Under the pieces are notes generated by a model. The model saw only the letters and a program-made list of their open reading frames with translations. It was not told the DNA's origin and searched no databases. Positions 1 to 64,000 of a stretch of DNA of 64,000 nucleotides are shown here, piece after piece; position 1 is the stretch's first letter, and every line of letters begins with the position of its first letter. Source of the DNA: Burkholderia contaminans. GTDB lineage: Bacteria; Pseudomonadota; Gammaproteobacteria; Burkholderiales; Burkholderiaceae. Position numbers and translations under genes: made by a program. Location: contig NZ_CP090643.1 in the NCBI RefSeq assembly GCF_029633825.1, forward strand, positions 310,001-374,000, in the 5' to 3' direction.

Positions 1-1079
1 CGTCCGCGTGGCCCTCGCACCATCTTCCGCACGAACTGATGGCCGACCGGGGCGAAATGCTCGGGCAGGCGGCCGAGGGCCTTGTGGCTGGGCTGGGCAT
101 TGATATAGCGATCGCGCCACCGTTCCGGCCCGACTGGAAGGCGATCGTGGAGAGCCGGTTTCGCCTGCTGAACAAGACGTCGCAGATCCACTGGATCCCG
201 GGCGCAGTCAGGGAGCGGATTGCCGAGCGCGGCCAGCGCGATTACCGCCTGGATGCCGTCCTCGATCTGGCGGAGTTCACCAACATCATGATCAGCAGCG
301 TGCTGCATTACAACCACCACAGCCGCCGACCGGACCGGCTCACAACGGACATGATTCACGAGGAACTCGAACCATCGCCCATCAATCTGTGGCGTTGGGG
401 GATGGAAAATGGGCTGGCAACTCCCAATACGCAACCTCATGACCTCGTGTATCTGCATCTGCTGCCACGCGAAAGCGCCTCGATCCAGCGCGGTGGGATC
501 TGCTTCAAGGGCATGTACTACACGTGCGCCTACGCGATTGAGCAAAACTGGTTTGCGAGGGCGCGCAGAGACGGGCGCCGCACCGTAACCGTCTGGTACG
601 ACCCGAATGATACGACGCACGTGTGGCTCCAGGACAGCAAGCGCAACTTTGTGCGCTGTGACCTGCTCGCTTCGGAGGAGCGGGTCGCACAACGCCGGCT
701 GGAGGAAGTGCTGGACATGCTCAAAATGACTGGATCGCCGACAGGCGAAAGCACATATGCGGCGCTCAACGACAGGATCCGCCTGGACGCGCATATTGGT
801 GCGGTAGTTGGACAGGCCCAGATGGACAAGCGAGCGGCGCAGCCGGTCGCGCCAGTGCCGGTCAGCAACCAGGCAGCGGACATCAAAAGGCATCGGGCGT
901 TCGAAAAGGCAGCCGAGCGGCAACGCCCGGTGACGTTGCCGGGCCCCGATCAGCATGCGGTGGATGTGCCCGTAACCACGCCGGCTTCGTCGAGTGTGGC
1001 CGAGGCTTATGCTGGCGAGCGCGGCGGCGAAGTGTTAAGCCTGCTTGGACGACTACGCGACAAGGGGACGAGGTCATGA
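1..1079 (+). CDS. tnsB: Tn7-like transposase subunit TnsB (5' end outside window)
   Basis: The reading frame is already open at the left window edge (codons from base 3) and ends at 1079, so only the C-terminal ~358 residues are present. The first residues contain ADRGEM, the usual context of the second catalytic aspartate of TnsB/Mu-type DDE transposases. About 30 residues on, PPFRPDWKAIVE gives the catalytic glutamate context. The rest is the beta-barrel and C-terminal region. In Tn7 this subunit binds the element ends and joins 3' ends to the target. The stop overlaps the tnsC start (ATGA), which implies translational coupling. The family call is firm; whether the whole gene is intact cannot be seen. 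Confidence 0.88.
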   Translation, partial: SAWPSHHLPHELMADRGEMLGQAAEGLVAGLGIDIAIAPPFRPDWKAIVESRFRLLNKTSQIHWIPGAVRERIAERGQRDYRLDAVLDLAEFTNIMISSVLHYNHHSRRPDRLTTDMIHEELEPSPINLWRWGMENGLATPNTQPHDLVYLHLLPRESASIQRGGICFKGMYYTCAYAIEQNWFARARRDGRRTVTVWYDPNDTTHVWLQDSKRNFVRCDLLASEERVAQRRLEEVLDMLKMTGSPTGESTYAALNDRIRLDAHIGAVVGQAQMDKRAAQPVAPVPVSNQAADIKRHRAFEKAAERQRPVTLPGPDQHAVDVPVTTPASSSVAEAYAGERGGEVLSLLGRLRDKGTRS

Positions 1080-2566
1080 CGCCTGCCGGAATACTCGTTG
1101 CCGCCGAATATGCCGATTCGCCCATTGCGCAATATCAGGGCAATCCCCTCATTGAGGCATTGCCGCCGATCCGCTCGGAAGCGGACGCCGCGGCTTGCAT
1201 GGCGCTGTTTCCCGATGAGCCCGGCGGCGAAACCGGGCTGTCGAAGGAAGTCCGCCTGCACTGTATCGACCGGTTGCTGCACCTGGTTCAGCCACTCCCG
1301 ATTCATCTGGAACTTGAGTCGGCGTTGTCCGCTTTGATACGCAGCGGCTATGTCGGCCGCAATCCCCTGTCGCAGTCGACGTGGCGGCACGTGTATTCGC
1401 TTGCCCTCGGTCAGGCAAAAGAAAGCGGCTTCCGTTCGACGGCTTCCACGCTGAGTGTCGTGGGCTTGAGCGGGATCGGCAAATCGACGGCACTGGAGTC
1501 CATCCTGCGACTCTACCCGCAGGCGATTCGCCACCGGCAATACCGGAGGCAGGAACTGGTTCAGGTCCAGATCCCGTGGCTGAAGATCGAATGTCCATTC
1601 GACGGTTCGCTTACCGGGTTATGCCACGCGTTCTTTCGCGCTCTCGACCGGGCCATCGGAGAGGAACGGTATGCCAGACGCTATCGTTCGATCCGGGGCA
1701 TTGTCCAACTCGTCCATCAGATCGAGCAGATCGCGAGTACCCATTTCGTCGGCGTGTTGATCATCGACGAATTGCAGCATCTGCGGGTTGCAAAGACGGG
1801 CGGCAAGGAGAACATGCTTAATTTCTTCGTCAACCTCATCAACAGCATCGGCATTCCGGTCGTGTTTGTGGGGACCAATTCCATGATCGAACTATTCTCC
1901 GACGTGATGCGTAATGCGCGACGCGCCACAGGTCTGGGGCTGAGCGACTTCCGGCAACCGAAGCGCGATGATCCGGCGTGGGCACTGCTAGTCGATGCCG
2001 CGTGGCAATACCAGTGGGTTCGTCATGTCGAACCCCTGACGGACGAGCTTCGGAAGGTGCTGTACGATCTAACTCAAGGGGTGACGGACTTTCTGATCAA
2101 ACTGCTCGTGCTCGCCCAGCGACACGCGATTCACACGGGTGAAGAGCGGCTGACGCTCAAGCTGTTGCGTACGATTGCCGACACCAGGATGCAGTTGCTT
2201 AAGCCGGCGCTCGACGCGTTGCGAAGCGGTGACACGAAGCGCATGTCGAAGTTCGAGGATCTGCTTCCACCCGACAGCCAGATTGCCGCGATGATGGGAG
2301 CGATCGATGGGGATGCGCGCGTTTCGTCGCGCCTGGCGATGCTTCAGGACATGCGGCGTCCTCCCGCCGGAAACGCTGAGGCATCCTTGTCCCCCATCGC
2401 GGTAACGAGCGGAATTCCATCGACCGGTGTAAAGCAATCGGGAGTTCCGGTTCCTTCCGAAGCCCGGCGCCTCGTTGAATGCGATGCACCGTTTGTCGCC
2501 CTGCGCGATGCCGGATGGCTGCAGGCAGACGCGCTGGAATTCTCCACGGCATATGCCGATTGCTAG
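1076..2566 (+). CDS. tnsC: Tn7-like AAA+ transposition regulator TnsC
   Basis: This 496-residue protein is an AAA+ ATPase of the TnsC/TniB type, which in Tn7-like systems bridges the target selector and the transposase. Walker A is GLSGIGKST at residues 130-138 and Walker B is VLIIDELQHL near 228-236. The ~125 residues before Walker A and ~200 after match the family's flanking interaction regions. The start overlaps the tnsB stop by 4 bp, and tniQ begins 5 bp after the tnsC stop, so the three form one operon. No frameshift is seen. Confidence 0.9.
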   Translation: MTPAGILVAAEYADSPIAQYQGNPLIEALPPIRSEADAAACMALFPDEPGGETGLSKEVRLHCIDRLLHLVQPLPIHLELESALSALIRSGYVGRNPLSQSTWRHVYSLALGQAKESGFRSTASTLSVVGLSGIGKSTALESILRLYPQAIRHRQYRRQELVQVQIPWLKIECPFDGSLTGLCHAFFRALDRAIGEERYARRYRSIRGIVQLVHQIEQIASTHFVGVLIIDELQHLRVAKTGGKENMLNFFVNLINSIGIPVVFVGTNSMIELFSDVMRNARRATGLGLSDFRQPKRDDPAWALLVDAAWQYQWVRHVEPLTDELRKVLYDLTQGVTDFLIKLLVLAQRHAIHTGEERLTLKLLRTIADTRMQLLKPALDALRSGDTKRMSKFEDLLPPDSQIAAMMGAIDGDARVSSRLAMLQDMRRPPAGNAEASLSPIAVTSGIPSTGVKQSGVPVPSEARRLVECDAPFVALRDAGWLQADALEFSTAYADC

Positions 2567-2571
2567 TGCCG

Positions 2572-4257
2572 ATGCGGAATCTGCTGTTCTTTGTCCCGTC
2601 TTTACCTGACGAGACCATCCAGTCGCGCGTTGCCCGACATCATGTGCTGTCGGGCAACCGGGTGGAGAGCGACACCTTTCTTGACCTGTTCGACAGTGCG
2701 CCGTTTTCGCTCGAGCAAATCGTACCGCCATCCCTCATGCGGCTTGCGGATCGTGTGAACGACGGCTCGCAGGCAGCCCTGCAAACGCTTCTGGCAGGCA
2801 ACACCCTGTGGCCGCTTTTCGAGCCGTTTCTGGACGGCGTGTTGCAGCCGCTGACGGCTGACGTTGGAGCGATGATGAGCCGGTTACCACGTCGTGTTGT
2901 CGGCCTCTACGGCGAAGCGCATCTCTGCCCGGCCTGCGTTGAAGAGGACATTCATGCGTTCGGGATGGGGTACTGGCACCGGGCGCACCACGTCCCGGGC
3001 GTGAGCATGTGTTGGCGGCATGGCGCGCGCCTGCTTTCGAGTTGCCCGCAGTGCCACCGGCCTTTCCAGTTTCGCCAGCGACTACTACGCCAACCGTGGC
3101 TAGCTTGCCGCTGTGGCTGGCAGGTGACTGCGGCGGAAGATGATGGCATGGCAGGCTCACCGATCCCGCTGCAATACGCGCGCTTTGCTCGCGATCTGCT
3201 TAACCGTCCCCTGGGCCGGGTGGACCCCTTTCGCCTGCGCGTGGCGTACCAGAACCGCATTCGAGAGCTAGGCTTCAAATGGGGGGCAAGGCTACAGGCG
3301 AAAGCGTTCCAGGAACACCTGATTGAAGAACTGGGCGAAACGTTCCTCTCTGCAGTGGATCCGGCGTTCGCCGCGAAGCGGATGAGCTTCTGGATACGCT
3401 TTGCACCGGGCAACAGCACGGTATGCGATATGCCGATTACGCGGCACCTGTTGCTCGCGATGTATCTGTTTGGTACGCGGGACGAACTTGCATTGAGCCT
3501 GCAGCGTGTGTCCCAGGAAGAGACTGCGATTAGACGCACCAGGACAGTTGAGGAAGGCCCGACACTTGAGGGGGCGGCGGTGTCGATGCCGCGTATAGCG
3601 CACCGGCGTCGAATACGGGACGAGCTGAGAAGAAACCCGCAAACGACCATCCAGGATCTGTGGCGCAAGGTATATCGTGTCACCTCGTGGCTCTACGAGC
3701 ATGACCGGGAGTGGATACAGGAGACCCTCTCGATTTCGGCAGCAGATAGAGTGGGCGGTGGTCAGTCCGCAGCGAAAACCGTATCTCCGGACGACGAGCG
3801 CTTCGCCGCACTCGTCGACGAGGCCGCCGTTGCGATGCTCGCTAGGCCGGGAAAGCCGCAACAGGTGACAAAGGAGCGATTACTCGCGGTTCTTCCGGTG
3901 CGCATTGCCGACACGCCCCGGCAACGCGAGCGATATCCCGACACGCTAACGCGGGTCACGGATAACCGGGAATCCACGTGGCACTTCAGGGCGCGGCGAC
4001 TGTGGTGGGCATACGCACTGATGAGCGCACGGGGCGACGCCGCGCCGGCGAGAGAAGCCGTGATCTTGTCTGGCGTTGGCCATTACGCGGCCCAGGCAAT
4101 CATTGAACATTGCGGATGGGAACCTGTGTTGCCACTTGCTGCGAAGTTTGATGCGCTGGCGAAGCTGTCTGAAGCGGGAATTACGCCGAAATGGGAGGGG
4201 CCGCCCGCGTGGCAAGGCCGAGCCATTGGAGGGCGTGCCTATCAACGTCGGCCGTAA
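2572..4257 (+). CDS. tnsD: TniQ/TnsD-family target-site selector
   Basis: This 561-residue protein has a TniQ domain in its first ~170 residues. The zinc-finger residues are visible: CPxC at 119-122, CWRH at 147-150 and CPQC at 158-161. In Tn7, TnsD reads a conserved chromosomal attachment site and recruits TnsC. The length exceeds the short (~300 aa) TniQ of Tn5053-type elements and is slightly more than Tn7 TnsD (508 aa), which favours a TnsD-like site-specific selector. ATG 2572 is chosen because it begins the conserved N-terminus 5 bp after the tnsC stop; an in-frame ATG at 2479 would overlap tnsC. No tnsE-like gene follows. The attachment site it would recognise is not in the window. Confidence 0.85.
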   Translation: MRNLLFFVPSLPDETIQSRVARHHVLSGNRVESDTFLDLFDSAPFSLEQIVPPSLMRLADRVNDGSQAALQTLLAGNTLWPLFEPFLDGVLQPLTADVGAMMSRLPRRVVGLYGEAHLCPACVEEDIHAFGMGYWHRAHHVPGVSMCWRHGARLLSSCPQCHRPFQFRQRLLRQPWLACRCGWQVTAAEDDGMAGSPIPLQYARFARDLLNRPLGRVDPFRLRVAYQNRIRELGFKWGARLQAKAFQEHLIEELGETFLSAVDPAFAAKRMSFWIRFAPGNSTVCDMPITRHLLLAMYLFGTRDELALSLQRVSQEETAIRRTRTVEEGPTLEGAAVSMPRIAHRRRIRDELRRNPQTTIQDLWRKVYRVTSWLYEHDREWIQETLSISAADRVGGGQSAAKTVSPDDERFAALVDEAAVAMLARPGKPQQVTKERLLAVLPVRIADTPRQRERYPDTLTRVTDNRESTWHFRARRLWWAYALMSARGDAAPAREAVILSGVGHYAAQAIIEHCGWEPVLPLAAKFDALAKLSEAGITPKWEGPPAWQGRAIGGRAYQRRP

Positions 4258-4418
4258 GGCGATTCGAGAGAAAATCAAGCTCGGCGTCTGGTGATCCTTG
4301 GCTGGCGGGGGCGGCTACCGTCGCCACCCAGATCCTCAACGAAAGGTTCCTGCGCCAGGCAAAACTCGATCGCGATGCGCCTCATGCGGCAATCTAAACT
4401 GCGCTCCGCGCCTGTCCC

Positions 4419-4858
4419 TCATCGCGGCGCCATGATCCGTAACACGGGATGTCCATCGACGTCCTTGAGCGCAAACCAGGCATCGTGTGATGCTGCGTCG
4501 ACACTGACGACGTGGGCATCCGGTCCCACACGGCCATCCCCGATTTTCACCACGTGCGAAGTGTCCACGTGGAACATGGACACCACGCCCGCCTCGCCCG
4601 CGACATAGACCGTGCGCAGCGCCGGATCGTACGCCAGCACGTCCGGCGTGCCGCCGACATCGAACGCCGCGATCTCCTTCATTGTGCGCATGTCGAGCAC
4701 TAGCAGACGATCGTTGTCCTCGCAGGCAATCAATGCCAGACGGAATTCCGGCACGATCAGCAGACCGTGATTGCCCCGCGCGCCAGGCAGCTCAGTGCGG
4801 GCGACCACGGTGTCGGTGCGGGGATCGATCTCCACCAGTTGGCGTCGCGACTGCACAT
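4419..4858 (-). pseudogene. YVTN beta-propeller protein, C-terminal part split off by IS21 element
   Basis: This is the distal half of the gene that starts at 8187. It encodes repeated beta-propeller blades (for example VVARTELPG, LLVLDMRTMKEIA, RTVYVAGEAG) and ends with IMAPR. The break is at a 7-bp direct repeat (4852-4858 and 7577-7583) flanking the IS. Removing the IS and one repeat copy leaves 1044 nt, exactly 348 codons in one frame, so excision would restore a 347-residue protein. A GTG at 4856 could start translation of this half, but it would lack the export signal. Confidence 0.85.
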
Positions 4859-4957
4859 TGCGTATTTCGGGGAAGTTGAACGCCCGTTTCGGTGAAGTCG
4901 AACAGGCCAGGAGGGAGGTGCTGCGTTGTGCTTAGATTGTACTGCAGGTGTTCGAGA

Positions 4958-5707
4958 TCAGGCTACTTTTTGATCAGGTGCGTTCTTCTTGCGCATCGAG
5001 TCGCCCTTCAATGCAAGCTTGTGAGCCTGATGGACGAGGCGGTCGAGGATTGCGTCGGCGAGAGTCGGGTCTTGCAGCCAGGCGTGCCAGTGTTCAAGGG
5101 GCAATTGCGATGTGATGATCGTGGATCGCGTGCCGACGCGATCGTCGAGCACTTCGAGCAAGTCGTTGCGCGCGCCCTGGTCGACGTCCTGCAGTCCCCA
5201 GTCGTCGAGCAACAGGACGTCCATCTTGGCGAGCTGCGCGAGCCGACGTGTGAAGCTGCCGTCGCCATGGGCGATCTTCAATTCCTCGAACAGCCGGGCG
5301 ACGCGCACGTACAGCACGGAGAATCCCTGTCGGCAGGCCTGCTGGCCGAAGGCGCAGGCGACCCATGTTTTTCCGGCGCCAGTCGGCCCTGTCAGGATGA
5401 GGTTCTGTGCATTGCGGATCCAGTCACAGCCGGCGAGCGTAGCGACGATACCCTTGTCGAGCCCACGGCTCTGCCGGTACTCGATGTCCTCAACGCAGGC
5501 CTGGGGATTCTTGAGCTTCGCAGACTTGAGCAATCGCTCGAGCCGCCGGGTATCGCGCCAGGCGATCTCACGATCCACGACCATGCCGAAGCGTTCCTCG
5601 AACGACAGGCTCGTGCTGGCCGTCAGCGCCGCCTGTTCCTCGAACGCGCGAGCCATGCCGTCCAGCTTGAGGGCCTTGAGCTGGGAGAGGGTTTGCTGCA
5701 TCAACAT
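4958..5707 (-). CDS. istB: IS21-family helper ATPase IstB
   Basis: A 249-residue AAA+ protein, the normal IstB length. Walker A is GPTGAGKT and Walker B is [10 protein letters not shown]. IstB assists IstA in strand transfer and target choice. The start at 5707 follows a strong AAGGAGG 6 nt upstream. It lies 15 bp downstream of the istA reading frame, in the same orientation, and appears intact. Confidence 0.92.
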
Positions 5708-5722
5708 CGCGACCTCCTTGGG

Positions 5723-7275
5723 TCAGTGGTAATACTTGGGCCCTCGCACGTTCTCGTGCAGGGGCGACTGCCATTCGGTGGCCCCGCTTTGTGGCAGTGG
5801 ATGCTTGTCGGCGCCGGTTTGCAGGATGGTGCGCACGGACCGCTGGGTCGGCGCGCCAATCACGAGTGCGCGCTGACACGCCGCTTCCAGCCGCTCCTTG
5901 CCGTACTTGCGCGACAGCGACAGCAGACCCAGGCAGGCCCGGTATCCCATTTCCGGGTGCGGACGGTTCGTCAGCAAATGCCTGACGATCGCCTCAGCGC
6001 TGACGCCGATCGATGTACCCCAGTGCAGCAGCCGGCTCGGGGTCCATTCCATGTGGGCGCGGTAAGCCGCAGGCATATGCTCGGCCACGGTGGTGTACTT
6101 CCCCTGAGCCGACTGCGAGCGTGGGCGGCAACGCGCTTGCCGCCGTGCAGGACTTCTACACCGTAACGCGTCACGCGCGCGTGGACTTCCTGACGCACAA
6201 GACTGTGCGGTGCGCTGTAGTAGTGACCGTCTACCTCAATGTGCGCGTCAATGTTGACGCGGCACTTCTGGAAGGTGGCGATTTCGTAGCGACGCGTCGG
6301 CAACGGGCGCAGCGCCGGTTTGTCGAGCCGCTCGAACCACTCGCGTCGAGTGCCATCGAGCTTCTTGAACGGCCGCGTATTCAGGTCATTGATCAACCCG
6401 GCGATCGCCTTGTTCAGTTCGGCCAGACTGTAGAACCGGTAATTCCGGAGGCGGGCGAGAATCCATCGTTCGACGATCTGTACGCCGACCTCAACTTTCG
6501 CCTTATCCTTCGGCTTGCGCGGGCGCGCGGGCAGCATCGCGGTACCGTAATGGTTCACGAAGTCCTGCGTGGTCAGGCCGAGCGTGGGTTCGTAGCGGTC
6601 GGCGTTCGAGATCAGTGCCCTCGGGTTGTCGGGCACAAGCAGAGCGGGCACGCCGCCGCAGAACTCCATCGCGTCAATGAGGCCACCGATCCAGTCGGGT
6701 GTCGCTTCCGATCGCGTAGCGCACGCATACGTGTAATTCGATGCGCCGAGCACGGCGACGAAGATGTGCGCCTTGAACGCAATGCCGCCGGTGCGATCGA
6801 GAATCGGCACCGTTTGCCCGGCGTAGTCGGCGAACAACTTCTCGCCGGCGTAATGTTGCTGGGGCATCGAGCGCTTCAACGTCTGGGCCCAGTCCTTGTA
6901 TCGCTGACAGAACTGCGTGTAGCGCAAGGTCTTCTGGCCGGGGTTCGCGCCGACGTACTCCTCCCACAGCAGTTGCAAGGTTACGCCTTTGCGGCGCAAC
7001 TCCCGATGAATCCAGGCGCAGTCAGGCTCCATGCGCTTGCCTGCGGCCGTCGTCGGAACGGCGCCGTTGACGAGCAACTGCTCCAGCTCTGCCTCGGACA
7101 GCGGCTCGATCTTCGCCCAGTCCAGGCCGGCCGAGGCGGCAAGCTGCAAATATTGGGTAATGGTACCGAGCCCGACGCCGAGCGCGCCGCTCACTTGCCG
7201 GTGAGACAGATTACAGGTCCATTTCAGGCGAAGCACATCTTTTATTTTGCGCATGGTCGTCCGGTGAGCCGGCAT
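5723..7275 (-). pseudogene. istA: IS21-family transposase IstA, single-base frameshift
   Basis: The N-terminal ~390 residues read in one frame: a helix-turn-helix beginning MRKIKDVLRLKW, then a DDE integrase core with FADYAGQTVPI and LVPDNPRALI. After GGKRVAAHARS near 6105 the protein continues only in another frame (QGKYTTVAEHM, then LLHWGTSIGVSAEA), ending at 5723. Adding one base there restores the family sequence, so one base has been lost or misread. The start at 7275 has GGGAG upstream. Unless the deletion is a sequencing error, this IS copy cannot make full transposase. Confidence 0.85.
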
Positions 7276-7342
7276 AGTCGGTTTCTCCCAAAAGGAGCAA
7301 CCTTAACCGCCGGCCGATTGAGCCATCCGCAGTACCGCCAAC

Positions 7343-7576
7343 CGAAACCGCGCCTTTCGTTTCGGCACGCCGAACACACATTTCGGCGCAGTGAACAGCC
7401 GTTTCGGCGGGCTGAACACCGATTTCGGGAAGATGAACACGCGTTTCGGAACGCCGAACACCAATTTCGGAATACCCCGAAACTGTTCGACTTCAAGCGA
7501 AACGGCTGTTCACCTTCCTCCGGAAACCCTGTTCGACTTCAACCGAAATCCGTGTTCGGCTTCGCCGAAATACGCA
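7343..7576. repeat. Array of ~22-bp terminal repeats at the right end of the IS
   Basis: About six direct units of the form TTTCGGnnnnnnnGAACAC run from about 7359 to 7480. About four units in the opposite orientation (GTTCnnnTTCnnCCGAAA) follow to the IS end at 7576. Spacing is 21-23 bp. The left IS end (4859-4905) has two units. In IS21-family elements such multiple terminal repeats are transposase binding sites; an opposed inner block is not something I know from the family. Confidence 0.7.
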
Positions 7577-8187
7577 TGCACATTGACGAAAACGTGCCGC
7601 GATACTGGATCGTACTGCGTGTTCCCCACTTCACCGCCGAGGGACACGGTCGCGACGCGCCGGTTCGTCGAGCCGTCGATCACGGTCTCTGTCTCGCCGG
7701 TTTCGTCCGATACGTAAAGCTTCTGAACGTCAGGCACCCAGGCCATCCCATCGGGATAGACGCCACCGGGCGTCCTCGCGACAATCTTCAGCGTGTCCGC
7801 GTCGATCGCGACGATCTTGTTCGTGCCGGTGGCCGAGGCGTAGACACGGGACAGCGCCGGAACAGCCAGCACACCATGTACGGCGGACACACCCGGAATG
7901 CGCGCGACAACGCGCGAAGCGAGCGTGTCGAAAACGACGACTTCGCCGTCGCCCAGATGAGCGATGAACAGCAGGTGCCGCTGCGGGTCGTAGCTCTCGT
8001 AGTCGAACCGCGACGCGCAGCCGGGTAGTGGCACATCGCCGATCAGCTTCAGTGGCAGGGTATCGATGGCCGGGTCATCCGAACCGTGCGCGACGCACCC
8101 TGTGCCGCCCCCGGCGATCACCGCGAACCAGACGACCATGGCGACCCTCGCCGCAAGTTGCCCACACAATGAACTGCCGCGAATCAT
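7577..8187 (-). pseudogene. YVTN beta-propeller lipoprotein, N-terminal part interrupted by IS21 element
   Basis: The start is ATG 8187, overlapping the stop of the upstream MFS gene (ATGA). The product begins with an export signal ending in GGGTGC, a probable lipobox, followed by propeller blades (HLLFIAHLGDGEVVVFDT, SRVYASATGTNKIVAIDAD). The frame runs into IS sequence after VFVNVH. Proteins of this type are usually periplasmic and bind ligands or partner proteins; no substrate can be inferred. It is the last gene of the chr operon, so the insertion should not block expression of chrBAC. Confidence 0.85.
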
Positions 8188-9425
8188 GGCGCGCCTCCAT
8201 CCGGCCGGATATGGCGGAAGGCGGCAAGCACGGCGAGATCGTAGGCAATCTTGAGCGTCCCGCACGCGATCAGCGGCGCAGCAAGCCATCCGGCTGCGAG
8301 CATCGCTGCGGCAATCGACGGCGCCACGGCCGCGGCAAGGCTGCGCGGCACAGCCGTGAAGCTCGCGGCAGCAGGCCGCTCAGCGGGCGTCACGACGGCC
8401 ATCACGTAGGCGCTACGCGTCGGCACATCCAGCCGGGAAAGTGCACTGCGCAGGAGCAGCAACGTCAGGGTCAGCGGCAGGGATGCCGTCAATGCCGCGG
8501 CAATCAGGCACACGCTCGACGGGATGTGGGTGAACACCATCGTGTTGAGTAACCCGATCCTGCGCGCGATCGGCGCCGCGGCAAGCAGCGAGCCGGCACT
8601 GAGCAGCCCCGACCAGAAGAAAAACTGCCCGGCCGCAGCCAGCGAAAGTCCGAAGCGCTGGATCAGCCACAGCGTCAGCAGCGAGTTGACAAGCAGGCCG
8701 CCGGCGAACGCATCGACGCTGAACAGGAGCGCCAGACGCGTCACAATCGCGCGCGATGGACCCAGTGGCACGTGCGCCTTCGCGGCGTGCACTGTCTCCT
8801 TTGGCAAACCCAGATACAGCAGGAAGACCACGCTGCCCGTCAGCGCGTAGACGACGAACATCGCGCGCATGGCGAACAGTCCGGACATGCCGGAGCGCAC
8901 CGCGAACCATTGCGGCAAAGCTGCGAGCAGCGAGCCGAGCGCCGCCGACAGCCCGCCCACGAGGCTGTAACGCGCGAACAGCGCTGTCCGGGAATCGGGG
9001 TGCGACGCTTCGGCGAGGCGTGCGTGTTCCAGCGGCAGAAAAAGACTGACGTCCCCTGAACTGGGATTGAGGGTGCCGATAAAGGCCACCACGAGCAACG
9101 GCCACAGGGTTGAGAGGCAGCCGAACGCAAGCCCTGTCGCGCCCATCAAGGCCGCGGCGAACAGCAGCAGCGGGCGGTGCGGGTAGCGGACGCTGGTCAC
9201 GCCGACCAGGATCGTGGCGAGAGCTGATCCCAGCAATGTGGCCGTGCCAATCAGGCCGACCGTGAGTTGCTCGAAGCCGAGGGCGAGAAGATACGCGGGC
9301 AGCAGTACCGCAACGAAACCATCACAGACTCCGCGCAAACCTCGCGCCGCGAGCAACAGCCGCGCGCTGCGATCGATGCCCGGCGGCCGCAGCAGGTCCG
9401 ACAGGGGTGCACGGACAGGGGGCAT
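8184..9425 (-). CDS. MFS transporter (chr operon)
   Basis: A ~413-residue hydrophobic protein with about 12 predicted membrane segments and an N-terminal half resembling MFS permeases (GFEQLTVGLIGTATLLGSALATILVG; LVGGLSAALGSLLAAL). The start is set at 9425, with GGAG 7 nt upstream; an in-frame ATG at 9437 is possible. It lies 49 bp after chrC and overlaps the YVTN gene start by 4 bp, so it belongs to the chr operon. The substrate is unknown. An MFS plus beta-propeller pair suggests an export step linked to chromate or oxidative damage, but that is inference. Confidence 0.75.
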   Translation of the reverse strand: MPPVRAPLSDLLRPPGIDRSARLLLAARGLRGVCDGFVAVLLPAYLLALGFEQLTVGLIGTATLLGSALATILVGVTSVRYPHRPLLLFAAALMGATGLAFGCLSTLWPLLVVAFIGTLNPSSGDVSLFLPLEHARLAEASHPDSRTALFARYSLVGGLSAALGSLLAALPQWFAVRSGMSGLFAMRAMFVVYALTGSVVFLLYLGLPKETVHAAKAHVPLGPSRAIVTRLALLFSVDAFAGGLLVNSLLTLWLIQRFGLSLAAAGQFFFWSGLLSAGSLLAAAPIARRIGLLNTMVFTHIPSSVCLIAAALTASLPLTLTLLLLRSALSRLDVPTRSAYVMAVVTPAERPAAASFTAVPRSLAAAVAPSIAAAMLAAGWLAAPLIACGTLKIAYDLAVLAAFRHIRPDGGAP

Positions 9426-9474
9426 CAATGTCTCCACATTCGGGCCTGCATGCGGCCTTGTACCGCCCCCCTTG

Positions 9475-10209
9475 TCAGGCCAGGGCGTGCGACTGCATTG
9501 CGGCCTGCAGTCTCAACGCTGCGTTGTCCCAGTTGAGGATGCTGAACAGCTGGTTGACGTATTCGTTGCGGCGGTTCTGGTACTTCAGGTAGTAGGCATG
9601 CTCGAACACGTCGAGCACCAGAATCGGCTGGATGCCCCACGCGGTGAGTTTCTGGTGGTTCTCGCACTGCAGGATCATGAGCTTGCCGGTCGCCGGCAGA
9701 TAGCCGACGACACCCCAGCCCGAGGCCTCGGTGGCAATGGTCGCAGCGACGAGTTGCGCCTTGAATTTCGCATACGAGCCGAAATGGCGGTCGATCGTTC
9801 TGGCGAGCTCGCCTCCCGGCTCACCAACCTTGCCAGAAATGCTCGTCCAGTAGATCGTATGCAGGATATGGCTGGAAAGCTGGAACGCCAGTTCTTTCTC
9901 GTGGAATTTCACCAGCGCAAAGTCGCCGGTTTCCCGTGCCCGGGCCAAGCCTTCTTCCGCCTTGTTCGCCGCAGCGGCGGCGGGCTTGTGATGGAAGTTG
10001 TAGTGGAGTTCCACCGTGTGGGCGTCGATTACCGGTTCGAGCGCATCGTACGCAAACGGCAGCGGTGCCGCCGCGTAGTTGCCGTCCGCGTTGACCAGTC
10101 TGTCGGTAAAGCCCGACGCACTAGCCGCGTGAACCAGCTGCGCCTGGGCCAGCATCATGCCTGCCCCCACTGTGGCGGAATCATGCAGAAACGTGCGACG
10201 TGTCTTCAT
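9475..10209 (-). CDS. chrC: Exported Fe/Mn superoxide dismutase, ChrC type
   Basis: A 244-residue Fe/Mn superoxide dismutase. The N-terminus TRRTFLHDSA is a twin-arginine-type export signal, so the enzyme probably acts in the periplasm. Metal ligand contexts are visible: HYNFHH, SSHILHTIYW and DVFEHAYYLKYQ (commonly DVWEHAYYLDYQ, so a W to F change). ATG 10209 is preceded by GAGG at good spacing. The gene sits 34 bp after chrA. chrC SODs are known partners of chrBA in chromate resistance loci, where they detoxify superoxide from Cr(VI) reduction. Confidence 0.88.
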   Translation of the reverse strand: MKTRRTFLHDSATVGAGMMLAQAQLVHAASASGFTDRLVNADGNYAAAPLPFAYDALEPVIDAHTVELHYNFHHKPAAAAANKAEEGLARARETGDFALVKFHEKELAFQLSSHILHTIYWTSISGKVGEPGGELARTIDRHFGSYAKFKAQLVAATIATEASGWGVVGYLPATGKLMILQCENHQKLTAWGIQPILVLDVFEHAYYLKYQNRRNEYVNQLFSILNWDNAALRLQAAMQSHALA

Positions 10210-10243
10210 TTGCAATCCTCACAGTTTTCGTGAACGCACCCGA

Positions 10244-11428
10244 TTAATGGGCGTGCAGATGGACAAGCGGATAGAGGGCGAGACCCGTCAGGGCCGCGGC
10301 AACCACGATTGCGGGTTCCGGAAGCTTCTTCACACGCCAGAGCAGCAACGCGGTCGCGAGCGCGATGAGCGCGGTCGGCCAGTCGATGACCGAGCGCTTT
10401 GCGATCACAATGACCGAGCCGGTAATCGCCCCCACGGCTGCGGCGGTAATGCCGTCGACAAACGCCTTGACGGCGGGGAGCCGCCCATATTTCTTGAAGT
10501 ACGGCGCAGGCAGCACCGTGAACAGGTAGCACGGGATGAACGTCCCTAGGGCAGCGATGCAGGCGCCAGCCAGCCCGGCGACGAGATACCCAATGAAGCC
10601 CACGGTAATGACGACCGGCCCCGGCGTGATCATCGCAACGGCCACCGCATCGACAAACTGTTTCTCGTTCAGCCAGTGGTGTTCCGTCACGACACCGCCG
10701 TAGAGGAAAGGCACGATCGCGAGGCCTGAGCCGAACACGAACGCGCCCGCCTTCGTGAAGAAAAGCGCAATCTGACCGAGCAGCGGAAGGTCCAGACCGC
10801 TCAGCGGCCCGGCAAGGGCCGGTGCCTGTGTCGCGGCCAGCGCGTTGATCCCGCCTTTGCCCAGCCATTGAGGCGGCGCGCGGCGTAGCCAGTTGACGAT
10901 GCCACCGGCGATAAAAAGCCAGGCGATTTCAGACTCGGTCACGACGGTCACTGCCGCGAGGATCAGGAAGACCGCCCAGAGCAGCCGGTCCTTTCCGAGC
11001 GTCTTCGTCGTGAGCTTGTATGCGCTCATCGCAATGATGCCGACGACCGCCGCGCCGACGCCGTAGAAAACGGCCTGCATCCACGACAGTCCGCCGAAAT
11101 GCGCGTAGGCCCAGCCCAGCACCACCACCATCAGGAACGACGGCAGCACGAAGGCGAGACCGGCGATGGTCGCGCCCAGCAGCCGGTAGTGCACGAAGCC
11201 GAGATAGATGCCGAGTTGCGCCGCAAGCGGGCCCGGCATCATCTGCGCGAGGGCCAGCCCTTCGCGATAGTCTCCCTCGGTAATCCAGCCACGCTGTTCG
11301 ACCAGATCGCGGCGCATGTAGCCGACCAGCGCGACCGGGCCACCGAATCCGATCGTGCCGAGTTTGAGCATGTAGAGCGCCATCTGGCCCAGGCTGTATC
11401 CGGGCGCGTGTGCGGTGGTTGTGCTCAT
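10244..11428 (-). CDS. chrA: Chromate efflux transporter ChrA
   Basis: A 394-residue long-chain CHR-family transporter made of two homologous halves. Typical signatures are KLGTIGFGGPVALVGYM and AQMMPGPLAAQLGIYLGF in the first half, and FFTKAGAFVFGSGLAIVPFL and MITPGPVVITVGFIGYL in the second. It exports chromate across the inner membrane. The start overlaps the chrB stop (ATGA, 11425-11428), so the two are coupled. No lesion is seen. Confidence 0.95.
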   Translation of the reverse strand: MSTTTAHAPGYSLGQMALYMLKLGTIGFGGPVALVGYMRRDLVEQRGWITEGDYREGLALAQMMPGPLAAQLGIYLGFVHYRLLGATIAGLAFVLPSFLMVVVLGWAYAHFGGLSWMQAVFYGVGAAVVGIIAMSAYKLTTKTLGKDRLLWAVFLILAAVTVVTESEIAWLFIAGGIVNWLRRAPPQWLGKGGINALAATQAPALAGPLSGLDLPLLGQIALFFTKAGAFVFGSGLAIVPFLYGGVVTEHHWLNEKQFVDAVAVAMITPGPVVITVGFIGYLVAGLAGACIAALGTFIPCYLFTVLPAPYFKKYGRLPAVKAFVDGITAAAVGAITGSVIVIAKRSVIDWPTALIALATALLLWRVKKLPEPAIVVAAALTGLALYPLVHLHAH

Positions 11429-12405
11429 GAACGTTTTCCCGTGTCGCGCGCTTTTTCGACCGCGGCGAAGTGTGTGTACATCGAGTCGAGGACGGGACTC
11501 ATGTCACTGAGCAACTGGTCGTCGTCAGCTGCACGCTCGCGCGTGCCCGCAATGATCGCTTCGAAGCCGATGGCCTCCGGCACCGGCGTGCCGCCCACGT
11601 CGAGCGCATGCACCATTGAGCTAAGCCGCATGAGCGCCGGATCACCTTCGAGTCCGAAGCTCGCCAGCAGCACTTCGAACGTCACACGTTCTCCCACATG
11701 CGTGAAGACCGCGCCGTCGAAATCGAAGCCGAGCGCGTCCTTCGGGCAATCGTCCGGCGAGGGCAGCCAGACGAAGCGGGCCTGCACGTCGATAAACCGG
11801 CGGATCAGCCAGGCGCTTGCCACGCGATCCACCCACAGCCGTCGGCGGGTTGCCCACGTGCGCCCCTGGTAGTCCAGGACGGACAGCAGGCGGATTGCGC
11901 GGTCCGCCGAGTGGGGCTCGCCAGGCGAGAGCACCGTATCGACGTGGGCCACGAAATCCTGCCACGCCACCTCCGCGCGCGTAGTCGCTTCCCCAGGGAA
12001 GAAGTCGATCGCGACAATGGTCTCGTAGTCCTTGCGCAGGCGTCGCTGCAGTTTCGTCAGTTCGGTGGCGGACTGCCCGGACACGGTCTTGCGCGCTTCG
12101 GCCAGTGTCCGGATGAAGCCATCGTACTCATCGGCCAGGTCGAAGAGTCCGCGGAATTCCGCGTCCTGCGAAGCATCGAGACTGGGGGCGCGCAGAAGGT
12201 GCGCTGCGCCACCGCTCTCGCCGATCGCCGCGACCAGCTCGCGCAGCATGTTTTCCCCTTCAGGACTGTAAGGAAGCAGATAGATGCCGTCGCGCAACAC
12301 CGCGCAGCCTTTCCCCTTCAGGGCGCGCCAGAAGCGCATGCGGGCTGTCGCATTCCCGGTGGGTAGCGTCAGGACAAGGACGGACCAGGTCATCAACGTA
12401 TTCAT
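11425..12405 (-). CDS. chrB: Chromate resistance regulator ChrB
   Basis: A 326-residue ChrB protein with an N-terminal regulatory region (WSVLVLTLPTGNATARMRFWRALK) and the C-terminal ChrB domain (DRVASAWLIRRFIDVQARFVWL, DFDGAVFTHVGERVTFEVLL). ChrB proteins are chromate-sensing regulators of chr operons. ATG 12405 or ATG 12393 could be the start; neither has a clear ribosome binding site. A 36-bp palindrome at 12405-12440 abuts the start and is the likely operator. The gene heads the leftward chrB-chrA-chrC-MFS-YVTN operon. Confidence 0.92.
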   Translation of the reverse strand: MNTLMTWSVLVLTLPTGNATARMRFWRALKGKGCAVLRDGIYLLPYSPEGENMLRELVAAIGESGGAAHLLRAPSLDASQDAEFRGLFDLADEYDGFIRTLAEARKTVSGQSATELTKLQRRLRKDYETIVAIDFFPGEATTRAEVAWQDFVAHVDTVLSPGEPHSADRAIRLLSVLDYQGRTWATRRRLWVDRVASAWLIRRFIDVQARFVWLPSPDDCPKDALGFDFDGAVFTHVGERVTFEVLLASFGLEGDPALMRLSSMVHALDVGGTPVPEAIGFEAIIAGTRERAADDDQLLSDMSPVLDSMYTHFAAVEKARDTGKRS

Positions 12406-12440
12406 GTAGACAATGCTACGTTTATGTAGCGATATCTACA
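12405..12440 (-). promoter_or_regulatory. Palindromic operator/promoter of the chr operon
   Basis: A 36-bp dyad. TGTAGA and TCTACA are the outer arms and GCTAC and GTAGC the inner arms, all symmetric about the centre. Read on the minus strand, TTGTAG and TAGCAT lie 17 bp apart and could be the -35 and -10, with TAGCAT inside the dyad. Transcription would then begin at or within a few bases of the chrB ATG, giving a nearly leaderless message. Autoregulation by ChrB is inferred from position. Confidence 0.6.
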
Positions 12441-12658
12441 AGTTAACTTTGTGGGCGTGATGCAGAAGACTGACCAGATGCGATGTCATCCGGCCGCGCC
12501 AGTCCGCTCGTTACACTGATGAACCACAGGCCACGGATGCCCCAGCGCTGCCACAATAGGGATGTGCCCATCGTCTATCCGGCTTTCCCGACTCCAGTAC
12601 ACGCAGTCTGCGGTAGCATCAAGCTCTCTTCCAGCCGAGACGTGACGAACGCAAGTCC

Positions 12659-13348
12659 ATGAAGGTTCTTATTGTCGAAGACGATTCCGCGATCGCAGCG
12701 AACCTCTACGACTATCTCGAAGGTAACGGCTATGAGGTCGACATTGCTTCCAATGGCAAGGCAGGACTGCGGATGGCGATCGCCGACTCGTGGGACGCCA
12801 TCCTGCTCGATCTGGCGCTGCCCGGCATGGACGGACTCACGCTCTGCCGCAGGTTGCGCGAAGAGGCGCGGCGGGACACACCGGTGCTGATGCTCACGGC
12901 CAGGGACGCACTGGACGACAAGCTGGAGGGCTTCGTGCACGGTGCCGATGACTATCTGGTCAAGCCGTTCTCGCTGAAGGAGGTCGGTGCACGTCTTGGG
13001 GCCCTGATCAAGCGCTATCGCGGGCAGGTCGCCACCATGGATCTTCTATTCGCCGACGTAAGACTGGATCTGTCGACGATGACCGTCGAACGGGCCGGGC
13101 ATCCGGTCAAGCTTCCCCCAAAATGTCTTCAGTTGCTGCGCATCCTGCTGCAGTCGCCTGCGCGCATGTTCACTCGCGCCGAGCTTGAATCTGAAGTCTG
13201 GGGTGAGGAGCTGCCCGACAGCGACACACTGCGCACGCACATCTACACCCTGCGCAGGGCGCTCAGCGAGCAGGGCGAGGCCGACCTTGTCGAGACCATC
13301 CATGGCGTCGGCTACCGGCTCGTTGCACCTGATCAAGATGCGAAATAG
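12659..13348 (+). CDS. OmpR/PhoB-family response regulator
   Basis: A 229-residue response regulator. The receiver domain (1-118) has acidic residues ED at 7-8, phospho-acceptor D51 (LLDLALPG) and the conserved lysine in DYLVKPF. The C-terminal winged helix includes RTHIYTLRRAL and TIHGVGYRL. It overlaps the following kinase gene by 11 bp. Two copies of an identical promoter-like element just downstream (14643 and 15098) suggest that it controls the small DUF4148-like gene and the RND operon. Confidence 0.9.
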   Translation: MKVLIVEDDSAIAANLYDYLEGNGYEVDIASNGKAGLRMAIADSWDAILLDLALPGMDGLTLCRRLREEARRDTPVLMLTARDALDDKLEGFVHGADDYLVKPFSLKEVGARLGALIKRYRGQVATMDLLFADVRLDLSTMTVERAGHPVKLPPKCLQLLRILLQSPARMFTRAELESEVWGEELPDSDTLRTHIYTLRRALSEQGEADLVETIHGVGYRLVAPDQDAK

Positions 13349-14618
13349 CCTGCGCTTCAAGGTCGCGCTTTTCTTCTCGGTGCTGACCATCGCGTTGCTG
13401 GTCGCCCAGGCGCTCGGCGTGAGGACACTGGCCGAGGCACAGGAAGAGCGGCTGATCACGGCACTCATCCATGACGACATGACGAATGTGCTCAAGAGTT
13501 ACGAAGCCAACCCGTCCCTGCTGCCGCCCTTCGATGTCCGAATGAATGGCTATGTTTCGGGCGCGGACAGCCGGACCATTACGCTGCCGGTGACGATCGG
13601 GAGTCTGCCTGCCGGCACGCACGAAATCATCATTGACGGACGGGAGATCCACGTCGCGATCGAGCCGCTCGGCGCGGCGCGGCTGTACCGCGTTTACAAC
13701 TTCAGTATTTACGAAAAGCATTTCAAGGAAGTCATCAATGCCCTGATGGCAGGCACAGGTGTCTTTGCATTGCTCACGATCTGGCTGTCCTTCGGCCTGT
13801 CGGGTCTGTTGGTGCGGCAGGTTGCCGGTCTCGCGCGGCAGGTCAAGGAACTGCGGCTCGGCGGGGCGGTACCGATCCAGCCCGGCAGGTACGATGAGAC
13901 GGAACTCGTCGGGCTCGTGGAGGCTTTCAACGACTACCACCGGCGCATTGCCGACATGATTGCTCGCGAGAAGGAGTTCACGGGGAATGTGAGCCACGAA
14001 CTGCGAACGCCGCTTACGGCAATCAAGACGAGCTGTGAACTGCTTGAACAGGATCCGGCGATCAGCGGCAAGTCGCGCACACGTCTGCAGCAGATCGAGC
14101 GTGCGGCCGACAACATGCGCGAACTCGGCAACGCGCTGCTGACGCTCGCGAGAGAGGATTCGGCACGCGAGGTCGAGCCGATGGCGCTCGCGAACCTGAT
14201 TGAAACGTCGCTGACGCGTTTCGCCGACCGTTTTGCCCGAAAGGACCTGGCGGTCGTCAATGCTGTGGAACGCGGTGTTTGTGTGCTGGCAAACCGGTCG
14301 GCGCTCGCGATCGTGCTGTCCAACCTCATCGACAACGCCGTCCGGCATACCGAACACGGACGCCTTCAGTTTCGCTACGCAGACGGCTGGTTGCACATCG
14401 AAGACACCGGGCCAGGCATTCCGGCACACGCACTCCCCCATGTCTTTGACCGGTTCTACCAGGCCGGGTCGCCGCGCACTGCGACGCCTGGCGTCGGAAT
14501 CGGCCTGTCGATCGTCAAAAAGGTCTGCGATCGCTATGGATGGTCGATCCGGATCGACAGCGAGCCAGGCGTTGGCACCTGCGTCTCGCTGCGCCTGCCG
14601 GCGACGAGCCGGACCTGA
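13338..14618 (+). CDS. Sensor histidine kinase
   Basis: A 426-residue membrane kinase. A membrane segment near residues 10-30 and a second near 135-160 bracket a ~105-residue periplasmic sensor domain, followed by a HAMP-like linker. The H-box is NVSHELRTPLTAI, the N-box SNLIDNAVRH, and the G-boxes EDTGPGIP and GVGIGLSIVKK. ATG 13338 overlaps the response regulator by 11 bp. It phosphorylates the partner regulator; the signal is probably a metal or envelope stress, judged only from the neighbouring efflux operon. Confidence 0.9.
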   Translation: MRNSLRFKVALFFSVLTIALLVAQALGVRTLAEAQEERLITALIHDDMTNVLKSYEANPSLLPPFDVRMNGYVSGADSRTITLPVTIGSLPAGTHEIIIDGREIHVAIEPLGAARLYRVYNFSIYEKHFKEVINALMAGTGVFALLTIWLSFGLSGLLVRQVAGLARQVKELRLGGAVPIQPGRYDETELVGLVEAFNDYHRRIADMIAREKEFTGNVSHELRTPLTAIKTSCELLEQDPAISGKSRTRLQQIERAADNMRELGNALLTLAREDSAREVEPMALANLIETSLTRFADRFARKDLAVVNAVERGVCVLANRSALAIVLSNLIDNAVRHTEHGRLQFRYADGWLHIEDTGPGIPAHALPHVFDRFYQAGSPRTATPGVGIGLSIVKKVCDRYGWSIRIDSEPGVGTCVSLRLPATSRT

Positions 14619-14642
14619 GTCGACTGCACGCTTGCTGATGCG

Positions 14643-14678
14643 TTCTTGACGAAAACTTCACAAACCCCTGCGTAGCAT
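14643..14678 (+). promoter_or_regulatory. Promoter-like element, copy 1 (upstream of the DUF4148-like gene)
   Basis: A 36-bp block that begins TTCTTGACGAAAACTTCACA and ends CGTAGCAT. It recurs at 15098-15133 with only a 7-bp variable inner stretch. It lies 65 bp before the ATG at 14743. TAGCAT can act as -10. The conserved TTGACG...CTTCACA part fits a response-regulator recognition site. The two-component system just upstream is the obvious candidate regulator. Confidence 0.6.
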
Positions 14679-14742
14679 GGGCTTATGGGCTGTTCCGTAA
14701 GTTACCGGAACAGATATTGACCAGATTGTGAAGGAGTCGCTC

Positions 14743-15024
14743 ATGAAATCGCTAATCGCTGCACTCTTCGTCGCATCCTCTGCGATTGCCCCCTTACTTG
14801 CATTTGCCCAGCCAACCCCCGGCCCGACGCGCGCCGCGGTCCGTGCCCAGTTGGCGTGTGCGGAGCAGTCAGGATTGATGCGTCTACCCAGAAATAGCTA
14901 CCCCGACAAGATGTCCGAAATGAACTGCGACACCTCCGGTTCCGGGGCATCCATGAACGGGAACGCCCAGGCGGGCGCGCCAACGTGGCAGCAATCGAAC
15001 CCGACCCTGTTCAGGCACCACTGA
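14743..15024 (+). CDS. Small exported protein, DUF4148-like
   Basis: A 93-residue protein with a signal peptide ending ...LLAFAQ. The mature part includes TRAAVRAQLACAEQSG and NSYPDKMSEMNC, which resembles DUF4148 proteins that are very common in Burkholderiales. Function is unknown. ATG 14743 is chosen over GTG 14728 because AAGGAG lies 6 nt before it. It has its own copy of the shared promoter element and sits between the two-component genes and the RND operon, so it is probably co-regulated with the pump. Confidence 0.7.
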   Translation: MKSLIAALFVASSAIAPLLAFAQPTPGPTRAAVRAQLACAEQSGLMRLPRNSYPDKMSEMNCDTSGSGASMNGNAQAGAPTWQQSNPTLFRHH

Positions 15025-15097
15025 GAGCGGCACATGTGGCGTTGACAGAGCTGGCGTCAATACCGCATGCCCGCCCCGGCGGCGTCCTGGCCGTTCC

Positions 15098-15133
15098 TTC
15101 TTGACGAAAACTTCACAACCGGTGGCGTAGCAT
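15098..15133 (+). promoter_or_regulatory. Promoter-like element, copy 2 (upstream of the RND operon)
   Basis: Same 36-bp length as the copy at 14643. The first 21 and last 8 bases are identical and only the inner 7 differ. It lies 53 bp before the ATG at 15186, so the RND operon probably shares its control with the DUF4148-like gene. Confidence 0.6.
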
Positions 15134-15185
15134 CCGCCCCGGACGCTGCCCGGGTGGGCGGCACACCATCCGATGGGATGCAAGA

Positions 15186-16580
15186 ATGCGCCGCACATTA
15201 TCGTTTGTCTTTATCGCCTTCGCCGGGATGGCCGGTTGCACGACCTACCATCCCGAGCCGATCGCCCCCGCCCAGCTTGCCCGGCAATTCGAGGAGCGCA
15301 CGCTGGCGAGCGAGGCGCTGCAGGCCTACGTGGCGCGCGAGACCGGTCACGACGTCACGCCCTGGCCGCCTGCAGTCTGGAATCGTGAGATGCTCACCCT
15401 GGCGGCCTTCTACTACAGCCCCGCCCTCGACCTTGCCCGTGCGCAATGGAGCACGGCCAACGCCGGTATCGACGTCGCCAACGCGATTCCCAACCCGGTC
15501 CTGCAGTTGCCGTTCCAGTACAACACGCCTAACCCGGGGCCGGGAGCGCCCTTCACCTGGGGGCCGTCGCTCGATATTCCGATCGAGACCGCGCACAAGC
15601 GCGGCTATCGCGTCGATCAGGCGAACCACCTCTCGGAAGCGGCCCGGCTGAACATCGTCAACGCAGCGTGGAGCGTTCGCGCTCAGGTCCGGGATGCCAT
15701 GCTCGCCCTCTACGCCGCCCGCGAACGCATGGCCTTCCTGTCCGCCAAGGCCGACGCCGAGCGGCAGATCACCGTGATGAGCCGCCACCGCCTCGCTGTC
15801 GGCCAGTACTCGCAGCCCGACGTCGACGCTGCCGTCCTTGCCGACACCCAGGCCCAGAGCGAGCTGGCCGCCGCGCGAAGCGCCGAACAGGACGCGCTCG
15901 CACAACTGGCTGCCGCCATCGGCGTGCCGGTCACCGTGCTCGACCGCGTCACGCTCGACCTGAGCGCCTTCGATACGGTTCCGCCTGCGCCGCCCGCAAC
16001 GGATGCGCAGCGCGCGGCGATCTTCCATCGCGCCGATCTGCGCGCCTCGCTGGCCGATTACGCCGCGGCCGAATCGGCGCTTCAGCTCGAGGTCGCGAAA
16101 CAGTATCCGGACATCCACCTCGGCTCCGGCTACACGTACGACACGGGCACCAACAAGATTGGCTTCGGGCTCGCCGGCATTACGTTGCCGATCTTCGATC
16201 AGAACCAGGGCGGCATCAGGGAAGCCGAGGCGAAGCGCAAGGAAGCTGCCACGCGTACCGGCGCGTTGCAGGACAGGATTCTCGGCGATCTTGCGCACGC
16301 GCTGGCACGCTACCGGGCGAGCCTCGAAGCGCTGCAGCTGTCCGACGCCCATCTGGCAAGTGCCCGCCGGCAACTCGAAAGCCAGGCGGCGGCTTTCGCC
16401 AGCGGCAATGCGGACCGGCTGACCTTCACGCAGGCGAAAGCTGACTACCAGACCAGCAAGAGCGCCCACCTCGACGCCGTAGTCGCGGTCCAGCAGGCCG
16501 CTGGCGCGCTCGAAGATGCGATGCAGCAACCCCTGGGTCATGAGGCGGTGAGCGATACCCTCAGTGAAGAGACACCATAA
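15186..16580 (+). CDS. TolC/CzcC-family outer-membrane efflux lipoprotein
   Basis: A 464-residue outer-membrane factor. The N-terminal signal carries a lipobox-like AGCTT. Two repeats of the TolC family follow, with long alanine-rich helices (SADAERQITVMSRHRLAVGQ; LASARRQLESQAAAF). It forms the outer-membrane channel of a tripartite RND pump. The stop overlaps the adaptor start (TAATG at 16578). Order and coupling show one operon: channel, adaptor, pump. Confidence 0.88.
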   Translation: MRRTLSFVFIAFAGMAGCTTYHPEPIAPAQLARQFEERTLASEALQAYVARETGHDVTPWPPAVWNREMLTLAAFYYSPALDLARAQWSTANAGIDVANAIPNPVLQLPFQYNTPNPGPGAPFTWGPSLDIPIETAHKRGYRVDQANHLSEAARLNIVNAAWSVRAQVRDAMLALYAARERMAFLSAKADAERQITVMSRHRLAVGQYSQPDVDAAVLADTQAQSELAAARSAEQDALAQLAAAIGVPVTVLDRVTLDLSAFDTVPPAPPATDAQRAAIFHRADLRASLADYAAAESALQLEVAKQYPDIHLGSGYTYDTGTNKIGFGLAGITLPIFDQNQGGIREAEAKRKEAATRTGALQDRILGDLAHALARYRASLEALQLSDAHLASARRQLESQAAAFASGNADRLTFTQAKADYQTSKSAHLDAVVAVQQAAGALEDAMQQPLGHEAVSDTLSEETP

Positions 16581-17647
16581 TGAAACTCCGGCTGATCCTA
16601 CTTTCCGTCATTTCGCTGGCCCTCGCTGCCGGTGCAGGCTGGTACATCCTGAACCAGGCGTTTGACGACGCCAGTGCATCGACCGCCACGGCAGCCCGGT
16701 CGGCTCCGACGCCCGCCGTACAGACGGTCAACGGTGAAACGGTCGTGGTCGTGAGCCCCGAGGCCCAACGGGCCAGCCACATCGAGGTGGCGCCGCTTGC
16801 CGCCGTCATGAGCCAGTCCGGCATCAGCGCCGACGCGATGGTCATCGATCTGCAGCCGCTCTTCGATCTGCGCAACCGGCTCGCGAGCGCGCGCGCGGAC
16901 GTTGACACCTTCACCGCGCAGGCGGCCAGTTCGAGGACGCAGTACCAGGGCAGCCGCACACTGTTTGCCGACGACCGCAATGTTTCGCAGAAGAGCCTGC
17001 AGGCTGCACAGTCGACGATGCAGGGCGACGAAGCGAAACTGCAGTCTGCCCGGGTCACGCTGAACGGGCTGGACGGCGCGATGCGGCAGCAGTTCGGCGA
17101 CGTGCTCGCGAATGCCGCGGCCGCACCGGCCTCGAGGCTGTTCCAGCTCCTTCAGTCGGGCCAGGCTGTCGTGCTGCGCGTCACGTTGCCCACAAGTTTT
17201 GGTATGGCGCCACCCGAGCGCATCGCCGTCGATACGGCTGACGGCCGCGTGGTGCCGGCCCAACGGCTTTCCGCCTCGCCACTCGTTGATCCGGCCGTGC
17301 AGGGGAGCCCCTGGCTCTACGTCGCCGACGCCACGCTGCCCGCCAATCTGCGCACGAGTGCACGCGTGCCGACGTCAAGCGAGGCCGTATCGGGGCTGCT
17401 GATCCCGGCGCAGGCGGTGGTGTGGTACGGCGGCCAGACGTGGGCCTGGGTGCGCACGGCCCCCGAGCGCTTTACGCGACGCTACGTGCCGGCCGGCAAC
17501 GAGGACGACCGCGGCTTCATGGTCACGTCGGGCTTTCACGCCGGCGACCAGATCGTGACGCAGGGTGCGCAACTGCTGCTCTCCGAAGAGCTCAAGCCTC
17601 AGGGCATCGCCACCGCGTGCAAGGATCCGCCCGAATGTGATGACTGA
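16580..17647 (+). CDS. RND efflux periplasmic adaptor (HlyD/CzcB-like)
   Basis: A 355-residue adaptor with an N-terminal membrane anchor or signal (LLSVISLALAAGAGWYIL), a central helical hairpin (SARADVDTFTAQ to AAQSTMQGDEAKL) and beta domains including LLIPAQAVVWYGGQ and GFHAGDQIVTQGAQLLLSEEL. It joins the inner-membrane pump to the outer-membrane channel. The C-terminal CKDPPECDD holds two cysteines that could touch a metal, which is speculative. Confidence 0.85.
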   Translation: MKLRLILLSVISLALAAGAGWYILNQAFDDASASTATAARSAPTPAVQTVNGETVVVVSPEAQRASHIEVAPLAAVMSQSGISADAMVIDLQPLFDLRNRLASARADVDTFTAQAASSRTQYQGSRTLFADDRNVSQKSLQAAQSTMQGDEAKLQSARVTLNGLDGAMRQQFGDVLANAAAAPASRLFQLLQSGQAVVLRVTLPTSFGMAPPERIAVDTADGRVVPAQRLSASPLVDPAVQGSPWLYVADATLPANLRTSARVPTSSEAVSGLLIPAQAVVWYGGQTWAWVRTAPERFTRRYVPAGNEDDRGFMVTSGFHAGDQIVTQGAQLLLSEELKPQGIATACKDPPECDD

Positions 17648-17712
17648 TCCTGCGACCGTACCGTGCATGACCTGCCCAGAACAACGCGACTCCACGTCCC
17701 ATTCCACGCCCC

Positions 17713-20700
17713 ATGCTTGACGCGATCATCCGCTTTTCGCTGCGCTTTCGCGGCGTCATCTTCTCGCTGGCCGTGATGGCGGCCGGCTACGGGCTCTTTA
17801 CGCTGACGCGCGCCAAGCTCGACGTTTTTCCCGAATTTGCGCCGCCGATGAGCATCGTGCAGACGGCCGCTCCGGGCATGACCAGCGAACAGGTGGAGAG
17901 CCTCGTCACCCAGCCGGTTGAAAATGCCCTCGGCGGCATGACGGGCCTGAAGTCGATTCGCTCGCGGTCCATGCAGGGCCTCTCCTCGGTCACGCTTGTG
18001 TTCGATGACCACGCCAACGTGATGCAGGTCAGGCAGCTCGTCACCGAGCGCATCGGCGGGCTTGCGGGCTCGCTACCAGTGGGCGTCACCGCACCCCAAC
18101 TCCTGCCGCTCACCACGACAACGAGCGTCGTGCGCACCATTGGCCTGACGTCGACGACGCGCTCGCTCGCGGACCTCTACGACATCGCCCAGTGGACGGT
18201 CAAACCGCAGCTGCTCGGCACTCCCGGCGTGGCCGACGTGATTGTGTTCGGCGGTGAGACGCGCCAGCTGCAGATCCAGGTCGACCCCGCGAAGCTGATG
18301 CGCCACGGCCTGTCGATCCCGGACGTGATTGCCGCGGCGCGCCAGGCCACCGGCGTGCGCGGCGCCGGGTTCATCGAGAACAGCAACCAGCGCATCGCCG
18401 TCAACGCCGATGGCCAGATCGCGACACCGCAAAAACTGGCCAGTGTCGTGCTGCGTTCCAGCAACGGCGCGGCGGTTCGTGTGGGTGACGTCGCCAACGT
18501 GACCTGGGGCAGTGCACCTGCTGTTGGCGCAGCATCGATCATGGGCAAGCCCGGCGTGATGGTGGTGATGGAAAGCCAGTACGGGACCAACACGATGGCC
18601 GTGACGCGCGACATCGAAAGGACGCTCGCGGGACTCGGACCCGCGCTCGCCCGGCAAGGTGTGGACGTAAACACCAACGTCTTCCGGCCCGCCAACTTCA
18701 TCGAGGCCGCCGTCGGCCACCTGCGCACCGCGCTCATCGTCGGCGCCGTGCTGGTCATCGCGGTGCTGTTCCTGTTCCTGCTCAACGTGCGCACCGCCGT
18801 GATTTCCGCGGTGGCGATTCCGCTGTCGCTGCTGGTCGCGATCATCGTATTGACGTCGTTCGGCGTCAGCCTGAACACGATGACCCTGGGTGGGCTCGCC
18901 ATCGCGCTCGGCGAGGTGGTCGACGATGCCATCATCGACGTCGAGAACATCTACCGGCGCCTGCGCGAGAACCGCACGCTGCCCCAGCCGCTGCCCGCTT
19001 TCCGGGTCGTGCTGCGTGCTTCGCTCGAAGTTCGCAGCGCCGTGGTGTTCGCCACCTTCATCGTAACGCTGATCTTCCTGCCCGTGCTCACGCTCACGGG
19101 TATCGGTGGACGGCTCTTTGCGCCGCTGGGTATCGCCTACATTCTCGCCGTGCTCGCGTCGCTCGGCGTCGCCCTGACGCTCACGCCGGCGATGGCACTC
19201 GCACTGCTGGCGAAGGGACCCTTGCCCGAGCGGGAGCCGCGCCTGATCGGGCGCCTCAAGACGCGTTACATCGCGCTGCTGACGAAAGTCGAACAGCATG
19301 TGAAGGCGGTCATGGTGATCGTCGCGGTGATGTGCGCCGCGGCGCTCGCGTCACTGCCATTCATGAGCGGGAGTTTTATTCCGCAACTGCGCGAAGGCCA
19401 CTACACGGTTCACATGGGGCTCGCACCGGGCACCTCGCTCGCCGAATCGCTGCGCATCGGCACGCAGGTCTCGAACGCGCTGATGCAGGTGCCGGGCGTG
19501 CGTCTCGTGGCACAGCGTGCGGGCCGCGCGAATGGCGTGGTCGACCCCACCGGCGTGCAGCTCTCCGAGTTCGAAGTCGACCTCAAGCCGATGGGGGCAT
19601 CGGGCCAGAGCTGGGCGCTCTACCGGATTCGCCAGGCGCTGGCGCGCTTTCCGGGTCTCTCCACCTCGGTCAACACGTTTCTCGAGGAACGGATCGACGA
19701 AACCATTTCGGGCACCACGGCCCCGGTGGTCGTGAATGTGTTCGGCAACAATCTCGACGTCATCGATCGCACGGCGCAGCAGATCGCCCAGCTGATCGGC
19801 ACGATCCACGGCGTCGCCAGCGTGCGGGTGGATTCGCCGCCCGGGATTCCGGAACTGGACGTGCGGCTGAATCCCGACGCCCTGAGCCGCTGGGGCTTCC
19901 GGCCCGTCGAGGTGCTCGATGCTCTCCAGGCTGCCTACGCGGGCGTGACCGTATCCCAGATCTACGAGGGTAGCCGCAGCTATGACCTCGCCGTTGTGCT
20001 CGACCCGGCCCAGCGTCAGACCGTCGGCGACATTGGCAAGCTCATGGTGCGCAATGGCGACGGCCTTGCCGTGCCGCTGGGCTCGCTCGCGACGATCCGT
20101 CAGGTCGCGGGACGCTACCAGATCACACATGACGGTGGCCAGCGCGTGCAGACGGTATCGGTCAATCTCGGCAGCCGGCCCGTCAGCGACTTCGTAAAGG
20201 AAGCACAGGCGCGTGTGAATCACGCGATCAGGATGCCGCCGGGCACGTATGCCGTCTTCAGCGGTGAGAGCGAAGCGCGCGCGCAGTCGCAACGCGACCT
20301 GCTCGCATACGGCGGGATTGCGCTGGTGGGCATCGCGCTGCTGCTGTTCCTCGCAATGAAGAGCCGTCGCGGCGTGCTGCTGGTCATGATTAACCTGCCC
20401 TTCGCGCTCGTGGGCGGGGTTCTGAGCGTCGTGCTGACCGGCGCGAACCTGTCGCTGGGCAGCATGGTGGGATTCGTCACGCTGCTCGGCATCTCGCTGC
20501 GCAATTCAATCATGCTGATCAGCCACTACGAGCATCTGGTGCACGTCGACCGGCTGGCCTGGGACATAAATACGGCGGTGCGCGGTGCGTCGGAACGGCT
20601 GGTGCCGATCCTGATGACTGCACTGGTGACTGCGCTCGCCCTGCTGCCGCTCGCCGTGACGAGCGGCGCGCCGGGTAACGAAATCGAGGGGCCGATGGCG

Positions 20701-20850
20701 ATTGTCATTCTTGGCGGCCTGCTCACCTCGACCGCACTGAACCTGATCGTACTGCCCACCTTGGCACTGCGTTACGGGCGTTTCGCGCGCGAGGAACTGG
20801 TCGAACCCGGACAAGCAGCGGTATCAGGAGAAACGGGCGATGGCCAGTGA
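17713..20850 (+). CDS. RND transporter of the heavy-metal efflux (CzcA-like) type
   Basis: A 1045-residue inner-membrane proton/substrate antiporter with the RND layout: TM1, a large periplasmic loop, TM2-6, a second loop, TM8-12. The central membrane motif GEVVDDAIIDVENIYRR (near residues 401-417) is the region used to class heavy-metal RND pumps. The adaptor and outer-membrane genes are adjacent, 65 bp upstream. The metal cannot be read from the motif with confidence; chromate, mercury, cobalt and manganese-type genes surround it. Confidence 0.88.
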   Translation: MLDAIIRFSLRFRGVIFSLAVMAAGYGLFTLTRAKLDVFPEFAPPMSIVQTAAPGMTSEQVESLVTQPVENALGGMTGLKSIRSRSMQGLSSVTLVFDDHANVMQVRQLVTERIGGLAGSLPVGVTAPQLLPLTTTTSVVRTIGLTSTTRSLADLYDIAQWTVKPQLLGTPGVADVIVFGGETRQLQIQVDPAKLMRHGLSIPDVIAAARQATGVRGAGFIENSNQRIAVNADGQIATPQKLASVVLRSSNGAAVRVGDVANVTWGSAPAVGAASIMGKPGVMVVMESQYGTNTMAVTRDIERTLAGLGPALARQGVDVNTNVFRPANFIEAAVGHLRTALIVGAVLVIAVLFLFLLNVRTAVISAVAIPLSLLVAIIVLTSFGVSLNTMTLGGLAIALGEVVDDAIIDVENIYRRLRENRTLPQPLPAFRVVLRASLEVRSAVVFATFIVTLIFLPVLTLTGIGGRLFAPLGIAYILAVLASLGVALTLTPAMALALLAKGPLPEREPRLIGRLKTRYIALLTKVEQHVKAVMVIVAVMCAAALASLPFMSGSFIPQLREGHYTVHMGLAPGTSLAESLRIGTQVSNALMQVPGVRLVAQRAGRANGVVDPTGVQLSEFEVDLKPMGASGQSWALYRIRQALARFPGLSTSVNTFLEERIDETISGTTAPVVVNVFGNNLDVIDRTAQQIAQLIGTIHGVASVRVDSPPGIPELDVRLNPDALSRWGFRPVEVLDALQAAYAGVTVSQIYEGSRSYDLAVVLDPAQRQTVGDIGKLMVRNGDGLAVPLGSLATIRQVAGRYQITHDGGQRVQTVSVNLGSRPVSDFVKEAQARVNHAIRMPPGTYAVFSGESEARAQSQRDLLAYGGIALVGIALLLFLAMKSRRGVLLVMINLPFALVGGVLSVVLTGANLSLGSMVGFVTLLGISLRNSIMLISHYEHLVHVDRLAWDINTAVRGASERLVPILMTALVTALALLPLAVTSGAPGNEIEGPMAIVILGGLLTSTALNLIVLPTLALRYGRFAREELVEPGQAAVSGETGDGQ

Positions 20851-20913
20851 CGAGGTGTCACGGTAAAGACGAAGCGAACGCGACCCGCATTGCGAACCAT
20901 TGGAGAGATCCCC

Positions 20914-21414
20914 GTGATTGGTCTGAACAAGCTGCTTGACGGGAAGAAGCTCCATCTGGTGTTTGAATTGAGCCTGTGGTTCAAGGCGATTTTCGCGCTT
21001 TCAGAAATCGCTGCCGGCGTTGTCACATACTTCGTTCCGCAGCGGCTTTTTCTGACTTTTGTGCGTTTGGTCACGCAGGATGAGTTTGCGGAAGATCCCC
21101 ATGATCTCGTCGCCAACTTTCTCCTTCATACCGTACAGCACCTTTCTGTCGACACCCAGAAATTCGCGGCGATTTATCTGCTCGGACACGGCGTGATCAA
21201 GCTGTGGCTGATCATCGGTTTGCTGTGCGAGAGACTTTGGTACTTTCCCATTTCCATGATTGTTTTCGGCCTGTTCATTGGCTACCAGGTCTATCGATTT
21301 ACATTCACGCACTCAGTCTGGTTGTTGCTCGTCACGGCCTTGGACATCGTCGTTATCGCCCTCACCTGGCACGAATACCGATATCTCCGAAACGGGCAGA
21401 AGGCGGTAATGTAG
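20914..21414 (+). CDS. DUF2127-like membrane protein
   Basis: A 166-residue protein with four likely membrane segments. It resembles DUF2127 family proteins (LHLVFELSLWFKAIFALSEIAAG; YLLGHGVIKLWLIIGLL). Function unknown. GTG 20914 is preferred because GGAGAG lies 6-7 nt upstream; a TTG at 20890 is in frame. It follows the RND gene by 63 bp and may be the operon's fourth member. Confidence 0.75.
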   Translation: MIGLNKLLDGKKLHLVFELSLWFKAIFALSEIAAGVVTYFVPQRLFLTFVRLVTQDEFAEDPHDLVANFLLHTVQHLSVDTQKFAAIYLLGHGVIKLWLIIGLLCERLWYFPISMIVFGLFIGYQVYRFTFTHSVWLLLVTALDIVVIALTWHEYRYLRNGQKAVM

Positions 21415-21522
21415 AGCGCCTGGCTGGGATCCCGTGTCGGGCGGAGCTGATACAGTCCGCGGCGCCGCACCGGCCTGATGCCCGGTAGAAAACAGCTTTC
21501 TCCCGATTCCAGACAACGAACG

Positions 21523-22728
21523 ATGCTACCTGATACATCTACCATCGACCGCATTCCGATTCCCCGTGCAGTCCGGATGCTGGGGTTTGTCAGCCTCTTC
21601 ATGGACTTTTCGTCCGAACTGGTTCATGCGTTGCTGCCCATCTTTCTCGTCACCACGATGGGCATGAGCGTGAGCGCGCTGGGTGTGCTCGAAGGGGCAG
21701 CCGAAGCGACCGCAATGATCGTCAAGATCTTTTCGGGGCCCGTAAGTGATTGGCTTGGCAAACGCAAGGCGCTGTTGTTGCTCGGCTACGGGCTGGCCGC
21801 GCTTTCCAAGCCGCTTTTCCCGCTGGCCGGCACACCCGGGATTGTCGCGGCCGCACGACTTGTCGATCGCGCGGGCAAAGGGATTCGCGGTGCGCCGCGT
21901 GACGCCCTCGTCGCAGACGTCTCGCCCCCGGAGATTCGTGGCGCCTGCTTTGGACTGAGGCAGTCGATGGACACGATCGGAGCATTTGCAGGACCCCTTG
22001 CCGCAATCGTATTGATGCTCGGGTTTTCCGATCACATTCGCACTGTCCTGTGGTTCGCGGTCGTACCCGCGTTCATCGCGGTCGGCCTGATCCTGTTTGG
22101 CATTGAGGAGCCGGTCGGTGAAGGTGCGCCTCGTCGCTTCCGGTCCCCGCTGCACTGGCGGGCATGGCGTGAATTTCCGGAGCGCTACTGGTTCGTGGTC
22201 GCGATCGGTGCCACCTTCACGCTTTCGCGCTTCAGCGAGGCCTTCCTTGTCTTGCGCGCGCAGCAGACCGGGTTGAATATCGCGTGGATTCCCGGCGTGA
22301 TGGTGGTCATGAGTCTCGCCTATTCGCTCTCCGCCTACCCCGCGGGAGCACTTTCGGATCGCATCGATCGCCGGTTTCTACTCGCCTGGGGGCTCGTGCT
22401 CCTGATCGCGGCAGATCTTGTGCTGGGCACGAGCGCGTCGATCATCACCGTCCTCCTCGGCGTTGCGCTCTGGGGCCTGCACATGGGTTTCACACAAGGC
22501 ATTCTCGCGGCGATGGTCGCAGAAACAGCGCCGCAGACACTTCGCGGAAGTTCGTTCGGCCTTTTCAATCTCGCGAGCGGCGTCTGCATGCTGGTCGCGA
22601 GCGTCATCGCCGGTTGGCTGTGGGATCGCCATGGCGCGTCGGCGACGTTCTTTGCCGGAGCCGGTCTGGCTGTCGTCCCACTGGTGATGTGCCGTTTCGC
22701 GCCACGCCTGGAGAAGCGCAACCGCTGA
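21523..22728 (+). CDS. MFS transporter
   Basis: A 401-residue permease with about 12 membrane segments and MFS loop features such as GPVSDWLGKRKALLLLGYG (residues ~63-81) and AGALSDRIDRRFLL. The N-terminus FVSLFMDFSSELVHALLPIFL is typical of a broadly distributed MFS group of unknown substrate. ATG 21523 is preferred to ATG 21478. It lies between the DUF2127 and PAP2 genes, all rightward, so co-transcription with the RND operon is possible. Confidence 0.82.
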   Translation: MLPDTSTIDRIPIPRAVRMLGFVSLFMDFSSELVHALLPIFLVTTMGMSVSALGVLEGAAEATAMIVKIFSGPVSDWLGKRKALLLLGYGLAALSKPLFPLAGTPGIVAAARLVDRAGKGIRGAPRDALVADVSPPEIRGACFGLRQSMDTIGAFAGPLAAIVLMLGFSDHIRTVLWFAVVPAFIAVGLILFGIEEPVGEGAPRRFRSPLHWRAWREFPERYWFVVAIGATFTLSRFSEAFLVLRAQQTGLNIAWIPGVMVVMSLAYSLSAYPAGALSDRIDRRFLLAWGLVLLIAADLVLGTSASIITVLLGVALWGLHMGFTQGILAAMVAETAPQTLRGSSFGLFNLASGVCMLVASVIAGWLWDRHGASATFFAGAGLAVVPLVMCRFAPRLEKRNR

Positions 22729-22759
22729 CCGATCCTGATCTTCACGACAAAAGCCTCTT

Positions 22760-23362
22760 ATGGAAACGCTCGAAGCGCTCAATCAAACCATTTTTCTCGT
22801 GCTCAACGCCACGCCAGCGACGCCGCATTGGCTCATCGGAATGGGAGTGATCATCGCCAACTATGCTATCTGGGCGGCTCCTGTCATACTTGTCTGCCTG
22901 TGGTTGGCGGGCGGCGACGAGAGGCGGGAAATGGCCCTGCGTGCATGTTTTGTTGGCTTCCTGGCACTCGGCATTAACCAGTTGATCGGAATGGTGTGGT
23001 ACCACCCCCGGCCATTCGCAATCGGAATAGGGCATGCATTCCTCGCGCATGCTCCTGACTCGTCATTTCCGAGCGATCACGCCACATTGCTTTCTGCGAT
23101 CTCTTTCACACTCTTCTACGCAGGAAAAAGACGACTTGGACTGCTTGCACTGATCGTCGATATCGCCGTTGCGTGGGCCCGCTTGTTTGTTGGCGTGCAC
23201 TTTCCGTTTGACATGATCGGGGCGGCAATTGTCGCCTGGATCGCCTACATGCTTGGCAGCCCGTTCTGGCGAGTCGGGGGCAGGGTGGTAACCGGGGCTT
23301 CGATTGCCTTGTACAGGAAGGTATTGGCTATGCCGATTGGCCGACGATGGCTGCGACCTTAA
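22760..23362 (+). CDS. PAP2-family phosphatase, undecaprenyl-diphosphatase-like
   Basis: A 200-residue membrane protein with the three PAP2 catalytic motifs: HPRPF (motif 1), PSDHA (motif 2) and ARLFVGVHFPFD (motif 3). Length and topology match BcrC/YbjG-type enzymes that dephosphorylate undecaprenyl pyrophosphate at the outer face of the inner membrane. It follows the MFS gene by 31 bp. Lipid substrate assignment is by family only. Confidence 0.82.
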   Translation: METLEALNQTIFLVLNATPATPHWLIGMGVIIANYAIWAAPVILVCLWLAGGDERREMALRACFVGFLALGINQLIGMVWYHPRPFAIGIGHAFLAHAPDSSFPSDHATLLSAISFTLFYAGKRRLGLLALIVDIAVAWARLFVGVHFPFDMIGAAIVAWIAYMLGSPFWRVGGRVVTGASIALYRKVLAMPIGRRWLRP

Positions 23363-23928
23363 CGGAGCCGTACATGCAGCAAACAGGTCCGCGACATCCC
23401 TTGGTTGAAGCAGTCCTATGACGAACTTGCGAGCGGTTTTTGCGGGTGGGCCAGCGCTGCCCTATCACTCAACTCACTTTTCTTGGACGCCATCGACTTC
23501 GGCGATCAGATGCTCCGTCTCTCGCGATCGCTATTTCTGTGGGCGCGGACGCCAAGTTGCCGTTGGTACTGTTAGCCATGCCTGAACTCATTGGGGGGCC
23601 AGGTTCCTCAAACCCCTGGAGCGAGCGGGCATGTCTTTGCCGAAGGGGGCACAGTCTCCAGAATTCAGTATTGCGAGATACCACGCTCCTTCGACGACAA
23701 CGAATTTCTTTTACTCACCAATGCGTTAAACCGCTTCTGGCGAAAATTTACGAATCCCGGCCGATCCTCATCACGGCATCAGCCGGGCCGAACTAGAGGG
23801 TTGGCCGTGATTCGTTAATACCCGAAGCTTCAGATATTAACGATTACCCGCACCGGGAAATTAGGCGTAGGCGCGTCGCGCACCCTGCGTTCAGGTGCGA
23901 GGCCGGGGCATACCCGGCTCGCCACTGC
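23363..23928. other. Intergenic stretch without a supported gene
   Basis: A 118-codon open frame at 23440-23796 has no ribosome binding site and no recognisable protein features. The stretch separates the rightward PAP2 gene from the leftward small membrane gene and may be decayed sequence. Confidence 0.5.
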
Positions 23929-24150
23929 TCAGCCCTGGCTTGCACGTAACGACTCGCCGAGGCAGTACTTCCCGTAAATCAGGCAGTGGGTCGTAACCTG
24001 ATGCGGTGCAGGCGCTCTCGCACCCGCGCTCGAGGTGTCTCCCAATGTGATATCGCCGGTGTTTCTGGCTGCGAACATGAAAGCCAGGACCACAAACCCG
24101 GCCAGAAGCATCGCGATCCACGCTGCATCCCGGTTTTTCAGGTACTTCAC
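23929..24150 (-). CDS. Small membrane protein downstream of the NRAMP-type gene
   Basis: 73 residues with one strong membrane segment (WIAMLLAGFVVLAFMFA) and a C-terminal tail holding CLIYGKYCLGE. GTG 24150 follows a strong AGGAGGAA, which supports expression. It is leftward, 199 bp beyond the end of the NRAMP-type gene. No family recognised; a membrane partner of the transporter is possible but unproven. Confidence 0.6.
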   Translation of the reverse strand: MKYLKNRDAAWIAMLLAGFVVLAFMFAARNTGDITLGDTSSAGARAPAPHQVTTHCLIYGKYCLGESLRASQG

Positions 24151-24348
24151 GACAATTCCTCCTCAGCAAGATCGGCCACTGCGGTTACCATTTCCTGTCG
24201 CGCCCCGCTCAACGGCCATCCGGCCGGCATCTGGCGTCCACCGGGCGTCCCGCTGTATGCTCCGGCGGGATTGAGGTGCGGGTCACAACAAACGCGCCCT
24301 GAACTGAGCTGCGTGCAGCTGCACGCGTGAAACGACTGATGCAGCGCG

Positions 24349-26007
24349 CTATTTCAACAGGGTCATCTGCACGACCTTGAGCACGACGAGCCCCACGGCC
24401 AGCAGCAGGTAGCCGCGCAGGACTCCCATCCAGACACGCTTGGCCAGCGTCAGGTTCGGCGCCGGCAGATCGTTCAGCGGCGGCATGCGCCACGTGTCGC
24501 GTGCGCCCTCTGGCCATGCCTGGGTTGAGCCCACGGGGTCCCTGCTACCTCTGCGCAGCGCAGCCGTCACGGCATAGCCAGCGATGGCCAGCACGGTTCC
24601 GCCCGCGAGTACTACGAGAATCGTCTCACCGCTGATATCCGGGTACATCACCGACGCGGTCAGGATGATCGACAGCATCACCAGCACCCAGATCACCGCC
24701 CCTGTGAACAGGTTGAGCTTTCTGGAGTTGACCCATGGTCCGAGCACGGCCTTGTCGTTGCACAGGAGCAGCAGGAACACCGTAGCACTCGGCAGCAACA
24801 CGCCGGCGAGCGTCTGGACCGCTTCGGTCAGCAGTCCGAGGGGGCTACCGGGAATCAGTACGATTACGGCAGCCAGCGCGACAATGCCGAAGTACACAAG
24901 GTAAAAGCCTTTCGCGTCCGTCACGCCCCGATGCAGCGAGTGACGGATCTTGAACACGTCGCCAATCGCATAGGCGGTCGACAGCGAGACTGCCGCTGCG
25001 CCGATGATCGCCGCATCGAAGAGCGCAATCGCAAACAGCACGGCCGAGGTACGGCCGGCGTATTTTTCAAGGCCGGTGATGACGCCGCCCGCATCCGTAA
25101 AATTGCCAAATTCGGGCTTTCCCGAGAACAGCGCGGCACTGAACGCCATCATGGCCACTGCGCCGATCAGCACCAGTGCGATGCCGATCCACAGGTCGGC
25201 TTTCTCGTACTTCATGAAGCGCGGCGTAATGCGCTTGTCGATCACATAGCTCTGCTGGAAGAACAGCTGCCAGGGTGCGATCGTCGTACCAACGATACCA
25301 ATGACGAGCAGCATCACATCCGAAAGCTTCGAGTGCGCAGGCCAGTTCGGGATGAAGAAGTCGCGCGTCATCTGGCCAACCGGCGGATGTATCGACACCA
25401 GCACGGGAACAAGGAGCAGGCTCAGCGCACACAGCACGACGGCGAAGCGCTCGAAGCGCCGGAAATTCCCCGTACTGACAGCGGCCATCGTCAGCGCTGC
25501 GGCGATGCAGACGCCCGCGATACGGGAGAGGCCGAAGAAGTCGAGCACAAACGTGATGCCAATGAATTCGGTGACGATCGTGAGCGCGTTGAGCAGGAAG
25601 AGATCGATCACGCTGAACGCCCCCCAGAACTTGCCAAAGCGCTCGAAGATCAACCGCGCATGCCCGACGCCGGTGACCGCACCGAGCCGCAGGACCATTT
25701 CCTGGTTGACGAAGAGGACGGGCACGAGCAGCAGAAGCGTCCACAGCAGCGTCGTGCCGTAGTTCTGGCCAGCCTGTGTATAGGTGCTGAAGGCGCCCGC
25801 GTCGTTGTCGCCGACCATGACGATCAGGCCCGGGCCCAGAATAGCCAGCAACGTTCGAAAGCGCGCCCACCATGTCGTGCGCGGGGCGGTGTCGTGGTGG
25901 GCAATGGTGCCGAGCGCTCCCTTGATGTCGCCCAGATGGGCCGAATCGAGGACTGCGGTGCGTTCCCGCCCGAGCGTGGGTGGTGAGAGATCAGTTGGCG
26001 TAGACAT
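24349..26007 (-). CDS. NRAMP-family metal transporter with non-canonical metal motifs
   Basis: A 552-residue NRAMP/SLC11-type transporter with 11-12 membrane segments. TM1 reads GPGLIVMVGDNDAGAFST, where classical NRAMPs have DPGN. TM6 has TTIAPWQLFF, where they have MPHN. The second motif element thus changes, and the cargo may be Mn, Mg or another ion rather than the usual Mn/Fe. ATG 26007 is chosen because the conserved N-terminal region starts shortly after; an in-frame ATG at 26313 would add ~100 unconserved residues. Two short ORFs with ribosome binding sites precede it. Confidence 0.82.
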   Translation of the reverse strand: MSTPTDLSPPTLGRERTAVLDSAHLGDIKGALGTIAHHDTAPRTTWWARFRTLLAILGPGLIVMVGDNDAGAFSTYTQAGQNYGTTLLWTLLLLVPVLFVNQEMVLRLGAVTGVGHARLIFERFGKFWGAFSVIDLFLLNALTIVTEFIGITFVLDFFGLSRIAGVCIAAALTMAAVSTGNFRRFERFAVVLCALSLLLVPVLVSIHPPVGQMTRDFFIPNWPAHSKLSDVMLLVIGIVGTTIAPWQLFFQQSYVIDKRITPRFMKYEKADLWIGIALVLIGAVAMMAFSAALFSGKPEFGNFTDAGGVITGLEKYAGRTSAVLFAIALFDAAIIGAAAVSLSTAYAIGDVFKIRHSLHRGVTDAKGFYLVYFGIVALAAVIVLIPGSPLGLLTEAVQTLAGVLLPSATVFLLLLCNDKAVLGPWVNSRKLNLFTGAVIWVLVMLSIILTASVMYPDISGETILVVLAGGTVLAIAGYAVTAALRRGSRDPVGSTQAWPEGARDTWRMPPLNDLPAPNLTLAKRVWMGVLRGYLLLAVGLVVLKVVQMTLLK

Positions 26008-26120
26008 TTTTATGGTTCCCGGATTGCGCTGGAACAACTCTGTGGCGGTCAAGCATGCGCGAGCGGACCGGTCGCTGGAAAAACGCGTCCGTCGCGCATG
26101 CCGAAATGGCTTACGGCCTG

Positions 26121-26261
26121 TTACGAGATGAGTCGGCTGACGCAGCGCCAGAATGCAGCGAAGCGGTTCGGTGTGCGGGGCTGCAGCGACAGCATGGTGT
26201 CGTAGCAGGCACGCGAGTCGTCGATGTGCGGGTTTTGCGACACGAGAAGGCCAAAGTTCAT
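26121..26261 (-). CDS. Small ORF (46 aa) in the NRAMP leader
   Basis: It starts MNFGLLVSQNPHID and has GGAG 7 nt upstream of ATG 26261. It lies in the leader of the NRAMP-type gene, 113 bp before its start. No family recognised. It may be a small regulatory protein or a translated leader. Confidence 0.4.
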   Translation of the reverse strand: MNFGLLVSQNPHIDDSRACYDTMLSLQPRTPNRFAAFWRCVSRLIS

Positions 26262-26349
26262 GATGTTCTCCGTGCGTCTGGCAGGACGCGAAACGTGGGG
26301 CGCGGGCAGACACGGAGACCGGCGCATCATGGGCGCCGTGAGGTGCGTG

Positions 26350-26415
26350 CTACCCGTTTGCCCTGATGAAAAGCAGGGATGAGCGGCATATGGGGTAACT
26401 GTCACAGTCCGGCAT
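26350..26415 (-). CDS. Leader peptide candidate (21 aa) upstream of NRAMP-type gene
   Basis: It starts MPDCDSYPICRS after a strong AGGAG placed 6 nt from ATG 26415. It is the first ORF of the leftward leader. Two cysteines and three acidic or polar residues near the start could sense metal during translation, but this is speculation. Confidence 0.35.
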   Translation of the reverse strand: MPDCDSYPICRSSLLFIRANG

Positions 26416-26718
26416 TTCGGCTCCTTTCTGGCGCCAGATGCGCCCGTACAGGTTCACGCGCTGCTCACAGGGAGCAGATGCGCACGCGAGTGGGACTCGC
26501 GTCACGATGCCATTGACTTCGCGCAAGCACGCGGGTCGATGGCGCTTTCTGGGGTGCACGGGGCTGCGTTACTGCGGCGCGCACCGTCTGCCTGACGGCA
26601 GGACGGCGGCTGATAGGTGAGCGCGGGGACGTCCTGCCAGTCAGGCAGCGAAACGGATCAAAGGTCGACTACTGCAGGTGTCCAAGGCAATTGCCCCGTC
26701 CGTGAAGATTGTTGGATT

Positions 26719-26736
26719 GTAGGGGGTGGGGGTATC
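26719..26736 (-). promoter_or_regulatory. Second possible DmeR/RcnR-type site
   Basis: TA, GGGGG, T, GGGGG, TAT: two adjacent five-G tracts between TA steps. RcnR-like regulators bind G/C tracts flanked by AT-rich arms. It is ~185 bp upstream of the better site and could act on a leftward promoter. Weak evidence. Confidence 0.25.
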
Positions 26737-26906
26737 CTGAGTCAACCGGATCTAAGCTGGGGGCAAAAAATTCGTGTTGCGTGCCGATCCTGGCCCCATG
26801 AATCGCCAATTCAGGCGGTTTTGTGGGTGACGCGGTCATCGCCACGGGTCCAACTCGATCAACGAACGGGCATGATGCCGGAGAATTTCCGGCCAAATAA
26901 TATACC

Positions 26907-26919
26907 TATACCCCCTATA
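26907..26919 (+). promoter_or_regulatory. DmeR operator candidate
   Basis: TATA-CCCCC-TATA, a C-tract between inverted TATA arms, 50 bp upstream of dmeR. This is the arrangement known for RcnR/DmeR-type operators. It sits in an AT-rich stretch that can supply the -10. Autoregulation of dmeR-dmeF by Co/Ni-free DmeR is expected. Confidence 0.55.
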
Positions 26920-26969
26920 TCTTTGTAAATGTGCTACAGTCCCGTCCAGTCTTCACGGAGATGCCTTTC

Positions 26970-27242
26970 ATGAGCCACACAATTCGCGAGAAACAGAAGC
27001 TGCTCAACCGGGTGCGCCGCATCAAGGGGCAGCTCGAAGCGGTGGAGCGCTCGCTCGAGGAAGAGCGCGGTTGCTCCGAGGTGCTGCAGCAGATTACGAG
27101 CTGCCGTGGCGCGATGAATGGTCTTCTGGCAGTGGTGCTGGAGGACCATGTCCGAACTCATCTGGTCGATGCCGATCCGTCGCACGGGCATGTCAGCGGC
27201 ACAGAGGAGCTGATCGAAGTGATCCACAGCTATTTCAGGTAA
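26970..27242 (+). CDS. dmeR: RcnR/DmeR-type metal-sensing repressor
   Basis: A 90-residue all-helical CsoR/RcnR-family regulator. Starting at ATG 26970 the numbering places H3, C35, H60 and H64 exactly where E. coli RcnR has its Ni/Co ligands. FrmR lacks the last histidine, so a Co/Ni sensor is favoured over a formaldehyde sensor. ATG 26961 is an alternative start, but it would shift H3. The gene is 9 bp ahead of dmeF and clearly forms an operon with it. Confidence 0.88.
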   Translation: MSHTIREKQKLLNRVRRIKGQLEAVERSLEEERGCSEVLQQITSCRGAMNGLLAVVLEDHVRTHLVDADPSHGHVSGTEELIEVIHSYFR

Positions 27243-27251
27243 GAGGGCAAC

Positions 27252-28559
27252 ATGAGCGATTTCCAGAGCGCAGCCTTTGGCGCCGGACACGATCACATCT
27301 ATCTCGGCGCGGCACACGCGCAGAACGAGCGGCGGACCTGGGCAGTCATTGCGCTTTGCAGTGCGATGATGGTGGCCGAGATTCTTGGCGGCAGTCTGTT
27401 CGGCTCACTGGCGCTGGTCGCCGACGGTCTGCACATGTCAACGCACGCGGGTGCCATGCTGATCGCGGCGCTTGCTTACACTTACGCGCGCCGGCACGCG
27501 TCGGATCCGCGCTTCGTGTTTGGAACCGGCAAGCTTGGCGATCTGGCGGGGTTCACCAGCGCCATCGTGCTGGCGATGATTGCGCTGCTGATCGCCTATG
27601 AGGCGGTATCCCGTTTCTTTTCGCCGGTGCCAATCCATTTCGGGGAAGCGATTCCCATCGCGGTGGTCGGACTGCTGGTCAACCTGGCGAGCGTCTGGCT
27701 GCTGAGCGGTGACCATCACGGTCATGGCCACGGGCATGCGCATGGACATGGGCACGGTCACGGTCACGGCCATGGCGACGAAGATCACGGCGACCATGCT
27801 CATGACGATGAGGTCCGGCGCATATTCACTCCGTCTGGCGTGTTCGAGGTTTCGGTTTTCGAGGACGGCGTGCCGCCCGTCTTCCGCATAACGCCGGCGA
27901 CGGAGGATTCGCGCCTGGCCGCAGACGGGGTTTCGGTCACGACGGTACGCCCGGACGGCGCACGTCAAGCGTTCACGTTCGTTGACCGGGGCGGCTACCT
28001 GGAGTCAACCGACCAGATTCCGGAGCCGCACGAGTTCAAGGCCGTCGTCCGGTTGAGCGACGGCTTGCACGAACTCGCCTTCGAGGAGCATGAGCACGAC
28101 CATGACGACGCAGTCACCGCTGCGAACCGGGATCACAATATCCGTTCGGCGTACGTCCACGTGATCGCGGATGCAGCCGTCTCCGTGCTGGCCATCATTG
28201 GGCTGGTGCTGGCGCGTACGTTCGGCTGGATGTGGATGGACCCGCTTGCCGGCGTGATTGGCGCACTGGTGATCGCGAACTGGTCGTGGGGTTTGATGCG
28301 CGACACGGGCGGGATTTTGCTCGACATGAATCTGGACCGCAAACTGTCTGACAATGTCCGTCGCACGATCGAGGGCCATGGCGACCGGGTAATCGACCTG
28401 CACGTATGGCGCCTGGGACCCGGTCACATGGGCGCGGTGGTGTCGGTTGCGACTACCGAGCCGCAACGCAGCCCTGGCTTCTATCACGCAGCACTCAAAC
28501 GCTTCCGGGGCTTGTCGCACGTGACGGTGGAAGTCAACCCGACGCGTGTCGCAGCCTGA
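27252..28559 (+). CDS. dmeF: CDF-family Co/Ni efflux transporter DmeF
   Basis: A 435-residue cation diffusion facilitator. Metal-site motifs are HMSTHAGAML (TM2, ADGLHMSTH) and HVIADAAVS (TM5). Between the two halves is a long cytoplasmic loop rich in HGH repeats and a beta-rich insert (residues ~155-275) characteristic of DmeF. The C-terminal domain ends GLSHVTVEVNP. It exports Co(II) and Ni(II) into the periplasm. The operon with the RcnR-like gene supports the DmeRF call. Confidence 0.9.
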   Translation: MSDFQSAAFGAGHDHIYLGAAHAQNERRTWAVIALCSAMMVAEILGGSLFGSLALVADGLHMSTHAGAMLIAALAYTYARRHASDPRFVFGTGKLGDLAGFTSAIVLAMIALLIAYEAVSRFFSPVPIHFGEAIPIAVVGLLVNLASVWLLSGDHHGHGHGHAHGHGHGHGHGHGDEDHGDHAHDDEVRRIFTPSGVFEVSVFEDGVPPVFRITPATEDSRLAADGVSVTTVRPDGARQAFTFVDRGGYLESTDQIPEPHEFKAVVRLSDGLHELAFEEHEHDHDDAVTAANRDHNIRSAYVHVIADAAVSVLAIIGLVLARTFGWMWMDPLAGVIGALVIANWSWGLMRDTGGILLDMNLDRKLSDNVRRTIEGHGDRVIDLHVWRLGPGHMGAVVSVATTEPQRSPGFYHAALKRFRGLSHVTVEVNPTRVAA

Positions 28560-28562
28560 GCG

Positions 28563-28787
28563 ATGGCCGTCAGGTCACCGTGCATCGACGTGTGCGTCAT
28601 GGATGGTCGGACAGGGTTCTGCACCGGCTGCCTGCGCACACGCGATGAAATCCGCAACTGGAAGACAATGACGGACCATCGGCGGCATCAGGTCATCAAC
28701 GATCGCGCGCGACAGCAGGCAAAACTTGTACGAGGGCCGGCGCACGGCGATGGCCGGGGCGCCACGGGCTCTGGAACTCCGGAATGA
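28563..28787 (+). CDS. DUF1289-family small protein
   Basis: 74 residues beginning MAVRSPCIDVCVMDGRTGFCTGCLRTRDEI, where PCxxxCxxD...CxGCxRtxdEi is the DUF1289 cysteine signature, probably zinc-binding. It starts 3 bp after dmeF and so shares its transcript. The tail after residue ~45 is not conserved-looking. Function unknown. Confidence 0.8.
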   Translation: MAVRSPCIDVCVMDGRTGFCTGCLRTRDEIRNWKTMTDHRRHQVINDRARQQAKLVRGPAHGDGRGATGSGTPE

Positions 28788-29279
28788 CGAAGTGCGGTGT
28801 AGCGCCGTGAAACACACTTGCCTGAAGGGCGCCGCAGCCGCCTTGTACGGCCACACTAACACTACCGGCGACGCCCCGTTGCTATAGCAGATGGCGTCAG
28901 ACCCGGAGCATATCAACCTGACCGGCGACTCCCGGCGGCTTCCGCAGCGCCAGGACTGGCTTGCGCGAATTCAGGCCGTTGCTGCCGCGGCAGCAGGCTT
29001 GACGTGCCTTATGTTCTCTGAGGCCGCCGCTGGAGCCAAACCAGCGCGATGGTCACGGCGCAAAAAGCGGCGCCCGCATAGGGGTGCCGTCAAGATTCGG
29101 ACTTTTTCGTACGTTTAGCGGCGAGATCGTCAGGTTAGGGTCTTCGACACGGAGAAACGTGTGTCCACCAATGAGGAAGTCAACCCTAACGTGACGCGCT
29201 TTGGTCGCAGGCCTGACGTCAGGTTGAAGCATGCCTCAGCCTGACACCCGACGCGTGACTGAGCGCACCGATGCGCAGA
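28788..29279. other. Intergenic stretch between the dme and mer loci
   Basis: It lies between convergent transcription units. An open frame at 28891-29118 (75 codons) has no clear ribosome binding site. A 12-bp palindrome CCTGACGTCAGG lies near 29212-29223 and a GACACG...CGTGTGTC hairpin near 29147-29166. These could mark transcript ends, but neither has a T-run. Confidence 0.4.
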
Positions 29280-29516
29280 TCACCGGGGCGCCCGGAACGC
29301 GCGCAGCGCCCATGTGAGCGACAAGGCAAAAAACGCCAGCAGCACGACCACGGCGATGCCCTGATGCTGGCTGACGAGTGCTCCGGCCGCCGTGCCGGAC
29401 AGTGCCAGCAGCACGATCGGCAAATGGCATGGGCACGTGAGCGCCGCGAGCGCACCCCAGAGCCAGGCGCGCCAGCGGGCGCTACGAGTTAATCCGGGTG
29501 CAGTTGGATCACGCAC
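29280..29516 (-). CDS. merE: Mercury uptake protein MerE
   Basis: A 78-residue two-segment membrane protein with the signature [20 protein letters not shown] and the ending [11 protein letters not shown], matching MerE over its usual 78 residues. GTG 29516 is chosen because it gives exactly the family length and overlaps the merB stop by 8 bp. MerE is a broad mercury (Hg(II) and methylmercury) importer. It is the last gene of the mer operon. Confidence 0.88.
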
Positions 29517-30165
29517 GGTTTGTGCTCCCCGCGTTTCGCAGGCAGGTGGCCCCCAACAGCCGCTCGGCACACTCGCGGCCCACGGCGAAGGCGTCCCGGA
29601 CGCTCACAACCTCGATGCCGGGGCGTGTCGCGGCCCACTGCTGACCCGCGGCGGCAGAGGCAAAGAAATGCACATGACAGCAGAACGCAGCGCGGATGTC
29701 AGGCGTGTTCTGCGGGAGGATCAGCGACACGGCCGCGCCCGTCGGCTCGATGTCCTCTATCGCGGTGGGCGTGACCGTGAGCGAGACCGGTGTGCCGGTG
29801 GCGGCACATCGCGAGACCACGTGGGCCGTCCGGTCGATCAGCGCCGGGAAGAACAGCGTATCGAAGGCACACCACGTGTACAGGCGCCGGCCGTCGACCT
29901 CGAAAGTGTGCGGGGTCTCACGCAACGTCAAGCCGTAGCCGACGACGTTGCCATAGTCGTCCCACTCCGTGCTTACCGCCTGTTCGAGTGCCACGCTCAC
30001 CCGCTCGATGGGCCAGTCCAAGGCCAGGGCCAATGCGGCCGGAGAAACCGGCGCCCCCTTGCTGAGTTCACGCAGCAGCACGACAAAGAGATCTGCAAAG
30101 CCTTCCAACTGGTTGGCCATCGCCAGGCGCTCGACCAGTTCGGCCGTATGGCGCGCAAGGTTCAT
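29509..30165 (-). CDS. merB: Organomercurial lyase MerB
   Basis: 218 residues. The catalytic residues are visible: the first cysteine and aspartate in [12 protein letters not shown] and the second cysteine in [10 protein letters not shown]. It cleaves the carbon-mercury bond and hands Hg(II) to MerA. ATG 30165 gives the usual N-terminus; an ATG at 30198 is in frame. It sits 17 bp after merA. Its presence makes this a broad-spectrum mercury operon. Confidence 0.92.
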
Positions 30166-30182
30166 CGTCGTCCCCCCACAGG

Positions 30183-31907
<1,725 letters not shown>

Positions 31908-32341
31908 TCAACCCTTGCGCACGCTGCCCGTGCACGAATCACACGTATCGGTGGCACAGACGCGTTGGGCCGGGGAGAACAGGTCCCAGAGCGATGTCGC
32001 CACCATAATGGCGAGACCGGGATAGAGCAGCCAGCCGCTGCGCTCGCCATAGGCGCGCATCACAAACACGGCTGCCAGCACCAGCAGCGGCCCGATCAGG
32101 CCGGGCACGGTACGGCGCCACTGCCGATGCTTGAGCCAGCCGACCGCATTGGCGAACAGCGCGACGCCGGCGAAGGCCGGTAGCAGGATGCGGATGAACA
32201 ACCCTTCGTACTGGCTCAGGAAGCCCAGACCAATGGTGGCGCCCAGACTGGCGATCGCGGGAAGCAGCTCGCACAGCCCATCGCCGACACGATGCTGCCA
32301 AGCAAACCGGCCTTATCGGCCGCGCGCGTGACGAATGACAT
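31908..32341 (-). pseudogene. merC: Mercury transporter MerC, single-base frameshift
   Basis: The first 26 residues (MSFVTRAADKAGLLGSIV, then AMGCASCFP) read in one frame from ATG 32341. The rest, from FIRILLPAFAGVALFANAVGW to CATDTCDSCTGS, reads in another, ending at 31908. The switch is at a three-G run near 32260 (+ strand); one extra base restores a normal ~144-residue MerC. As written, the protein is truncated, but MerT and MerP are intact so mercury import remains possible. A sequencing error in the homopolymer is an alternative. Confidence 0.85.
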
Positions 32342-32359
32342 TGCAGTACCTCTGTAGTT

Positions 32360-32635
32360 TCAGGGCTTGACCGACGACGGATAGCCCGCGTCCGCCGTAG
32401 CCTTGGTCAGTGCCTGGACGCTCGTCTTGCCATCGTCGAACGTCACGACGGCTTCGCGCTGCTCGAAACGGACATCCGTTTTTTCGACGCCCGTAACTTG
32501 GGACAGCGCGTGTTTGACCGTAATGGGGCAGGCGGCACACGTCATGCCGGGCACAGACAGCGTAACCGTCTGCGTCGCGGCCCAGACCGGGACGGCAACA
32601 ACGGCGAGCGCGAGTGCTGCAAGCAGCTTTTTCAT
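32360..32635 (-). CDS. merP: Periplasmic mercury-binding protein MerP
   Basis: 91 residues: a signal peptide ending VWA, then a heavy-metal-associated domain with the Hg-binding GMTCAACPITV. It collects Hg(II) in the periplasm and passes it to MerT. ATG 32635 has GGAG at good spacing, 15 bp after the merT stop. Confidence 0.95.
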   Translation of the reverse strand: MKKLLAALALAVVAVPVWAATQTVTLSVPGMTCAACPITVKHALSQVTGVEKTDVRFEQREAVVTFDDGKTSVQALTKATADAGYPSSVKP

Positions 32636-32649
32636 GATGAACTCCAGGT

Positions 32650-33000
32650 TCAATAGAACAGGGGCAGTACGTAGGGGAAACCAACCGCGATCAGTACCAA
32701 CGCGACAACGATCCAGAAGATGAGCTTGTACGCGGCGCGCACCTGTGGAATCGCGCACACCTCGCCGGGCCTGCACACCGCAACGGGCCGAAAGATGCGT
32801 CGGCCGGCGAAGAACAACGCCACCAGTGCCACGCCGATGAAAGCCGGCCGCCAGGGTTCGAGCAAAGTCAGATTGCCGATCCAGGCGCCGCTCACACCCA
32901 GCGCGACGAGCACCAGTGGCCCGAGGCAGCAGGTCGACGCGAGGATAGCGGCCAGTCCGCCGGCGGCAAGTGCGCCGCGCCCATTCTGCTGTTCCGCCAT
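32650..33000 (-). CDS. merT: Mercuric ion transporter MerT
   Basis: 116 residues and three membrane segments. The first segment carries the cysteine pair [14 protein letters not shown] and the cytoplasmic loop has [10 protein letters not shown]. It imports Hg(II) to the cytoplasm for MerA. ATG 33000 follows GGAAGGG. It is the first gene of the leftward mer operon behind the standard merO/P region. Confidence 0.95.
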
Positions 33001-33026
33001 ACGCTGCCCTTCCGAATATCCACTGA

Positions 33027-33066
33027 GTAGCGTAACCTTACTTCCGTACCTATGTACGGAGTCAAG
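33027..33066 (-). promoter_or_regulatory. mer promoter and MerR operator
   Basis: On the minus strand the -35 TTGACT (33060-33065) and -10 TAAGGT (33035-33040) are separated by 19 bp, the over-long spacer typical of MerR-activated promoters. The spacer contains the dyad CCGTAC-CTAT-GTACGG (33044-33059). The layout matches the Tn501/Tn21 merTPCA promoter. Confidence 0.93.
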
Positions 33067-33070
33067 CGGT

Positions 33071-33505
33071 ATGGATAACGGTAGCGAAAGCCTGACCATC
33101 GGCGCCTTCGCGAAGGCCGCCGGCGTCAATGTGGAGACGATCCGGTTCTATCAGCGCAAGGGATTGCTGCTGGAACCGGATAAGCCGTATGGCAGCATTC
33201 GCCGCTATGGCGAAGGCGATGTGACGAGGGTTCGGTTCGTCAAGTCGGCCCAGCGGCTGGGCTTCAGCCTCGACGAAATAGCGGACCTGTTGAAACTGGA
33301 GGATGGGACGCATTGCGACGAGGCGAGCAGCCTCGCGGAGCACAAGCTCCGCGACATTCAGGACAAACTCGCCGATCTCGAACGCATGGAAGCCGTGCTC
33401 ACCCAGCTCGTGTGCGCGTGCCATTCGCGCAAGGGCAACGTGTCGTGTCCGCTGATTGCCTCATTGCAGCGAGGCGAAGAACCACGTGACGTCGGCGCCG
33501 CGTAA
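33071..33505 (+). CDS. merR: Mercury-responsive regulator MerR
   Basis: 144 residues. The N-terminal winged helix is [24 protein letters not shown] and a dimerisation helix follows. Hg-binding cysteines lie in [26 protein letters not shown]. It represses and, with Hg(II), activates the divergent merT promoter by untwisting its 19-bp spacer. It is the only mer gene on the + strand. Confidence 0.95.
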
Positions 33506-33546
33506 GTGCCATTCGCCATTAACGTACGCAAAAGTCCGTTTCTTGA

Positions 33547-33986
33547 GGGCACCCGTTACCGGGCGCGATCACGGTCGCTGCTGCGATGCTGACCGGGCTT
33601 GCCGGCTACGGCGTGAGTCTGGTGTTCTTTGTGATCGCGCTCCGGCACCTCGGTCAGCCCGGGCCGGCGCCTACTTCTCGGTTGCGCCGCTTTTCGGCGT
33701 GGCGCTATCGTTGCTTATCTGGCCCGAGTGGCCGTCCGTGTCTTTCTGGATCGCCACCGCCATGATGGCGCTGGGCATTTGGCTGCACGTGCGTGAACGA
33801 CATGAGCATGAGCATACGCACGAGCCTCTCGAACACACGCATCGCCATCGCCACGACGAACATCACCAGCACGAGCACGATTTCCCATTCGATAGCGATG
33901 AACCCCATACCCATCCGCATGTGCACCTGCCCATCACCCATTCGCATGCACACTTCCCGGATGTGCATCACCGGCACAAGCATTAG
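33547..33986 (+). pseudogene. Remnant of an EamA/DMT-family transporter (3' end, frameshifted)
   Basis: The first frame gives MLTGLAGYGVSLVFFVIALRHLG. Near 33656 the frame must shift by one base to continue ARAGAYFSVAPLFGVALSLLIWP, a final membrane segment, and a ~60-residue histidine-rich tail (HEHEHTHEPLEHTHRH and DVHHRHKH at the end). The 5' two thirds of the usual gene are missing; the remnant starts ~40 bp after merR. The mer locus probably replaced the rest. Confidence 0.7.
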
Positions 33987-34128
33987 GTGCGCGAACTGAG
34001 CGCGTGCAGAACGGCGAGCAGGCGATATGCCACGGGCAAGACGAAGATTACGAGGTGCCGTTCCCGCTCTGATCAGAGGCTAGAAGCTTCGGCAGTCGGC
34101 GCCGGTGTACCCTTGGGGCATTACAACT

Positions 34129-34273
34129 TGTGTCAAACTCTTTTGTCGCAAAATGCTTCTGCGAATTGTGTTGGATTGCGTTAGTGTCAAGCTCTATTTC
34201 ATCGGTGCCTAACCCAGTAGATCGCTAAGCATCTGATTTTATTGTGCGCGCTGTGTCAAACTCTATTGTTCGT
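34129..34273 (+). repeat. Three spaced GTGTCAA(A/G)CTCT repeats
   Basis: Copies begin near 34129, 34183 and 34252. The first and third share 18 of 21 bases from TGTGTCAAACTCT onward; the second is weaker. They stand in the same orientation, 54 and 69 bp apart, at the junction between the mer/DMT block and the small-gene array. The pattern could be an array of transposase-binding sites at a transposon end or regulator sites. Confidence 0.4.
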
Positions 34274-34711
34274 TCACAGGTGGCACTGGTCGTGTTGAGC
34301 GCGCTGAACGGCGCACACGCGGCGTCGTACGTCGTTGATGTTCAGTTCCCCGGCGACGCGAGCGCAAAGCCCGCCACGCTCAATCTGGAAGACCACGGTA
34401 AGCCACAAACGGCTAAAGGCCCTGGCGGTCTGTTCGTGGCGGTCGCAGCGCAGCAGGCGCTCGAAAGCAAGCTGCTTGAATCGCGGGTTAACGTGATCGA
34501 CAACGTAGGCACCGACCGGGCCGTGGGTACAGGCGTGACAACGCAGTATCTGGCGCTGAACCGACCTCTGACGCTGCAAAGCCCCGCTGGGGCCGGTGTT
34601 GTGTTAACGCTCAAGCAGATTCGCGAATTACCATCGGAAAAAGCAACATGCGCGACTTCTTTGAGAAATGCCTGGTCTTCGGGGGAATCATTCTCGCGTT
34701 CTGGCTGTTGA
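34244..34711 (+). CDS. Possible exported protein at the head of the small-gene array
   Basis: A 155-codon frame. From GTG 34253 it reads like a signal peptide (SQVALVVLSALNGAHA) followed by a polar domain (SYVVDVQFPGDASAKPATL). The 3' end overlaps the next gene by 64 bp in another frame, and the last ~25 codons look non-coding. The real stop may have been lost by a frameshift. No family recognised. Confidence 0.4.
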   Translation: MRAVSNSIVRSQVALVVLSALNGAHAASYVVDVQFPGDASAKPATLNLEDHGKPQTAKGPGGLFVAVAAQQALESKLLESRVNVIDNVGTDRAVGTGVTTQYLALNRPLTLQSPAGAGVVLTLKQIRELPSEKATCATSLRNAWSSGESFSRSGC

Positions 34712-34848
34712 CCTTCGACCGGCGCAGCCCAATGCAAAGGCGCAAGGAGGACGCGCGACAGCGCGCGTGGGATGACGAACGACGACGCAACGACGACGCT
34801 GCTGCCGCTTATCAAGCACAGCACAATCGGCACGATCACCACCGGTAG
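34648..34848 (+). CDS. Small membrane-anchored protein
   Basis: 66 residues. A single N-terminal membrane helix (LVFGGIILAFWLL) is followed by a highly charged tail (RRKEDARQRAWDDERRRNDD) ending in a His-rich HNRHDHHR. It is preceded by GGAAAAA 5 nt upstream of ATG. Unknown function. Confidence 0.55.
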   Translation: MRDFFEKCLVFGGIILAFWLLTFDRRSPMQRRKEDARQRAWDDERRRNDDAAAAYQAQHNRHDHHR

Positions 34849-34865
34849 GAAAACGGGGAACATCA

Positions 34866-35081
34866 ATGCCAACTATTCAAGGAAAGCATGTGAGCAAGAA
34901 AATCTCGGTCGGACTGACTCCGGTCGTCGCGCTCGCGTTTACGGCATTCGGGTTCGGATTTGCAGTAGAAGCCTCGCTGTCGGTTGGTCCGAAGATGACC
35001 GTGCCGCTGCTCTGCTCCATTTTTGCATTCGGCGCGGTGATTGTCGCGGTCGTCCTGAGCGCACGGGAATCCAACGGCTGA
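34866..35081 (+). CDS. Small membrane protein
   Basis: 71 residues with two membrane helices (VVALAFTAFGFGFAVEA and LLCSIFAFGAVIVAVVL). The stop of the previous gene (TAG 34846) overlaps the GGAAAA motif that precedes it. Unknown function. Confidence 0.6.
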   Translation: MPTIQGKHVSKKISVGLTPVVALAFTAFGFGFAVEASLSVGPKMTVPLLCSIFAFGAVIVAVVLSARESNG

Positions 35082-35101
35082 TGCAACGGAAAGCAGAAAG
35101 C

Positions 35102-35284
35102 ATGGATACGAGCAACGAGAAGACCACCGGAACAACGGCAGAGCGGCAAGCGGTTCCTCCACTGAAGGTCTATCTGATTGCGCTCGCGGTTGTCGGCGCG
35201 GGGATCATGATCGTCCACGAAGGGCCGATGCACATCGCAGGCAGAGTGATCACGTCGCTGCAAAAGCTGGTTCTTGGCATCTGA
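35102..35284 (+). CDS. Small membrane protein
   Basis: 60 residues with a polar N-terminus (MDTSNEKTTGTTAERQ) and one membrane helix (VYLIALAVVGAGIMIV). GGAAAG stands upstream; an in-frame ATG at 35081 overlapping the previous stop is an alternative start. Unknown function. Confidence 0.55.
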   Translation: MDTSNEKTTGTTAERQAVPPLKVYLIALAVVGAGIMIVHEGPMHIAGRVITSLQKLVLGI

Positions 35285-35304
35285 GTGTGCATAGGAAAAA
35301 GATC

Positions 35305-35655
35305 ATGGCAAGCGAGCGACTGAATTTGGAGCAGGCTGCGAACGCGATTGGCGATGCCATGTACGCAATGCTTCCGGGTGGCGAGGTTCAGGTTGAGCCT
35401 GCGAGTGACGGCTTTGGCGTAGAGATTGTGCGCATCATTGCCGGGGTAGAGGGGCGCGGCGATGGCACGCGCTCGATGCTGGCCGCAACTGCACTTGCAG
35501 ACCGGCTCGGTGTTTGCGTGACGCTGACCCCGGACGGCAGCTACTACGAAGATGCGGATGCGGCAGCAGCGCGGTTGACCGAGTTCTATTCGCGATTCGG
35601 ATTCCGTCAGCACGCCTTCGGTACGATGCTGCGCGAACCCGTCAACTTCAATTGA
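35305..35655 (+). CDS. Small soluble protein, possibly acetyltransferase-like
   Basis: 116 residues. The C-terminal part (ARLTEFYSRFGFR to FGTMLREPV) resembles the last strand-helix region of GNAT acetyltransferases, but no acetyl-CoA motif (R/Q-x-x-G-x-G/A) is obvious. AGGAAAAA precedes ATG 35305; ATG 35287 is also in frame. Function not assigned. Confidence 0.55.
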   Translation: MASERLNLEQAANAIGDAMYAMLPGGEVQVEPASDGFGVEIVRIIAGVEGRGDGTRSMLAATALADRLGVCVTLTPDGSYYEDADAAAARLTEFYSRFGFRQHAFGTMLREPVNFN

Positions 35656-35675
35656 ACGGAAAACAGGAGCAACAG

Positions 35676-36146
35676 GTGGACCGCATAATTCTTACACCGG
35701 CGATCGTGGCGGACCTCGTTAGCGACTGTCTGGGAACAACAAAGGTCCTTGCGATCGTCGGGGCGTGTCAAACCGGCAAGACGATATCGCTGAAGCAATG
35801 GACGGAAGCATGCTGCGCGCAAGGGACCGCTCGGGTGGCCTACGTGGACTGCCACACTCTCCTGGTCAAGGACAAGGTTGAAGTCGCCTTCGAGGGTCAA
35901 ACGCGAGATGCAGCGGTCGGACACTATCCTTTGTTCGACCTCAACGGCGCCGACATCGTGGTTGTCGATGAGCCGCTACAGAACCGTGAGCTTGTGGGGC
36001 GGTTATTCGCGCATGTCGAACCGAGCGGAAGCGCTTTCATGCACCGGCTGTTGGTGTTGCCACTTCAGACGGAGAAGGCCATCGATCGCTTTGCCATTCC
36101 GCGCTCGGCGGTCCGTGTGTACTCGGTCGCCGGTTTGCCTCTGTAA
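35676..36146 (+). CDS. Compact P-loop NTPase
   Basis: 156 residues, the largest member of the array. Walker A is GACQTGKT at residues 29-36 and Walker B is ADIVVVDEP at ~91-99. Three cysteines lie near the first helix. GTG 35676 follows both the GGAAAA motif and a good AGGAG. It could be an ATPase driving a function shared by the array, or an isolated gene. No family recognised. Confidence 0.65.
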   Translation: MDRIILTPAIVADLVSDCLGTTKVLAIVGACQTGKTISLKQWTEACCAQGTARVAYVDCHTLLVKDKVEVAFEGQTRDAAVGHYPLFDLNGADIVVVDEPLQNRELVGRLFAHVEPSGSAFMHRLLVLPLQTEKAIDRFAIPRSAVRVYSVAGLPL

Positions 36147-36157
36147 CCACGGAAAAC

Positions 36158-36373
36158 ATGAGCCAAAGCACAGAAGCTGGCAAGCTGCCCGGATGGACGG
36201 TGTTGGTGTCGCTGCTCGGGTGCGCAATTGCCCTGATGATCCTGCTGGCGTGCCGACACATCGGCCTGTCGTGGTGGATCGGCGTGCCGGCCGCGATCGC
36301 GGTTACGGTTGCCAGCGTCTTTTTGGACCGCGCCATCGAGCGCAGGTGCGCCCCGTCAGGGCGCACGAACTGA
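36158..36373 (+). CDS. Small membrane protein
   Basis: 71 residues with two membrane helices (WTVLVSLLGCAIALMILLA and WIGVPAAIAVTVASVFL) and a basic C-terminus. GGAAAA lies 11 bp after the previous stop. Unknown function. Confidence 0.6.
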   Translation: MSQSTEAGKLPGWTVLVSLLGCAIALMILLACRHIGLSWWIGVPAAIAVTVASVFLDRAIERRCAPSGRTN

Positions 36374-36386
36374 TCGGAAAATTCGA

Positions 36387-36593
36387 ATGACTCAGATTTG
36401 TGCGGTATGCAGGGCGAGGCGTGGTGCTGGGATTCGCATTTTGGCCGCAATCGTCGTGGAGATCGCCAGTTTTGCGGTTGCTCGCCACTTCGATTCGGAT
36501 CTGATAGCAGCGTTTGGCGCGGCCACCACGATCATGATGCTTTGGTCGCCGTGTCGAGTCCTTTGGCGGCTGAACGAGACGACCTGCAAATAA
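36387..36593 (+). CDS. Small membrane protein with CxxC
   Basis: 68 residues beginning MTQICAVCRARRGAG (one CxxC), with a helix IRILAAIVVEIASFAVA and a second hydrophobic stretch. GGAAAA precedes ATG 36387. Unknown function. Confidence 0.55.
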   Translation: MTQICAVCRARRGAGIRILAAIVVEIASFAVARHFDSDLIAAFGAATTIMMLWSPCRVLWRLNETTCK

Positions 36594-36610
36594 CCACGGA
36601 ACACACGACG

Positions 36611-36826
36611 ATGAAAGGCAAGTACGTATTGTCATGTGGCGCGCTCGGAGGCCGCAGCCCGAAGACAGGGAAGCGCGTCGGTGAACGGCATCGCTGGAGC
36701 GGTGGCGGATGGGGCAAAGGACACTGCGAGTTTTGCTTCAGGACGCTCGATCAGGTTCTCGTCGACGACATACCGAAAGCGGGCTCGACGCAGCACCTTG
36801 AACGTGCGCTGGCCTCAGCCAAATGA
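36611..36826 (+). CDS. Small cysteine-containing protein, zinc-ribbon-like
   Basis: 71 residues, glycine-rich, with LSCGALGG and HCEFCFRTL (CxxC). The motif upstream is the variant GGAACAC. Unknown function; metal binding is possible. Confidence 0.55.
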   Translation: MKGKYVLSCGALGGRSPKTGKRVGERHRWSGGGWGKGHCEFCFRTLDQVLVDDIPKAGSTQHLERALASAK

Positions 36827-36838
36827 CCAAGGAAAAAC

Positions 36839-37090
36839 ATGGACTGCATTGACGAGAGAGCCGTGCCCGAGGGTTGGTCAGTGGAACAGCATTCGGGCTT
36901 CCCGCATGTTGTCGTCCTCTCCCGGCCGGCCGGCGGCTGCGTCAGCATCAACATGAAGAAGCGGATCTTCGGGCCCGGTTACGGTTGCCCGCACGTCGCG
37001 ATGGGCGGTGCACCGACGTATGAGGGACGCGCATGGAAAGCGCGCATTGTGACGGACGCCGTGGCGTGGCTTGATCGCCAGATGGCATGA
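36839..37090 (+). CDS. Small protein of unknown function
   Basis: 83 residues, soluble. It includes FPHVVVLSRPAGGCVSINM and ends AVAWLDRQMA. GGAAAAA is 4 nt before ATG. No family recognised. Confidence 0.6.
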   Translation: MDCIDERAVPEGWSVEQHSGFPHVVVLSRPAGGCVSINMKKRIFGPGYGCPHVAMGGAPTYEGRAWKARIVTDAVAWLDRQMA

Positions 37091-37113
37091 CGCTGCGGAA
37101 AACAGGAAACGTG

Positions 37114-37260
37114 ATGACCTTGAACATCATTCGAACCGTTGAAGTCGTCGGCCTGATCGCGGTGAGCGCTTGGGGCATCCGGGTAGGCAAATGGCGACTT
37201 ACGGTCCTGCCTCTCACGTGCGCCGCTTTGCTGGGTGCGGTGATGGCCGCCGGCTACTAG
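37114..37260 (+). CDS. Very small membrane protein (48 aa)
   Basis: It starts MTLNIIRTVEVVGLIAV and has two hydrophobic stretches ending AALLGAVMAAGY. GGAAAA and a second AGGAAA stand before ATG 37114. It fills the gap between neighbouring array genes exactly, which supports it despite its size. Confidence 0.5.
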   Translation: MTLNIIRTVEVVGLIAVSAWGIRVGKWRLTVLPLTCAALLGAVMAAGY

Positions 37261-37283
37261 GAAAACGCAGCGAGAACGCAACC

Positions 37284-37613
37284 ATGGCAAACGGCTATAC
37301 CGCACTGTACGGGAGTGCTTTCGAGAAGGTCGAGCGGCAGCTACTCGCCGACGGCTACGTTTGCGCATTCGCCTGTACATACGGCGAGCCCGCCGGTCCG
37401 GTTCCGAAGGACCTGGGAAGGACCGGTAAGGAGGGCGGTTGGGAGATGCGGCGCAAACTGAAAGATTGGTCTTCGAAGCATGGGGTCCGCGAGTACAAGA
37501 TCGTCCGCAACACAAGTTATGTCCGCGACTTGCATGGCGACGTCTATGAGCTTTGGGTGAAGCGCTCAGAGATCGACGTGATTGATGCAATCGTGCGAAC
37601 AGCTAGCAATTAG
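37284..37613 (+). CDS. Small soluble protein, parent copy of a duplicated unit
   Basis: 109 residues starting MANGYTALYGSAFEKVERQLLADGY, with a basic middle (MRRKLKDWSSKHGVREYKIVR) and DVYELWVKRSEID near the end. A 35-codon truncated copy of its first part occurs at 40684. TAGGAAAAC precedes it. No family recognised. Confidence 0.65.
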   Translation: MANGYTALYGSAFEKVERQLLADGYVCAFACTYGEPAGPVPKDLGRTGKEGGWEMRRKLKDWSSKHGVREYKIVRNTSYVRDLHGDVYELWVKRSEIDVIDAIVRTASN

Positions 37614-37622
37614 GAAAAAGTC

Positions 37623-37820
37623 ATGAGTATCGAGACACCCGAGAGCCAGTCCGCTGCAGAGGCTGCGGACGATAAGGCGCTAGTTGATCTAGCCTTGAAA
37701 AAGGACTGTCCTGCTAATTGGCTGGCCAAGGCGTGCCGTGTGGGTTGCGTTGCTGCGGGTCGCCGGGAACGTTTGAGGGCCATGCTGTCTCAGCGGCTGG
37801 CCGAATCCGCGCCGAACTGA
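37623..37820 (+). CDS. Small protein of unknown function
   Basis: 65 residues, acidic N-terminus and basic C-terminus (VAAGRRERLRAMLSQRLAES). TAGGAAAAA lies 3 nt before ATG, the tightest example of the motif. Unknown function. Confidence 0.55.
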   Translation: MSIETPESQSAAEAADDKALVDLALKKDCPANWLAKACRVGCVAAGRRERLRAMLSQRLAESAPN

Positions 37821-37832
37821 TCGGAAAACGCA

Positions 37833-38075
37833 ATGAATCTGCTACAGCCAAACAAACAGTGGATCGAACTCGCCGACGCCGCGATCCGAAAGGTCAATCC
37901 GAGTGCCGCCGAAGTCGTACAAGCGACGCGTGGTTTCGCTGTGCTGGGGCGTGAAGGCGTGCTTACCGCGCGTCTCTCCGATGGAACCCAGTGGCGGATC
38001 GACGGGCAGGACGTGCGACAGCTTACCGCCGACGAAATCGCCGCTCGAGCTCGGCTCCACGAGTCGTTTCAGTGA
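37833..38075 (+). CDS. Small protein, parent copy of a duplicated unit
   Basis: 80 residues starting MNLLQPNKQWIELADAAIRKV, with DGTQWRIDGQDVRQL in the middle. A degenerate copy lies at 40465-40654. Stop and following motif (tgagacgacGGAAA) are the same in both copies, so the duplication included the intergenic unit. Confidence 0.65.
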   Translation: MNLLQPNKQWIELADAAIRKVNPSAAEVVQATRGFAVLGREGVLTARLSDGTQWRIDGQDVRQLTADEIAARARLHESFQ

Positions 38076-38111
38076 GACGACGGAAAATTACTGTAACGAA
38101 AGGGCATCCCC

Positions 38112-38396
38112 ATGAGTTCACTGAAAGAAGTCTGCATCACCGCTGCAAAGAAGGTTTTTGACAACCGCGCCGATGTCGAAGAATTCGCGCAAGGTTATCT
38201 CGAATCCGCAATTCATCGTTTCGCCAAGGATACTAGCGAAATACCGCCCAACGTCCTGGCAAACATCGCAGAATGCGCAGCATGGTTCATTTACGACGAA
38301 AGCATCGAGAAGCAGATTTCGATTCCTCTGCCCGCGCGGCGAGACATGGTCGCAGCGCATCTCCGTGAGCGGTTCCCGCTGTACGCTGCAAGCTAA
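38112..38396 (+). CDS. Small helical protein
   Basis: 94 residues, predicted mainly helical (CITAAKKVFDNRADVEEFAQ; NVLANIAECAAWFIYDE). The gap before it is longer than usual (36 bp), with GGAAAA right after the stop. Unknown function. Confidence 0.6.
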   Translation: MSSLKEVCITAAKKVFDNRADVEEFAQGYLESAIHRFAKDTSEIPPNVLANIAECAAWFIYDESIEKQISIPLPARRDMVAAHLRERFPLYAAS

Positions 38397-38409
38397 CGCC
38401 GGGAAATTC

Positions 38410-38670
38410 ATGGCGACGATTCCACGACCCCGCAAGCCGCGTTATGTCGTTCGCGATAGCGCAGGGCGAGCGTTGCGCGAGACCGATTCGAAGCTGACCG
38501 CCTGGTGGGTCTGGTTCAAAAATCGACGCGATGGCGCAATCGCACATGACCGCCTTAGCTGGATCGAGGACGAAAGAAGCTGGTTGCGTTGCGGCGTTGT
38601 TACAAGCGATGGCGGCGCCGGAGCCGATTGGATGGCCGAGTACGATCTAGAAGTCGTCAAGGTTGATTGA
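38410..38670 (+). CDS. Small protein of unknown function
   Basis: 86 residues, basic N-terminus (IPRPRKPRYVVRDSAGRAL), tryptophan-rich middle (LTAWWVWFKNRRDG). GGGAAA is 5 nt before ATG 38410. Unknown function. Confidence 0.55.
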   Translation: MATIPRPRKPRYVVRDSAGRALRETDSKLTAWWVWFKNRRDGAIAHDRLSWIEDERSWLRCGVVTSDGGAGADWMAEYDLEVVKVD

Positions 38671-38686
38671 GACGTATCGGAAAACA

Positions 38687-38917
38687 ATGGAACAGAGCAA
38701 CTGGCGCGAGTTTGTCGCGGGCGAAGAATGGTTCTCCGGACGGGCGCTGTGGTTATGGGCGCCATCTTGGGAAGCCCCTCGCTTGGCGACAGCGGATCGC
38801 GGAGACGATTTCGAGTGGTTCTACGCGAGCGGACCCAAGCTTGAGGACGCTGGGTGGGAGTTTCCCACGCACTGCTGCGACCCAACGCCGCCCGCACCGC
38901 CGGCAGCCTGCAAATAG
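38687..38917 (+). CDS. Small tryptophan-rich protein
   Basis: 76 residues with many aromatics (ALWLWAPSWEAP) and a C-terminal CCDPTPPAPPAACK. GGAAAA is 3 nt before ATG. Unknown function. Confidence 0.55.
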   Translation: MEQSNWREFVAGEEWFSGRALWLWAPSWEAPRLATADRGDDFEWFYASGPKLEDAGWEFPTHCCDPTPPAPPAACK

Positions 38918-38933
38918 AACGGAAAATTACTCC

Positions 38934-39257
38934 ATGAAGAAACTTGCTGCGCTACTCGCCTGCCTCGCGCCACTTGCGGCAACGGCGCAAGTGCAATGGG
39001 CGATCCCTGGCGTCACGGTGCCTGCGCCGGTAGATCGCTCGCCCCCCGCGTCGGCGGTTGACGCAGACGGCGCGTACATCGAATACAAGGCCATGTTGTC
39101 GGACGGAAAGGCCGCGACTGAACTAGGGCGTTATTCGAGCGCGTCTGATTGCTTTCATCGGCTTGAACGTGCATCTGCTTCGCCCGAATTTACCAGCGCA
39201 ATCCGTCAGCATCCAATTCTCGAATTGGTCTGCGTCGCGACGCGCCAGAAGGCTTAG
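38934..39257 (+). CDS. Small exported protein
   Basis: 107 residues with a clear signal peptide (MKKLAALLACLAPLAATA, cleavage before Q). Two cysteines in the mature part (SDCFHRL, ELVCVA) could form a disulfide. GGAAAA lies upstream. It is the only clear secreted protein inside the array. Confidence 0.6.
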   Translation: MKKLAALLACLAPLAATAQVQWAIPGVTVPAPVDRSPPASAVDADGAYIEYKAMLSDGKAATELGRYSSASDCFHRLERASASPEFTSAIRQHPILELVCVATRQKA

Positions 39258-39268
39258 GAAAATAGACG

Positions 39269-39586
39269 ATGACAAATACGGATCAAACTGGCTCAACGCC
39301 GCACGACAGCATGTCGCGGAGCGAACTGTTTTCTCGCGCTGTTTGCGTGGTTGCCACAGGCGCTATCTGGATTCTCACGGTGTGCGGCATCGTGATAGTG
39401 GGGCTTGCTGTCGCAACGTCGCTGGTCGGCCAACTGAACGTTCTGGCGATGCTCTGTATTGCGCCGGTCGCTGTCTCGACGTGCCTGGGTTTCGGCGTGT
39501 TGTCGAACGGCATTCATAGCTGGCTTCTCTCGCTGTTCGGCATGGAGCCGATTCAGCAGGCCGACCGTGTGTTACCTGCGGATTGA
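39269..39586 (+). CDS. Small membrane protein
   Basis: 105 residues with two or three membrane helices (AIWILTVCGIVIVGLAV; LAMLCIAPVAVSTCLGFGVL). GGAAAA follows the previous TAG at once. Unknown function. Confidence 0.6.
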   Translation: MTNTDQTGSTPHDSMSRSELFSRAVCVVATGAIWILTVCGIVIVGLAVATSLVGQLNVLAMLCIAPVAVSTCLGFGVLSNGIHSWLLSLFGMEPIQQADRVLPAD

Positions 39587-39606
39587 ATCGGAAAATAGGA
39601 TCGGTC

Positions 39607-39852
39607 ATGGACGAAGAAGACAATCGGACGTTTAAGCAGCGGTGGCTGTCTTTGACAGTCGGGGTCTGGTGTTGGCTAGCACCGGTGGCGGTGATTGTTT
39701 GCGCGGTTGCCAAACTGGCATCGGTCGAGGGCGCAGAGTCGATGCCGTGGGGCGCAATCATCGTTGGCCCTGCGATCGCGGTTGCGCCTAGCATCGCGAT
39801 ATTCTGCGCATGGCTGACGTTCATGACACATCGCTGGGACTGGCACGACTAG
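39607..39852 (+). CDS. Small membrane protein
   Basis: 81 residues with two membrane helices (WCWLAPVAVIVCAVAKLA; WGAIIVGPAIAVAPSIAIF) and a polar N-terminus MDEEDNRTFKQR. GGAAAA lies upstream. Unknown function. Confidence 0.6.
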   Translation: MDEEDNRTFKQRWLSLTVGVWCWLAPVAVIVCAVAKLASVEGAESMPWGAIIVGPAIAVAPSIAIFCAWLTFMTHRWDWHD

Positions 39853-39922
39853 GAAAATTCGCCGCCATGCGCGGCACTAGAGAACTTGGTGACGCCTAAT
39901 TTAGATGGGAACGGGAGGGGCG

Positions 39923-40225
39923 ATGAACACGGACGGAATGAAGCTCCCGCGTGGGGTCAATGCGCGATTCATTTCCGGTATGCTCGAATGCTGGCAATAC
40001 CAGGACCACGATGCTTCGTACCACGCGCGCTGGGACTCGAACGTCAATGGCATGCGCATGGTGTTCGGCGATTATCCGCCTTCCCTTTTTAGCAAGGATT
40101 CCGGTCTGAATCAGCATGGTCATACGATAGAGCAATGGCTGGAGATCGGTCGCAATATCGCCCTTGGCTTCTTCGGAGCCGCCGAAGTGGTTGCGCGCGC
40201 ACGCGGCGTCACTGGTAAAAAATAG
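39923..40225 (+). CDS. Small soluble protein
   Basis: 100 residues, no membrane segment, with ECWQYQDHDASYHARWD and GHTIEQWLEIGRNIALG. The previous TAG is followed by GGAAAA, but the ATG is 70 bp on with its own GGGAGG. Unknown function. Confidence 0.55.
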   Translation: MNTDGMKLPRGVNARFISGMLECWQYQDHDASYHARWDSNVNGMRMVFGDYPPSLFSKDSGLNQHGHTIEQWLEIGRNIALGFFGAAEVVARARGVTGKK

Positions 40226-40238
40226 AACGGGCAATTCG

Positions 40239-40451
40239 ATGCCGCACGACCTTGCTATTTGGGTGATCTACGACAGCCCGATCGATCTGCCGGGCCGATT
40301 CGTTGCGCGGAAATGGCTGCTTGATCGGCCGACCAGCGAGTTGCTGCAGGGCAAGACACTTACCGAGTTGCGCGGCAAGCTGCCGGCCGGATTGACCCGC
40401 CTTCCGCGCGATCCGAGCGACGACGCGAAGATCGTAGAGTCGTGGATCTAA
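40239..40451 (+). CDS. Small protein of unknown function
   Basis: 70 residues starting MPHDLAIWVIYDSPIDL and ending DDAKIVESWI. The motif is degenerate (GGGCAA). No family recognised. Confidence 0.55.
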   Translation: MPHDLAIWVIYDSPIDLPGRFVARKWLLDRPTSELLQGKTLTELRGKLPAGLTRLPRDPSDDAKIVESWI

Positions 40452-40464
40452 CGAGAAAAACACG

Positions 40465-40654
40465 ATGAATCCGCTGTGACCAAACAGACTATGGATCGAA
40501 CAGGCTGACCTCGCGATCCGAAGGGTCGACCCGACGGCTTCGGAAGGCGCGCCTCGCCGATGGAACCGAGTGGCGGATCGACGGGCAGGACGTGCAGCAA
40601 CTTACCGCCGACGATATCGCCGCTCGAGCGCGGCTCCGCGAATCGTTTCAGTGA
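40465..40654 (+). pseudogene. Degenerate copy of the small gene at 37833
   Basis: It begins ATGAATCCGCTGTGA, already stopped after four codons, then continues with CCAAACAGACTATGGATCGA and a deletion of ~50 bp in the middle. The 3' half (GGCGGATCGACGGGCAGGAC onwards) is nearly identical to the parent down to the stop and the following tgagacgacGGAAA. It is non-functional. Confidence 0.75.
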
Positions 40655-40683
40655 GACGACGGAAATCACGCGAGGGGCTGATC

Positions 40684-40791
40684 ATGGAAAACGGCGAACC
40701 CGCGCTCCACGGGAGTGCTTTCGAGAAGGTCGAGCGTCACCTGCTCGCGGACGGCTACGTCGACTTCCACTGGCGATGCTCCAGCGACTGA
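40684..40791 (+). pseudogene. Truncated copy of the small gene at 37284
   Basis: 35 codons. The first ~27 (MENGEPALHGSAFEKVERHL, then LADGYVD) match the start of the 37284 product closely; the frame then ends at CSSD. The rest of the parent gene is missing at the junction with the end of dnaE2. It may still be translated as a short peptide. Confidence 0.7.
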
Positions 40792-40799
40792 TCAGGGTT

Positions 40800-43700
40800 T
40801 CAACAAAACTCCCGTGACGTTGTCGGAAGCGCACCGAGCAACTCGGTTCTGTCGACGAGTTTGCTCGCGATCAGGTGTCGCACTTTCCCTTCGGCCTGCC
40901 ATACGCCGTATACCGCCAGCAGCGCAGCGCCGAGCGCCTCCTTCCGAAACTTCTCAAGCAAGCCGGGCCAGAGGATCACGTTCACCTGGCCTGTCTCGTC
41001 CTCGAGCGTCATGAAGAGCACGCCGTTCGCCGTTCCCGGTCGCTGTCGTACCGTGACCAATCCGCACGCGCGCGCGAGCTGCCCGCTTCGCAGGGTTGCC
41101 AGCTGCTCGGCCGACTGCAGGTGATCCAGCGCGAGGCGATCACGCAGCAGCGCCAGCGGATGCCTGCCGAGCGTGAAGCCCATCGCGCGATAGTCCGTCA
41201 CGATCTCGTGGCCCTCAGATGCTTGAGGCAACGCCGGCACCGCGTCGTCACGTTCGGTGCCGCGCAGCAGATCTCGATCAGGAACGGCAGCGGCGGCCAG
41301 CCAGAGCGCGTCGCGTCGGTTATCGCCGGCGAGCGAGCGAAGTGCGTTCGCGCCCGCGAGCACCTGCAGGTCGTGCCGATCAAGCTGCGCGCGGCGCGCG
41401 AGGTCCGAGATATCGACGAATGGCCGCGCTGCGCGTGCGAGCTCGATGCGGCCGGCGACGTCCTCGCGCATGCCGCGCAGCAGCGAGAAGCCGAGGCGCA
41501 CGGGCGCCGACGTGGTCGGCCCTTCGATCGCAGAATCCCACGTGCTCACGTTGACGTCGACGGGCAGCACTTCAACGCCGCGGCGCTTCGCGTCCTGCAG
41601 GAGCTGCGACGGTGTGTAGAAGCCCATCGGTTGGCTGTTGAGCAGTGCGGCTAGGAAGACGGCTGGTTCGTGTCGGCGCAGCCAGGCGCTCGAGTAAACG
41701 AGCAGCGCGAAGCTGGCCGCGTGGCTCTCGGGGAAACCGTATTCACCGAAGCCCTTAATCTGCGCGAAGATCGACTCGGCAAACTCGCGATCGTAGCCGC
41801 GCTCGAGCATGCCGTTCACGAGGCGTTCGTGGTACGGCTCGAGCCCACCCTTGCGCTTCCATGCGGCCATCGCGCGGCGCAGCTGGTCGGCCTCGCCTGC
41901 GGAAAAGCCGGCCGCCAGCATCGCGACCTGCATCACCTGCTCCTGGAAGATCGGCACGCCGAGCGTGCGCGCCAGCGCCCTCTCCATGCCTTCCGACGGA
42001 AACGTGACGGGCTCTAGTCCCTGGCGTCGGCGGAGAAACGGGTGCACCATGCCGCCTTGCACCGGGCCCGGCCGCACGATCGCGACTTCGATCACCAGGT
42101 CGTAGAAGCACTGCGGCCGCAGACGCGGCAGCATCGACATCTGCGCGCGCGACTCGACTTGGAACACGCCCATGCTGTCGCCGTCGCACAGCATGTCGTA
42201 GGTCGCCTTGTCCTCGGCCGGGATGTCCTGCAGCTCGAATGTCTCGCCGCGCTTCTCCGAGATCATGTCGAGCGCGCGGCGCACCATCGAAAGCATGCCG
42301 AGCGCCAGGACGTCGATTTTCAGGATGCCGAGCGCCTCGATATCGTCCTTGTCCCACTGGATGATCGAGCGATCTTCCATCGCTGCGTTCTCGACTGGCA
42401 CGAGGCGCGTGAGCTTGCTGCGGCTGATCACGAAGCCGCCCGAGTGCTGCGACAGGTGCCGTGGATAGCCGAGCAGCTGCGCGGCAAATCCGGCCCACTG
42501 CTGATTCAGCGGCGCTTCGGGATCGAGGCCAGCCTCGGCAAATCGCTGCAGCAGATCGGCGCGCGAATCGAACCACCTATGCTGCTTCGCGACGCGGTCC
42601 ACGATCGCCGGATCCACGCCGAGCGCCTTGCCGGCTTCCCGCAACGCGCTGCGCGGCCGGTACGTCGTGACGGCGGCCGTCAGCGCTGCGCGATCGCGAC
42701 CGTACTTGCGGTAGATGTACTGCATGACCTCTTCGCGACGCTGATGCTCGAAATCGACGTCGATGTCCGGCGGCTCGTTGCGCTCCTTGGAGATGAATCG
42801 TTCGAACAGCATCGATTGCCGCGACGGATCGACTTCGGTCACGCCGAGGCAGTAGCAAACGGACGAGTTCGCAGCCGAGCCGCGTCCCTGGCACAAGATG
42901 CCTTGCTCGCGCGCGAACTGCACGATGTCGTAGACGGTCAGAAAATACGCCTCGTACTTCAGGTCGGCGATCAGTTGCAGTTCGTGCTCGATCTGCGCCT
43001 GAACGTCGATCGGGATGCCGGCAGGGAAGCGCCGCCGCGCACCGATGTAGGTCTGCTCGCGCAGGTATGTCGTCGCGTCGGTGCCGGCCGGTACCAGTTC
43101 GTCGGGATACTCGTACTTCAGGTCGTCGAGGGAAAACGTACAGAGCTGCGCGACGCGTACTGTTTCCTCAAGCGCGCCGGCGGGATAGATGTTGGCGAGC
43201 CGCAGCCGCGATCGCAGGTGACGCTCCGCATTCGGTGCGAGCTCATACCCGCACTCCGATACCGGTCGGCCGACCCGGATTCCGGTCAGCACGTCCTGCA
43301 GCGGCTTGCGCGACCGGACGTGCATGAGCGGCCAGCTGGTGGCCACCACCGGCACGCCGTGGCGCGCGGCGACGCGCTCGACCACGCCGCGGTGGATGTC
43401 ATCCATCGCGCGTGCGTGTAGCGTCAGCGCGACCCATGCGCGATCGCCGAACACGCGCGTTAACCATTCGACCTGCGCGTCGAGGCGCCGCTCGTTGGCG
43501 GGGAAGTCGGGCGACAGGATCGCCAGGCAATCTGGCAAACCGCGCAGGTGGCTGTGCGGCACTTCCGGGTGTTCGAGATCGAGCCGCCCCAGCCGGTACG
43601 TGCCTTTCTTGCCCCGCATGCGGCCGAGCGAAATGAATTCGCAGAGGTTGCCGTAACCGACGCGGTTCGTCGCGAGCGCGGTGAAGGCGAGCGCGGGCAA

Positions 43701-43949
43701 GCCATCGGCGGCCGTCAGCCGGAAGTGCGAGCCGACGATCAGCGGCACGTTCGCCGCCTTCGCTTCGACGTGCGCGCGCACGACGCCGGCGAGCGAGCAT
43801 TCGTCGGTGATCGCGATCGCGCTGTAGCCGAGCTGGGCCGCGCGCGCGACGTATTCCTCCGCGCGCGATGCACCGTGCAGGAAGGAGAAGTCGCTTGCGA
43901 CTTGGAGTTCAGCGTAGGCGGGCAGGGCGCCGAAATTGCCGGCGTTCAT
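40800..43949 (-). CDS. dnaE2: Error-prone DNA polymerase DnaE2 (ImuC)
   Basis: 1049 residues. The N-terminal PHP domain starts YAELQVASDFSFLHGASRAEE. The polymerase core has GRGSAANSSVCYCLGVT and PPDIDVDFEHQRREEVMQY, which supply the catalytic aspartates, and IKGFGEYGFPESHAASFA. A C-terminal OB fold follows. DnaE2 extends past lesions together with ImuB. It lies 6 bp after imuB and ends beside the small-gene array. It appears complete. Confidence 0.95.
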   Translation of the reverse strand: MNAGNFGALPAYAELQVASDFSFLHGASRAEEYVARAAQLGYSAIAITDECSLAGVVRAHVEAKAANVPLIVGSHFRLTAADGLPALAFTALATNRVGYGNLCEFISLGRMRGKKGTYRLGRLDLEHPEVPHSHLRGLPDCLAILSPDFPANERRLDAQVEWLTRVFGDRAWVALTLHARAMDDIHRGVVERVAARHGVPVVATSWPLMHVRSRKPLQDVLTGIRVGRPVSECGYELAPNAERHLRSRLRLANIYPAGALEETVRVAQLCTFSLDDLKYEYPDELVPAGTDATTYLREQTYIGARRRFPAGIPIDVQAQIEHELQLIADLKYEAYFLTVYDIVQFAREQGILCQGRGSAANSSVCYCLGVTEVDPSRQSMLFERFISKERNEPPDIDVDFEHQRREEVMQYIYRKYGRDRAALTAAVTTYRPRSALREAGKALGVDPAIVDRVAKQHRWFDSRADLLQRFAEAGLDPEAPLNQQWAGFAAQLLGYPRHLSQHSGGFVISRSKLTRLVPVENAAMEDRSIIQWDKDDIEALGILKIDVLALGMLSMVRRALDMISEKRGETFELQDIPAEDKATYDMLCDGDSMGVFQVESRAQMSMLPRLRPQCFYDLVIEVAIVRPGPVQGGMVHPFLRRRQGLEPVTFPSEGMERALARTLGVPIFQEQVMQVAMLAAGFSAGEADQLRRAMAAWKRKGGLEPYHERLVNGMLERGYDREFAESIFAQIKGFGEYGFPESHAASFALLVYSSAWLRRHEPAVFLAALLNSQPMGFYTPSQLLQDAKRRGVEVLPVDVNVSTWDSAIEGPTTSAPVRLGFSLLRGMREDVAGRIELARAARPFVDISDLARRAQLDRHDLQVLAGANALRSLAGDNRRDALWLAAAAVPDRDLLRGTERDDAVPALPQASEGHEIVTDYRAMGFTLGRHPLALLRDRLALDHLQSAEQLATLRSGQLARACGLVTVRQRPGTANGVLFMTLEDETGQVNVILWPGLLEKFRKEALGAALLAVYGVWQAEGKVRHLIASKLVDRTELLGALPTTSREFC

Positions 43950-43955
43950 GGTGGA

Positions 43956-45434
43956 TCAACCGAACAGGCCGTGCAGGAAGAAGCGCGCTTCGCTCTCGTC
44001 GCTGGCCGTCGGCCGCTCCTTGTAAATCCAGTAGCAGATACCGTTGTCGTCCTCGGCGACGAAGTAGTCGCGCGTCACGGTCTGCCCATCCTGCCAGCCG
44101 CCTTCGATGCGCTCGCCGGGCGATACCATGCGCAGCGGCGTGCCGTAGAACGGCCGATGCTGGCGCGTGAGCAGCGGCACAGGCTTGGCAAGCAGCCAGG
44201 CCGGGCGCGGCAGATCCGCCGGCAGCGGCGAGGGCTTCGGCGCGTCGCGCATCGGCACCCATCGGGCGGCCGGCTCCGGACGGTAGTCGGCCATGGGAGC
44301 CGGGACGAGCACGTTCTCGGCGCCGAGCCGTGCGGTCAGCAGTTCGAGCAGCCGCGCGTGATCCTGCGGCGTACCGCCGGGGTCCGGAAACAGCGAGTCG
44401 CTCGGCGCGGCCGCTTCCTGCACGCTACGGGCGACCAGGCGCACCGCGATCACGGGCCCGGCGAGCTCGACGTGGCCGAGCCGTTCCTTGACGAGCCGCG
44501 TGAGGTGTTCCTCGAAGCGGGTCGGTGCACCTAACGCAATTTCGATCTCGGTCGGCGCGATCGCGTCCCGCCCGCGCTCGTGCTCGAGCAGCAGGGCAAA
44601 CGCGGCGACGTCCAGATGCTTCGCCGTGAGCCAGCCGGTCAGCTGCAGGATCAACCGGCGCGCGACGAACAGCAGCGCCTCGACGTGCTCGACGCGATCC
44701 ATCAGTTCGACGCGCGTGTCGAACGACGGCGGCATTTCGAGCCAGTCGTAGGCAGCCGGCGCGGCGCCGGTGACCTGGTCGAGCCAGTCGAGCAGATGCG
44801 TGCCGCAGCGCTTTTTCAGCCCTGCGCGCGGCAAGCGCTGCAGATCGGCCAGTGTTTCGCAGCCGAGATCCTCAAACCAGTTCGCGTAGCGCCGAGCGTC
44901 CGGCGCCACGACGAGCGGCACGCGCGCGAGTGCGCGGCGCAGCGATCGCGCGGACAGCGCGAGGCCCCCGCGCAGGCCGCGGGCAACCATCCACGCGGCC
45001 GGGCCCGACGACGCGACGGATATCGCCGCGGTAACGCCGAACGACGCGCCGACGTCGCGCACGCGCTGGCGCAGCGCACGGATGCCGTGGAAGAGGCGCA
45101 GGCTCGCGGTCACGTCGAGGACCACCACGGCTTCGTCGGCGTCGACGACGCTCGGTGTGAACTGGAGAAGTGCATAGGCAACGCCGAGCACGAGCTCGCG
45201 CTCGCGCGCGGCGTCGCGCTCGCGGATCTGCGCGTCCGGCGCGAGGGACAGCACGCCACCGCGGCGCATGCCGGCGACCACGCCGAGCGCACGCGCGGCG
45301 CGATCGAGCGCCACGACGCGGCCGCCGTCGAGCACGACGAGCCCGCGCCCATCGTCAGGCGACGGCGCCGGCGATCGCGGCCGGAACACTTCGAGGTTGA
45401 GGTGCGGCAGATGCACGCCGATCCAAACTTGCAT
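43956..45434 (-). CDS. imuB: ImuB, inactive Y-family polymerase-like protein
   Basis: 492 residues. An N-terminal Y-family polymerase fold (LWIGVHLPHLNLEVF-type start; VVLDGGRVVALD, VVLDVTASLRLF) lacks the usual pair of catalytic acids, as expected for ImuB. The C-terminal region includes PLLTRQHRPFYGTPLRM and ends near HGLFG. ImuB links ImuA and DnaE2 to the sliding clamp. The start overlaps the imuA 3' end by 80 bp. Confidence 0.92.
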   Translation of the reverse strand: MQVWIGVHLPHLNLEVFRPRSPAPSPDDGRGLVVLDGGRVVALDRAARALGVVAGMRRGGVLSLAPDAQIRERDAARERELVLGVAYALLQFTPSVVDADEAVVVLDVTASLRLFHGIRALRQRVRDVGASFGVTAAISVASSGPAAWMVARGLRGGLALSARSLRRALARVPLVVAPDARRYANWFEDLGCETLADLQRLPRAGLKKRCGTHLLDWLDQVTGAAPAAYDWLEMPPSFDTRVELMDRVEHVEALLFVARRLILQLTGWLTAKHLDVAAFALLLEHERGRDAIAPTEIEIALGAPTRFEEHLTRLVKERLGHVELAGPVIAVRLVARSVQEAAAPSDSLFPDPGGTPQDHARLLELLTARLGAENVLVPAPMADYRPEPAARWVPMRDAPKPSPLPADLPRPAWLLAKPVPLLTRQHRPFYGTPLRMVSPGERIEGGWQDGQTVTRDYFVAEDDNGICYWIYKERPTASDESEARFFLHGLFG

Positions 45435-46071
45435 GGCGGTTCAACAAAATCGGCGAGGGTGACAAGGGAACGAACAGCGGCGTATCACGTGCCGGCCCGC
45501 GGCGCTTCACGAACGTGACGTCGATGCCGTCGCGCTTGGGCGCCAGCGCGAGCCGCAAGGGTGCCGGCGACGCGTCGCGCGCGGCGGCCGCTGGGCGGAA
45601 GAGATAGAAAAGCGCCTGGCCACTCTGCGCAGCCAGATTCAGCCGCCGCAATGCGTCCGCACGGACGTGCTGCTGCCAAAGCAGCACGGCAGCGCACGTG
45701 CCGGCACGCAACGCCTGCTCAGCGGCCCACAGCGCGTCGGCCGTGCGCGGCGCCGGCAGCGTTACGAACCCGGACGGGTCGATGCCCCAGTACGCGAGCG
45801 CCAGCGGTTGCAGCGCATGCGGTGGCTGGATCAGCATGACCGGCTTGCCGGCCGCGCGCTCGAGCACCGGCGCCAGCAGCCGAAGCTCGCCGATCCCAGG
45901 CTGTGGCGCGAGCAATTCGATCAGCGCGCTGGCCGGCCAGCCGCCGCCGGGCAGTTCGGCCGACAGCTCGGGATGACCGGTGTCGACGCCGCGCGTGCTC
46001 GATCGGGGCAGGCTCGATGCCTTCCAGAGACTCGGATGTATCGCTTCCGGATGCGCGAGGGCGGGGTTCAT
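45355..46071 (-). CDS. imuA: ImuA, SOS mutagenesis accessory protein
   Basis: 238 residues of the RecA/SulA-like ImuA family, with HPELSAELPGGGWPASALIELL, PVMLIQPPHALQPLALAYWGI and ALWAAEQALRAGTCAAVLLW. It works with ImuB and DnaE2 in SOS-induced translesion synthesis. A consensus LexA box lies 20 bp upstream of the start. First gene of the leftward operon. Confidence 0.9.
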   Translation of the reverse strand: MNPALAHPEAIHPSLWKASSLPRSSTRGVDTGHPELSAELPGGGWPASALIELLAPQPGIGELRLLAPVLERAAGKPVMLIQPPHALQPLALAYWGIDPSGFVTLPAPRTADALWAAEQALRAGTCAAVLLWQQHVRADALRRLNLAAQSGQALFYLFRPAAAARDASPAPLRLALAPKRDGIDVTFVKRRGPARDTPLFVPLSPSPILLNRHASLDRRASAAPQPRSVPAAIAGAVA

Positions 46072-46090
46072 GGGGTCAGTTTCTCAAGCA

Positions 46091-46106
46091 CTGTATGTTT
46101 ATACAG
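46091..46106 (-). promoter_or_regulatory. LexA (SOS) box of the imuA-imuB-dnaE2 operon
   Basis: The 16-bp sequence CTGTATGTTTATACAG is a full CTG-N10-CAG palindrome of the E. coli/beta-proteobacterial type, 20 bp before imuA. It is strong evidence for SOS control. Confidence 0.9.
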
Positions 46107-46145
46107 TATATGACAGAGATAACCGCGTCTCCAACCCCCTGCCGT

Positions 46146-47057
46146 TTACGCCGCCAGCTGGTGCTCGTAGTAGGGCCGCTCGCGATCGGCGAGTATCTCG
46201 CGCAGCTGCGCGCGCTGGGACGGGCCCGGAGCGAGCCAAGCGTCCACGTTCGACGACTTGATGGGGACGATGCACCTATCGTGGCCAGCTGCCGCCACTT
46301 CCGGCGGTGGGTCGTCGGTGATCGCCGCAAACGACCAGAGGTCGTCTGCGCCCGGGATCTCGGTGCGCGTCCACAAGCACGCCACCTGCATGTGTTGCGG
46401 CGGTGTTGGATCGAAGCGAAGCACGACGTTCTGGCCGTCCCGCTTCACGTTTTCGAAGAAAGCGTTGACGAGCACGAGGCCATGCGTGAAGCCGAAAACC
46501 TTCCGCCATGCGGTACTGAGCGAGTCCGCCCGCGCGTTATAAGTTGCAGGCTTCTGTTTTTCGTCCGCTTCGGTCCACCCTGGTATGCGGCATCGATACC
46601 GCATCGGTACGACCAGGCGCTTGCCTTCATGCTCGATCAGCACGGGTGCATACCAGCCGGGGAAGATCCGCGAATCGCGCTCCTGCAGGTCCTGCCGGCG
46701 GAGATCGTCGAGCCCGCGCGTCGCGGCAGTGATCTTGTCGGTCGCGATCCGGACGTCCTCGCTCGCCTTCTTCGTGATCTTCTCGGTCAGCTTCTTCTCA
46801 GCGGCCGCCAGCCGCGTCCGCTGCTCGAACAGTTCGGTCTCCAGCTTCTGTGTTCGCTGGTTTCGATACGCGGCGATCGCCGCAGTGATCTCGTCGTCAA
46901 CACCAGCGAATGCGGCGTCGACCGCTTTCGGGATCTTGATGTCGGCCCCGGACGCGCGCGCGTTGAAGATGCTCCTGAACGTCTCGATGTCCATGTCGGC
47001 ACCATAGCGCCGCACGTACTCGCGATAGTTGGCTTGGATCTTGGCGGAATAGCACAT
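46146..47057 (-). CDS. yedK: SOS response-associated peptidase (YedK/HMCES, SRAP)
   Basis: 303 residues. Cys2 follows the initiator Met (MCYSAKIQ), the residue that bonds covalently to abasic sites in single-stranded DNA. TYNARADSL and AAAGHDRCIVPI are the other active-site blocks. A ~70-residue charged helical insertion (residues ~55-125) makes it longer than E. coli YedK (222 aa). GGAG lies 8 nt before ATG. It is leftward, 40 bp from the LexA box end, and protects abasic lesions during the same SOS response as imuABC. Confidence 0.92.
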   Translation of the reverse strand: MCYSAKIQANYREYVRRYGADMDIETFRSIFNARASGADIKIPKAVDAAFAGVDDEITAAIAAYRNQRTQKLETELFEQRTRLAAAEKKLTEKITKKASEDVRIATDKITAATRGLDDLRRQDLQERDSRIFPGWYAPVLIEHEGKRLVVPMRYRCRIPGWTEADEKQKPATYNARADSLSTAWRKVFGFTHGLVLVNAFFENVKRDGQNVVLRFDPTPPQHMQVACLWTRTEIPGADDLWSFAAITDDPPPEVAAAGHDRCIVPIKSSNVDAWLAPGPSQRAQLREILADRERPYYEHQLAA

Positions 47058-47980
47058 CTGTGTCTCCGGTGAGCACCAGCATCAACATACAGTACAGCAA
47101 GTTCTCGCATCGAGCGAAAAAGCGATGTGCCAACCGTCTCGATGGGATTGCGACAGCCGCCATGGACTCAACGACAACAGTTTCCGTTCCGGATTCGCTG
47201 ATCACAGCAACAAGCGAGGATGTTGCATTCGGGAAGGCCGCTCATATGGATCCGATTCCTATCGGGAGCATGGACAGTGACAGTCGCATCGCGAGCCACG
47301 GTGTAGCGCTCGTCGGAGTCGCGTTCTACAGGAGCGTGAGGTCCGCCGTGGAGCCAATCTAGCAATCGCTTTTCGCAAGCTCCTTGACGATGCGAAGGAG
47401 CTTCGGGAGATGAAGGTCGATCTGAACGGCGACTACTGACCTTGCGGAGATGTCGCTGACTCTCCGGCGCGGAGAGCCGCTGTATCAGGAGGTGCTGCGC
47501 CGGGTTCGTAACCTGGCGGAGGTAAGCGTTGCGTCACTCGGAACGAAGGAGCGTGAGATAAGCTTCCACGCTACTCCCTTCGTAAAGAGGATGTGAAGAG
47601 TCGCTGTAATCGCCCGCTAGTCGCCCCGATGTGCGGGGGCGCAGGCGGGCTTATTTTTTCCAATCACGCAACCCAGAAGTTCGATAGGCACCGACTACTA
47701 GGGCGCGAGTTGCGCCGCCATTTCCTTGGCCAATCATAGGGGCGTTTAGTAACGTGCGAGATTGCTGGCGGCGCTCCTTGACCACTGACATAGCGCGCTT
47801 TGACTTGCATGCCCCCATGCTACTATCAGCTAGACGGTCCCTCTCGATCGTGCCGCTGGTAATGGCAAAGGCAGTGCCACGAGAGATGCACCACCACATT
47901 CCGTTAAACGCACACAACTCACGTAGCGCATAACGGTGAACCAGCCACTGTGTTTTGCCCGCGCTACGGACGGAGTTGAT
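47058..47980. other. Intergenic region with a small ORF and a terminator
   Basis: About 920 bp without a firm gene. A 48-codon frame at 47450-47596 (MSLTLRRGEPLYQEVLRRV) and, just before it, the 3' end of another frame (LLDDAKELREMKVDLNGDY) look like remnants of protein-coding DNA. A degenerate LexA-like site (CAGCATCAACATACAG, 47077-47092) lies ahead of the SRAP gene. A terminator follows at 47612. Confidence 0.45.
47612..47658 (+). terminator. Intrinsic terminator
   Basis: GCCCGC pairs with GCGGGC (47645-47650) and an inner CGCCCC pairs with GGGGCG (47636-47641), followed by TTATTTTTT. The T-run is on the + strand, so it stops rightward transcription before the gene at 47981. Confidence 0.75.
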
Positions 47981-50020
47981 ATGCGTATACCTCTGCTCCA
48001 TGCCGACCTCGAGCATGGTTCCTATACGAAAGTCGCAAAGGCGCTTCGAAAGGCTTGGCCGCTCGGCGAGCTTTCTCTCATGCAGGCTCAGAATACGTTG
48101 GCAATCGTGCTGGGCTACAACAGCTTGCACCACGCGCAGAACGAGGCGACCACATCGTTCTCGATACCGGACGGATCGGTGAGTTTGAAGAGCATCTCGA
48201 AGGGGGTCGCGTGGCGCATGTTCGTTCGCTACGGCATCGAACTGCTGCTGGCTCGGCGACTTGTCGCAAGGCTACATCTCGACGAACTGGCGGTGGCCGG
48301 AATAAGTGTCGAGGCAAAGATGCGACGCACCTTCGAAGACGCCGCGAAGAAGGGCTATATCTACGACGAGGCATCGGATCTCCTGAACCACCGTGAACCC
48401 TGGCCGGACGAGACACCACGGCTGCTCGAGAAGGGCGTCCCGGCGTATAAGTGGGCGATCTTTCCTGATCGCCGGGTCTTTCTTTGGTCGAAACTTGTTG
48501 CGCAAATCGAAATGCTGCCAGAAGACTTCGCTAAGGATCTTCGGGAAGCACGCAGGTTGCCGATCGATTCAGATGTCGTTGAGTCGTTCATGATCGGTTC
48601 GCTTATGCCAGCGGCGTGCCAACCTTTAGCGGAGGCTTTGGCCAGTGGAGATCTGGCCGCATCGAATAATGGGCAGCAGCAATGGCAGGTAAAGTGGATC
48701 GTCACTCGGCAGGCCGAGGTGCTAGGTTGTTGCATCGTCGCCGAGAAGCTTGGCGGGATGATTCCGCGAGTATTCGATCCGGACGGGGCGGAGGCCTATG
48801 CGGCCCTTGGGAGTCTGCTGTGTGGTGACGTCGTGCCGCTTGTCGAGACTCGGAATGCGGGCGCTCTTGTGTCTGAACGCGTCTGTCTCATCGGACGCAA
48901 TCGACTCGAGCAGTTGAAAGACGATAGAAATGGCGATCCGCTGGAGACGCAGTGGTTCTACGACCAGTGGCCTGCCACTATCAACCTGTATCGCAATGGG
49001 ATGGGTTGGCTCCTAGCGGGCACGCGCGAATTCTCGGAGCGAGGTCAGCGGTATCTCGCGACGACGTCGTTTGACGCACGGGAACAGCAACGCTTGCTGC
49101 GCGAGGAGCCTCTATTCGAAACTTTCACATTGACCGCGGCGCTGATTGATCAGATCGGCACCGAGGAAGGCGTTCCTGCTCTGGGGAATCGCTGGCATGA
49201 CGCGGTTGAGTTGATGCTCTCCACTCGGAAGGCTGAAGTCGAAGCGGTAGGAAGAACACAGGCGGGTACGGAAAGGCTGTTGGTAGCGGTACTGGACAAC
49301 ATTGATTCGTCGGCGCTCGACGCGTTTGTCGATCGTGCGATCAGCGATTGCTTGCCGTTGCGATACGACGGGGACACCGAAGATAACGAAGTCTTGGTCA
49401 GCGAGAGACGGCACACCGTGAGTCTCACCGAGCATCTCGGCATGGCAGTGATCAAAAATATGCCCGGCTTGAAACCCTACTCGGCGTTGTCGATCGGGTA
49501 CGTATTGCTCATTGCCAATGGCGAGTATCCCGGAAGTCGGTATCAAGGGATGGTTGATGCACCGACCCAGACAGATTGGGCGGCCCAGTGTCGGTTGCTT
49601 GCGGCAATGCTGATTTACGAGCCATTGTCAGATCACCGGGTGTCGCCGCTGGCAATGTCGTGTGCAATTGCGCCAGTTCTCGGTTTGGGTAACGGCACAT
49701 GGTCAAATGACGAGCTTTGCGTATGGTATCGAAGCGCCTGCGCAGTCGAGCGCCGGTTGAAAGACGCGCAAAAGCTGTTGAAGGCTGTCGACGATTGGCG
49801 CGCGACTGAGGTTCAGGTTGAGCACGTTCGCGCTCAGGGTGAATTTCTTCGGGCGGGCGACCCTATTCCAGTGACGAGACCGAAGTCTGCCGTCGAAGCC
49901 CTACGCGAGATGTACTCAATGGCGAGAAGCGCCGGCTTCGCAGTTTCCGTTGGGCAACAGGATTTGCCGAGTAAGAAAGAGGTGCTCCGCGAATTTGAAA
50001 TGCCCCCTCGTGTCGACTGA
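47981..50020 (+). CDS. Large protein with 'glyoxalase superfamily'-labelled N-terminal domain
   Basis: 679 residues. The N-terminus contains AKALRKAWPLGELSLMQAQNTLAIVLGYNSLHHA. This matches a short helical domain seen at the start of many uncharacterised proteins that databases label 'glyoxalase superfamily', although no glyoxalase fold is evident here. The remainder is mixed alpha/beta with no motif I recognise. ATG 47981 has GGAG 7 nt upstream and is preferred to ATG 47936. Function unknown; such genes are often plasmid- or island-borne. Confidence 0.75.
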   Translation: MRIPLLHADLEHGSYTKVAKALRKAWPLGELSLMQAQNTLAIVLGYNSLHHAQNEATTSFSIPDGSVSLKSISKGVAWRMFVRYGIELLLARRLVARLHLDELAVAGISVEAKMRRTFEDAAKKGYIYDEASDLLNHREPWPDETPRLLEKGVPAYKWAIFPDRRVFLWSKLVAQIEMLPEDFAKDLREARRLPIDSDVVESFMIGSLMPAACQPLAEALASGDLAASNNGQQQWQVKWIVTRQAEVLGCCIVAEKLGGMIPRVFDPDGAEAYAALGSLLCGDVVPLVETRNAGALVSERVCLIGRNRLEQLKDDRNGDPLETQWFYDQWPATINLYRNGMGWLLAGTREFSERGQRYLATTSFDAREQQRLLREEPLFETFTLTAALIDQIGTEEGVPALGNRWHDAVELMLSTRKAEVEAVGRTQAGTERLLVAVLDNIDSSALDAFVDRAISDCLPLRYDGDTEDNEVLVSERRHTVSLTEHLGMAVIKNMPGLKPYSALSIGYVLLIANGEYPGSRYQGMVDAPTQTDWAAQCRLLAAMLIYEPLSDHRVSPLAMSCAIAPVLGLGNGTWSNDELCVWYRSACAVERRLKDAQKLLKAVDDWRATEVQVEHVRAQGEFLRAGDPIPVTRPKSAVEALREMYSMARSAGFAVSVGQQDLPSKKEVLREFEMPPRVD

Positions 50021-50054
50021 AAAGGTTCTGTTCGTGGTGACCCAAACTGAAAGA

Positions 50055-50252
50055 ATGCCCGCGGACATTCTGAAGCTGCAGGTCGCCTATCCGTCGACGG
50101 TCGGCCTGGCTATCCGAGCGGATGGATCCGCCGTCGCGAGCAATTCCTGCGCGACGTGCCGATGCGCGCTCGCTAGGGAAGTGCGGCGGCAAACGGTGGG
50201 GCATTGTCTCGGGTGTGACCAGATACTCCACGAAACCCTGCTTATGGATTGA
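50055..50252 (+). CDS. Small zinc-ribbon protein
   Basis: 65 residues with CATCRCAL and CLGCDQIL, that is two CxxC pairs 17 residues apart, a probable zinc ribbon. GTG 50037 is an alternative start. It begins 34 bp after the large gene and may be co-transcribed. No clear ribosome binding site. Confidence 0.45.
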   Translation: MPADILKLQVAYPSTVGLAIRADGSAVASNSCATCRCALAREVRRQTVGHCLGCDQILHETLLMD

Positions 50253-50835
50253 TCGACCTCTTCACGCTCCCTGAGAGGCAGATCTAAAGATCGCATAGAA
50301 CGCTGCCGATAACTCAGGTGGGCCGAATCTGCGGGCCGAGTGACGGCCGATGGCCGATTCCCTGGCTCTCCCGCTGGGAATTAGCTGAAGATGCCCTGCG
50401 TTCATACAATGTGACAACGCGCTGATGTAGCTGCCACTAGCAATGATCCGTTTGACTCCGCTCGTTCGGCAGATAGCATGGCAGTTCACACTATGAGGAT
50501 ACTGTATGAGCGATGACGCTTTTTTTCTGTTTCTGATGTGCCGCGCGCTCGCGCGAAGCGACGCTGAAGTTCGAACCCACCGGGCGGTGTACGAGACGCA
50601 TGCACGGAGACTAGCTGGACGCATTATTTCGGCGGGCATGGCGGTCCACTGACTGTCATTGCACGAGTTCGCTGTGAACATGCAAGCTGACCTGTAGCTG
50701 CCGACCGCGCGCAGGATAAAGACGCCCCGGGGTGACAACTACGGGGAGACGTAGCTACGGAGCGGCTCTACGGGAAGGAAGGGCGATCCCGGGATAGTCC
50801 GCGGAATGGGATGACCTTGAGGCGAAGGAGTTGAA
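50253..50835. other. Intergenic stretch without a supported gene
   Basis: About 580 bp. A leftward open frame (50262-50738) has no start signal and looks like chance. Nothing else was recognised. Confidence 0.45.
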
Positions 50836-51255
50836 ATGTTGATTGGATTGCTCGTGTTCCTTGGGCTCGCACCCCAGGAAGCCGTTCAGAACCCTTGCTT
50901 TGGTCCAACATGGGCGCTATCTGAGAGCGTCGCGTTGGCTTGCGACTTCCATGATGCCACGGGGGCCTTCACGATACTTCACGAGCCTCGCTATATCGGC
51001 CGCAGAACGCACGCCGCTTTTTCTGCGCATCCTTTGTCATATGGACGTGGGGAGGCGATACTCGTCAGCGACAAGGCTGTGAGCGAAGCAGACGCACAGA
51101 AGGCCGCGTTGGAGATTGGCGCGAGTGGCGGGTGGGTAGATCAGGCTGGGGTAGCGCGTGGAGCTGGCGGCAGTTGGTCGGTCGACCTCAGTCACGTTGG
51201 GGTGACGGCGAAACCTGGGACACTGGTATTGCTATCGGGCGCCGCAGCGAAGTGA
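50836..51255 (+). CDS. Hypothetical protein
   Basis: 139 residues with a hydrophobic N-terminus (MLIGLLVFLGLA), possibly a signal. GAAGGAG lies 6 nt before ATG, a strong ribosome binding site. The central part includes SEADAQKAALEIGASGGWVDQAG. No family recognised. Confidence 0.65.
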   Translation: MLIGLLVFLGLAPQEAVQNPCFGPTWALSESVALACDFHDATGAFTILHEPRYIGRRTHAAFSAHPLSYGRGEAILVSDKAVSEADAQKAALEIGASGGWVDQAGVARGAGGSWSVDLSHVGVTAKPGTLVLLSGAAAK

Positions 51256-51353
51256 AGGTGTGACGGGGCCAGGTAGATCACCTCAATCCTGACCGACGGG
51301 TCGCCGGACATATTAGGCAATCGCTGGATCGATTCGGAGGTTGCGAGACGGTC

Positions 51354-51614
51354 ATGCGCGGCGGCGATGGACTGAGTGATGGAGGGGCGCGCGACGTCGT
51401 CGGAGTCTGGCACGGCCACTACTGGGTAGAAGGGGCGACTTCGAGTGGCACCCCGTTCCTTGCCGACATTAGCGCTGACCAATTCGGTTGGCCGTCGGTC
51501 GTCGTGTTGCCATTGGCCGAGGCCAGGTCGCGATACGTTCCAGGGAATGACAAGCTATGCGGTCAGGCCGTTGAAGACGAGACCCGTCGAATGGTACAAG
51601 CGCTTGAGATATAA
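51354..51614 (+). CDS. Hypothetical protein
   Basis: 86 residues, soluble, with GVWHGHYWVEGATSSGTPF and DETRRMVQALEI. The start is uncertain because no good ribosome binding site precedes ATG 51354. No family recognised. Confidence 0.5.
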   Translation: MRGGDGLSDGGARDVVGVWHGHYWVEGATSSGTPFLADISADQFGWPSVVVLPLAEARSRYVPGNDKLCGQAVEDETRRMVQALEI

Positions 51615-51637
51615 CCAATGATCAACGAGGGTGCGAT

Positions 51638-51826
51638 ATGACATTTGGGGAAATCTGCCTTGCTCACCCTGAGCAACGTCGGGTGGCGCACGTGGCCGCC
51701 GGCGGTGGAGTCACGTTGTCGTTCGGACTGACGTTGGTCGACTGGCCATCGGATTGGCCGAAAGCAGGGATTGATCGCCAGTTCTTCGAGTCTCGTGGTT
51801 TTGAAATCTTGCGCGAGGAAGGTTGA
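51638..51826 (+). CDS. Hypothetical small protein
   Basis: 62 residues starting MTFGEICLAHPEQRRVAHVA and ending FESRGFEILREEG. A GAGGGTG stands 5 nt before ATG. Its stop overlaps the TTG of a possible next frame. No family recognised. Confidence 0.5.
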   Translation: MTFGEICLAHPEQRRVAHVAAGGGVTLSFGLTLVDWPSDWPKAGIDRQFFESRGFEILREEG

Positions 51827-52026
51827 GCGAGCTCGTAGCCAACGTCCAGTTCATGGCCAGAGAACTTGCAGCAATGACTGCAGCGCGGCTGTACCACGAT
51901 CATAGAACACTAGCGGAGAGACCAAAGTTGAGGGGTATCCGGTTTACGCGGTTGATGAGGCGCAACATCATCCGGACGGGAAACAGCATTTTGCGGTTGA
52001 TCCCGCATAAACGAACGGGAAAGTGA
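51823..52026 (+). CDS. Possible small basic protein
   Basis: 67 residues from TTG 51823, overlapping the previous stop by 4 bp. It is strongly basic (RLMRRNIIRTGNSILRLIPHKRTGK). Its middle codons lie in the left arm of the 24-bp inverted repeat, which may be the true reason for this open frame. Confidence 0.3.
   Translation: MSELVANVQFMARELAAMTAARLYHDHRTLAERPKLRGIRFTRLMRRNIIRTGNSILRLIPHKRTGK
51933..51956 (+). repeat. Left arm of 24-bp inverted repeat
   Basis: It starts GGGTATCCGG and ends GCGGTTGAT, and is a perfect inverted match to 52515-52538. The two arms bracket the 143-residue gene at 52028; the segment including both arms is 606 bp. Confidence 0.85.
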
Positions 52027-52027
52027 C

Positions 52028-52459
52028 ATGACGAGCGATATCAACATCTTCCGCGATCCACCGACTCAGGCGGAGATTGATGGAGCGTTACGCGCAGACA
52101 GCAGGCGTCTCACGACGGGCGAAAGGATTGCGCTTGGCCCTGGCGTGCTCGGTCTTGAAGTCCTAGTCGGTGCGGCCGTCGATGCGTTCAACGGCGAGTC
52201 GAATTTCATGACAGGCAAAAGTTCTCCGTGGGAAGTTGCACCGGGGGCCATTGATTGGAACTGGTCGAAGTCGATCTTTACGGAGAGCTACGCCAACAAA
52301 GTGCGTGCTATGAAGCGCGATCTGGTGCGCTGCGAGGTCGCTGCGCTGACACGCCAAATTAGCCTCGAAGAAAAGGCTGTGTCGGCCGTGAAGGACGCCG
52401 GGGCAATCGCAGGGAACATTGCCGAAACGATCATTTCCAATGTCGTCGGCAAGAAGTAA
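52028..52459 (+). CDS. Hypothetical protein between inverted repeats
   Basis: 143 residues, beginning MTSDINIFRDPPTQAEIDGA, with a Gly/Ala-rich helical end (AVKDAGAIAGNIAETIISNVV) that could insert into or lie along a membrane. GGGAAA lies 7 nt before ATG. It is the only gene between the two arms of the 24-bp inverted repeat. No transposase or recombinase features. Confidence 0.6.
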   Translation: MTSDINIFRDPPTQAEIDGALRADSRRLTTGERIALGPGVLGLEVLVGAAVDAFNGESNFMTGKSSPWEVAPGAIDWNWSKSIFTESYANKVRAMKRDLVRCEVAALTRQISLEEKAVSAVKDAGAIAGNIAETIISNVVGKK

Positions 52460-52514
52460 AGCCGAAGCTGTCAACACAAATGCGGCTGATCGGCAGTAGG
52501 CTCAATCAGCCCGA

Positions 52515-52538
52515 ATCAACCGCGTAAACCGGATACCC
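52515..52538 (-). repeat. Right arm of 24-bp inverted repeat
   Basis: It starts ATCAACCGCG and ends GGATACCC, the exact reverse complement of 51933-51956. It ends 33 bp before the ATG of the DUF4297-like gene. Confidence 0.85.
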
Positions 52539-52571
52539 AAGTTGAGCTCCATTCGTAAATTGGCGCCCCTG

Positions 52572-54386
52572 ATGGCGAACAATTCAAGGCAAGCGGTGCC
52601 GTCTTTCAAAGGTTACGATTACCAGATTTGGCGGACCGTTCAGGCGTGGCTCCAGCTGAAGCCAAGCGAAGAGCTGTACGTTGAATGTGCTGAGGACTAC
52701 GACGTTATTGGGCCGGACGTCGCAACAGTAGTCCAGGTTAAGAGTTCACCGAACAACATCACGCTCGGCTCGAAGGATACGCTAGCTGCGATCGCAAGTT
52801 TTTGGGACTTGTCGCAGCGAAACGAGGGCCGCCCACCGATCAAGATGGTCTTTCTAAGCCGCGGGAGCATCGGATGGGAAAGGGACCCCGCGTTTGGCCA
52901 GCAGAAAGGCCTGGAAGTCTGGCGAGCAGCTGCGGAAGGGAATTCCGCAGCGATCGATAAACTGCGGACCTACTTCCTCGGGCGCGACGAGGTTCCTTCT
53001 TGCCTTAAGGAGTTCTTACGCACTGGGAATTACACGAACCTGAGGCAGGCCTTGTTTTCGAGGATCGACTGGTGTCTCGATCAGCCAAGCTCGGAATCAA
53101 TAGTCAAGTCGGTCCGAGAAATCGTACTGCGCATCATCTCCGAAAGAAGATGGGACCCTACTGTAGTAGACGCTGCGGTCAATGCGCTTTTTGCGCACTG
53201 CTATACCGCTGCGACAAAGTCCGAGATCGAACTTCGGAGGCTGACGGTCGTCGCGTTAGATCTCGTGCTGGCGAATGCGACGTATCGCAAATACCCGCCG
53301 ATGCTCGAGCATCTGAGCAGTATGCAACTCGCACCAACGACCGCGACCGCTGCCGAAGTGCTGCGGAAGTTCCGTGAGACGTTGGGTGCAGGCATGGCAC
53401 CCATGCGGACCGTACCTCACAGAGCAGGCCATAAGCCGAGGTCGCCGGCGTTCGCTCAGGCCGTTGAGTCATTGGTTGATGCTTTACACCAAGAAGTCTC
53501 GTCGGTTGCCACGGAGCAGTTTGACTATGCTCGCTTCCACGCGTTCTGGCGCCGGATGATAGTGGAAGTCGTCCAGAGGTGGAGGAAGTCATACGGAATC
53601 GAAATGACAGATCCAAGGGGCTGCATTTATCACGGTCATCTGCAGTTGGCGGCCCGCGATCCGATTTCTAATGCTCTCAGTGATCGAGCAATCGAGGTGC
53701 GAGCTAAGGTGATGGAAAGCATGACGTACACGCCAATCGACGGCGAGCGCATCACGCTGAATGTCACGTCGGAGCCGGACCGTATGAATAGTCTGAGGTG
53801 GAACCTAGATGTGCGCATCGACGGAGGAAGCTATACGACGACAAGCACTCTTCACAATCGCTTCTTCTGGTACCCATCGCACACAGATGAGTGGTACGAG
53901 CACGAGCAGTTCTTGAGCTACGCCCATATCGTGGACAAGTTGATATTGGGTTGGGAGCCAGTGGGCTATGTCAGCTTCAACGTCGGAGAGGGAGCCCCTA
54001 CAAACCCGGTACACCCTGAGTTGATTCCTATCGTCTCTCATGTCACCACTGAGGAACTTTTATCGATCCAATCCCGTGTAGCAAAGATCCAAACGGCATA
54101 CCGTGTCTCTGAGGCAGTGACCTTTCCGCTGGGTTTTTCGGACGAGTACTTTAACCCGGCCCTTAGTGAGGATGCGATCGAAAGAGCGATGCATACGCTG
54201 ACAGCGAAGTTGCGGGCCGGTCCTGGCCCAGGGTTCGCGACCCGTATCCCTGTCGTCTCGCTGGGCGCCGGGAGAGGCATCTGGCTGACTGATCGAGGAT
54301 GGTATTTGCAATTTGAGACCGGGCCTCAAATCTGGCCGCCCACCGCGGTCGCCGAATCGATTTGCTTTCCAGAGATTCGGACATAG
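52572..54386 (+). CDS. DUF4297/Cap4-like nuclease-domain protein, putative anti-phage defence
   Basis: 604 residues. The N-terminal ~130 residues match the DUF4297/Cap4-type restriction-endonuclease-like fold: GYDYQIWRTVQAWL, then ELYVECAEDYDV (acidic residues 38-44) and VVQVKSS (Q55-V-K57), the PD-(D/E)xK catalytic lysine context. In known systems this domain is a DNA-degrading effector in CBASS, Lamassu, Avs and related immunity. The C-terminal ~470 residues are unfamiliar and may sense or regulate. ATG 52572 is chosen; TTG 52542 is in frame. Neither has a good ribosome binding site. Confidence 0.7.
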   Translation: MANNSRQAVPSFKGYDYQIWRTVQAWLQLKPSEELYVECAEDYDVIGPDVATVVQVKSSPNNITLGSKDTLAAIASFWDLSQRNEGRPPIKMVFLSRGSIGWERDPAFGQQKGLEVWRAAAEGNSAAIDKLRTYFLGRDEVPSCLKEFLRTGNYTNLRQALFSRIDWCLDQPSSESIVKSVREIVLRIISERRWDPTVVDAAVNALFAHCYTAATKSEIELRRLTVVALDLVLANATYRKYPPMLEHLSSMQLAPTTATAAEVLRKFRETLGAGMAPMRTVPHRAGHKPRSPAFAQAVESLVDALHQEVSSVATEQFDYARFHAFWRRMIVEVVQRWRKSYGIEMTDPRGCIYHGHLQLAARDPISNALSDRAIEVRAKVMESMTYTPIDGERITLNVTSEPDRMNSLRWNLDVRIDGGSYTTTSTLHNRFFWYPSHTDEWYEHEQFLSYAHIVDKLILGWEPVGYVSFNVGEGAPTNPVHPELIPIVSHVTTEELLSIQSRVAKIQTAYRVSEAVTFPLGFSDEYFNPALSEDAIERAMHTLTAKLRAGPGPGFATRIPVVSLGAGRGIWLTDRGWYLQFETGPQIWPPTAVAESICFPEIRT

Positions 54387-54470
54387 CATGATCAGGCCTA
54401 TCATAGTGGTCATCCACAAGACTGGGCAATCCGGCTGCGGTGCTCGCTTATCAATCGATTCGGCGCAACT

Positions 54471-54923
54471 ATGAAGCTTTCCGAGAAGCAGAGAGAGGTC
54501 CTCCGGGACGCCAAGACTGGTGGGGGAAAGATTTTTCAGACAGCGGTGTCGACATCTACGAAGGGAAAGCACAGCCTGACCACCCTCGCTAGCCTGGTCA
54601 AGCGCGGGTTACTCGAGCGTGCTCCGGTCGGCGTGGTGTGGACCTTGACTGTCGCTGGCCGTGCTGCGATTGATGAAGACGCTATTGGCGCTACTTCGCC
54701 GAAACTGACAGCCGCTCAACTTCGTGTCATGCGATGGATGTCTCAGGGTTGGTCGGCTGAGCCAGGCGCGGGCTCAACAGTGATGATCAACGGCTCACGC
54801 ATCTGCAACGTCGACACGATGCAGGCGCTCTATCGCGAAGGCTTTGTAACTCGCGACCGTCACGGTAGCTGGCGCGCGACAGGCGCGGGGCAAGCGCTCA
54901 AGGATCGGCTTGGAAAAGTGTAG
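54471..54923 (+). CDS. Hypothetical winged-helix-like protein
   Basis: 150 residues with two repeats of a short helical DNA-binding-like pattern (SLTTLASLVKRGLLERAPVG; TMQALYREGFVTRDRHGSW), each followed by a beta turn. It lies 84 bp after the nuclease-domain gene and could regulate it or act beside it. Inference only. Confidence 0.55.
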   Translation: MKLSEKQREVLRDAKTGGGKIFQTAVSTSTKGKHSLTTLASLVKRGLLERAPVGVVWTLTVAGRAAIDEDAIGATSPKLTAAQLRVMRWMSQGWSAEPGAGSTVMINGSRICNVDTMQALYREGFVTRDRHGSWRATGAGQALKDRLGKV

Positions 54924-55161
54924 TTCATTAAGAGCATTTCAATTTTCTCGATCGCCATCGCCTTTGCTCCGTCAGGCGCGTTGCACGTTGTCGATGCACA
55001 ACTTCGGTCTGCGTAACCGGTACTTTGCACCGGCGATCACCGCTGGGCAGCGGGGCGACAATGATGTCGTCTTCGCCTAGCCGTTAGATCAGTCCCAATC
55101 GACTAGAATTTGATGCGCAGTGTGTACTGCTTGAATGACTGGAATTGTGAGGGAGGCCAAG

Positions 55162-55359
55162 ATGTCTCAGATCAAGAACTTTGCGGTCCGTGCGACGTGC
55201 CGCAAGGTTTCAGAGGAAGCCGTTGAGGTTGAGAACGCTTGGAATCGATATGGGCGAGTTGCCGCGTTGATTGCTTGTATTGCTGGGGCGGTGTACTTGG
55301 CGCATGGTGATCATGAGGGCTGGGGGTGGTTGATCTTTTTGGCGCTTGTACTCGCCTAA
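55162..55359 (+). CDS. Small membrane protein
   Basis: 65 residues with two short hydrophobic stretches (VAALIACIAGAVYLA; WGWLIFLALVLA). GGGAGG lies 7 nt before ATG 55162. No family recognised. Confidence 0.5.
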   Translation: MSQIKNFAVRATCRKVSEEAVEVENAWNRYGRVAALIACIAGAVYLAHGDHEGWGWLIFLALVLA

Positions 55360-55506
55360 GGTACATCGAACGATGTTGCCGACCATAATCCTCGGGCCCT
55401 ATTCGAATAGGGAGCGTTTTCTTTACGCCAGACCTGGGAGGCCATGTATGGGAACTCAGAAAGTGGATCCTAGTGGGCACCAACTTACGATTGGTAGGGG
55501 TTATCC

Positions 55507-55740
55507 GTGCTGAGCGACGGCGAATACACTGCCACGTGTCGTGAGTTGACGATTGTTGGTGCCACAGCTCGAGGATATGGCATGGTCTATCCGAGTGCGA
55601 CGATGACTGTCAAGGACGGATGGGCTACATTTTGGCGCGAGGGGACGGAGGTGTGGAACTGCAATGCGCGATTTGCTGAAGCACACTTCGACATTCGGCC
55701 GGCACAGGACGGGGCGCGAGATGCCGATGAGCTTTCCTAA
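55507..55740 (+). CDS. Hypothetical small protein
   Basis: 77 residues from GTG 55507. Beta-rich (ATCRELTIVGATARGYGMVY; WATFWREGTEVWNC). Its 3' end overlaps the next gene's start by 20 bp, which suggests a compact operon. No family recognised. Confidence 0.45.
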   Translation: MLSDGEYTATCRELTIVGATARGYGMVYPSATMTVKDGWATFWREGTEVWNCNARFAEAHFDIRPAQDGARDADELS

Positions 55741-56062
55741 TTCACGTGAGCCGTTGGATAGATCGGGAGAGGAACTCGAGAACTTCATTGCCCAGGTCTA
55801 TCGGGACCGCGACGCTGCGATTGCGGTGATCGACCGTGTTTCGACCCGGACCCGCTGCCGGATCTCGTGGGGCTATCACAAGCTGTTCCCTCTTTCGATG
55901 GCGACGCTCTTCTTTGTCGGTCCGGCCGAGTACAGGCGGCGGACCGACCGCTTTCAACGCTTCACCAGGCTCGCCTTGGAGTCACAAGCCCGATTGGGTA
56001 GGATCGCGCGCGCCCTGGACACCGAGCAAGTAGACCGTAGCATTGAAGGCAACGACAGATGA
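55721..56062 (+). CDS. Hypothetical protein
   Basis: 113 residues, with one hydrophobic stretch (LFPLSMATLFFVG) between two charged helices. Its stop overlaps the next start (ATGA), so the two are coupled. ATG 55727 is an alternative start. No family recognised. Confidence 0.55.
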   Translation: MPMSFPNSREPLDRSGEELENFIAQVYRDRDAAIAVIDRVSTRTRCRISWGYHKLFPLSMATLFFVGPAEYRRRTDRFQRFTRLALESQARLGRIARALDTEQVDRSIEGNDR

Positions 56063-56625
56063 CAGCACGAATGGACGTACGCGACCTGGTCAACGAGATT
56101 GCCAGACCGTTCTACCAGCAGGGGGCGAACTTTGTCCGTTGTGACTACGACGCGCGAACCGATCGAATGTCGGTGAGGCATGCAAGGGCTGAGACGGGTG
56201 ATTTCGGAGCAGGTTTCTCCGTACCAGGAGAAGTAGCCGTACAAGGCTGTCGATACATGTACAACAATTTCGCGTGCGAGCGGATGTCGCATCCAGTTTT
56301 CCGCGAGACCGAGCGCCAAGTTGCTCGCCTCGGAGTTGACACGGACGGGGTACGGGTTGATCTCGAGTTTGTCTCACTTCCACGAGGAAGTGGATTCACG
56401 ATACTACTCTTTGCGATTTCAGCTGCACCGATCCTGATGGCTGACCAAATCGCAATCGTCGAGCGGGAGGCGGCTCGTAGGTTGAGGGCAAGGGTGGTCG
56501 CTGACGGTATAGAGCAGGTCGTTCCGCTCGGCCAACTTGAGCGCGCAGTCCAGGAGATGTGCGGGGTCCCGGGGATCGGTAAGCGAGTCGCCTTTACTGT
56601 CGAATATTTCGAATCGGAAGAGTAA
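56059..56625 (+). CDS. Hypothetical protein
   Basis: 188 residues, mixed alpha/beta, with one hydrophobic stretch near residues 110-125 (GFTILLFAISAAPILM). It overlaps the upstream gene by 4 bp. No family recognised. Confidence 0.6.
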   Translation: MTARMDVRDLVNEIARPFYQQGANFVRCDYDARTDRMSVRHARAETGDFGAGFSVPGEVAVQGCRYMYNNFACERMSHPVFRETERQVARLGVDTDGVRVDLEFVSLPRGSGFTILLFAISAAPILMADQIAIVEREAARRLRARVVADGIEQVVPLGQLERAVQEMCGVPGIGKRVAFTVEYFESEE

Positions 56626-56670
56626 CGCGTCCGCGTCTATATCTTCCACACACATCGATCAGGAAGTTAT

Positions 56671-57198
56671 ATGGGTCGCAATCTGGGACGCGTCGAGTTT
56701 GGCGATGGGGAGCCAGATCGGTTCTTTATCCATTGCAATACGGCGGGATGGTCGTTCTCTCCTCTGTTTACAGATCCGGCTGATGCCTGGCGGGTCTACG
56801 ACGCAGACGAGGGTAGCGAGGCTTTGCACAGGGCCGTTCCAACGAGTAGCACGCTCATCCACGTGGTACGCAAGTCGCTTGCTCATGGCCGAAGCTTCGG
56901 GCCAGACGGCGCCGCTAACGGCGAGCCGCTGTTCGGACTGGCGACGATGGATCGTCTTCTCTATCCACTCAGCAGCGGATTCGAGGAACGTTCTCTGTGC
57001 CTCTTGATGGTAGGTGAAGTACTCCATGTCGCGAGTGACTCGGACATTGGATTTGGAGGCGTTTACGAGCACCCTCTCTGCGAGGAGAGCTGGACGTGGA
57101 ACGCAGCTGATCAGCGTCTGTCGTTCGACCAGATGTTCGGACAAGCACTCGATCTTTGCCCTCGCTGTGCCGCTGCACTGCTTCCAACCTGCAGCTGA
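56671..57198 (+). CDS. Hypothetical protein with C-terminal CxxC
   Basis: 175 residues. It starts MGRNLGRVEFGDGEPDRFFI and ends ALDLCPRCAAALLPTCS, with a CPRC pair typical of metal-binding tails. AGGAAG lies ~6 nt before ATG. Third rightward gene of the 55.7-57.2 kb cluster. No family recognised. Confidence 0.6.
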   Translation: MGRNLGRVEFGDGEPDRFFIHCNTAGWSFSPLFTDPADAWRVYDADEGSEALHRAVPTSSTLIHVVRKSLAHGRSFGPDGAANGEPLFGLATMDRLLYPLSSGFEERSLCLLMVGEVLHVASDSDIGFGGVYEHPLCEESWTWNAADQRLSFDQMFGQALDLCPRCAAALLPTCS

Positions 57199-57419
57199 GT
57201 GGTTGGTGGTGTGGGGTGCTCATCGAAGAGACGTACAAGCCCTCTTGAATGGCGCTGCGTGCTCTCGTGGGAAGTCCGCGCCTCCCCGAGGCTCGGCATG
57301 GTTCTCTGTTCAGGAGCGTTGGTCAAATGCTCTATCCTGAGCATTTTCCTCGCGACAGCGAGGGCGCTCATAACTGCCGCTGTTGGCCTGGCGCCACCCG
57401 CGCAAGATAAGGGGCAAAG

Positions 57420-57626
57420 ATGATGATGGCACTCCGTCAGTACCCGGCTGGAACGAAGATTCGTATCGGAACGCGGATTTTCCGCAGAGTTAGCACTGGC
57501 ACTTTCTGGCGTGAGGAACATGACGTACCCGGAAACTGCGTGAGCCGCCCGTCTTGCAGTTTGGAGAACCTCGAGCAATCTAGCGGTATGACGCACGAAG
57601 TACTCACTGCCGCCGAAGCGAATTGA
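57420..57626 (+). CDS. Hypothetical small protein
   Basis: 68 residues starting MMMALRQYPAGTKIRIGTRIF; three consecutive ATG codons follow AAGGGG. Beta-rich start, acidic end. No family recognised. Confidence 0.45.
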   Translation: MMMALRQYPAGTKIRIGTRIFRRVSTGTFWREEHDVPGNCVSRPSCSLENLEQSSGMTHEVLTAAEAN

Positions 57627-57914
57627 TGGTGATAGTTCCCCAGGCCGGCATGCTTGCAAGCGCTGCGCTATCAACGGTTGTTCGATGCGGTTTGCTGTTC
57701 CAACGCCGTTTCGAGGAAGCCACGACGGGGCCGTCCTTCAAGGGAAGCGCGACCTCATCTGACGAAAGCTATTAGAATTGCGCGGCGCGCTCTGTCAGAA
57801 GGGGCGCCAAACCGGGATGTTGCATCGTTCAGGGTGAATCAGCCGAGTGCCACGGCCCATCACAAGTACTGCGCGGCGGTGCCCGCCAAATGCAGTCCAA
57901 ACCTTAGCTTCATA

Positions 57915-59840
57915 ATGACCAGCGTAGAACAAAATCCTGTCGTTGTCGTCGCGTGCCCGCGCGGCTCGACGCCTCACGCCTTGCCGCAACAGTCCGGGTA
58001 CCGACCCGATATTGATGCGTTGCGTGCCCTGGCTGTTGTCAGCGTTGTCCTGTATCACGCGTTTCCGTCACTGCTTCCTGGTGGCTTTGTCGGCGTTGAC
58101 ATTTTCTTTGTAATTTCGGGGTATCTGATCACCTCGCATATTCTGCGCGAGCTGAGCGACTCGACGTTCTCGATTGGGACGTTCTATAGTCGACGAATCC
58201 GTCGAATTTTCCCAGCACTGTTGATCGTCCTTGTGGCCACGTACTTCATGGGCTGGCGCAATTTGCTTCCTGAGGAATTCAAGTCTTTGGGCAAGCACAT
58301 CGCAGGTGGCTCACTGTCCGTATCAAATCTCGTGCTTTGGCGTGAAGCAGGTTACTTTGATGCGGCTGCTGATCAAAAGCCATTGCTGCATCTCTGGTCT
58401 CTCGGCGTTGAGGAGCAGTTCTATCTGTTCTGGCCGGTCATTTTGTGGGTCGTTGCACGACTGAGGCGGTCGCCATCCTGGGTGATCACAACACTCGGTG
58501 CGGCTTCCTTCCTCTCGTGCGTCATTGTCGTGCGCACCGACCCGACGTTCGCGTTCTACCTTCCCGTGACGCGTGCGTGGGAGCTCATGGCCGGCAGTAT
58601 GCTCGCCTATCGGGAATTTAGTCGCCCGAGCGGGCAGGTACGCTACGCTGAACTTGGGGTCGTTGCAGGGGCCATCGCGCTTCTGCTCTCAATTGGTTTC
58701 CTGAATTCTCATGTCACGTTTCCGGGTTGGTGGGCACTGGGCCCTGTCGTGGGCGCGTACTTGGTCATCCGTGGCGGGCGTGACTCTGCTCTGATGCGCC
58801 GCGTCTGTACTCGGCCGGTCCTTGTCGTCGGGCTGATCAGCTACCCGTTGTACCTCTTCCACTGGCCGATTCTTTCGTTCCTGCGTCTGCTTTCGAGCGG
58901 CGTGCCGGCATGGACGCTTCGAGCAGCTGCAGTCGCCGTGGCCGTTCCACTCGCTTGGCTGACGTATCGCTTCATCGAGCTACCGATTAGGCGAGCGCGG
59001 CGGTCGAACCTCTATGCGATCTCCCTCCTGATCCTGGTCTTGGGTGCTGGGTTCGGCGGCTACAACGCATATGATCGGAACGGTATGGAGTTCCGTATGA
59101 ACCGATTGGTGTCGCAGTTTGCAGACGGCATCCATTTCGATCTTGAGAAAGAATGGCGTCGTGGTGCTTGCTATCTCGAGGGTGCCGGTGAGACGTTTGC
59201 ACCCCAGTGCGTGCCCGAAGGTCCCGAGCCGCTAATCTTTCTTTGGGGTGATTCGCGCGCGGCCGCGGTCTACCCTGGATTCAGGGATGAGCAAGTTAAG
59301 TATGGTGTTCGCGTAGCAGAGTTCAGTGCATCAGGTTGCCCGCCGCTGCTGGGTGGAGATAACCGGTGCGGGAGAATCAATGCGAACGCTCTTTCGGCCC
59401 TACGGAAAGCGGTGCCGCACACGTTGATCTTGACCGCCAACTGGTCACCGGACCGGCTCGCTGCCGTAAAAGATACTGTCGCGGCCGCACGAAGTGCCGG
59501 GGTAAAGCGCATCGTTTTGCTTGGCCAAGTCCCAACTTGGGAGAGCCCGCTTCCGAAGTTGTATTGGCTCTATTGGCGTGAATATCACGAGGAGCTGCCG
59601 GCGAGGACGCGGTTCGCGCTTGACCCGAAAGCGGCTGAATACGATCGACTTGGAGCGGCTACCGCTCAGCAGTTGGGTATCGAGTACGTCTCGGCATACA
59701 GCGCGATGTGCAACGCAGAAGGGTGTCTGACGCGCACTGGCGAGGGCCGTGGGATGATCGTGACCTTTGACGACTCGCACTTGACACCGTCGGGAGCGAG
59801 AGAAGTCCTGCGGGTAGCGGGGCGGAATCTCCTGCACTAG
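57915..59840 (+). CDS. OafA/YrhL-type acyltransferase with SGNH domain
   Basis: 641 residues. The N-terminal acyltransferase-3 domain (~30-375) has YRPDIDALRALAVVSVVLYH, GFVGVDIFFVISGYLIT and 10-11 membrane helices. A C-terminal periplasmic SGNH domain (~420-640) carries the nucleophile block FLWGDSRAAAV and the DDSHLTPSGA block with the catalytic D and H. Such proteins O-acetylate LPS O-antigen or other surface glycans. ATG 57915 begins the conserved region; ATG 57654 would add unconserved residues. Not obviously linked to neighbours. Confidence 0.88.
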   Translation: MTSVEQNPVVVVACPRGSTPHALPQQSGYRPDIDALRALAVVSVVLYHAFPSLLPGGFVGVDIFFVISGYLITSHILRELSDSTFSIGTFYSRRIRRIFPALLIVLVATYFMGWRNLLPEEFKSLGKHIAGGSLSVSNLVLWREAGYFDAAADQKPLLHLWSLGVEEQFYLFWPVILWVVARLRRSPSWVITTLGAASFLSCVIVVRTDPTFAFYLPVTRAWELMAGSMLAYREFSRPSGQVRYAELGVVAGAIALLLSIGFLNSHVTFPGWWALGPVVGAYLVIRGGRDSALMRRVCTRPVLVVGLISYPLYLFHWPILSFLRLLSSGVPAWTLRAAAVAVAVPLAWLTYRFIELPIRRARRSNLYAISLLILVLGAGFGGYNAYDRNGMEFRMNRLVSQFADGIHFDLEKEWRRGACYLEGAGETFAPQCVPEGPEPLIFLWGDSRAAAVYPGFRDEQVKYGVRVAEFSASGCPPLLGGDNRCGRINANALSALRKAVPHTLILTANWSPDRLAAVKDTVAAARSAGVKRIVLLGQVPTWESPLPKLYWLYWREYHEELPARTRFALDPKAAEYDRLGAATAQQLGIEYVSAYSAMCNAEGCLTRTGEGRGMIVTFDDSHLTPSGAREVLRVAGRNLLH

Positions 59841-60181
59841 TGTTTAGGTCCTCCCGGGCGTTGTTGAGGCGCCCGGAGCACTCCAACGCGCAGGTGGTTT
59901 TGTATGTTGACAGTCCGTGAAGCTGCAGTCGCGCGGGGTCTGTAGTTGAGGCGAGTTGCGGCTTGCGGGGAATCTGGCAAGCTGACTGAATCAGACCCGG
60001 CGTGGATCCCCTGCTCGTCGCGCAGTTGTTTCGCGTTTCCACGGGCTAGATGCGCAGCGCGGAAGGCACTTCACCAGGCCAACTTTGGTCTCAGCCGCCA
60101 AAACCAACGTCACCCTTTGGTGGTTGGTCTAACTGTGCGACGTCACTAGGCATATCCACCTTGCCTGACCGTAGAGGCTGT
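59841..60181. other. Intergenic stretch with a hairpin
   Basis: Just after the acyltransferase stop, CTCCCGGGCG and CGCCCGGAG can pair (about 59851-59878), without a T-run. It may be a weak terminator. No gene supported in the remainder. Confidence 0.4.
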
Positions 60182-61186
60182 TCACTGTATGGCATCGGCG
60201 GCTTGCCAGACAGTGGCGAGTTGATCATGACCGTGGGTCTTTGCCTGCGCCGCCAGGACAAGTGCTTTATGCAGCGCAGGTAGAATCGAGTTGTAGGCTG
60301 CCACGGCGCGCTCAAAGCCCTTGCATGGCCCCATGTCGGGTCTCACGTGGTCCGAACCAGTGGAGCCGGCACCAACGCACTGGGGACGCCGTTGTGCAAT
60401 CTCTGCGTTCAGGGTCGCTTCCGCAGCTTTCTCGTCATTAATCGCACGCTCGATGGTGTCGTCCGTGATGGATATCTGGGCCTTGTCTACACCCATCTGG
60501 CCGACAATCACGTTCGCTTGCCCCTGCGCGACCGAATTGCCGGTCGACGCCAGTCGGCGGGCGCGATCGAGTTTTGCCTCTTCGGTAGCGATCGCTTGGT
60601 CGTAGTAAGCCTGCACTCTCGGCAATCGTTCGATGCGCTCCTGAGCCTTCGAAACAAACCGTTCAAGATTGGTCGATAGAGAGGTCACTCCGCGGTTGAG
60701 GTGCTCGACCGCTTGGCCCCGCTGTCTGGCGGCAATAACTGGTTCGCCAGCTCGACTTAGTTGCGCGACAGCCGAATCGAAATCGGCGGGCTTGCTTTTC
60801 GCGAAATGCTGGACTGCGGTCCGGTTACCGTCAGATAAGGTGAGTTCAATGCCACCGGAGGTTACGGTGCCGCTGAAGTTCTGGCCGATCGGAAGTGGCG
60901 TAGCCAAGAGTGTGAGGGTGATGCTGTCGCCATCGACTGAACCGGAAACGTTCGTGCTCCCGGATGAGAGGGTGCCGTCGTTCCCAAGGACGGTATGGCG
61001 CAACGTGCCGCTGAAGTGGTGATCTGGGGTTTCGGTGATCTGGAGGAGATCGGCTTCGGTCTTAGACGACAGGACGTATGCCCCTGAGATGGACCGGTCA
61101 CCGCAGCCGGTGAGGAGGAGCGCGCATCCAGCAACGGCACCGCATTGCACCAGCGTACCGCGAAATCCCCGTCCCATTGCTTTCAT
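60182..61186 (-). CDS. Lipoprotein of unknown function
   Basis: 334 residues. A basic N-terminus and hydrophobic stretch end in the lipobox LLTGC. A beta-rich domain follows (~25-125: HHFSGTLRHTVLGNDGTLSSG), then a long helical region (~130-330) suggesting a coiled coil. AGGTG lies upstream of ATG 61186. It is the only leftward gene in this part of the window. No family recognised. Confidence 0.7.
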   Translation of the reverse strand: MKAMGRGFRGTLVQCGAVAGCALLLTGCGDRSISGAYVLSSKTEADLLQITETPDHHFSGTLRHTVLGNDGTLSSGSTNVSGSVDGDSITLTLLATPLPIGQNFSGTVTSGGIELTLSDGNRTAVQHFAKSKPADFDSAVAQLSRAGEPVIAARQRGQAVEHLNRGVTSLSTNLERFVSKAQERIERLPRVQAYYDQAIATEEAKLDRARRLASTGNSVAQGQANVIVGQMGVDKAQISITDDTIERAINDEKAAEATLNAEIAQRRPQCVGAGSTGSDHVRPDMGPCKGFERAVAAYNSILPALHKALVLAAQAKTHGHDQLATVWQAADAIQ

Positions 61187-61602
61187 TATTTACACCTGGT
61201 CGTCTTGTCTTTGGCGAACAGTATAGCGGTCGCAGTCGCGGATCGGTGTTTGCGGCTTGATGCGTAATTTGACTGACGCCCCGCTAATTCGATCACAAAC
61301 AAATCCAATCGGTCATCGCGATTGTGTCGGAGCTTGCATGTGCGGTGGTGGCCATGGGCCAGGCGGAGACGCGAACCGATTGCGGAGCGTCGTATCGACT
61401 TGATCAGGGTGTACCTGCCGCGATGGCGAAGTTGGCATTTTGGTACGAAAATTCGAGTTCAAGATGACACTATGCATCGGATGGGGTCGGAGAGCGTGCG
61501 GCAGATATCCATGTAGTTTCAACAATCCCTCGTCTCGAATTGAGATCGAGAGGATCCGCCCTTTTCGACGGAAGTCACTTTCGCAACCAGCAAGGAACCG
61601 CG
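61187..61602. other. Divergent intergenic region
   Basis: About 415 bp between the leftward lipoprotein gene and the rightward zinc-ribbon gene, so it holds both promoters. No gene supported; nothing else recognised. Confidence 0.4.
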
Positions 61603-62790
61603 TTGTCCGTCGACCAGTTGAAGCGATTGCGCAAGGCGTTGGTGCCTTACGGACTGAAGCTACTCAGCGAGGAGTGGGAAGGATGGCACGCGCAGTATCG
61701 GATCCGGTGCCGGCGTGGACATGAGGTCAGTCGTTCTGGCGCGCATCTGCTGTATCACCTTGTCACCTGCCCGTCGTGTCGAGAAGACGAGGCGTTGCGA
61801 AAGCTCCGGGATTTCGCTCGTCAGGCGGGGGGGAAATGCATAACGAACCGATACGCAGGTAGGAAAGCGCGGTACCGATTCGTATGCCGCCACGGGCACG
61901 AGTTCGAGAAGTCGCCTGAAAGCCTAGAGAGGGGTTCCTGGTGCATCGTCTGCTCCCGCGCGGAGCGTGCACTGCGCATGGCCGATCCAGGCGGAATGAA
62001 GCGGCTTCACGCCGCGGCTCGCTCGCATCGTGGTGAGTGCTTGACGAAGTCGTACACCAAGCTCGGCGACCGCTACCGCTTTCGATGTGCGGCGGGGCAT
62101 GTATGGTCAGCCGTAGGACAGGAGGTCGTCCGGGGCGCTTGGTGTCGGATCTGTTCGAATCAGAAGAAGGTGGAAGGGTATCGGCTCCATGATGGGTTGG
62201 CCCGTCTCCAGCGGTGCGCTAAGAAGCGAGGAGGCGTCTGCCTCTCTGAGGTCTACGAAGGCAGTAAGGCCCATTACCGTTTTCGATGTGAGGCGGGCCA
62301 CGAGTTCGATATGTTGGGCGCCCGGACATTCCGTGGATCGTGGTGTGTCGAGTGCCAGCACGAATCGAAACGGTATGGCATGAGTCTCATGCATGAGGTG
62401 GCCAAGGCGCACGGCGGTCGGTGCCTTTCGGGTATCTATCGCAACGCGGCTACGCGACTCGAATGGGAGTGCGCGCGCGGTCATCGTTGGTGGGCGTATC
62501 CCGGAGCGATCGTCCGCGGTCATTGGTGCTCTGCGTGCGCGCACGACGCCGGGAAGCTCGGCATTGACCTTATGCGAGCGATCGCGAAGGAGCGAGGCGG
62601 GGAGTGCGTCTCGAAGACTTACGTCAACAGTTCAACCCGGTTGGAATGGGAATGCGCGCGCGGCCACCGCTGGTTCGCCACGCCGAACACGATCCGTCGT
62701 GGGCATTGGTGCGCGCGCTGCTACTTCATCAGCATTACGGCGACCGAGGAGACCAGGAGAAAGCGGCGACATGAAGCCGCCAGAACGTGA
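61603..62790 (+). CDS. Six-repeat zinc-ribbon protein
   Basis: 395 residues from TTG 61603, which has AAGGA 6 nt upstream (TTG 61540 is an in-frame alternative). Six repeats of CxxGH...(W)CxxC begin near residues 36, 95, 162, 229, 290 and 351, spaced 59-67 residues. Between them recur GGxCLSxxY-type linkers. Each repeat resembles a treble-clef or zinc-ribbon finger. Repeats 5 and 6 share LEWECARGHRW and are probably the most recent duplication. A nucleic-acid-binding role is likely but unproven. Confidence 0.75.
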   Translation: MSVDQLKRLRKALVPYGLKLLSEEWEGWHAQYRIRCRRGHEVSRSGAHLLYHLVTCPSCREDEALRKLRDFARQAGGKCITNRYAGRKARYRFVCRHGHEFEKSPESLERGSWCIVCSRAERALRMADPGGMKRLHAAARSHRGECLTKSYTKLGDRYRFRCAAGHVWSAVGQEVVRGAWCRICSNQKKVEGYRLHDGLARLQRCAKKRGGVCLSEVYEGSKAHYRFRCEAGHEFDMLGARTFRGSWCVECQHESKRYGMSLMHEVAKAHGGRCLSGIYRNAATRLEWECARGHRWWAYPGAIVRGHWCSACAHDAGKLGIDLMRAIAKERGGECVSKTYVNSSTRLEWECARGHRWFATPNTIRRGHWCARCYFISITATEETRRKRRHEAART

Positions 62791-62937
62791 AACTTGACCC
62801 GCGGGCTCGGTCGCCCTGCGCATACTTTCGGGCGTCACATGGCTTCCGGCAAGTGTTCGCCAATGCGCTAAAATCCCGCTCGGACACGCAGTGACAGGGT
62901 GCTGCCGCGTGTCGAACGACAAAAATCGAGAGGGCTC

Positions 62938-63315
62938 ATGTCAAAGGCTATTGCAGGCATTGCGATCGGGGTCGTTTTTCTCGTGATCGCGGCTATCATC
63001 GGTTGGTCTACCCGAGGTTTTTTGCAGACTGCGATCTCCGTTCCTGGCGAGGTGGTCAGCCTTAATGCCGGCGGGAGCCATCCACAGATCGAGTTCGTGA
63101 CCAAAACGGGCGAGCGCGTGTCCTATCCGCAAGGCGGGATGATCTACGGCACCAAGGTCGGCGACAAGGTCACCGTCCTTTACCAGCCCGAGGCGCCGGC
63201 CCGCACCGCGACGATCGACCGGTTCGGCGCCGTATGGAACTGGACATTGATGGCGACGATATTCGGTCTTGGATTCATCCTCTTCGCGGCGATGAATCTG
63301 GCACCAAAAAAATAA
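62938..63315 (+). CDS. DUF3592-like membrane protein
   Basis: 125 residues with a membrane helix at each end (AIAGIAIGVVFLVIAAIIG; WTLMATIFGLGFILFAAM). Between them is the DUF3592 pattern PGEVVSLN...GDKVTVLYQPEAPARTATID. GAGAGG lies before ATG 62938. Function unknown. Confidence 0.8.
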   Translation: MSKAIAGIAIGVVFLVIAAIIGWSTRGFLQTAISVPGEVVSLNAGGSHPQIEFVTKTGERVSYPQGGMIYGTKVGDKVTVLYQPEAPARTATIDRFGAVWNWTLMATIFGLGFILFAAMNLAPKK

Positions 63316-63336
63316 CAGCATCTGAGAGGATCGGCC

Positions 63337-63909
63337 GTGTCAATTCTGAGACCAAGCAACTGGAGCTACAAGACGGGTGCGACAGGCGGCGTCAGCATCG
63401 AGTTCGTCGTTGCGTCGGGCGGCACGATCGTTCTGGCCGACCCCGCTGGAACAGAAACCGATTTCTACTACGGCGGCGTAGGCGTCGGTATCGGTTTCGG
63501 CCTGCGTGTTCCGAAGATCAAGCTTCCGCGATTTTCCTTGCCGGAGCTCAAGATTCCCAAGATCGCCGGCCGCGAGGTCGGAGGCGCAGGGTCTGCAAAG
63601 TCATTCGACAGCGCGGGGCTCATCTATATGGCACCCGCGTTCAGTGGCACCGAGCTGACCAAGAGCGACTTTCAAGGCGCCACGGTCTACCTCGACGGTG
63701 GTGTGGGCATCGGTTATGGCAAGGCTGGTTCGGCAATGATCCTCGGGATCAATTCCGCGCAGCTTGCCCTCGGGCTGTCGAACCCAGCGATGACATGGCT
63801 CGCCGAGATAGCGATCGCGCATGCGCCTGCGATCTTGCTGATGGGCGGAACGACGGTTGGCTTGCAAGCGGGCGCTGGCGCCGGGATCCTGGTCGGTTAT
63901 CTGCATTGA
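63337..63909 (+). CDS. Glycine-rich hypothetical protein
   Basis: 190 residues from GTG 63337, with GAGAGG upstream, 21 bp after the DUF3592 gene and so probably co-transcribed. Repeated Gly-rich beta stretches (YYGGVGVGIGFGLRV; VYLDGGVGIGYGKAG) alternate with PKI/LPEL-type segments (KIKLPRFSLPELKIPKI). It could be a beta-rich surface or cytoplasmic structural protein. No family recognised. Confidence 0.6.
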   Translation: MSILRPSNWSYKTGATGGVSIEFVVASGGTIVLADPAGTETDFYYGGVGVGIGFGLRVPKIKLPRFSLPELKIPKIAGREVGGAGSAKSFDSAGLIYMAPAFSGTELTKSDFQGATVYLDGGVGIGYGKAGSAMILGINSAQLALGLSNPAMTWLAEIAIAHAPAILLMGGTTVGLQAGAGAGILVGYLH

Positions 63910-64000
63910 CTAAATTACCGGGCGGGTCCCGGATCGGGCCGGGCAGCGATGCAATTCCTGCTCGGTTTGAGACGACCGGAAGATCAGCTGCACGTAACTG

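Follow-up and report, generated by a model that had tools for sequence, protein, structure and literature searches.

Integrons are the textbook case in which bacteria store single genes in recombinable arrays. The DNA analysed here, a stretch of 64,000 nucleotides from Burkholderia contaminans (NZ_CP090643.1, positions 310,001 to 374,000; referred to as the window), contains a dense series of small rightward genes joined by a recurring GGAAAA, and the question is whether these genes form an operon with a common leader or a set of cassettes, and which enzyme might move them. The reading preferred here, with a probability of about two in three, is that the locus holds a mobile array of gene cassettes bounded by GGAAAA, integron-like in its working yet not an integron, whose enzyme would be a short tyrosine recombinase of a group termed family A.

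In the window, 22 rightward ORFs of 35–156 codons were accepted between 34648 and 40791, the last few being degenerate. An exact GGAAAA is located between stop and start at 16 of the 21 junctions, and a copy with at most one mismatch at 20 of 21, the remaining junction requiring two mismatches. The preliminary description of this DNA had reported such an array with the motif at at least 19 of 23 junctions; array and motif are confirmed, and the count is the sole discrepancy, degenerate right-end ORFs having been tallied differently. The array carries 18 copies of GGAAAA on the + strand and none on the − strand, whereas 500 dinucleotide shuffles contain 2.5 copies on average and never more than 9; the 57,830 bp of the window outside the array carry 6 and 13 copies on the + and − strands, respectively. 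At 14 other close same-strand junctions of the window, picked by the analyst from our own ORF calls, the motif was found in none. One copy, at 40686, is within the start of a coding sequence and outside any junction.

Read along the + strand, cassette 1 (34636..34853) begins with GGAAAA at 34636 and encodes a membrane-like protein of 66 aa (ORF 34648-34848), and cassettes 2-3 (34848..35293) begin with a GGAAAA at 34848 overlapping the TAG stop and comprise ORFs 34866-35081 and 35102-35284 with the variant GGAAAG at about 35088 between them. Cassette 4 (35294..35663; sites at 35294 and 35658; ORF 35305-35655, 116 aa) has a 90% identical counterpart within a B. glumae insert (L004:5426-5804). 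Cassette 5 (35658..36156; ORF 35676-36146, 156 aa), to which Cupriavidus DNA is 69-75% identical, encodes the product previously called a P-loop NTPase; the Walker-A-like GACQTGKT is indeed present, and the four Pfam matches of this product are all below the curated cut-offs. Cassette 6 (36151..36381; ORF 36158-36373, 71 aa, membrane-like) is followed by cassettes 7-8 (36376..36830; ORFs 36387-36593 and 36611-36826, variant GGAACA at about 36598), cassette 9 (36831..37102; ORF 36839-37090), cassette 10 (37097..37265; ORF 37114-37260, 48 aa, membrane-like), cassette 11 (37260..37618; ORF 37284-37613), and cassette 12 (37613..37828; ORF 37623-37820). Cassette 13 (37823..38087; ORF 37833-38075) is matched in 12 plasmid records, 11 of which cover at least 98% of the GGAAAA-to-GGAAAA block; identity is 83-95% in other Burkholderia plasmids, and the Cupriavidus match is partial (72%). 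Cassettes 14-15 (38082..38684; ORFs 38112-38396 and 38410-38670, variant GGGAAA/GGAAAT at about 38401), 16 (38679..38926; ORF 38687-38917), 17 (38921..39262; ORF 38934-39257, with a signal-peptide-like N-terminus by eye), and 18 (39257..39595; ORF 39269-39586, membrane-like) lead to cassette 19 (39590..39857; ORF 39607-39852), of which a 267-bp stretch recurs at 98% identity elsewhere on this plasmid, in part 1 of the array (C4:305262). The claim that several products are membrane proteins and one is exported agrees with their membrane-spanning look and the signal-peptide-like start, both judged by eye; the array holds small proteins mostly without an assigned function.

The right end comprises a non-coding hairpin element (39852..39922, + strand; GGAAAATTCGCCGCC..GCGGCAC) of a form recurrent in other arrays, a 100-aa ORF (39923..40225, +) followed by a decayed site with two mismatches, a 70-aa ORF (40239..40451, +) followed by a variant site, a degenerate second copy of cassette 13 (40467..40670, +), and a degenerate second copy, at 86%, of the start of cassette 11 (40684..40791, +), at which the array ends, abutting dnaE2. 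The non-array neighbours dnaE2, DNA polymerase Y, imuA, and SOS-response-associated peptidase occupy 40800..47057 on the − strand, and several related arrays likewise have one or more of these genes next to them. The window array is an orphan that has no platform; its right end is decaying, and it is interrupted by a putative Tn7-like transposon. In the genome of origin, neither family A nor a second family, B, was found at E<=1e-20, and searches there for recombinase-upstream inverted repeats and for the pattern TGANCGGAAAANNNATG, which was too strict, returned none.

Evidence that these units move was obtained from related plasmids. Block edges, cassette matches, and site contexts were taken from 41 segments of the fetched loci, chosen largely as array-like and including 26 of the main set of 49 loci, and shared blocks were limited to 60-3000 bp; L001 and L041 are one plasmid overlapping by ~380 bp and contribute one trivial pair to the cassette-match, block-edge, and neighbour analyses. 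Both copies lie within 3 bp of GGAAA at 38 of 136 block starts (expected 0.06) and 64 of 141 block ends (expected 0.13), compared with 0/88 starts and 1/87 ends in control stretches. An exact GGAAAA pair is absent from most edges (111/136 starts, 87/141 ends), in part because variant sites occur. At their 3′ edge, shared blocks run past the stop codon, across the non-coding tail and the GGAAAA of the next gene, and then end; the tail from stop codon to next GGAAAA thus moves together with its gene, which argues that GGAAAA is a crossover and more than a leader. The earlier proposal of cassettes consisting of a gene plus a GGAAAA leader is supported as to the cassettes, which do bear the motif, and is too narrow as to the leader role. 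Across 39 loci, a single ORF fills 229 of 402 site-to-site intervals (median 288 bp), and the strand bias of GGAAAA marks one-orientation arrays of single-gene cassettes, as in integrons.

The same GGAAAA-linked genes, sought in related plasmids as had been suggested, occur in different orders: the left neighbour is shared in 1 of 20 homologous cassette pairs and the right neighbour in 1 of 15 (39 loci). In Burkholderia glumae, loci differ by a 2,741-bp cassette run whose presence or absence is bounded precisely by two GGAAAA copies, with a 6-bp overlap, and in strain BGR1 near-identical cassettes have their order swapped between two plasmids, the left edge of X in this comparison being the variant GGAGAA on bglu_4p. 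B. glumae alone supplies both this swap and the clearest insertion. Among 14 exact indels between loci, six rows are in arrays, four of which represent one event with the overlap GGAAAA, the others being L001/L002 (overlap GAAAACG) and L159/L004 (a 35-bp overlap containing GGAAAACTGGAAAAGC); the eight with other overlaps concern genes of transposons or recombinases and the DNA around them. Exact gain, loss, and reordering of the kind known from integrons are hence found in the comparative evidence, and recombination at GGAAAA may be regarded as well supported on these alignments.

Alignment of the junctions, another check proposed at the outset, yields clear site information only from about -7 to +7 around the GGAAAA core (493 contexts), with the same result per clade set apart from weak outliers. 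The inverted-repeat arms usual for tyrosine recombinases are not seen at the site. Judged from this conservation and from Rfam, which gave no family on 33900-41000 at E<=0.5, no attC-type sites (folded, tens of bases, with a GTT core) are seen, in agreement with the preliminary description; nor is there a conserved block long enough for the 28-bp XerC/XerD dif-like sites of pdif modules.

A short tyrosine recombinase gene precedes the related arrays on their 5′ side, and an inverted GGAAAA lies ~105 bp upstream of this gene in 33 of 42 loci (11 plasmid loci and 31 of the 49 fetched, most of the other fetched loci being short or partial; the same set was used for strand bias). It is absent from nine, including the family B loci L160 and L158. 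Among the 33, three related plasmids show a step in identity at the inverted site; the two family B loci L031 and L034 also diverge on its right (32%), and the step is therefore not solely one of A versus B. The platform that the array follows in related plasmids comprises, in order, the inverted site, mostly TTTTCCGAGGA; ~100 bp with a conserved inverted repeat; the family A gene; and often a toxin-antitoxin or regulator gene, after which come the cassettes. A cassette would usually be one small gene, extending from GGAAAA through a short non-coding tail to the next GGAAAA, and cassettes would be gained, lost, and reordered by site-specific recombination with crossover within the 6 bp. The family A recombinase may cut GGAAAA either in cis or when supplied by a different plasmid of the same cell, transcription of the array may start from a platform-side promoter, and GGAAAA may double as a weak ribosome binding site. 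Inspection by eye shows a promoter-like sequence in front of the gene that comes next after the recombinase. LexA boxes (CTG-N10-CAG) were sought upstream of the recombinase and one was found in 29 loci; SOS control is therefore not claimed.

Family A proteins are of about 220-240 aa and carry the R-K-HxxR-H-Y set, both R being invariant and K, both H, and Y conserved at 90% or more in 31 sequences; in an alignment that also has family B rows, the row P0227 is without the catalytic Tyr. Among PDB chains, those of XerD, XerA, and IntI4 are hit by the family A profile, the match on IntI4 beginning at residue 105, and an N-terminal core-binding domain is not apparent. An AlphaFold model of family A had a mean pLDDT of 60 and was set aside as a query for fold comparison. 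Family B lacks the set: its aligned rows have Met in place of the first R, Met or Leu in place of the His of HxxR, and Leu in place of the Tyr (M41 and M42 at least 90%, R171 and L203 invariant, in 27 sequences). Family-level counts of A and B include broken and partial genes. Among all 49 loci, there are family A loci without an array, e.g., L108 (1:4), L133 (3:6), and L140 (3:3); the Pandoraea loci are weak. In an order-wide sample, family A was found in 2 of 300 genomes at E<=1e-30, and the gene therefore seems uncommon outside its family.

The foremost rival, which we consider unlikely, accepts recombination at GGAAAA and assigns it to another enzyme, such as XerC/XerD of the host, one of the large DUF3701 integrases, or a recombinase encoded at an unlinked locus, families A and B being regulators or passengers of the plasmid region. 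It is favoured by family B, which heads some arrays that look as fresh as those of family A (L034 15:0, L044 17:2) without the catalytic residues; by arrays with neither A nor B nearby (the window, L004 with a 33-aa remnant, L009, and L030); and by DUF3701 integrases near some arrays, e.g., L004, L009, L042, L107, L112, and L142. Such integrases are, however, not seen in the fetched stretches of, e.g., L002, L034, L111, and L127. A family A or B gene stands at the 5′ end wherever array and platform co-occur, and in 33 of 42 loci the inverted site lies at an almost constant distance; in BGR1, where the fetched part of bglu_4p retains nothing but a remnant of family B, bglu_1p carries family A. 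One result that weighs against the preferred reading is that, in L160 versus L161, the family B gene lies inside a 3.2-kb indel whose ends are away from GGAAAA. The DUF3701 integrases themselves were set aside as array enzyme: the genome of origin has 12 matches, several equal-scoring, on chromosomes and plasmids, a dispersal that points to transposons, as which they are treated.

It is improbable that GGAAAA merely provides microhomology for illegitimate or RecA-dependent exchange and that selection retains those joins alone that leave the ribosome binding site intact. Six identical bases suffice for rare illegitimate joins, and selection for translation would bias them. Joins elsewhere between stop and start would nevertheless be equally workable, yet the anchored edges show otherwise; moreover, the inverted copy has no gene to translate, lies at a near-fixed distance from the recombinase, and coincides with the identity step in three plasmids.

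A plain operon of small genes with a common Shine-Dalgarno-like sequence and ordinary gene turnover is, if anything, more improbable still. GGAAAA does lie 2-7 bases upstream of many start codons, and the arrays of Comamonadaceae show a drift of the site to AAGGAAAG, resembling a ribosome binding site. Against this stand the 3′ block edges running through tail and next GGAAAA, and the lack of GGAAAA at the 14 other window junctions; the exact presence or absence in B. glumae and the BGR1 swap contradict the operon. The fixed gene order and ordinary motif frequency by which the preliminary description would have recognised an operon are thus not found, order not being kept and GGAAAA being concentrated in arrays and at shared-block edges. 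A degenerate classical integron with IntI and attC, suggested by a one-orientation array of one-gene cassettes adjoining a tyrosine recombinase, can be dismissed on TIGR02249 (integron integrase) scores of 39 bits for family A and 23.6 and 25 for family B against a cut-off of 265, on conservation confined to the short core, and on the platform loci read, in which recombinase gene and array point the same way, in place of a divergent integrase with attI.

Returning to the cassette array with family A as its enzyme, no single function runs across the cassettes: 104 cassette proteins (a subset of the 229 single-ORF cassettes, nearly all of at least 75 aa) matched 28 Pfam families, one of which alone had two members, seven PADLOC models with one member each, and 21 PHROGs. 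Some cassettes outside the window resemble abortive-infection and superinfection-exclusion genes, which makes a use in plasmid defence or counter-defence plausible. More broadly, we lean, a little beyond even odds, towards a second cassette-capture class beside integrons, with a catalytic-domain-only recombinase, a 6-bp GGAAAA core per cassette, an inverted copy bounding the platform, and a core drifting with host lineage (GGAAAAC, GGAAAAG, GGAAAG), so that one reaction would exchange platform and cassettes alike. It would be spread over plasmids of Burkholderiaceae and Oxalobacteraceae and of some other groups, one such plasmid being from Pseudomonas. If true, such a system, set apart from integrons by its site and its far smaller recombinase, would imply more than one origin or divergence of the cassette lifestyle; the runs of unknown small genes seen on many plasmids from the environment would be explained, and a ready catalogue of small plasmid-borne proteins, some likely for defence or counter-defence, would be at hand. 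It also raises the question of how a recombinase without a core-binding domain could act on a 6-bp site.

Among known systems, integrons comprise IntI beside a one-orientation array of one-gene cassettes with unknown proteins and toxin-antitoxin genes, occur also as orphan arrays, and exchange cassettes exactly at a short core. The arrays described here share the adjoining tyrosine recombinase, the diverse unknown proteins and toxin-antitoxin genes, the occurrence of orphans, and the exact gain and loss; by contrast, the recombinase of ~220-240 aa matches the catalytic part of Xer/IntI models, the GGAAAA site is without conserved arms, the recombinase gene points into the array, and an inverted site bounds the platform. 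The pdif modules of Acinetobacter plasmids are gene modules exchanged by the tyrosine recombinases XerC/XerD at short sites of ~28 bp with two Xer arms; plasmid gene modules, short sites, and tyrosine recombinases are common to both, whereas here the site is 6 bp with weak flanks and sites share one orientation within an array. In the ILEs in rulB of Pseudomonas plasmids, termed integron-like elements by the authors who described them, an XerD-like recombinase adjoins UV/SOS polymerase genes, as does the recombinase on plasmids here, and the ILEs are whole 9-16 kb elements with several recombinases, one rulB insertion position, and a 3-bp GAT repeat (PMC4542609), unlike the present arrays of single-gene cassettes. 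Finally, family A resembles Xer and IntI4 in its profile matches to XerD, XerA, and IntI4 and differs from them in having no apparent N-terminal core-binding domain.

The array lies on a 391,552-bp contig (C4, which holds the window at 310001-374000) of a 9.4-Mb genome in seven contigs, and a stretch 100% identical to it by blastn is present in the 396-kb Burkholderia contaminans plasmid NZ_CP073663.1. It was counted as 22 rightward ORFs with 21 junctions, 16 of which contain GGAAAA exactly and 20 with at most one mismatch. The hexamer occurs 18 times on the forward strand of the array and 0 times on the reverse strand, against a mean of 2.5 and a maximum of 9 in 500 dinucleotide shuffles, and it is found in none of the 14 other close junctions of the window. 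Across 493 contexts from the related loci, the site consensus is A[T/A][A/C]GGAAAA[C/T], the commonest stop-to-site distances are -1 (TAGGAAAA) or 2-8, and the commonest site-to-start distances are 2-7. The base 3′ of the core varies by clade (C in Burkholderia, G in Cupriavidus), and two Comamonadaceae loci carry the form AAGGAAAG. GGAAAA probably serves as a ribosome binding site as well, and a promoter is presumed for the array.

Comparison of related plasmids shows that these arrays consist of cassette units with GGAAAA borders, which are gained and lost exactly and reordered. The p3_BGR21S plasmid of B. glumae carries 2,741 bp between two GGAAAA copies that four other loci (L159, L160, L161, and L045) lack; the flanks are 98.1-99.6% identical, the overlap in the empty form is exactly GGAAAA, and the insert holds a 90% relative of the window cassette at 35294-35663. 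In strain BGR1, the block order is X-Y-Z on bglu_1p (L162) and X-Z-Y on bglu_4p (L159), with identities of 99.2% for Y, 99.9% for Z (two site-to-site intervals), and 97% for X; all block edges are at GGAAAA, except on the left of the bglu_4p copy of X, which has GGAGAA, and p3_BGR21S (L004) has no Z and Y after X. Two blocks that are adjacent in one of the B. ambifaria/B. anthina loci (L001, L002) lie 4 kb apart in the other, the join being at GGAAAACG. Furthermore, 402 site-to-site intervals in 39 loci fall into 377 clusters. The preliminary description had proposed cassettes of a gene plus a GGAAAA leader, to be set against a plain operon of fixed gene order; the cassette reading is favored, since homologous cassettes with known neighbors in the 39 loci have a common left neighbor in 1 of 20 pairs and a common right neighbor in 1 of 15, and the order is swapped in BGR1.

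The borders were located by all-to-all comparison of 41 segments picked as array-like, which gave 148 unique blocks of 60-3000 bp. The hexamer shared most often at their edges is GGAAAA (25 of 136 usable starts, 54 of 141 ends), and GGAAA lies within 3 bp in both copies at 38/136 starts (random expectation, 0.06) and 64/141 ends (0.13). The same hexamer analysis of DNA upstream of recombinases, counting both strands, gave 0/88 starts and 1/87 ends. At anchored starts, identity rises from approximately 24% on the 5′ side of GGAAAA to approximately 70% on the 3′ side; at anchored ends, it falls from approximately 83% before GGAAAA to approximately 24% from the second base past it. At such edges, partners therefore switch within six bases, and the stop-to-GGAAAA tail goes with the upstream gene. 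An exact GGAAAA pair is lacking at 111 starts and 87 ends, a share of which is accounted for by variant sites and divergence.

Single cassettes are also found elsewhere. The whole array matched 87 of 72,556 plasmid records by blastn, and among 40 listed records only the identical plasmid covers over 9% of the query. When cassette 13 was searched by itself (265 bases from GGAAAA to GGAAAA), 12 records matched, 11 of Burkholderia and one of Cupriavidus, and in 10 of the 11 other than the identical plasmid, the match reaches to within four bases of both ends. Its surroundings in the records read are mostly other strings of small genes, likewise joined by GGAAAA; in two B. contaminans plasmids it lies close to secretion genes, and one record is unannotated.

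In several related plasmids, the array starts 3′ of a codirectional short tyrosine recombinase gene, a place occupied by either of two families. Family A (238 aa in L002) keeps the catalytic residues; in family B (219 aa in L034), the first Arg is replaced by Met, the His of HxxR by Met or Leu, and the Tyr by Leu. Family B (L034:7101-7757) is annotated as an integrase and occurs on many Burkholderia and related plasmids, and relatives of approximately 50% identity are carried by plasmids of Pseudomonas, Aeromonas, and Halomonas. Both families align with the catalytic portion of Xer models, and IntI4 is the sole PDB chain whose match spans most of family A, the alignment beginning at IntI4 residue 105. 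In the site contexts, the GGAAAA core showed no flanking arms of the classical tyrosine recombinase kind, and such an arm-less site would suit a recombinase without a core-binding domain. A pattern-based scan of a species-genome collection with family A yielded 49 loci, in all of which together GGAAAA occurs 383 times forward and 90 times reverse in 417 kb downstream, and 107 and 135 times, respectively, in 398 kb upstream; its density in the first 4 kb downstream is 1.1-1.85 per kb (42 loci). The forward excess is clear in Burkholderia, Paraburkholderia, Caballeronia, Trinickia, Cupriavidus, Massilia, and Rugamonas, weaker in Aromatoleum and Pandoraea, and absent in several of the 49 loci. 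In a P. aeruginosa plasmid that carries family B, 11 copies are forward and two reverse. Searches of 299 family-level genomes at E ≤ 1e-20 gave 36 genomes for the family A query and 25 for the family B query, cross-matches and fragments included. Comparison of the loci shows that the recombinase platform is associated with the arrays; family A is presumably the enzyme, and may act in trans. Behind the family B gene of the Alicycliphilus plasmid pALIDE01 (L158:9984-17519) are 23 small genes with the drifted site AAGGAAAG, and WP_013516294.1 is encoded twice there, each time with a leader of more than 90 bases.

Comparison also places an inverted site at the left of the platform. In 33 of 42 loci, with both families represented, TTTTCC (GGAAAA read on the opposite strand), mostly as TTTTCCGAGGA, precedes the recombinase start codon by 95-140 bp; in eleven further windows of the same width it is seen in 0-2 of 42 loci. 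Between L002 (family A) and L034 and L031 (both family B), identity is 82-90% in the 40 bp left of the inverted site and 32-45% to its right. This step looks as though the platform had been exchanged at the site, yet the two family B loci also diverge to its right. By eye, L030, where neither recombinase gene was found, retains TTTTCC and some of the left flank; L009, which lacks the gene, retains TTTTCCGAGGAAATG. The family B gene distinguishing L160 from L161 sits in an indel without GGAAAA ends, which counts against a simple GGAAAA rule. This indel ends beside a short motif, CCGATAAC or CCGATAT, that was also seen by eye 40-150 bp 3′ of the recombinase gene, before the first gene, in L002, L043, L045, L112, L115, and L131, and is possibly a regulatory or attachment site. 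Between the inverted site and the gene, within approximately 80 bp upstream of the family A start codon, lie a strongly conserved inverted repeat and a hairpin with a T-run (L002, L041, L107, L111, L115, and others). The repeat, CTCGTAAC..TTMCGAG, is near-invariant across an alignment of 18 loci (mean column identity, 76%), with another clade carrying CTCTGAAT..ATTCAGAG; RNAalifold gave 14 pairs, two with changes on both sides. It is taken as a candidate binding site or leader.

The window array itself is an orphan and partly decaying, because the genome yielded neither a family A or B gene at E ≤ 1e-20 (10/17 and 9/26 first-look candidates scored) nor the inverted repeat found upstream of the recombinases, and because cassettes 13 and 11 recur in decayed form at its right end. 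C4:304338-307864 holds a first part of the array, which includes a 267-bp stretch 98% identical to window cassette 19. The DNA splitting the two parts, from about 17920 to 18873 in L038 (C4:about 307920) to window 34264, is a putative Tn7-like transposon inserted there, carrying a mercury-resistance operon: the end sequence TGTGTCAAACTCT is repeated at window 34129 and 34252 and inverted at about 17920-17985 in L038, mer genes are annotated in L006, and one ORF is, by eye, what we take to be TnsA-like. A small forward GGAAAA group was observed on another plasmid-sized contig of the genome (C5:145780-147749, L036), with a DUF3701 integrase nearby; DUF3701 tyrosine recombinases occur at 12 places in this genome, several equal in score on chromosomes and plasmids, and are probably transposons. 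A non-coding hairpin recurs at window 39852-39890, L001:1264 and 9829, L002:6516, and L043:11775, often flanked by two GGAAAA 26-27 bp apart (GGAAAATTcGCCGGCGCGGCCGGCACtGGAAAAC), an arrangement resembling a gene-less cassette. The mutagenesis genes imuA or dnaE2, in some cases with an SOS-response-associated peptidase gene, adjoin several of these arrays (window 40800-47057; L030, L031, L034, L044, L115, and L144).

A set of 104 of the 229 cassette proteins, drawn from several loci, matches 28 Pfam families (E ≤ 1e-3), including SieB superinfection exclusion, Abi_C, DUF4145, and DUF5677, and only one family is found in two members. Seven PADLOC models were matched, including AbiJ, and toxin-antitoxin pairs are often the first genes 3′ of the recombinase. 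The arrays could plausibly be a store of plasmid defense or counter-defense genes.

No paper on such arrays was found in the open PMC literature, judged by titles and abstract starts, and novelty is claimed only with respect to that library, subscription papers and preprints lying outside its scope. The integron-like elements of PMC4542609 are a different thing from the GGAAAA cassette arrays. Among integrons, arrays that have lost their integrase resemble the orphan, partly decaying array of the window.
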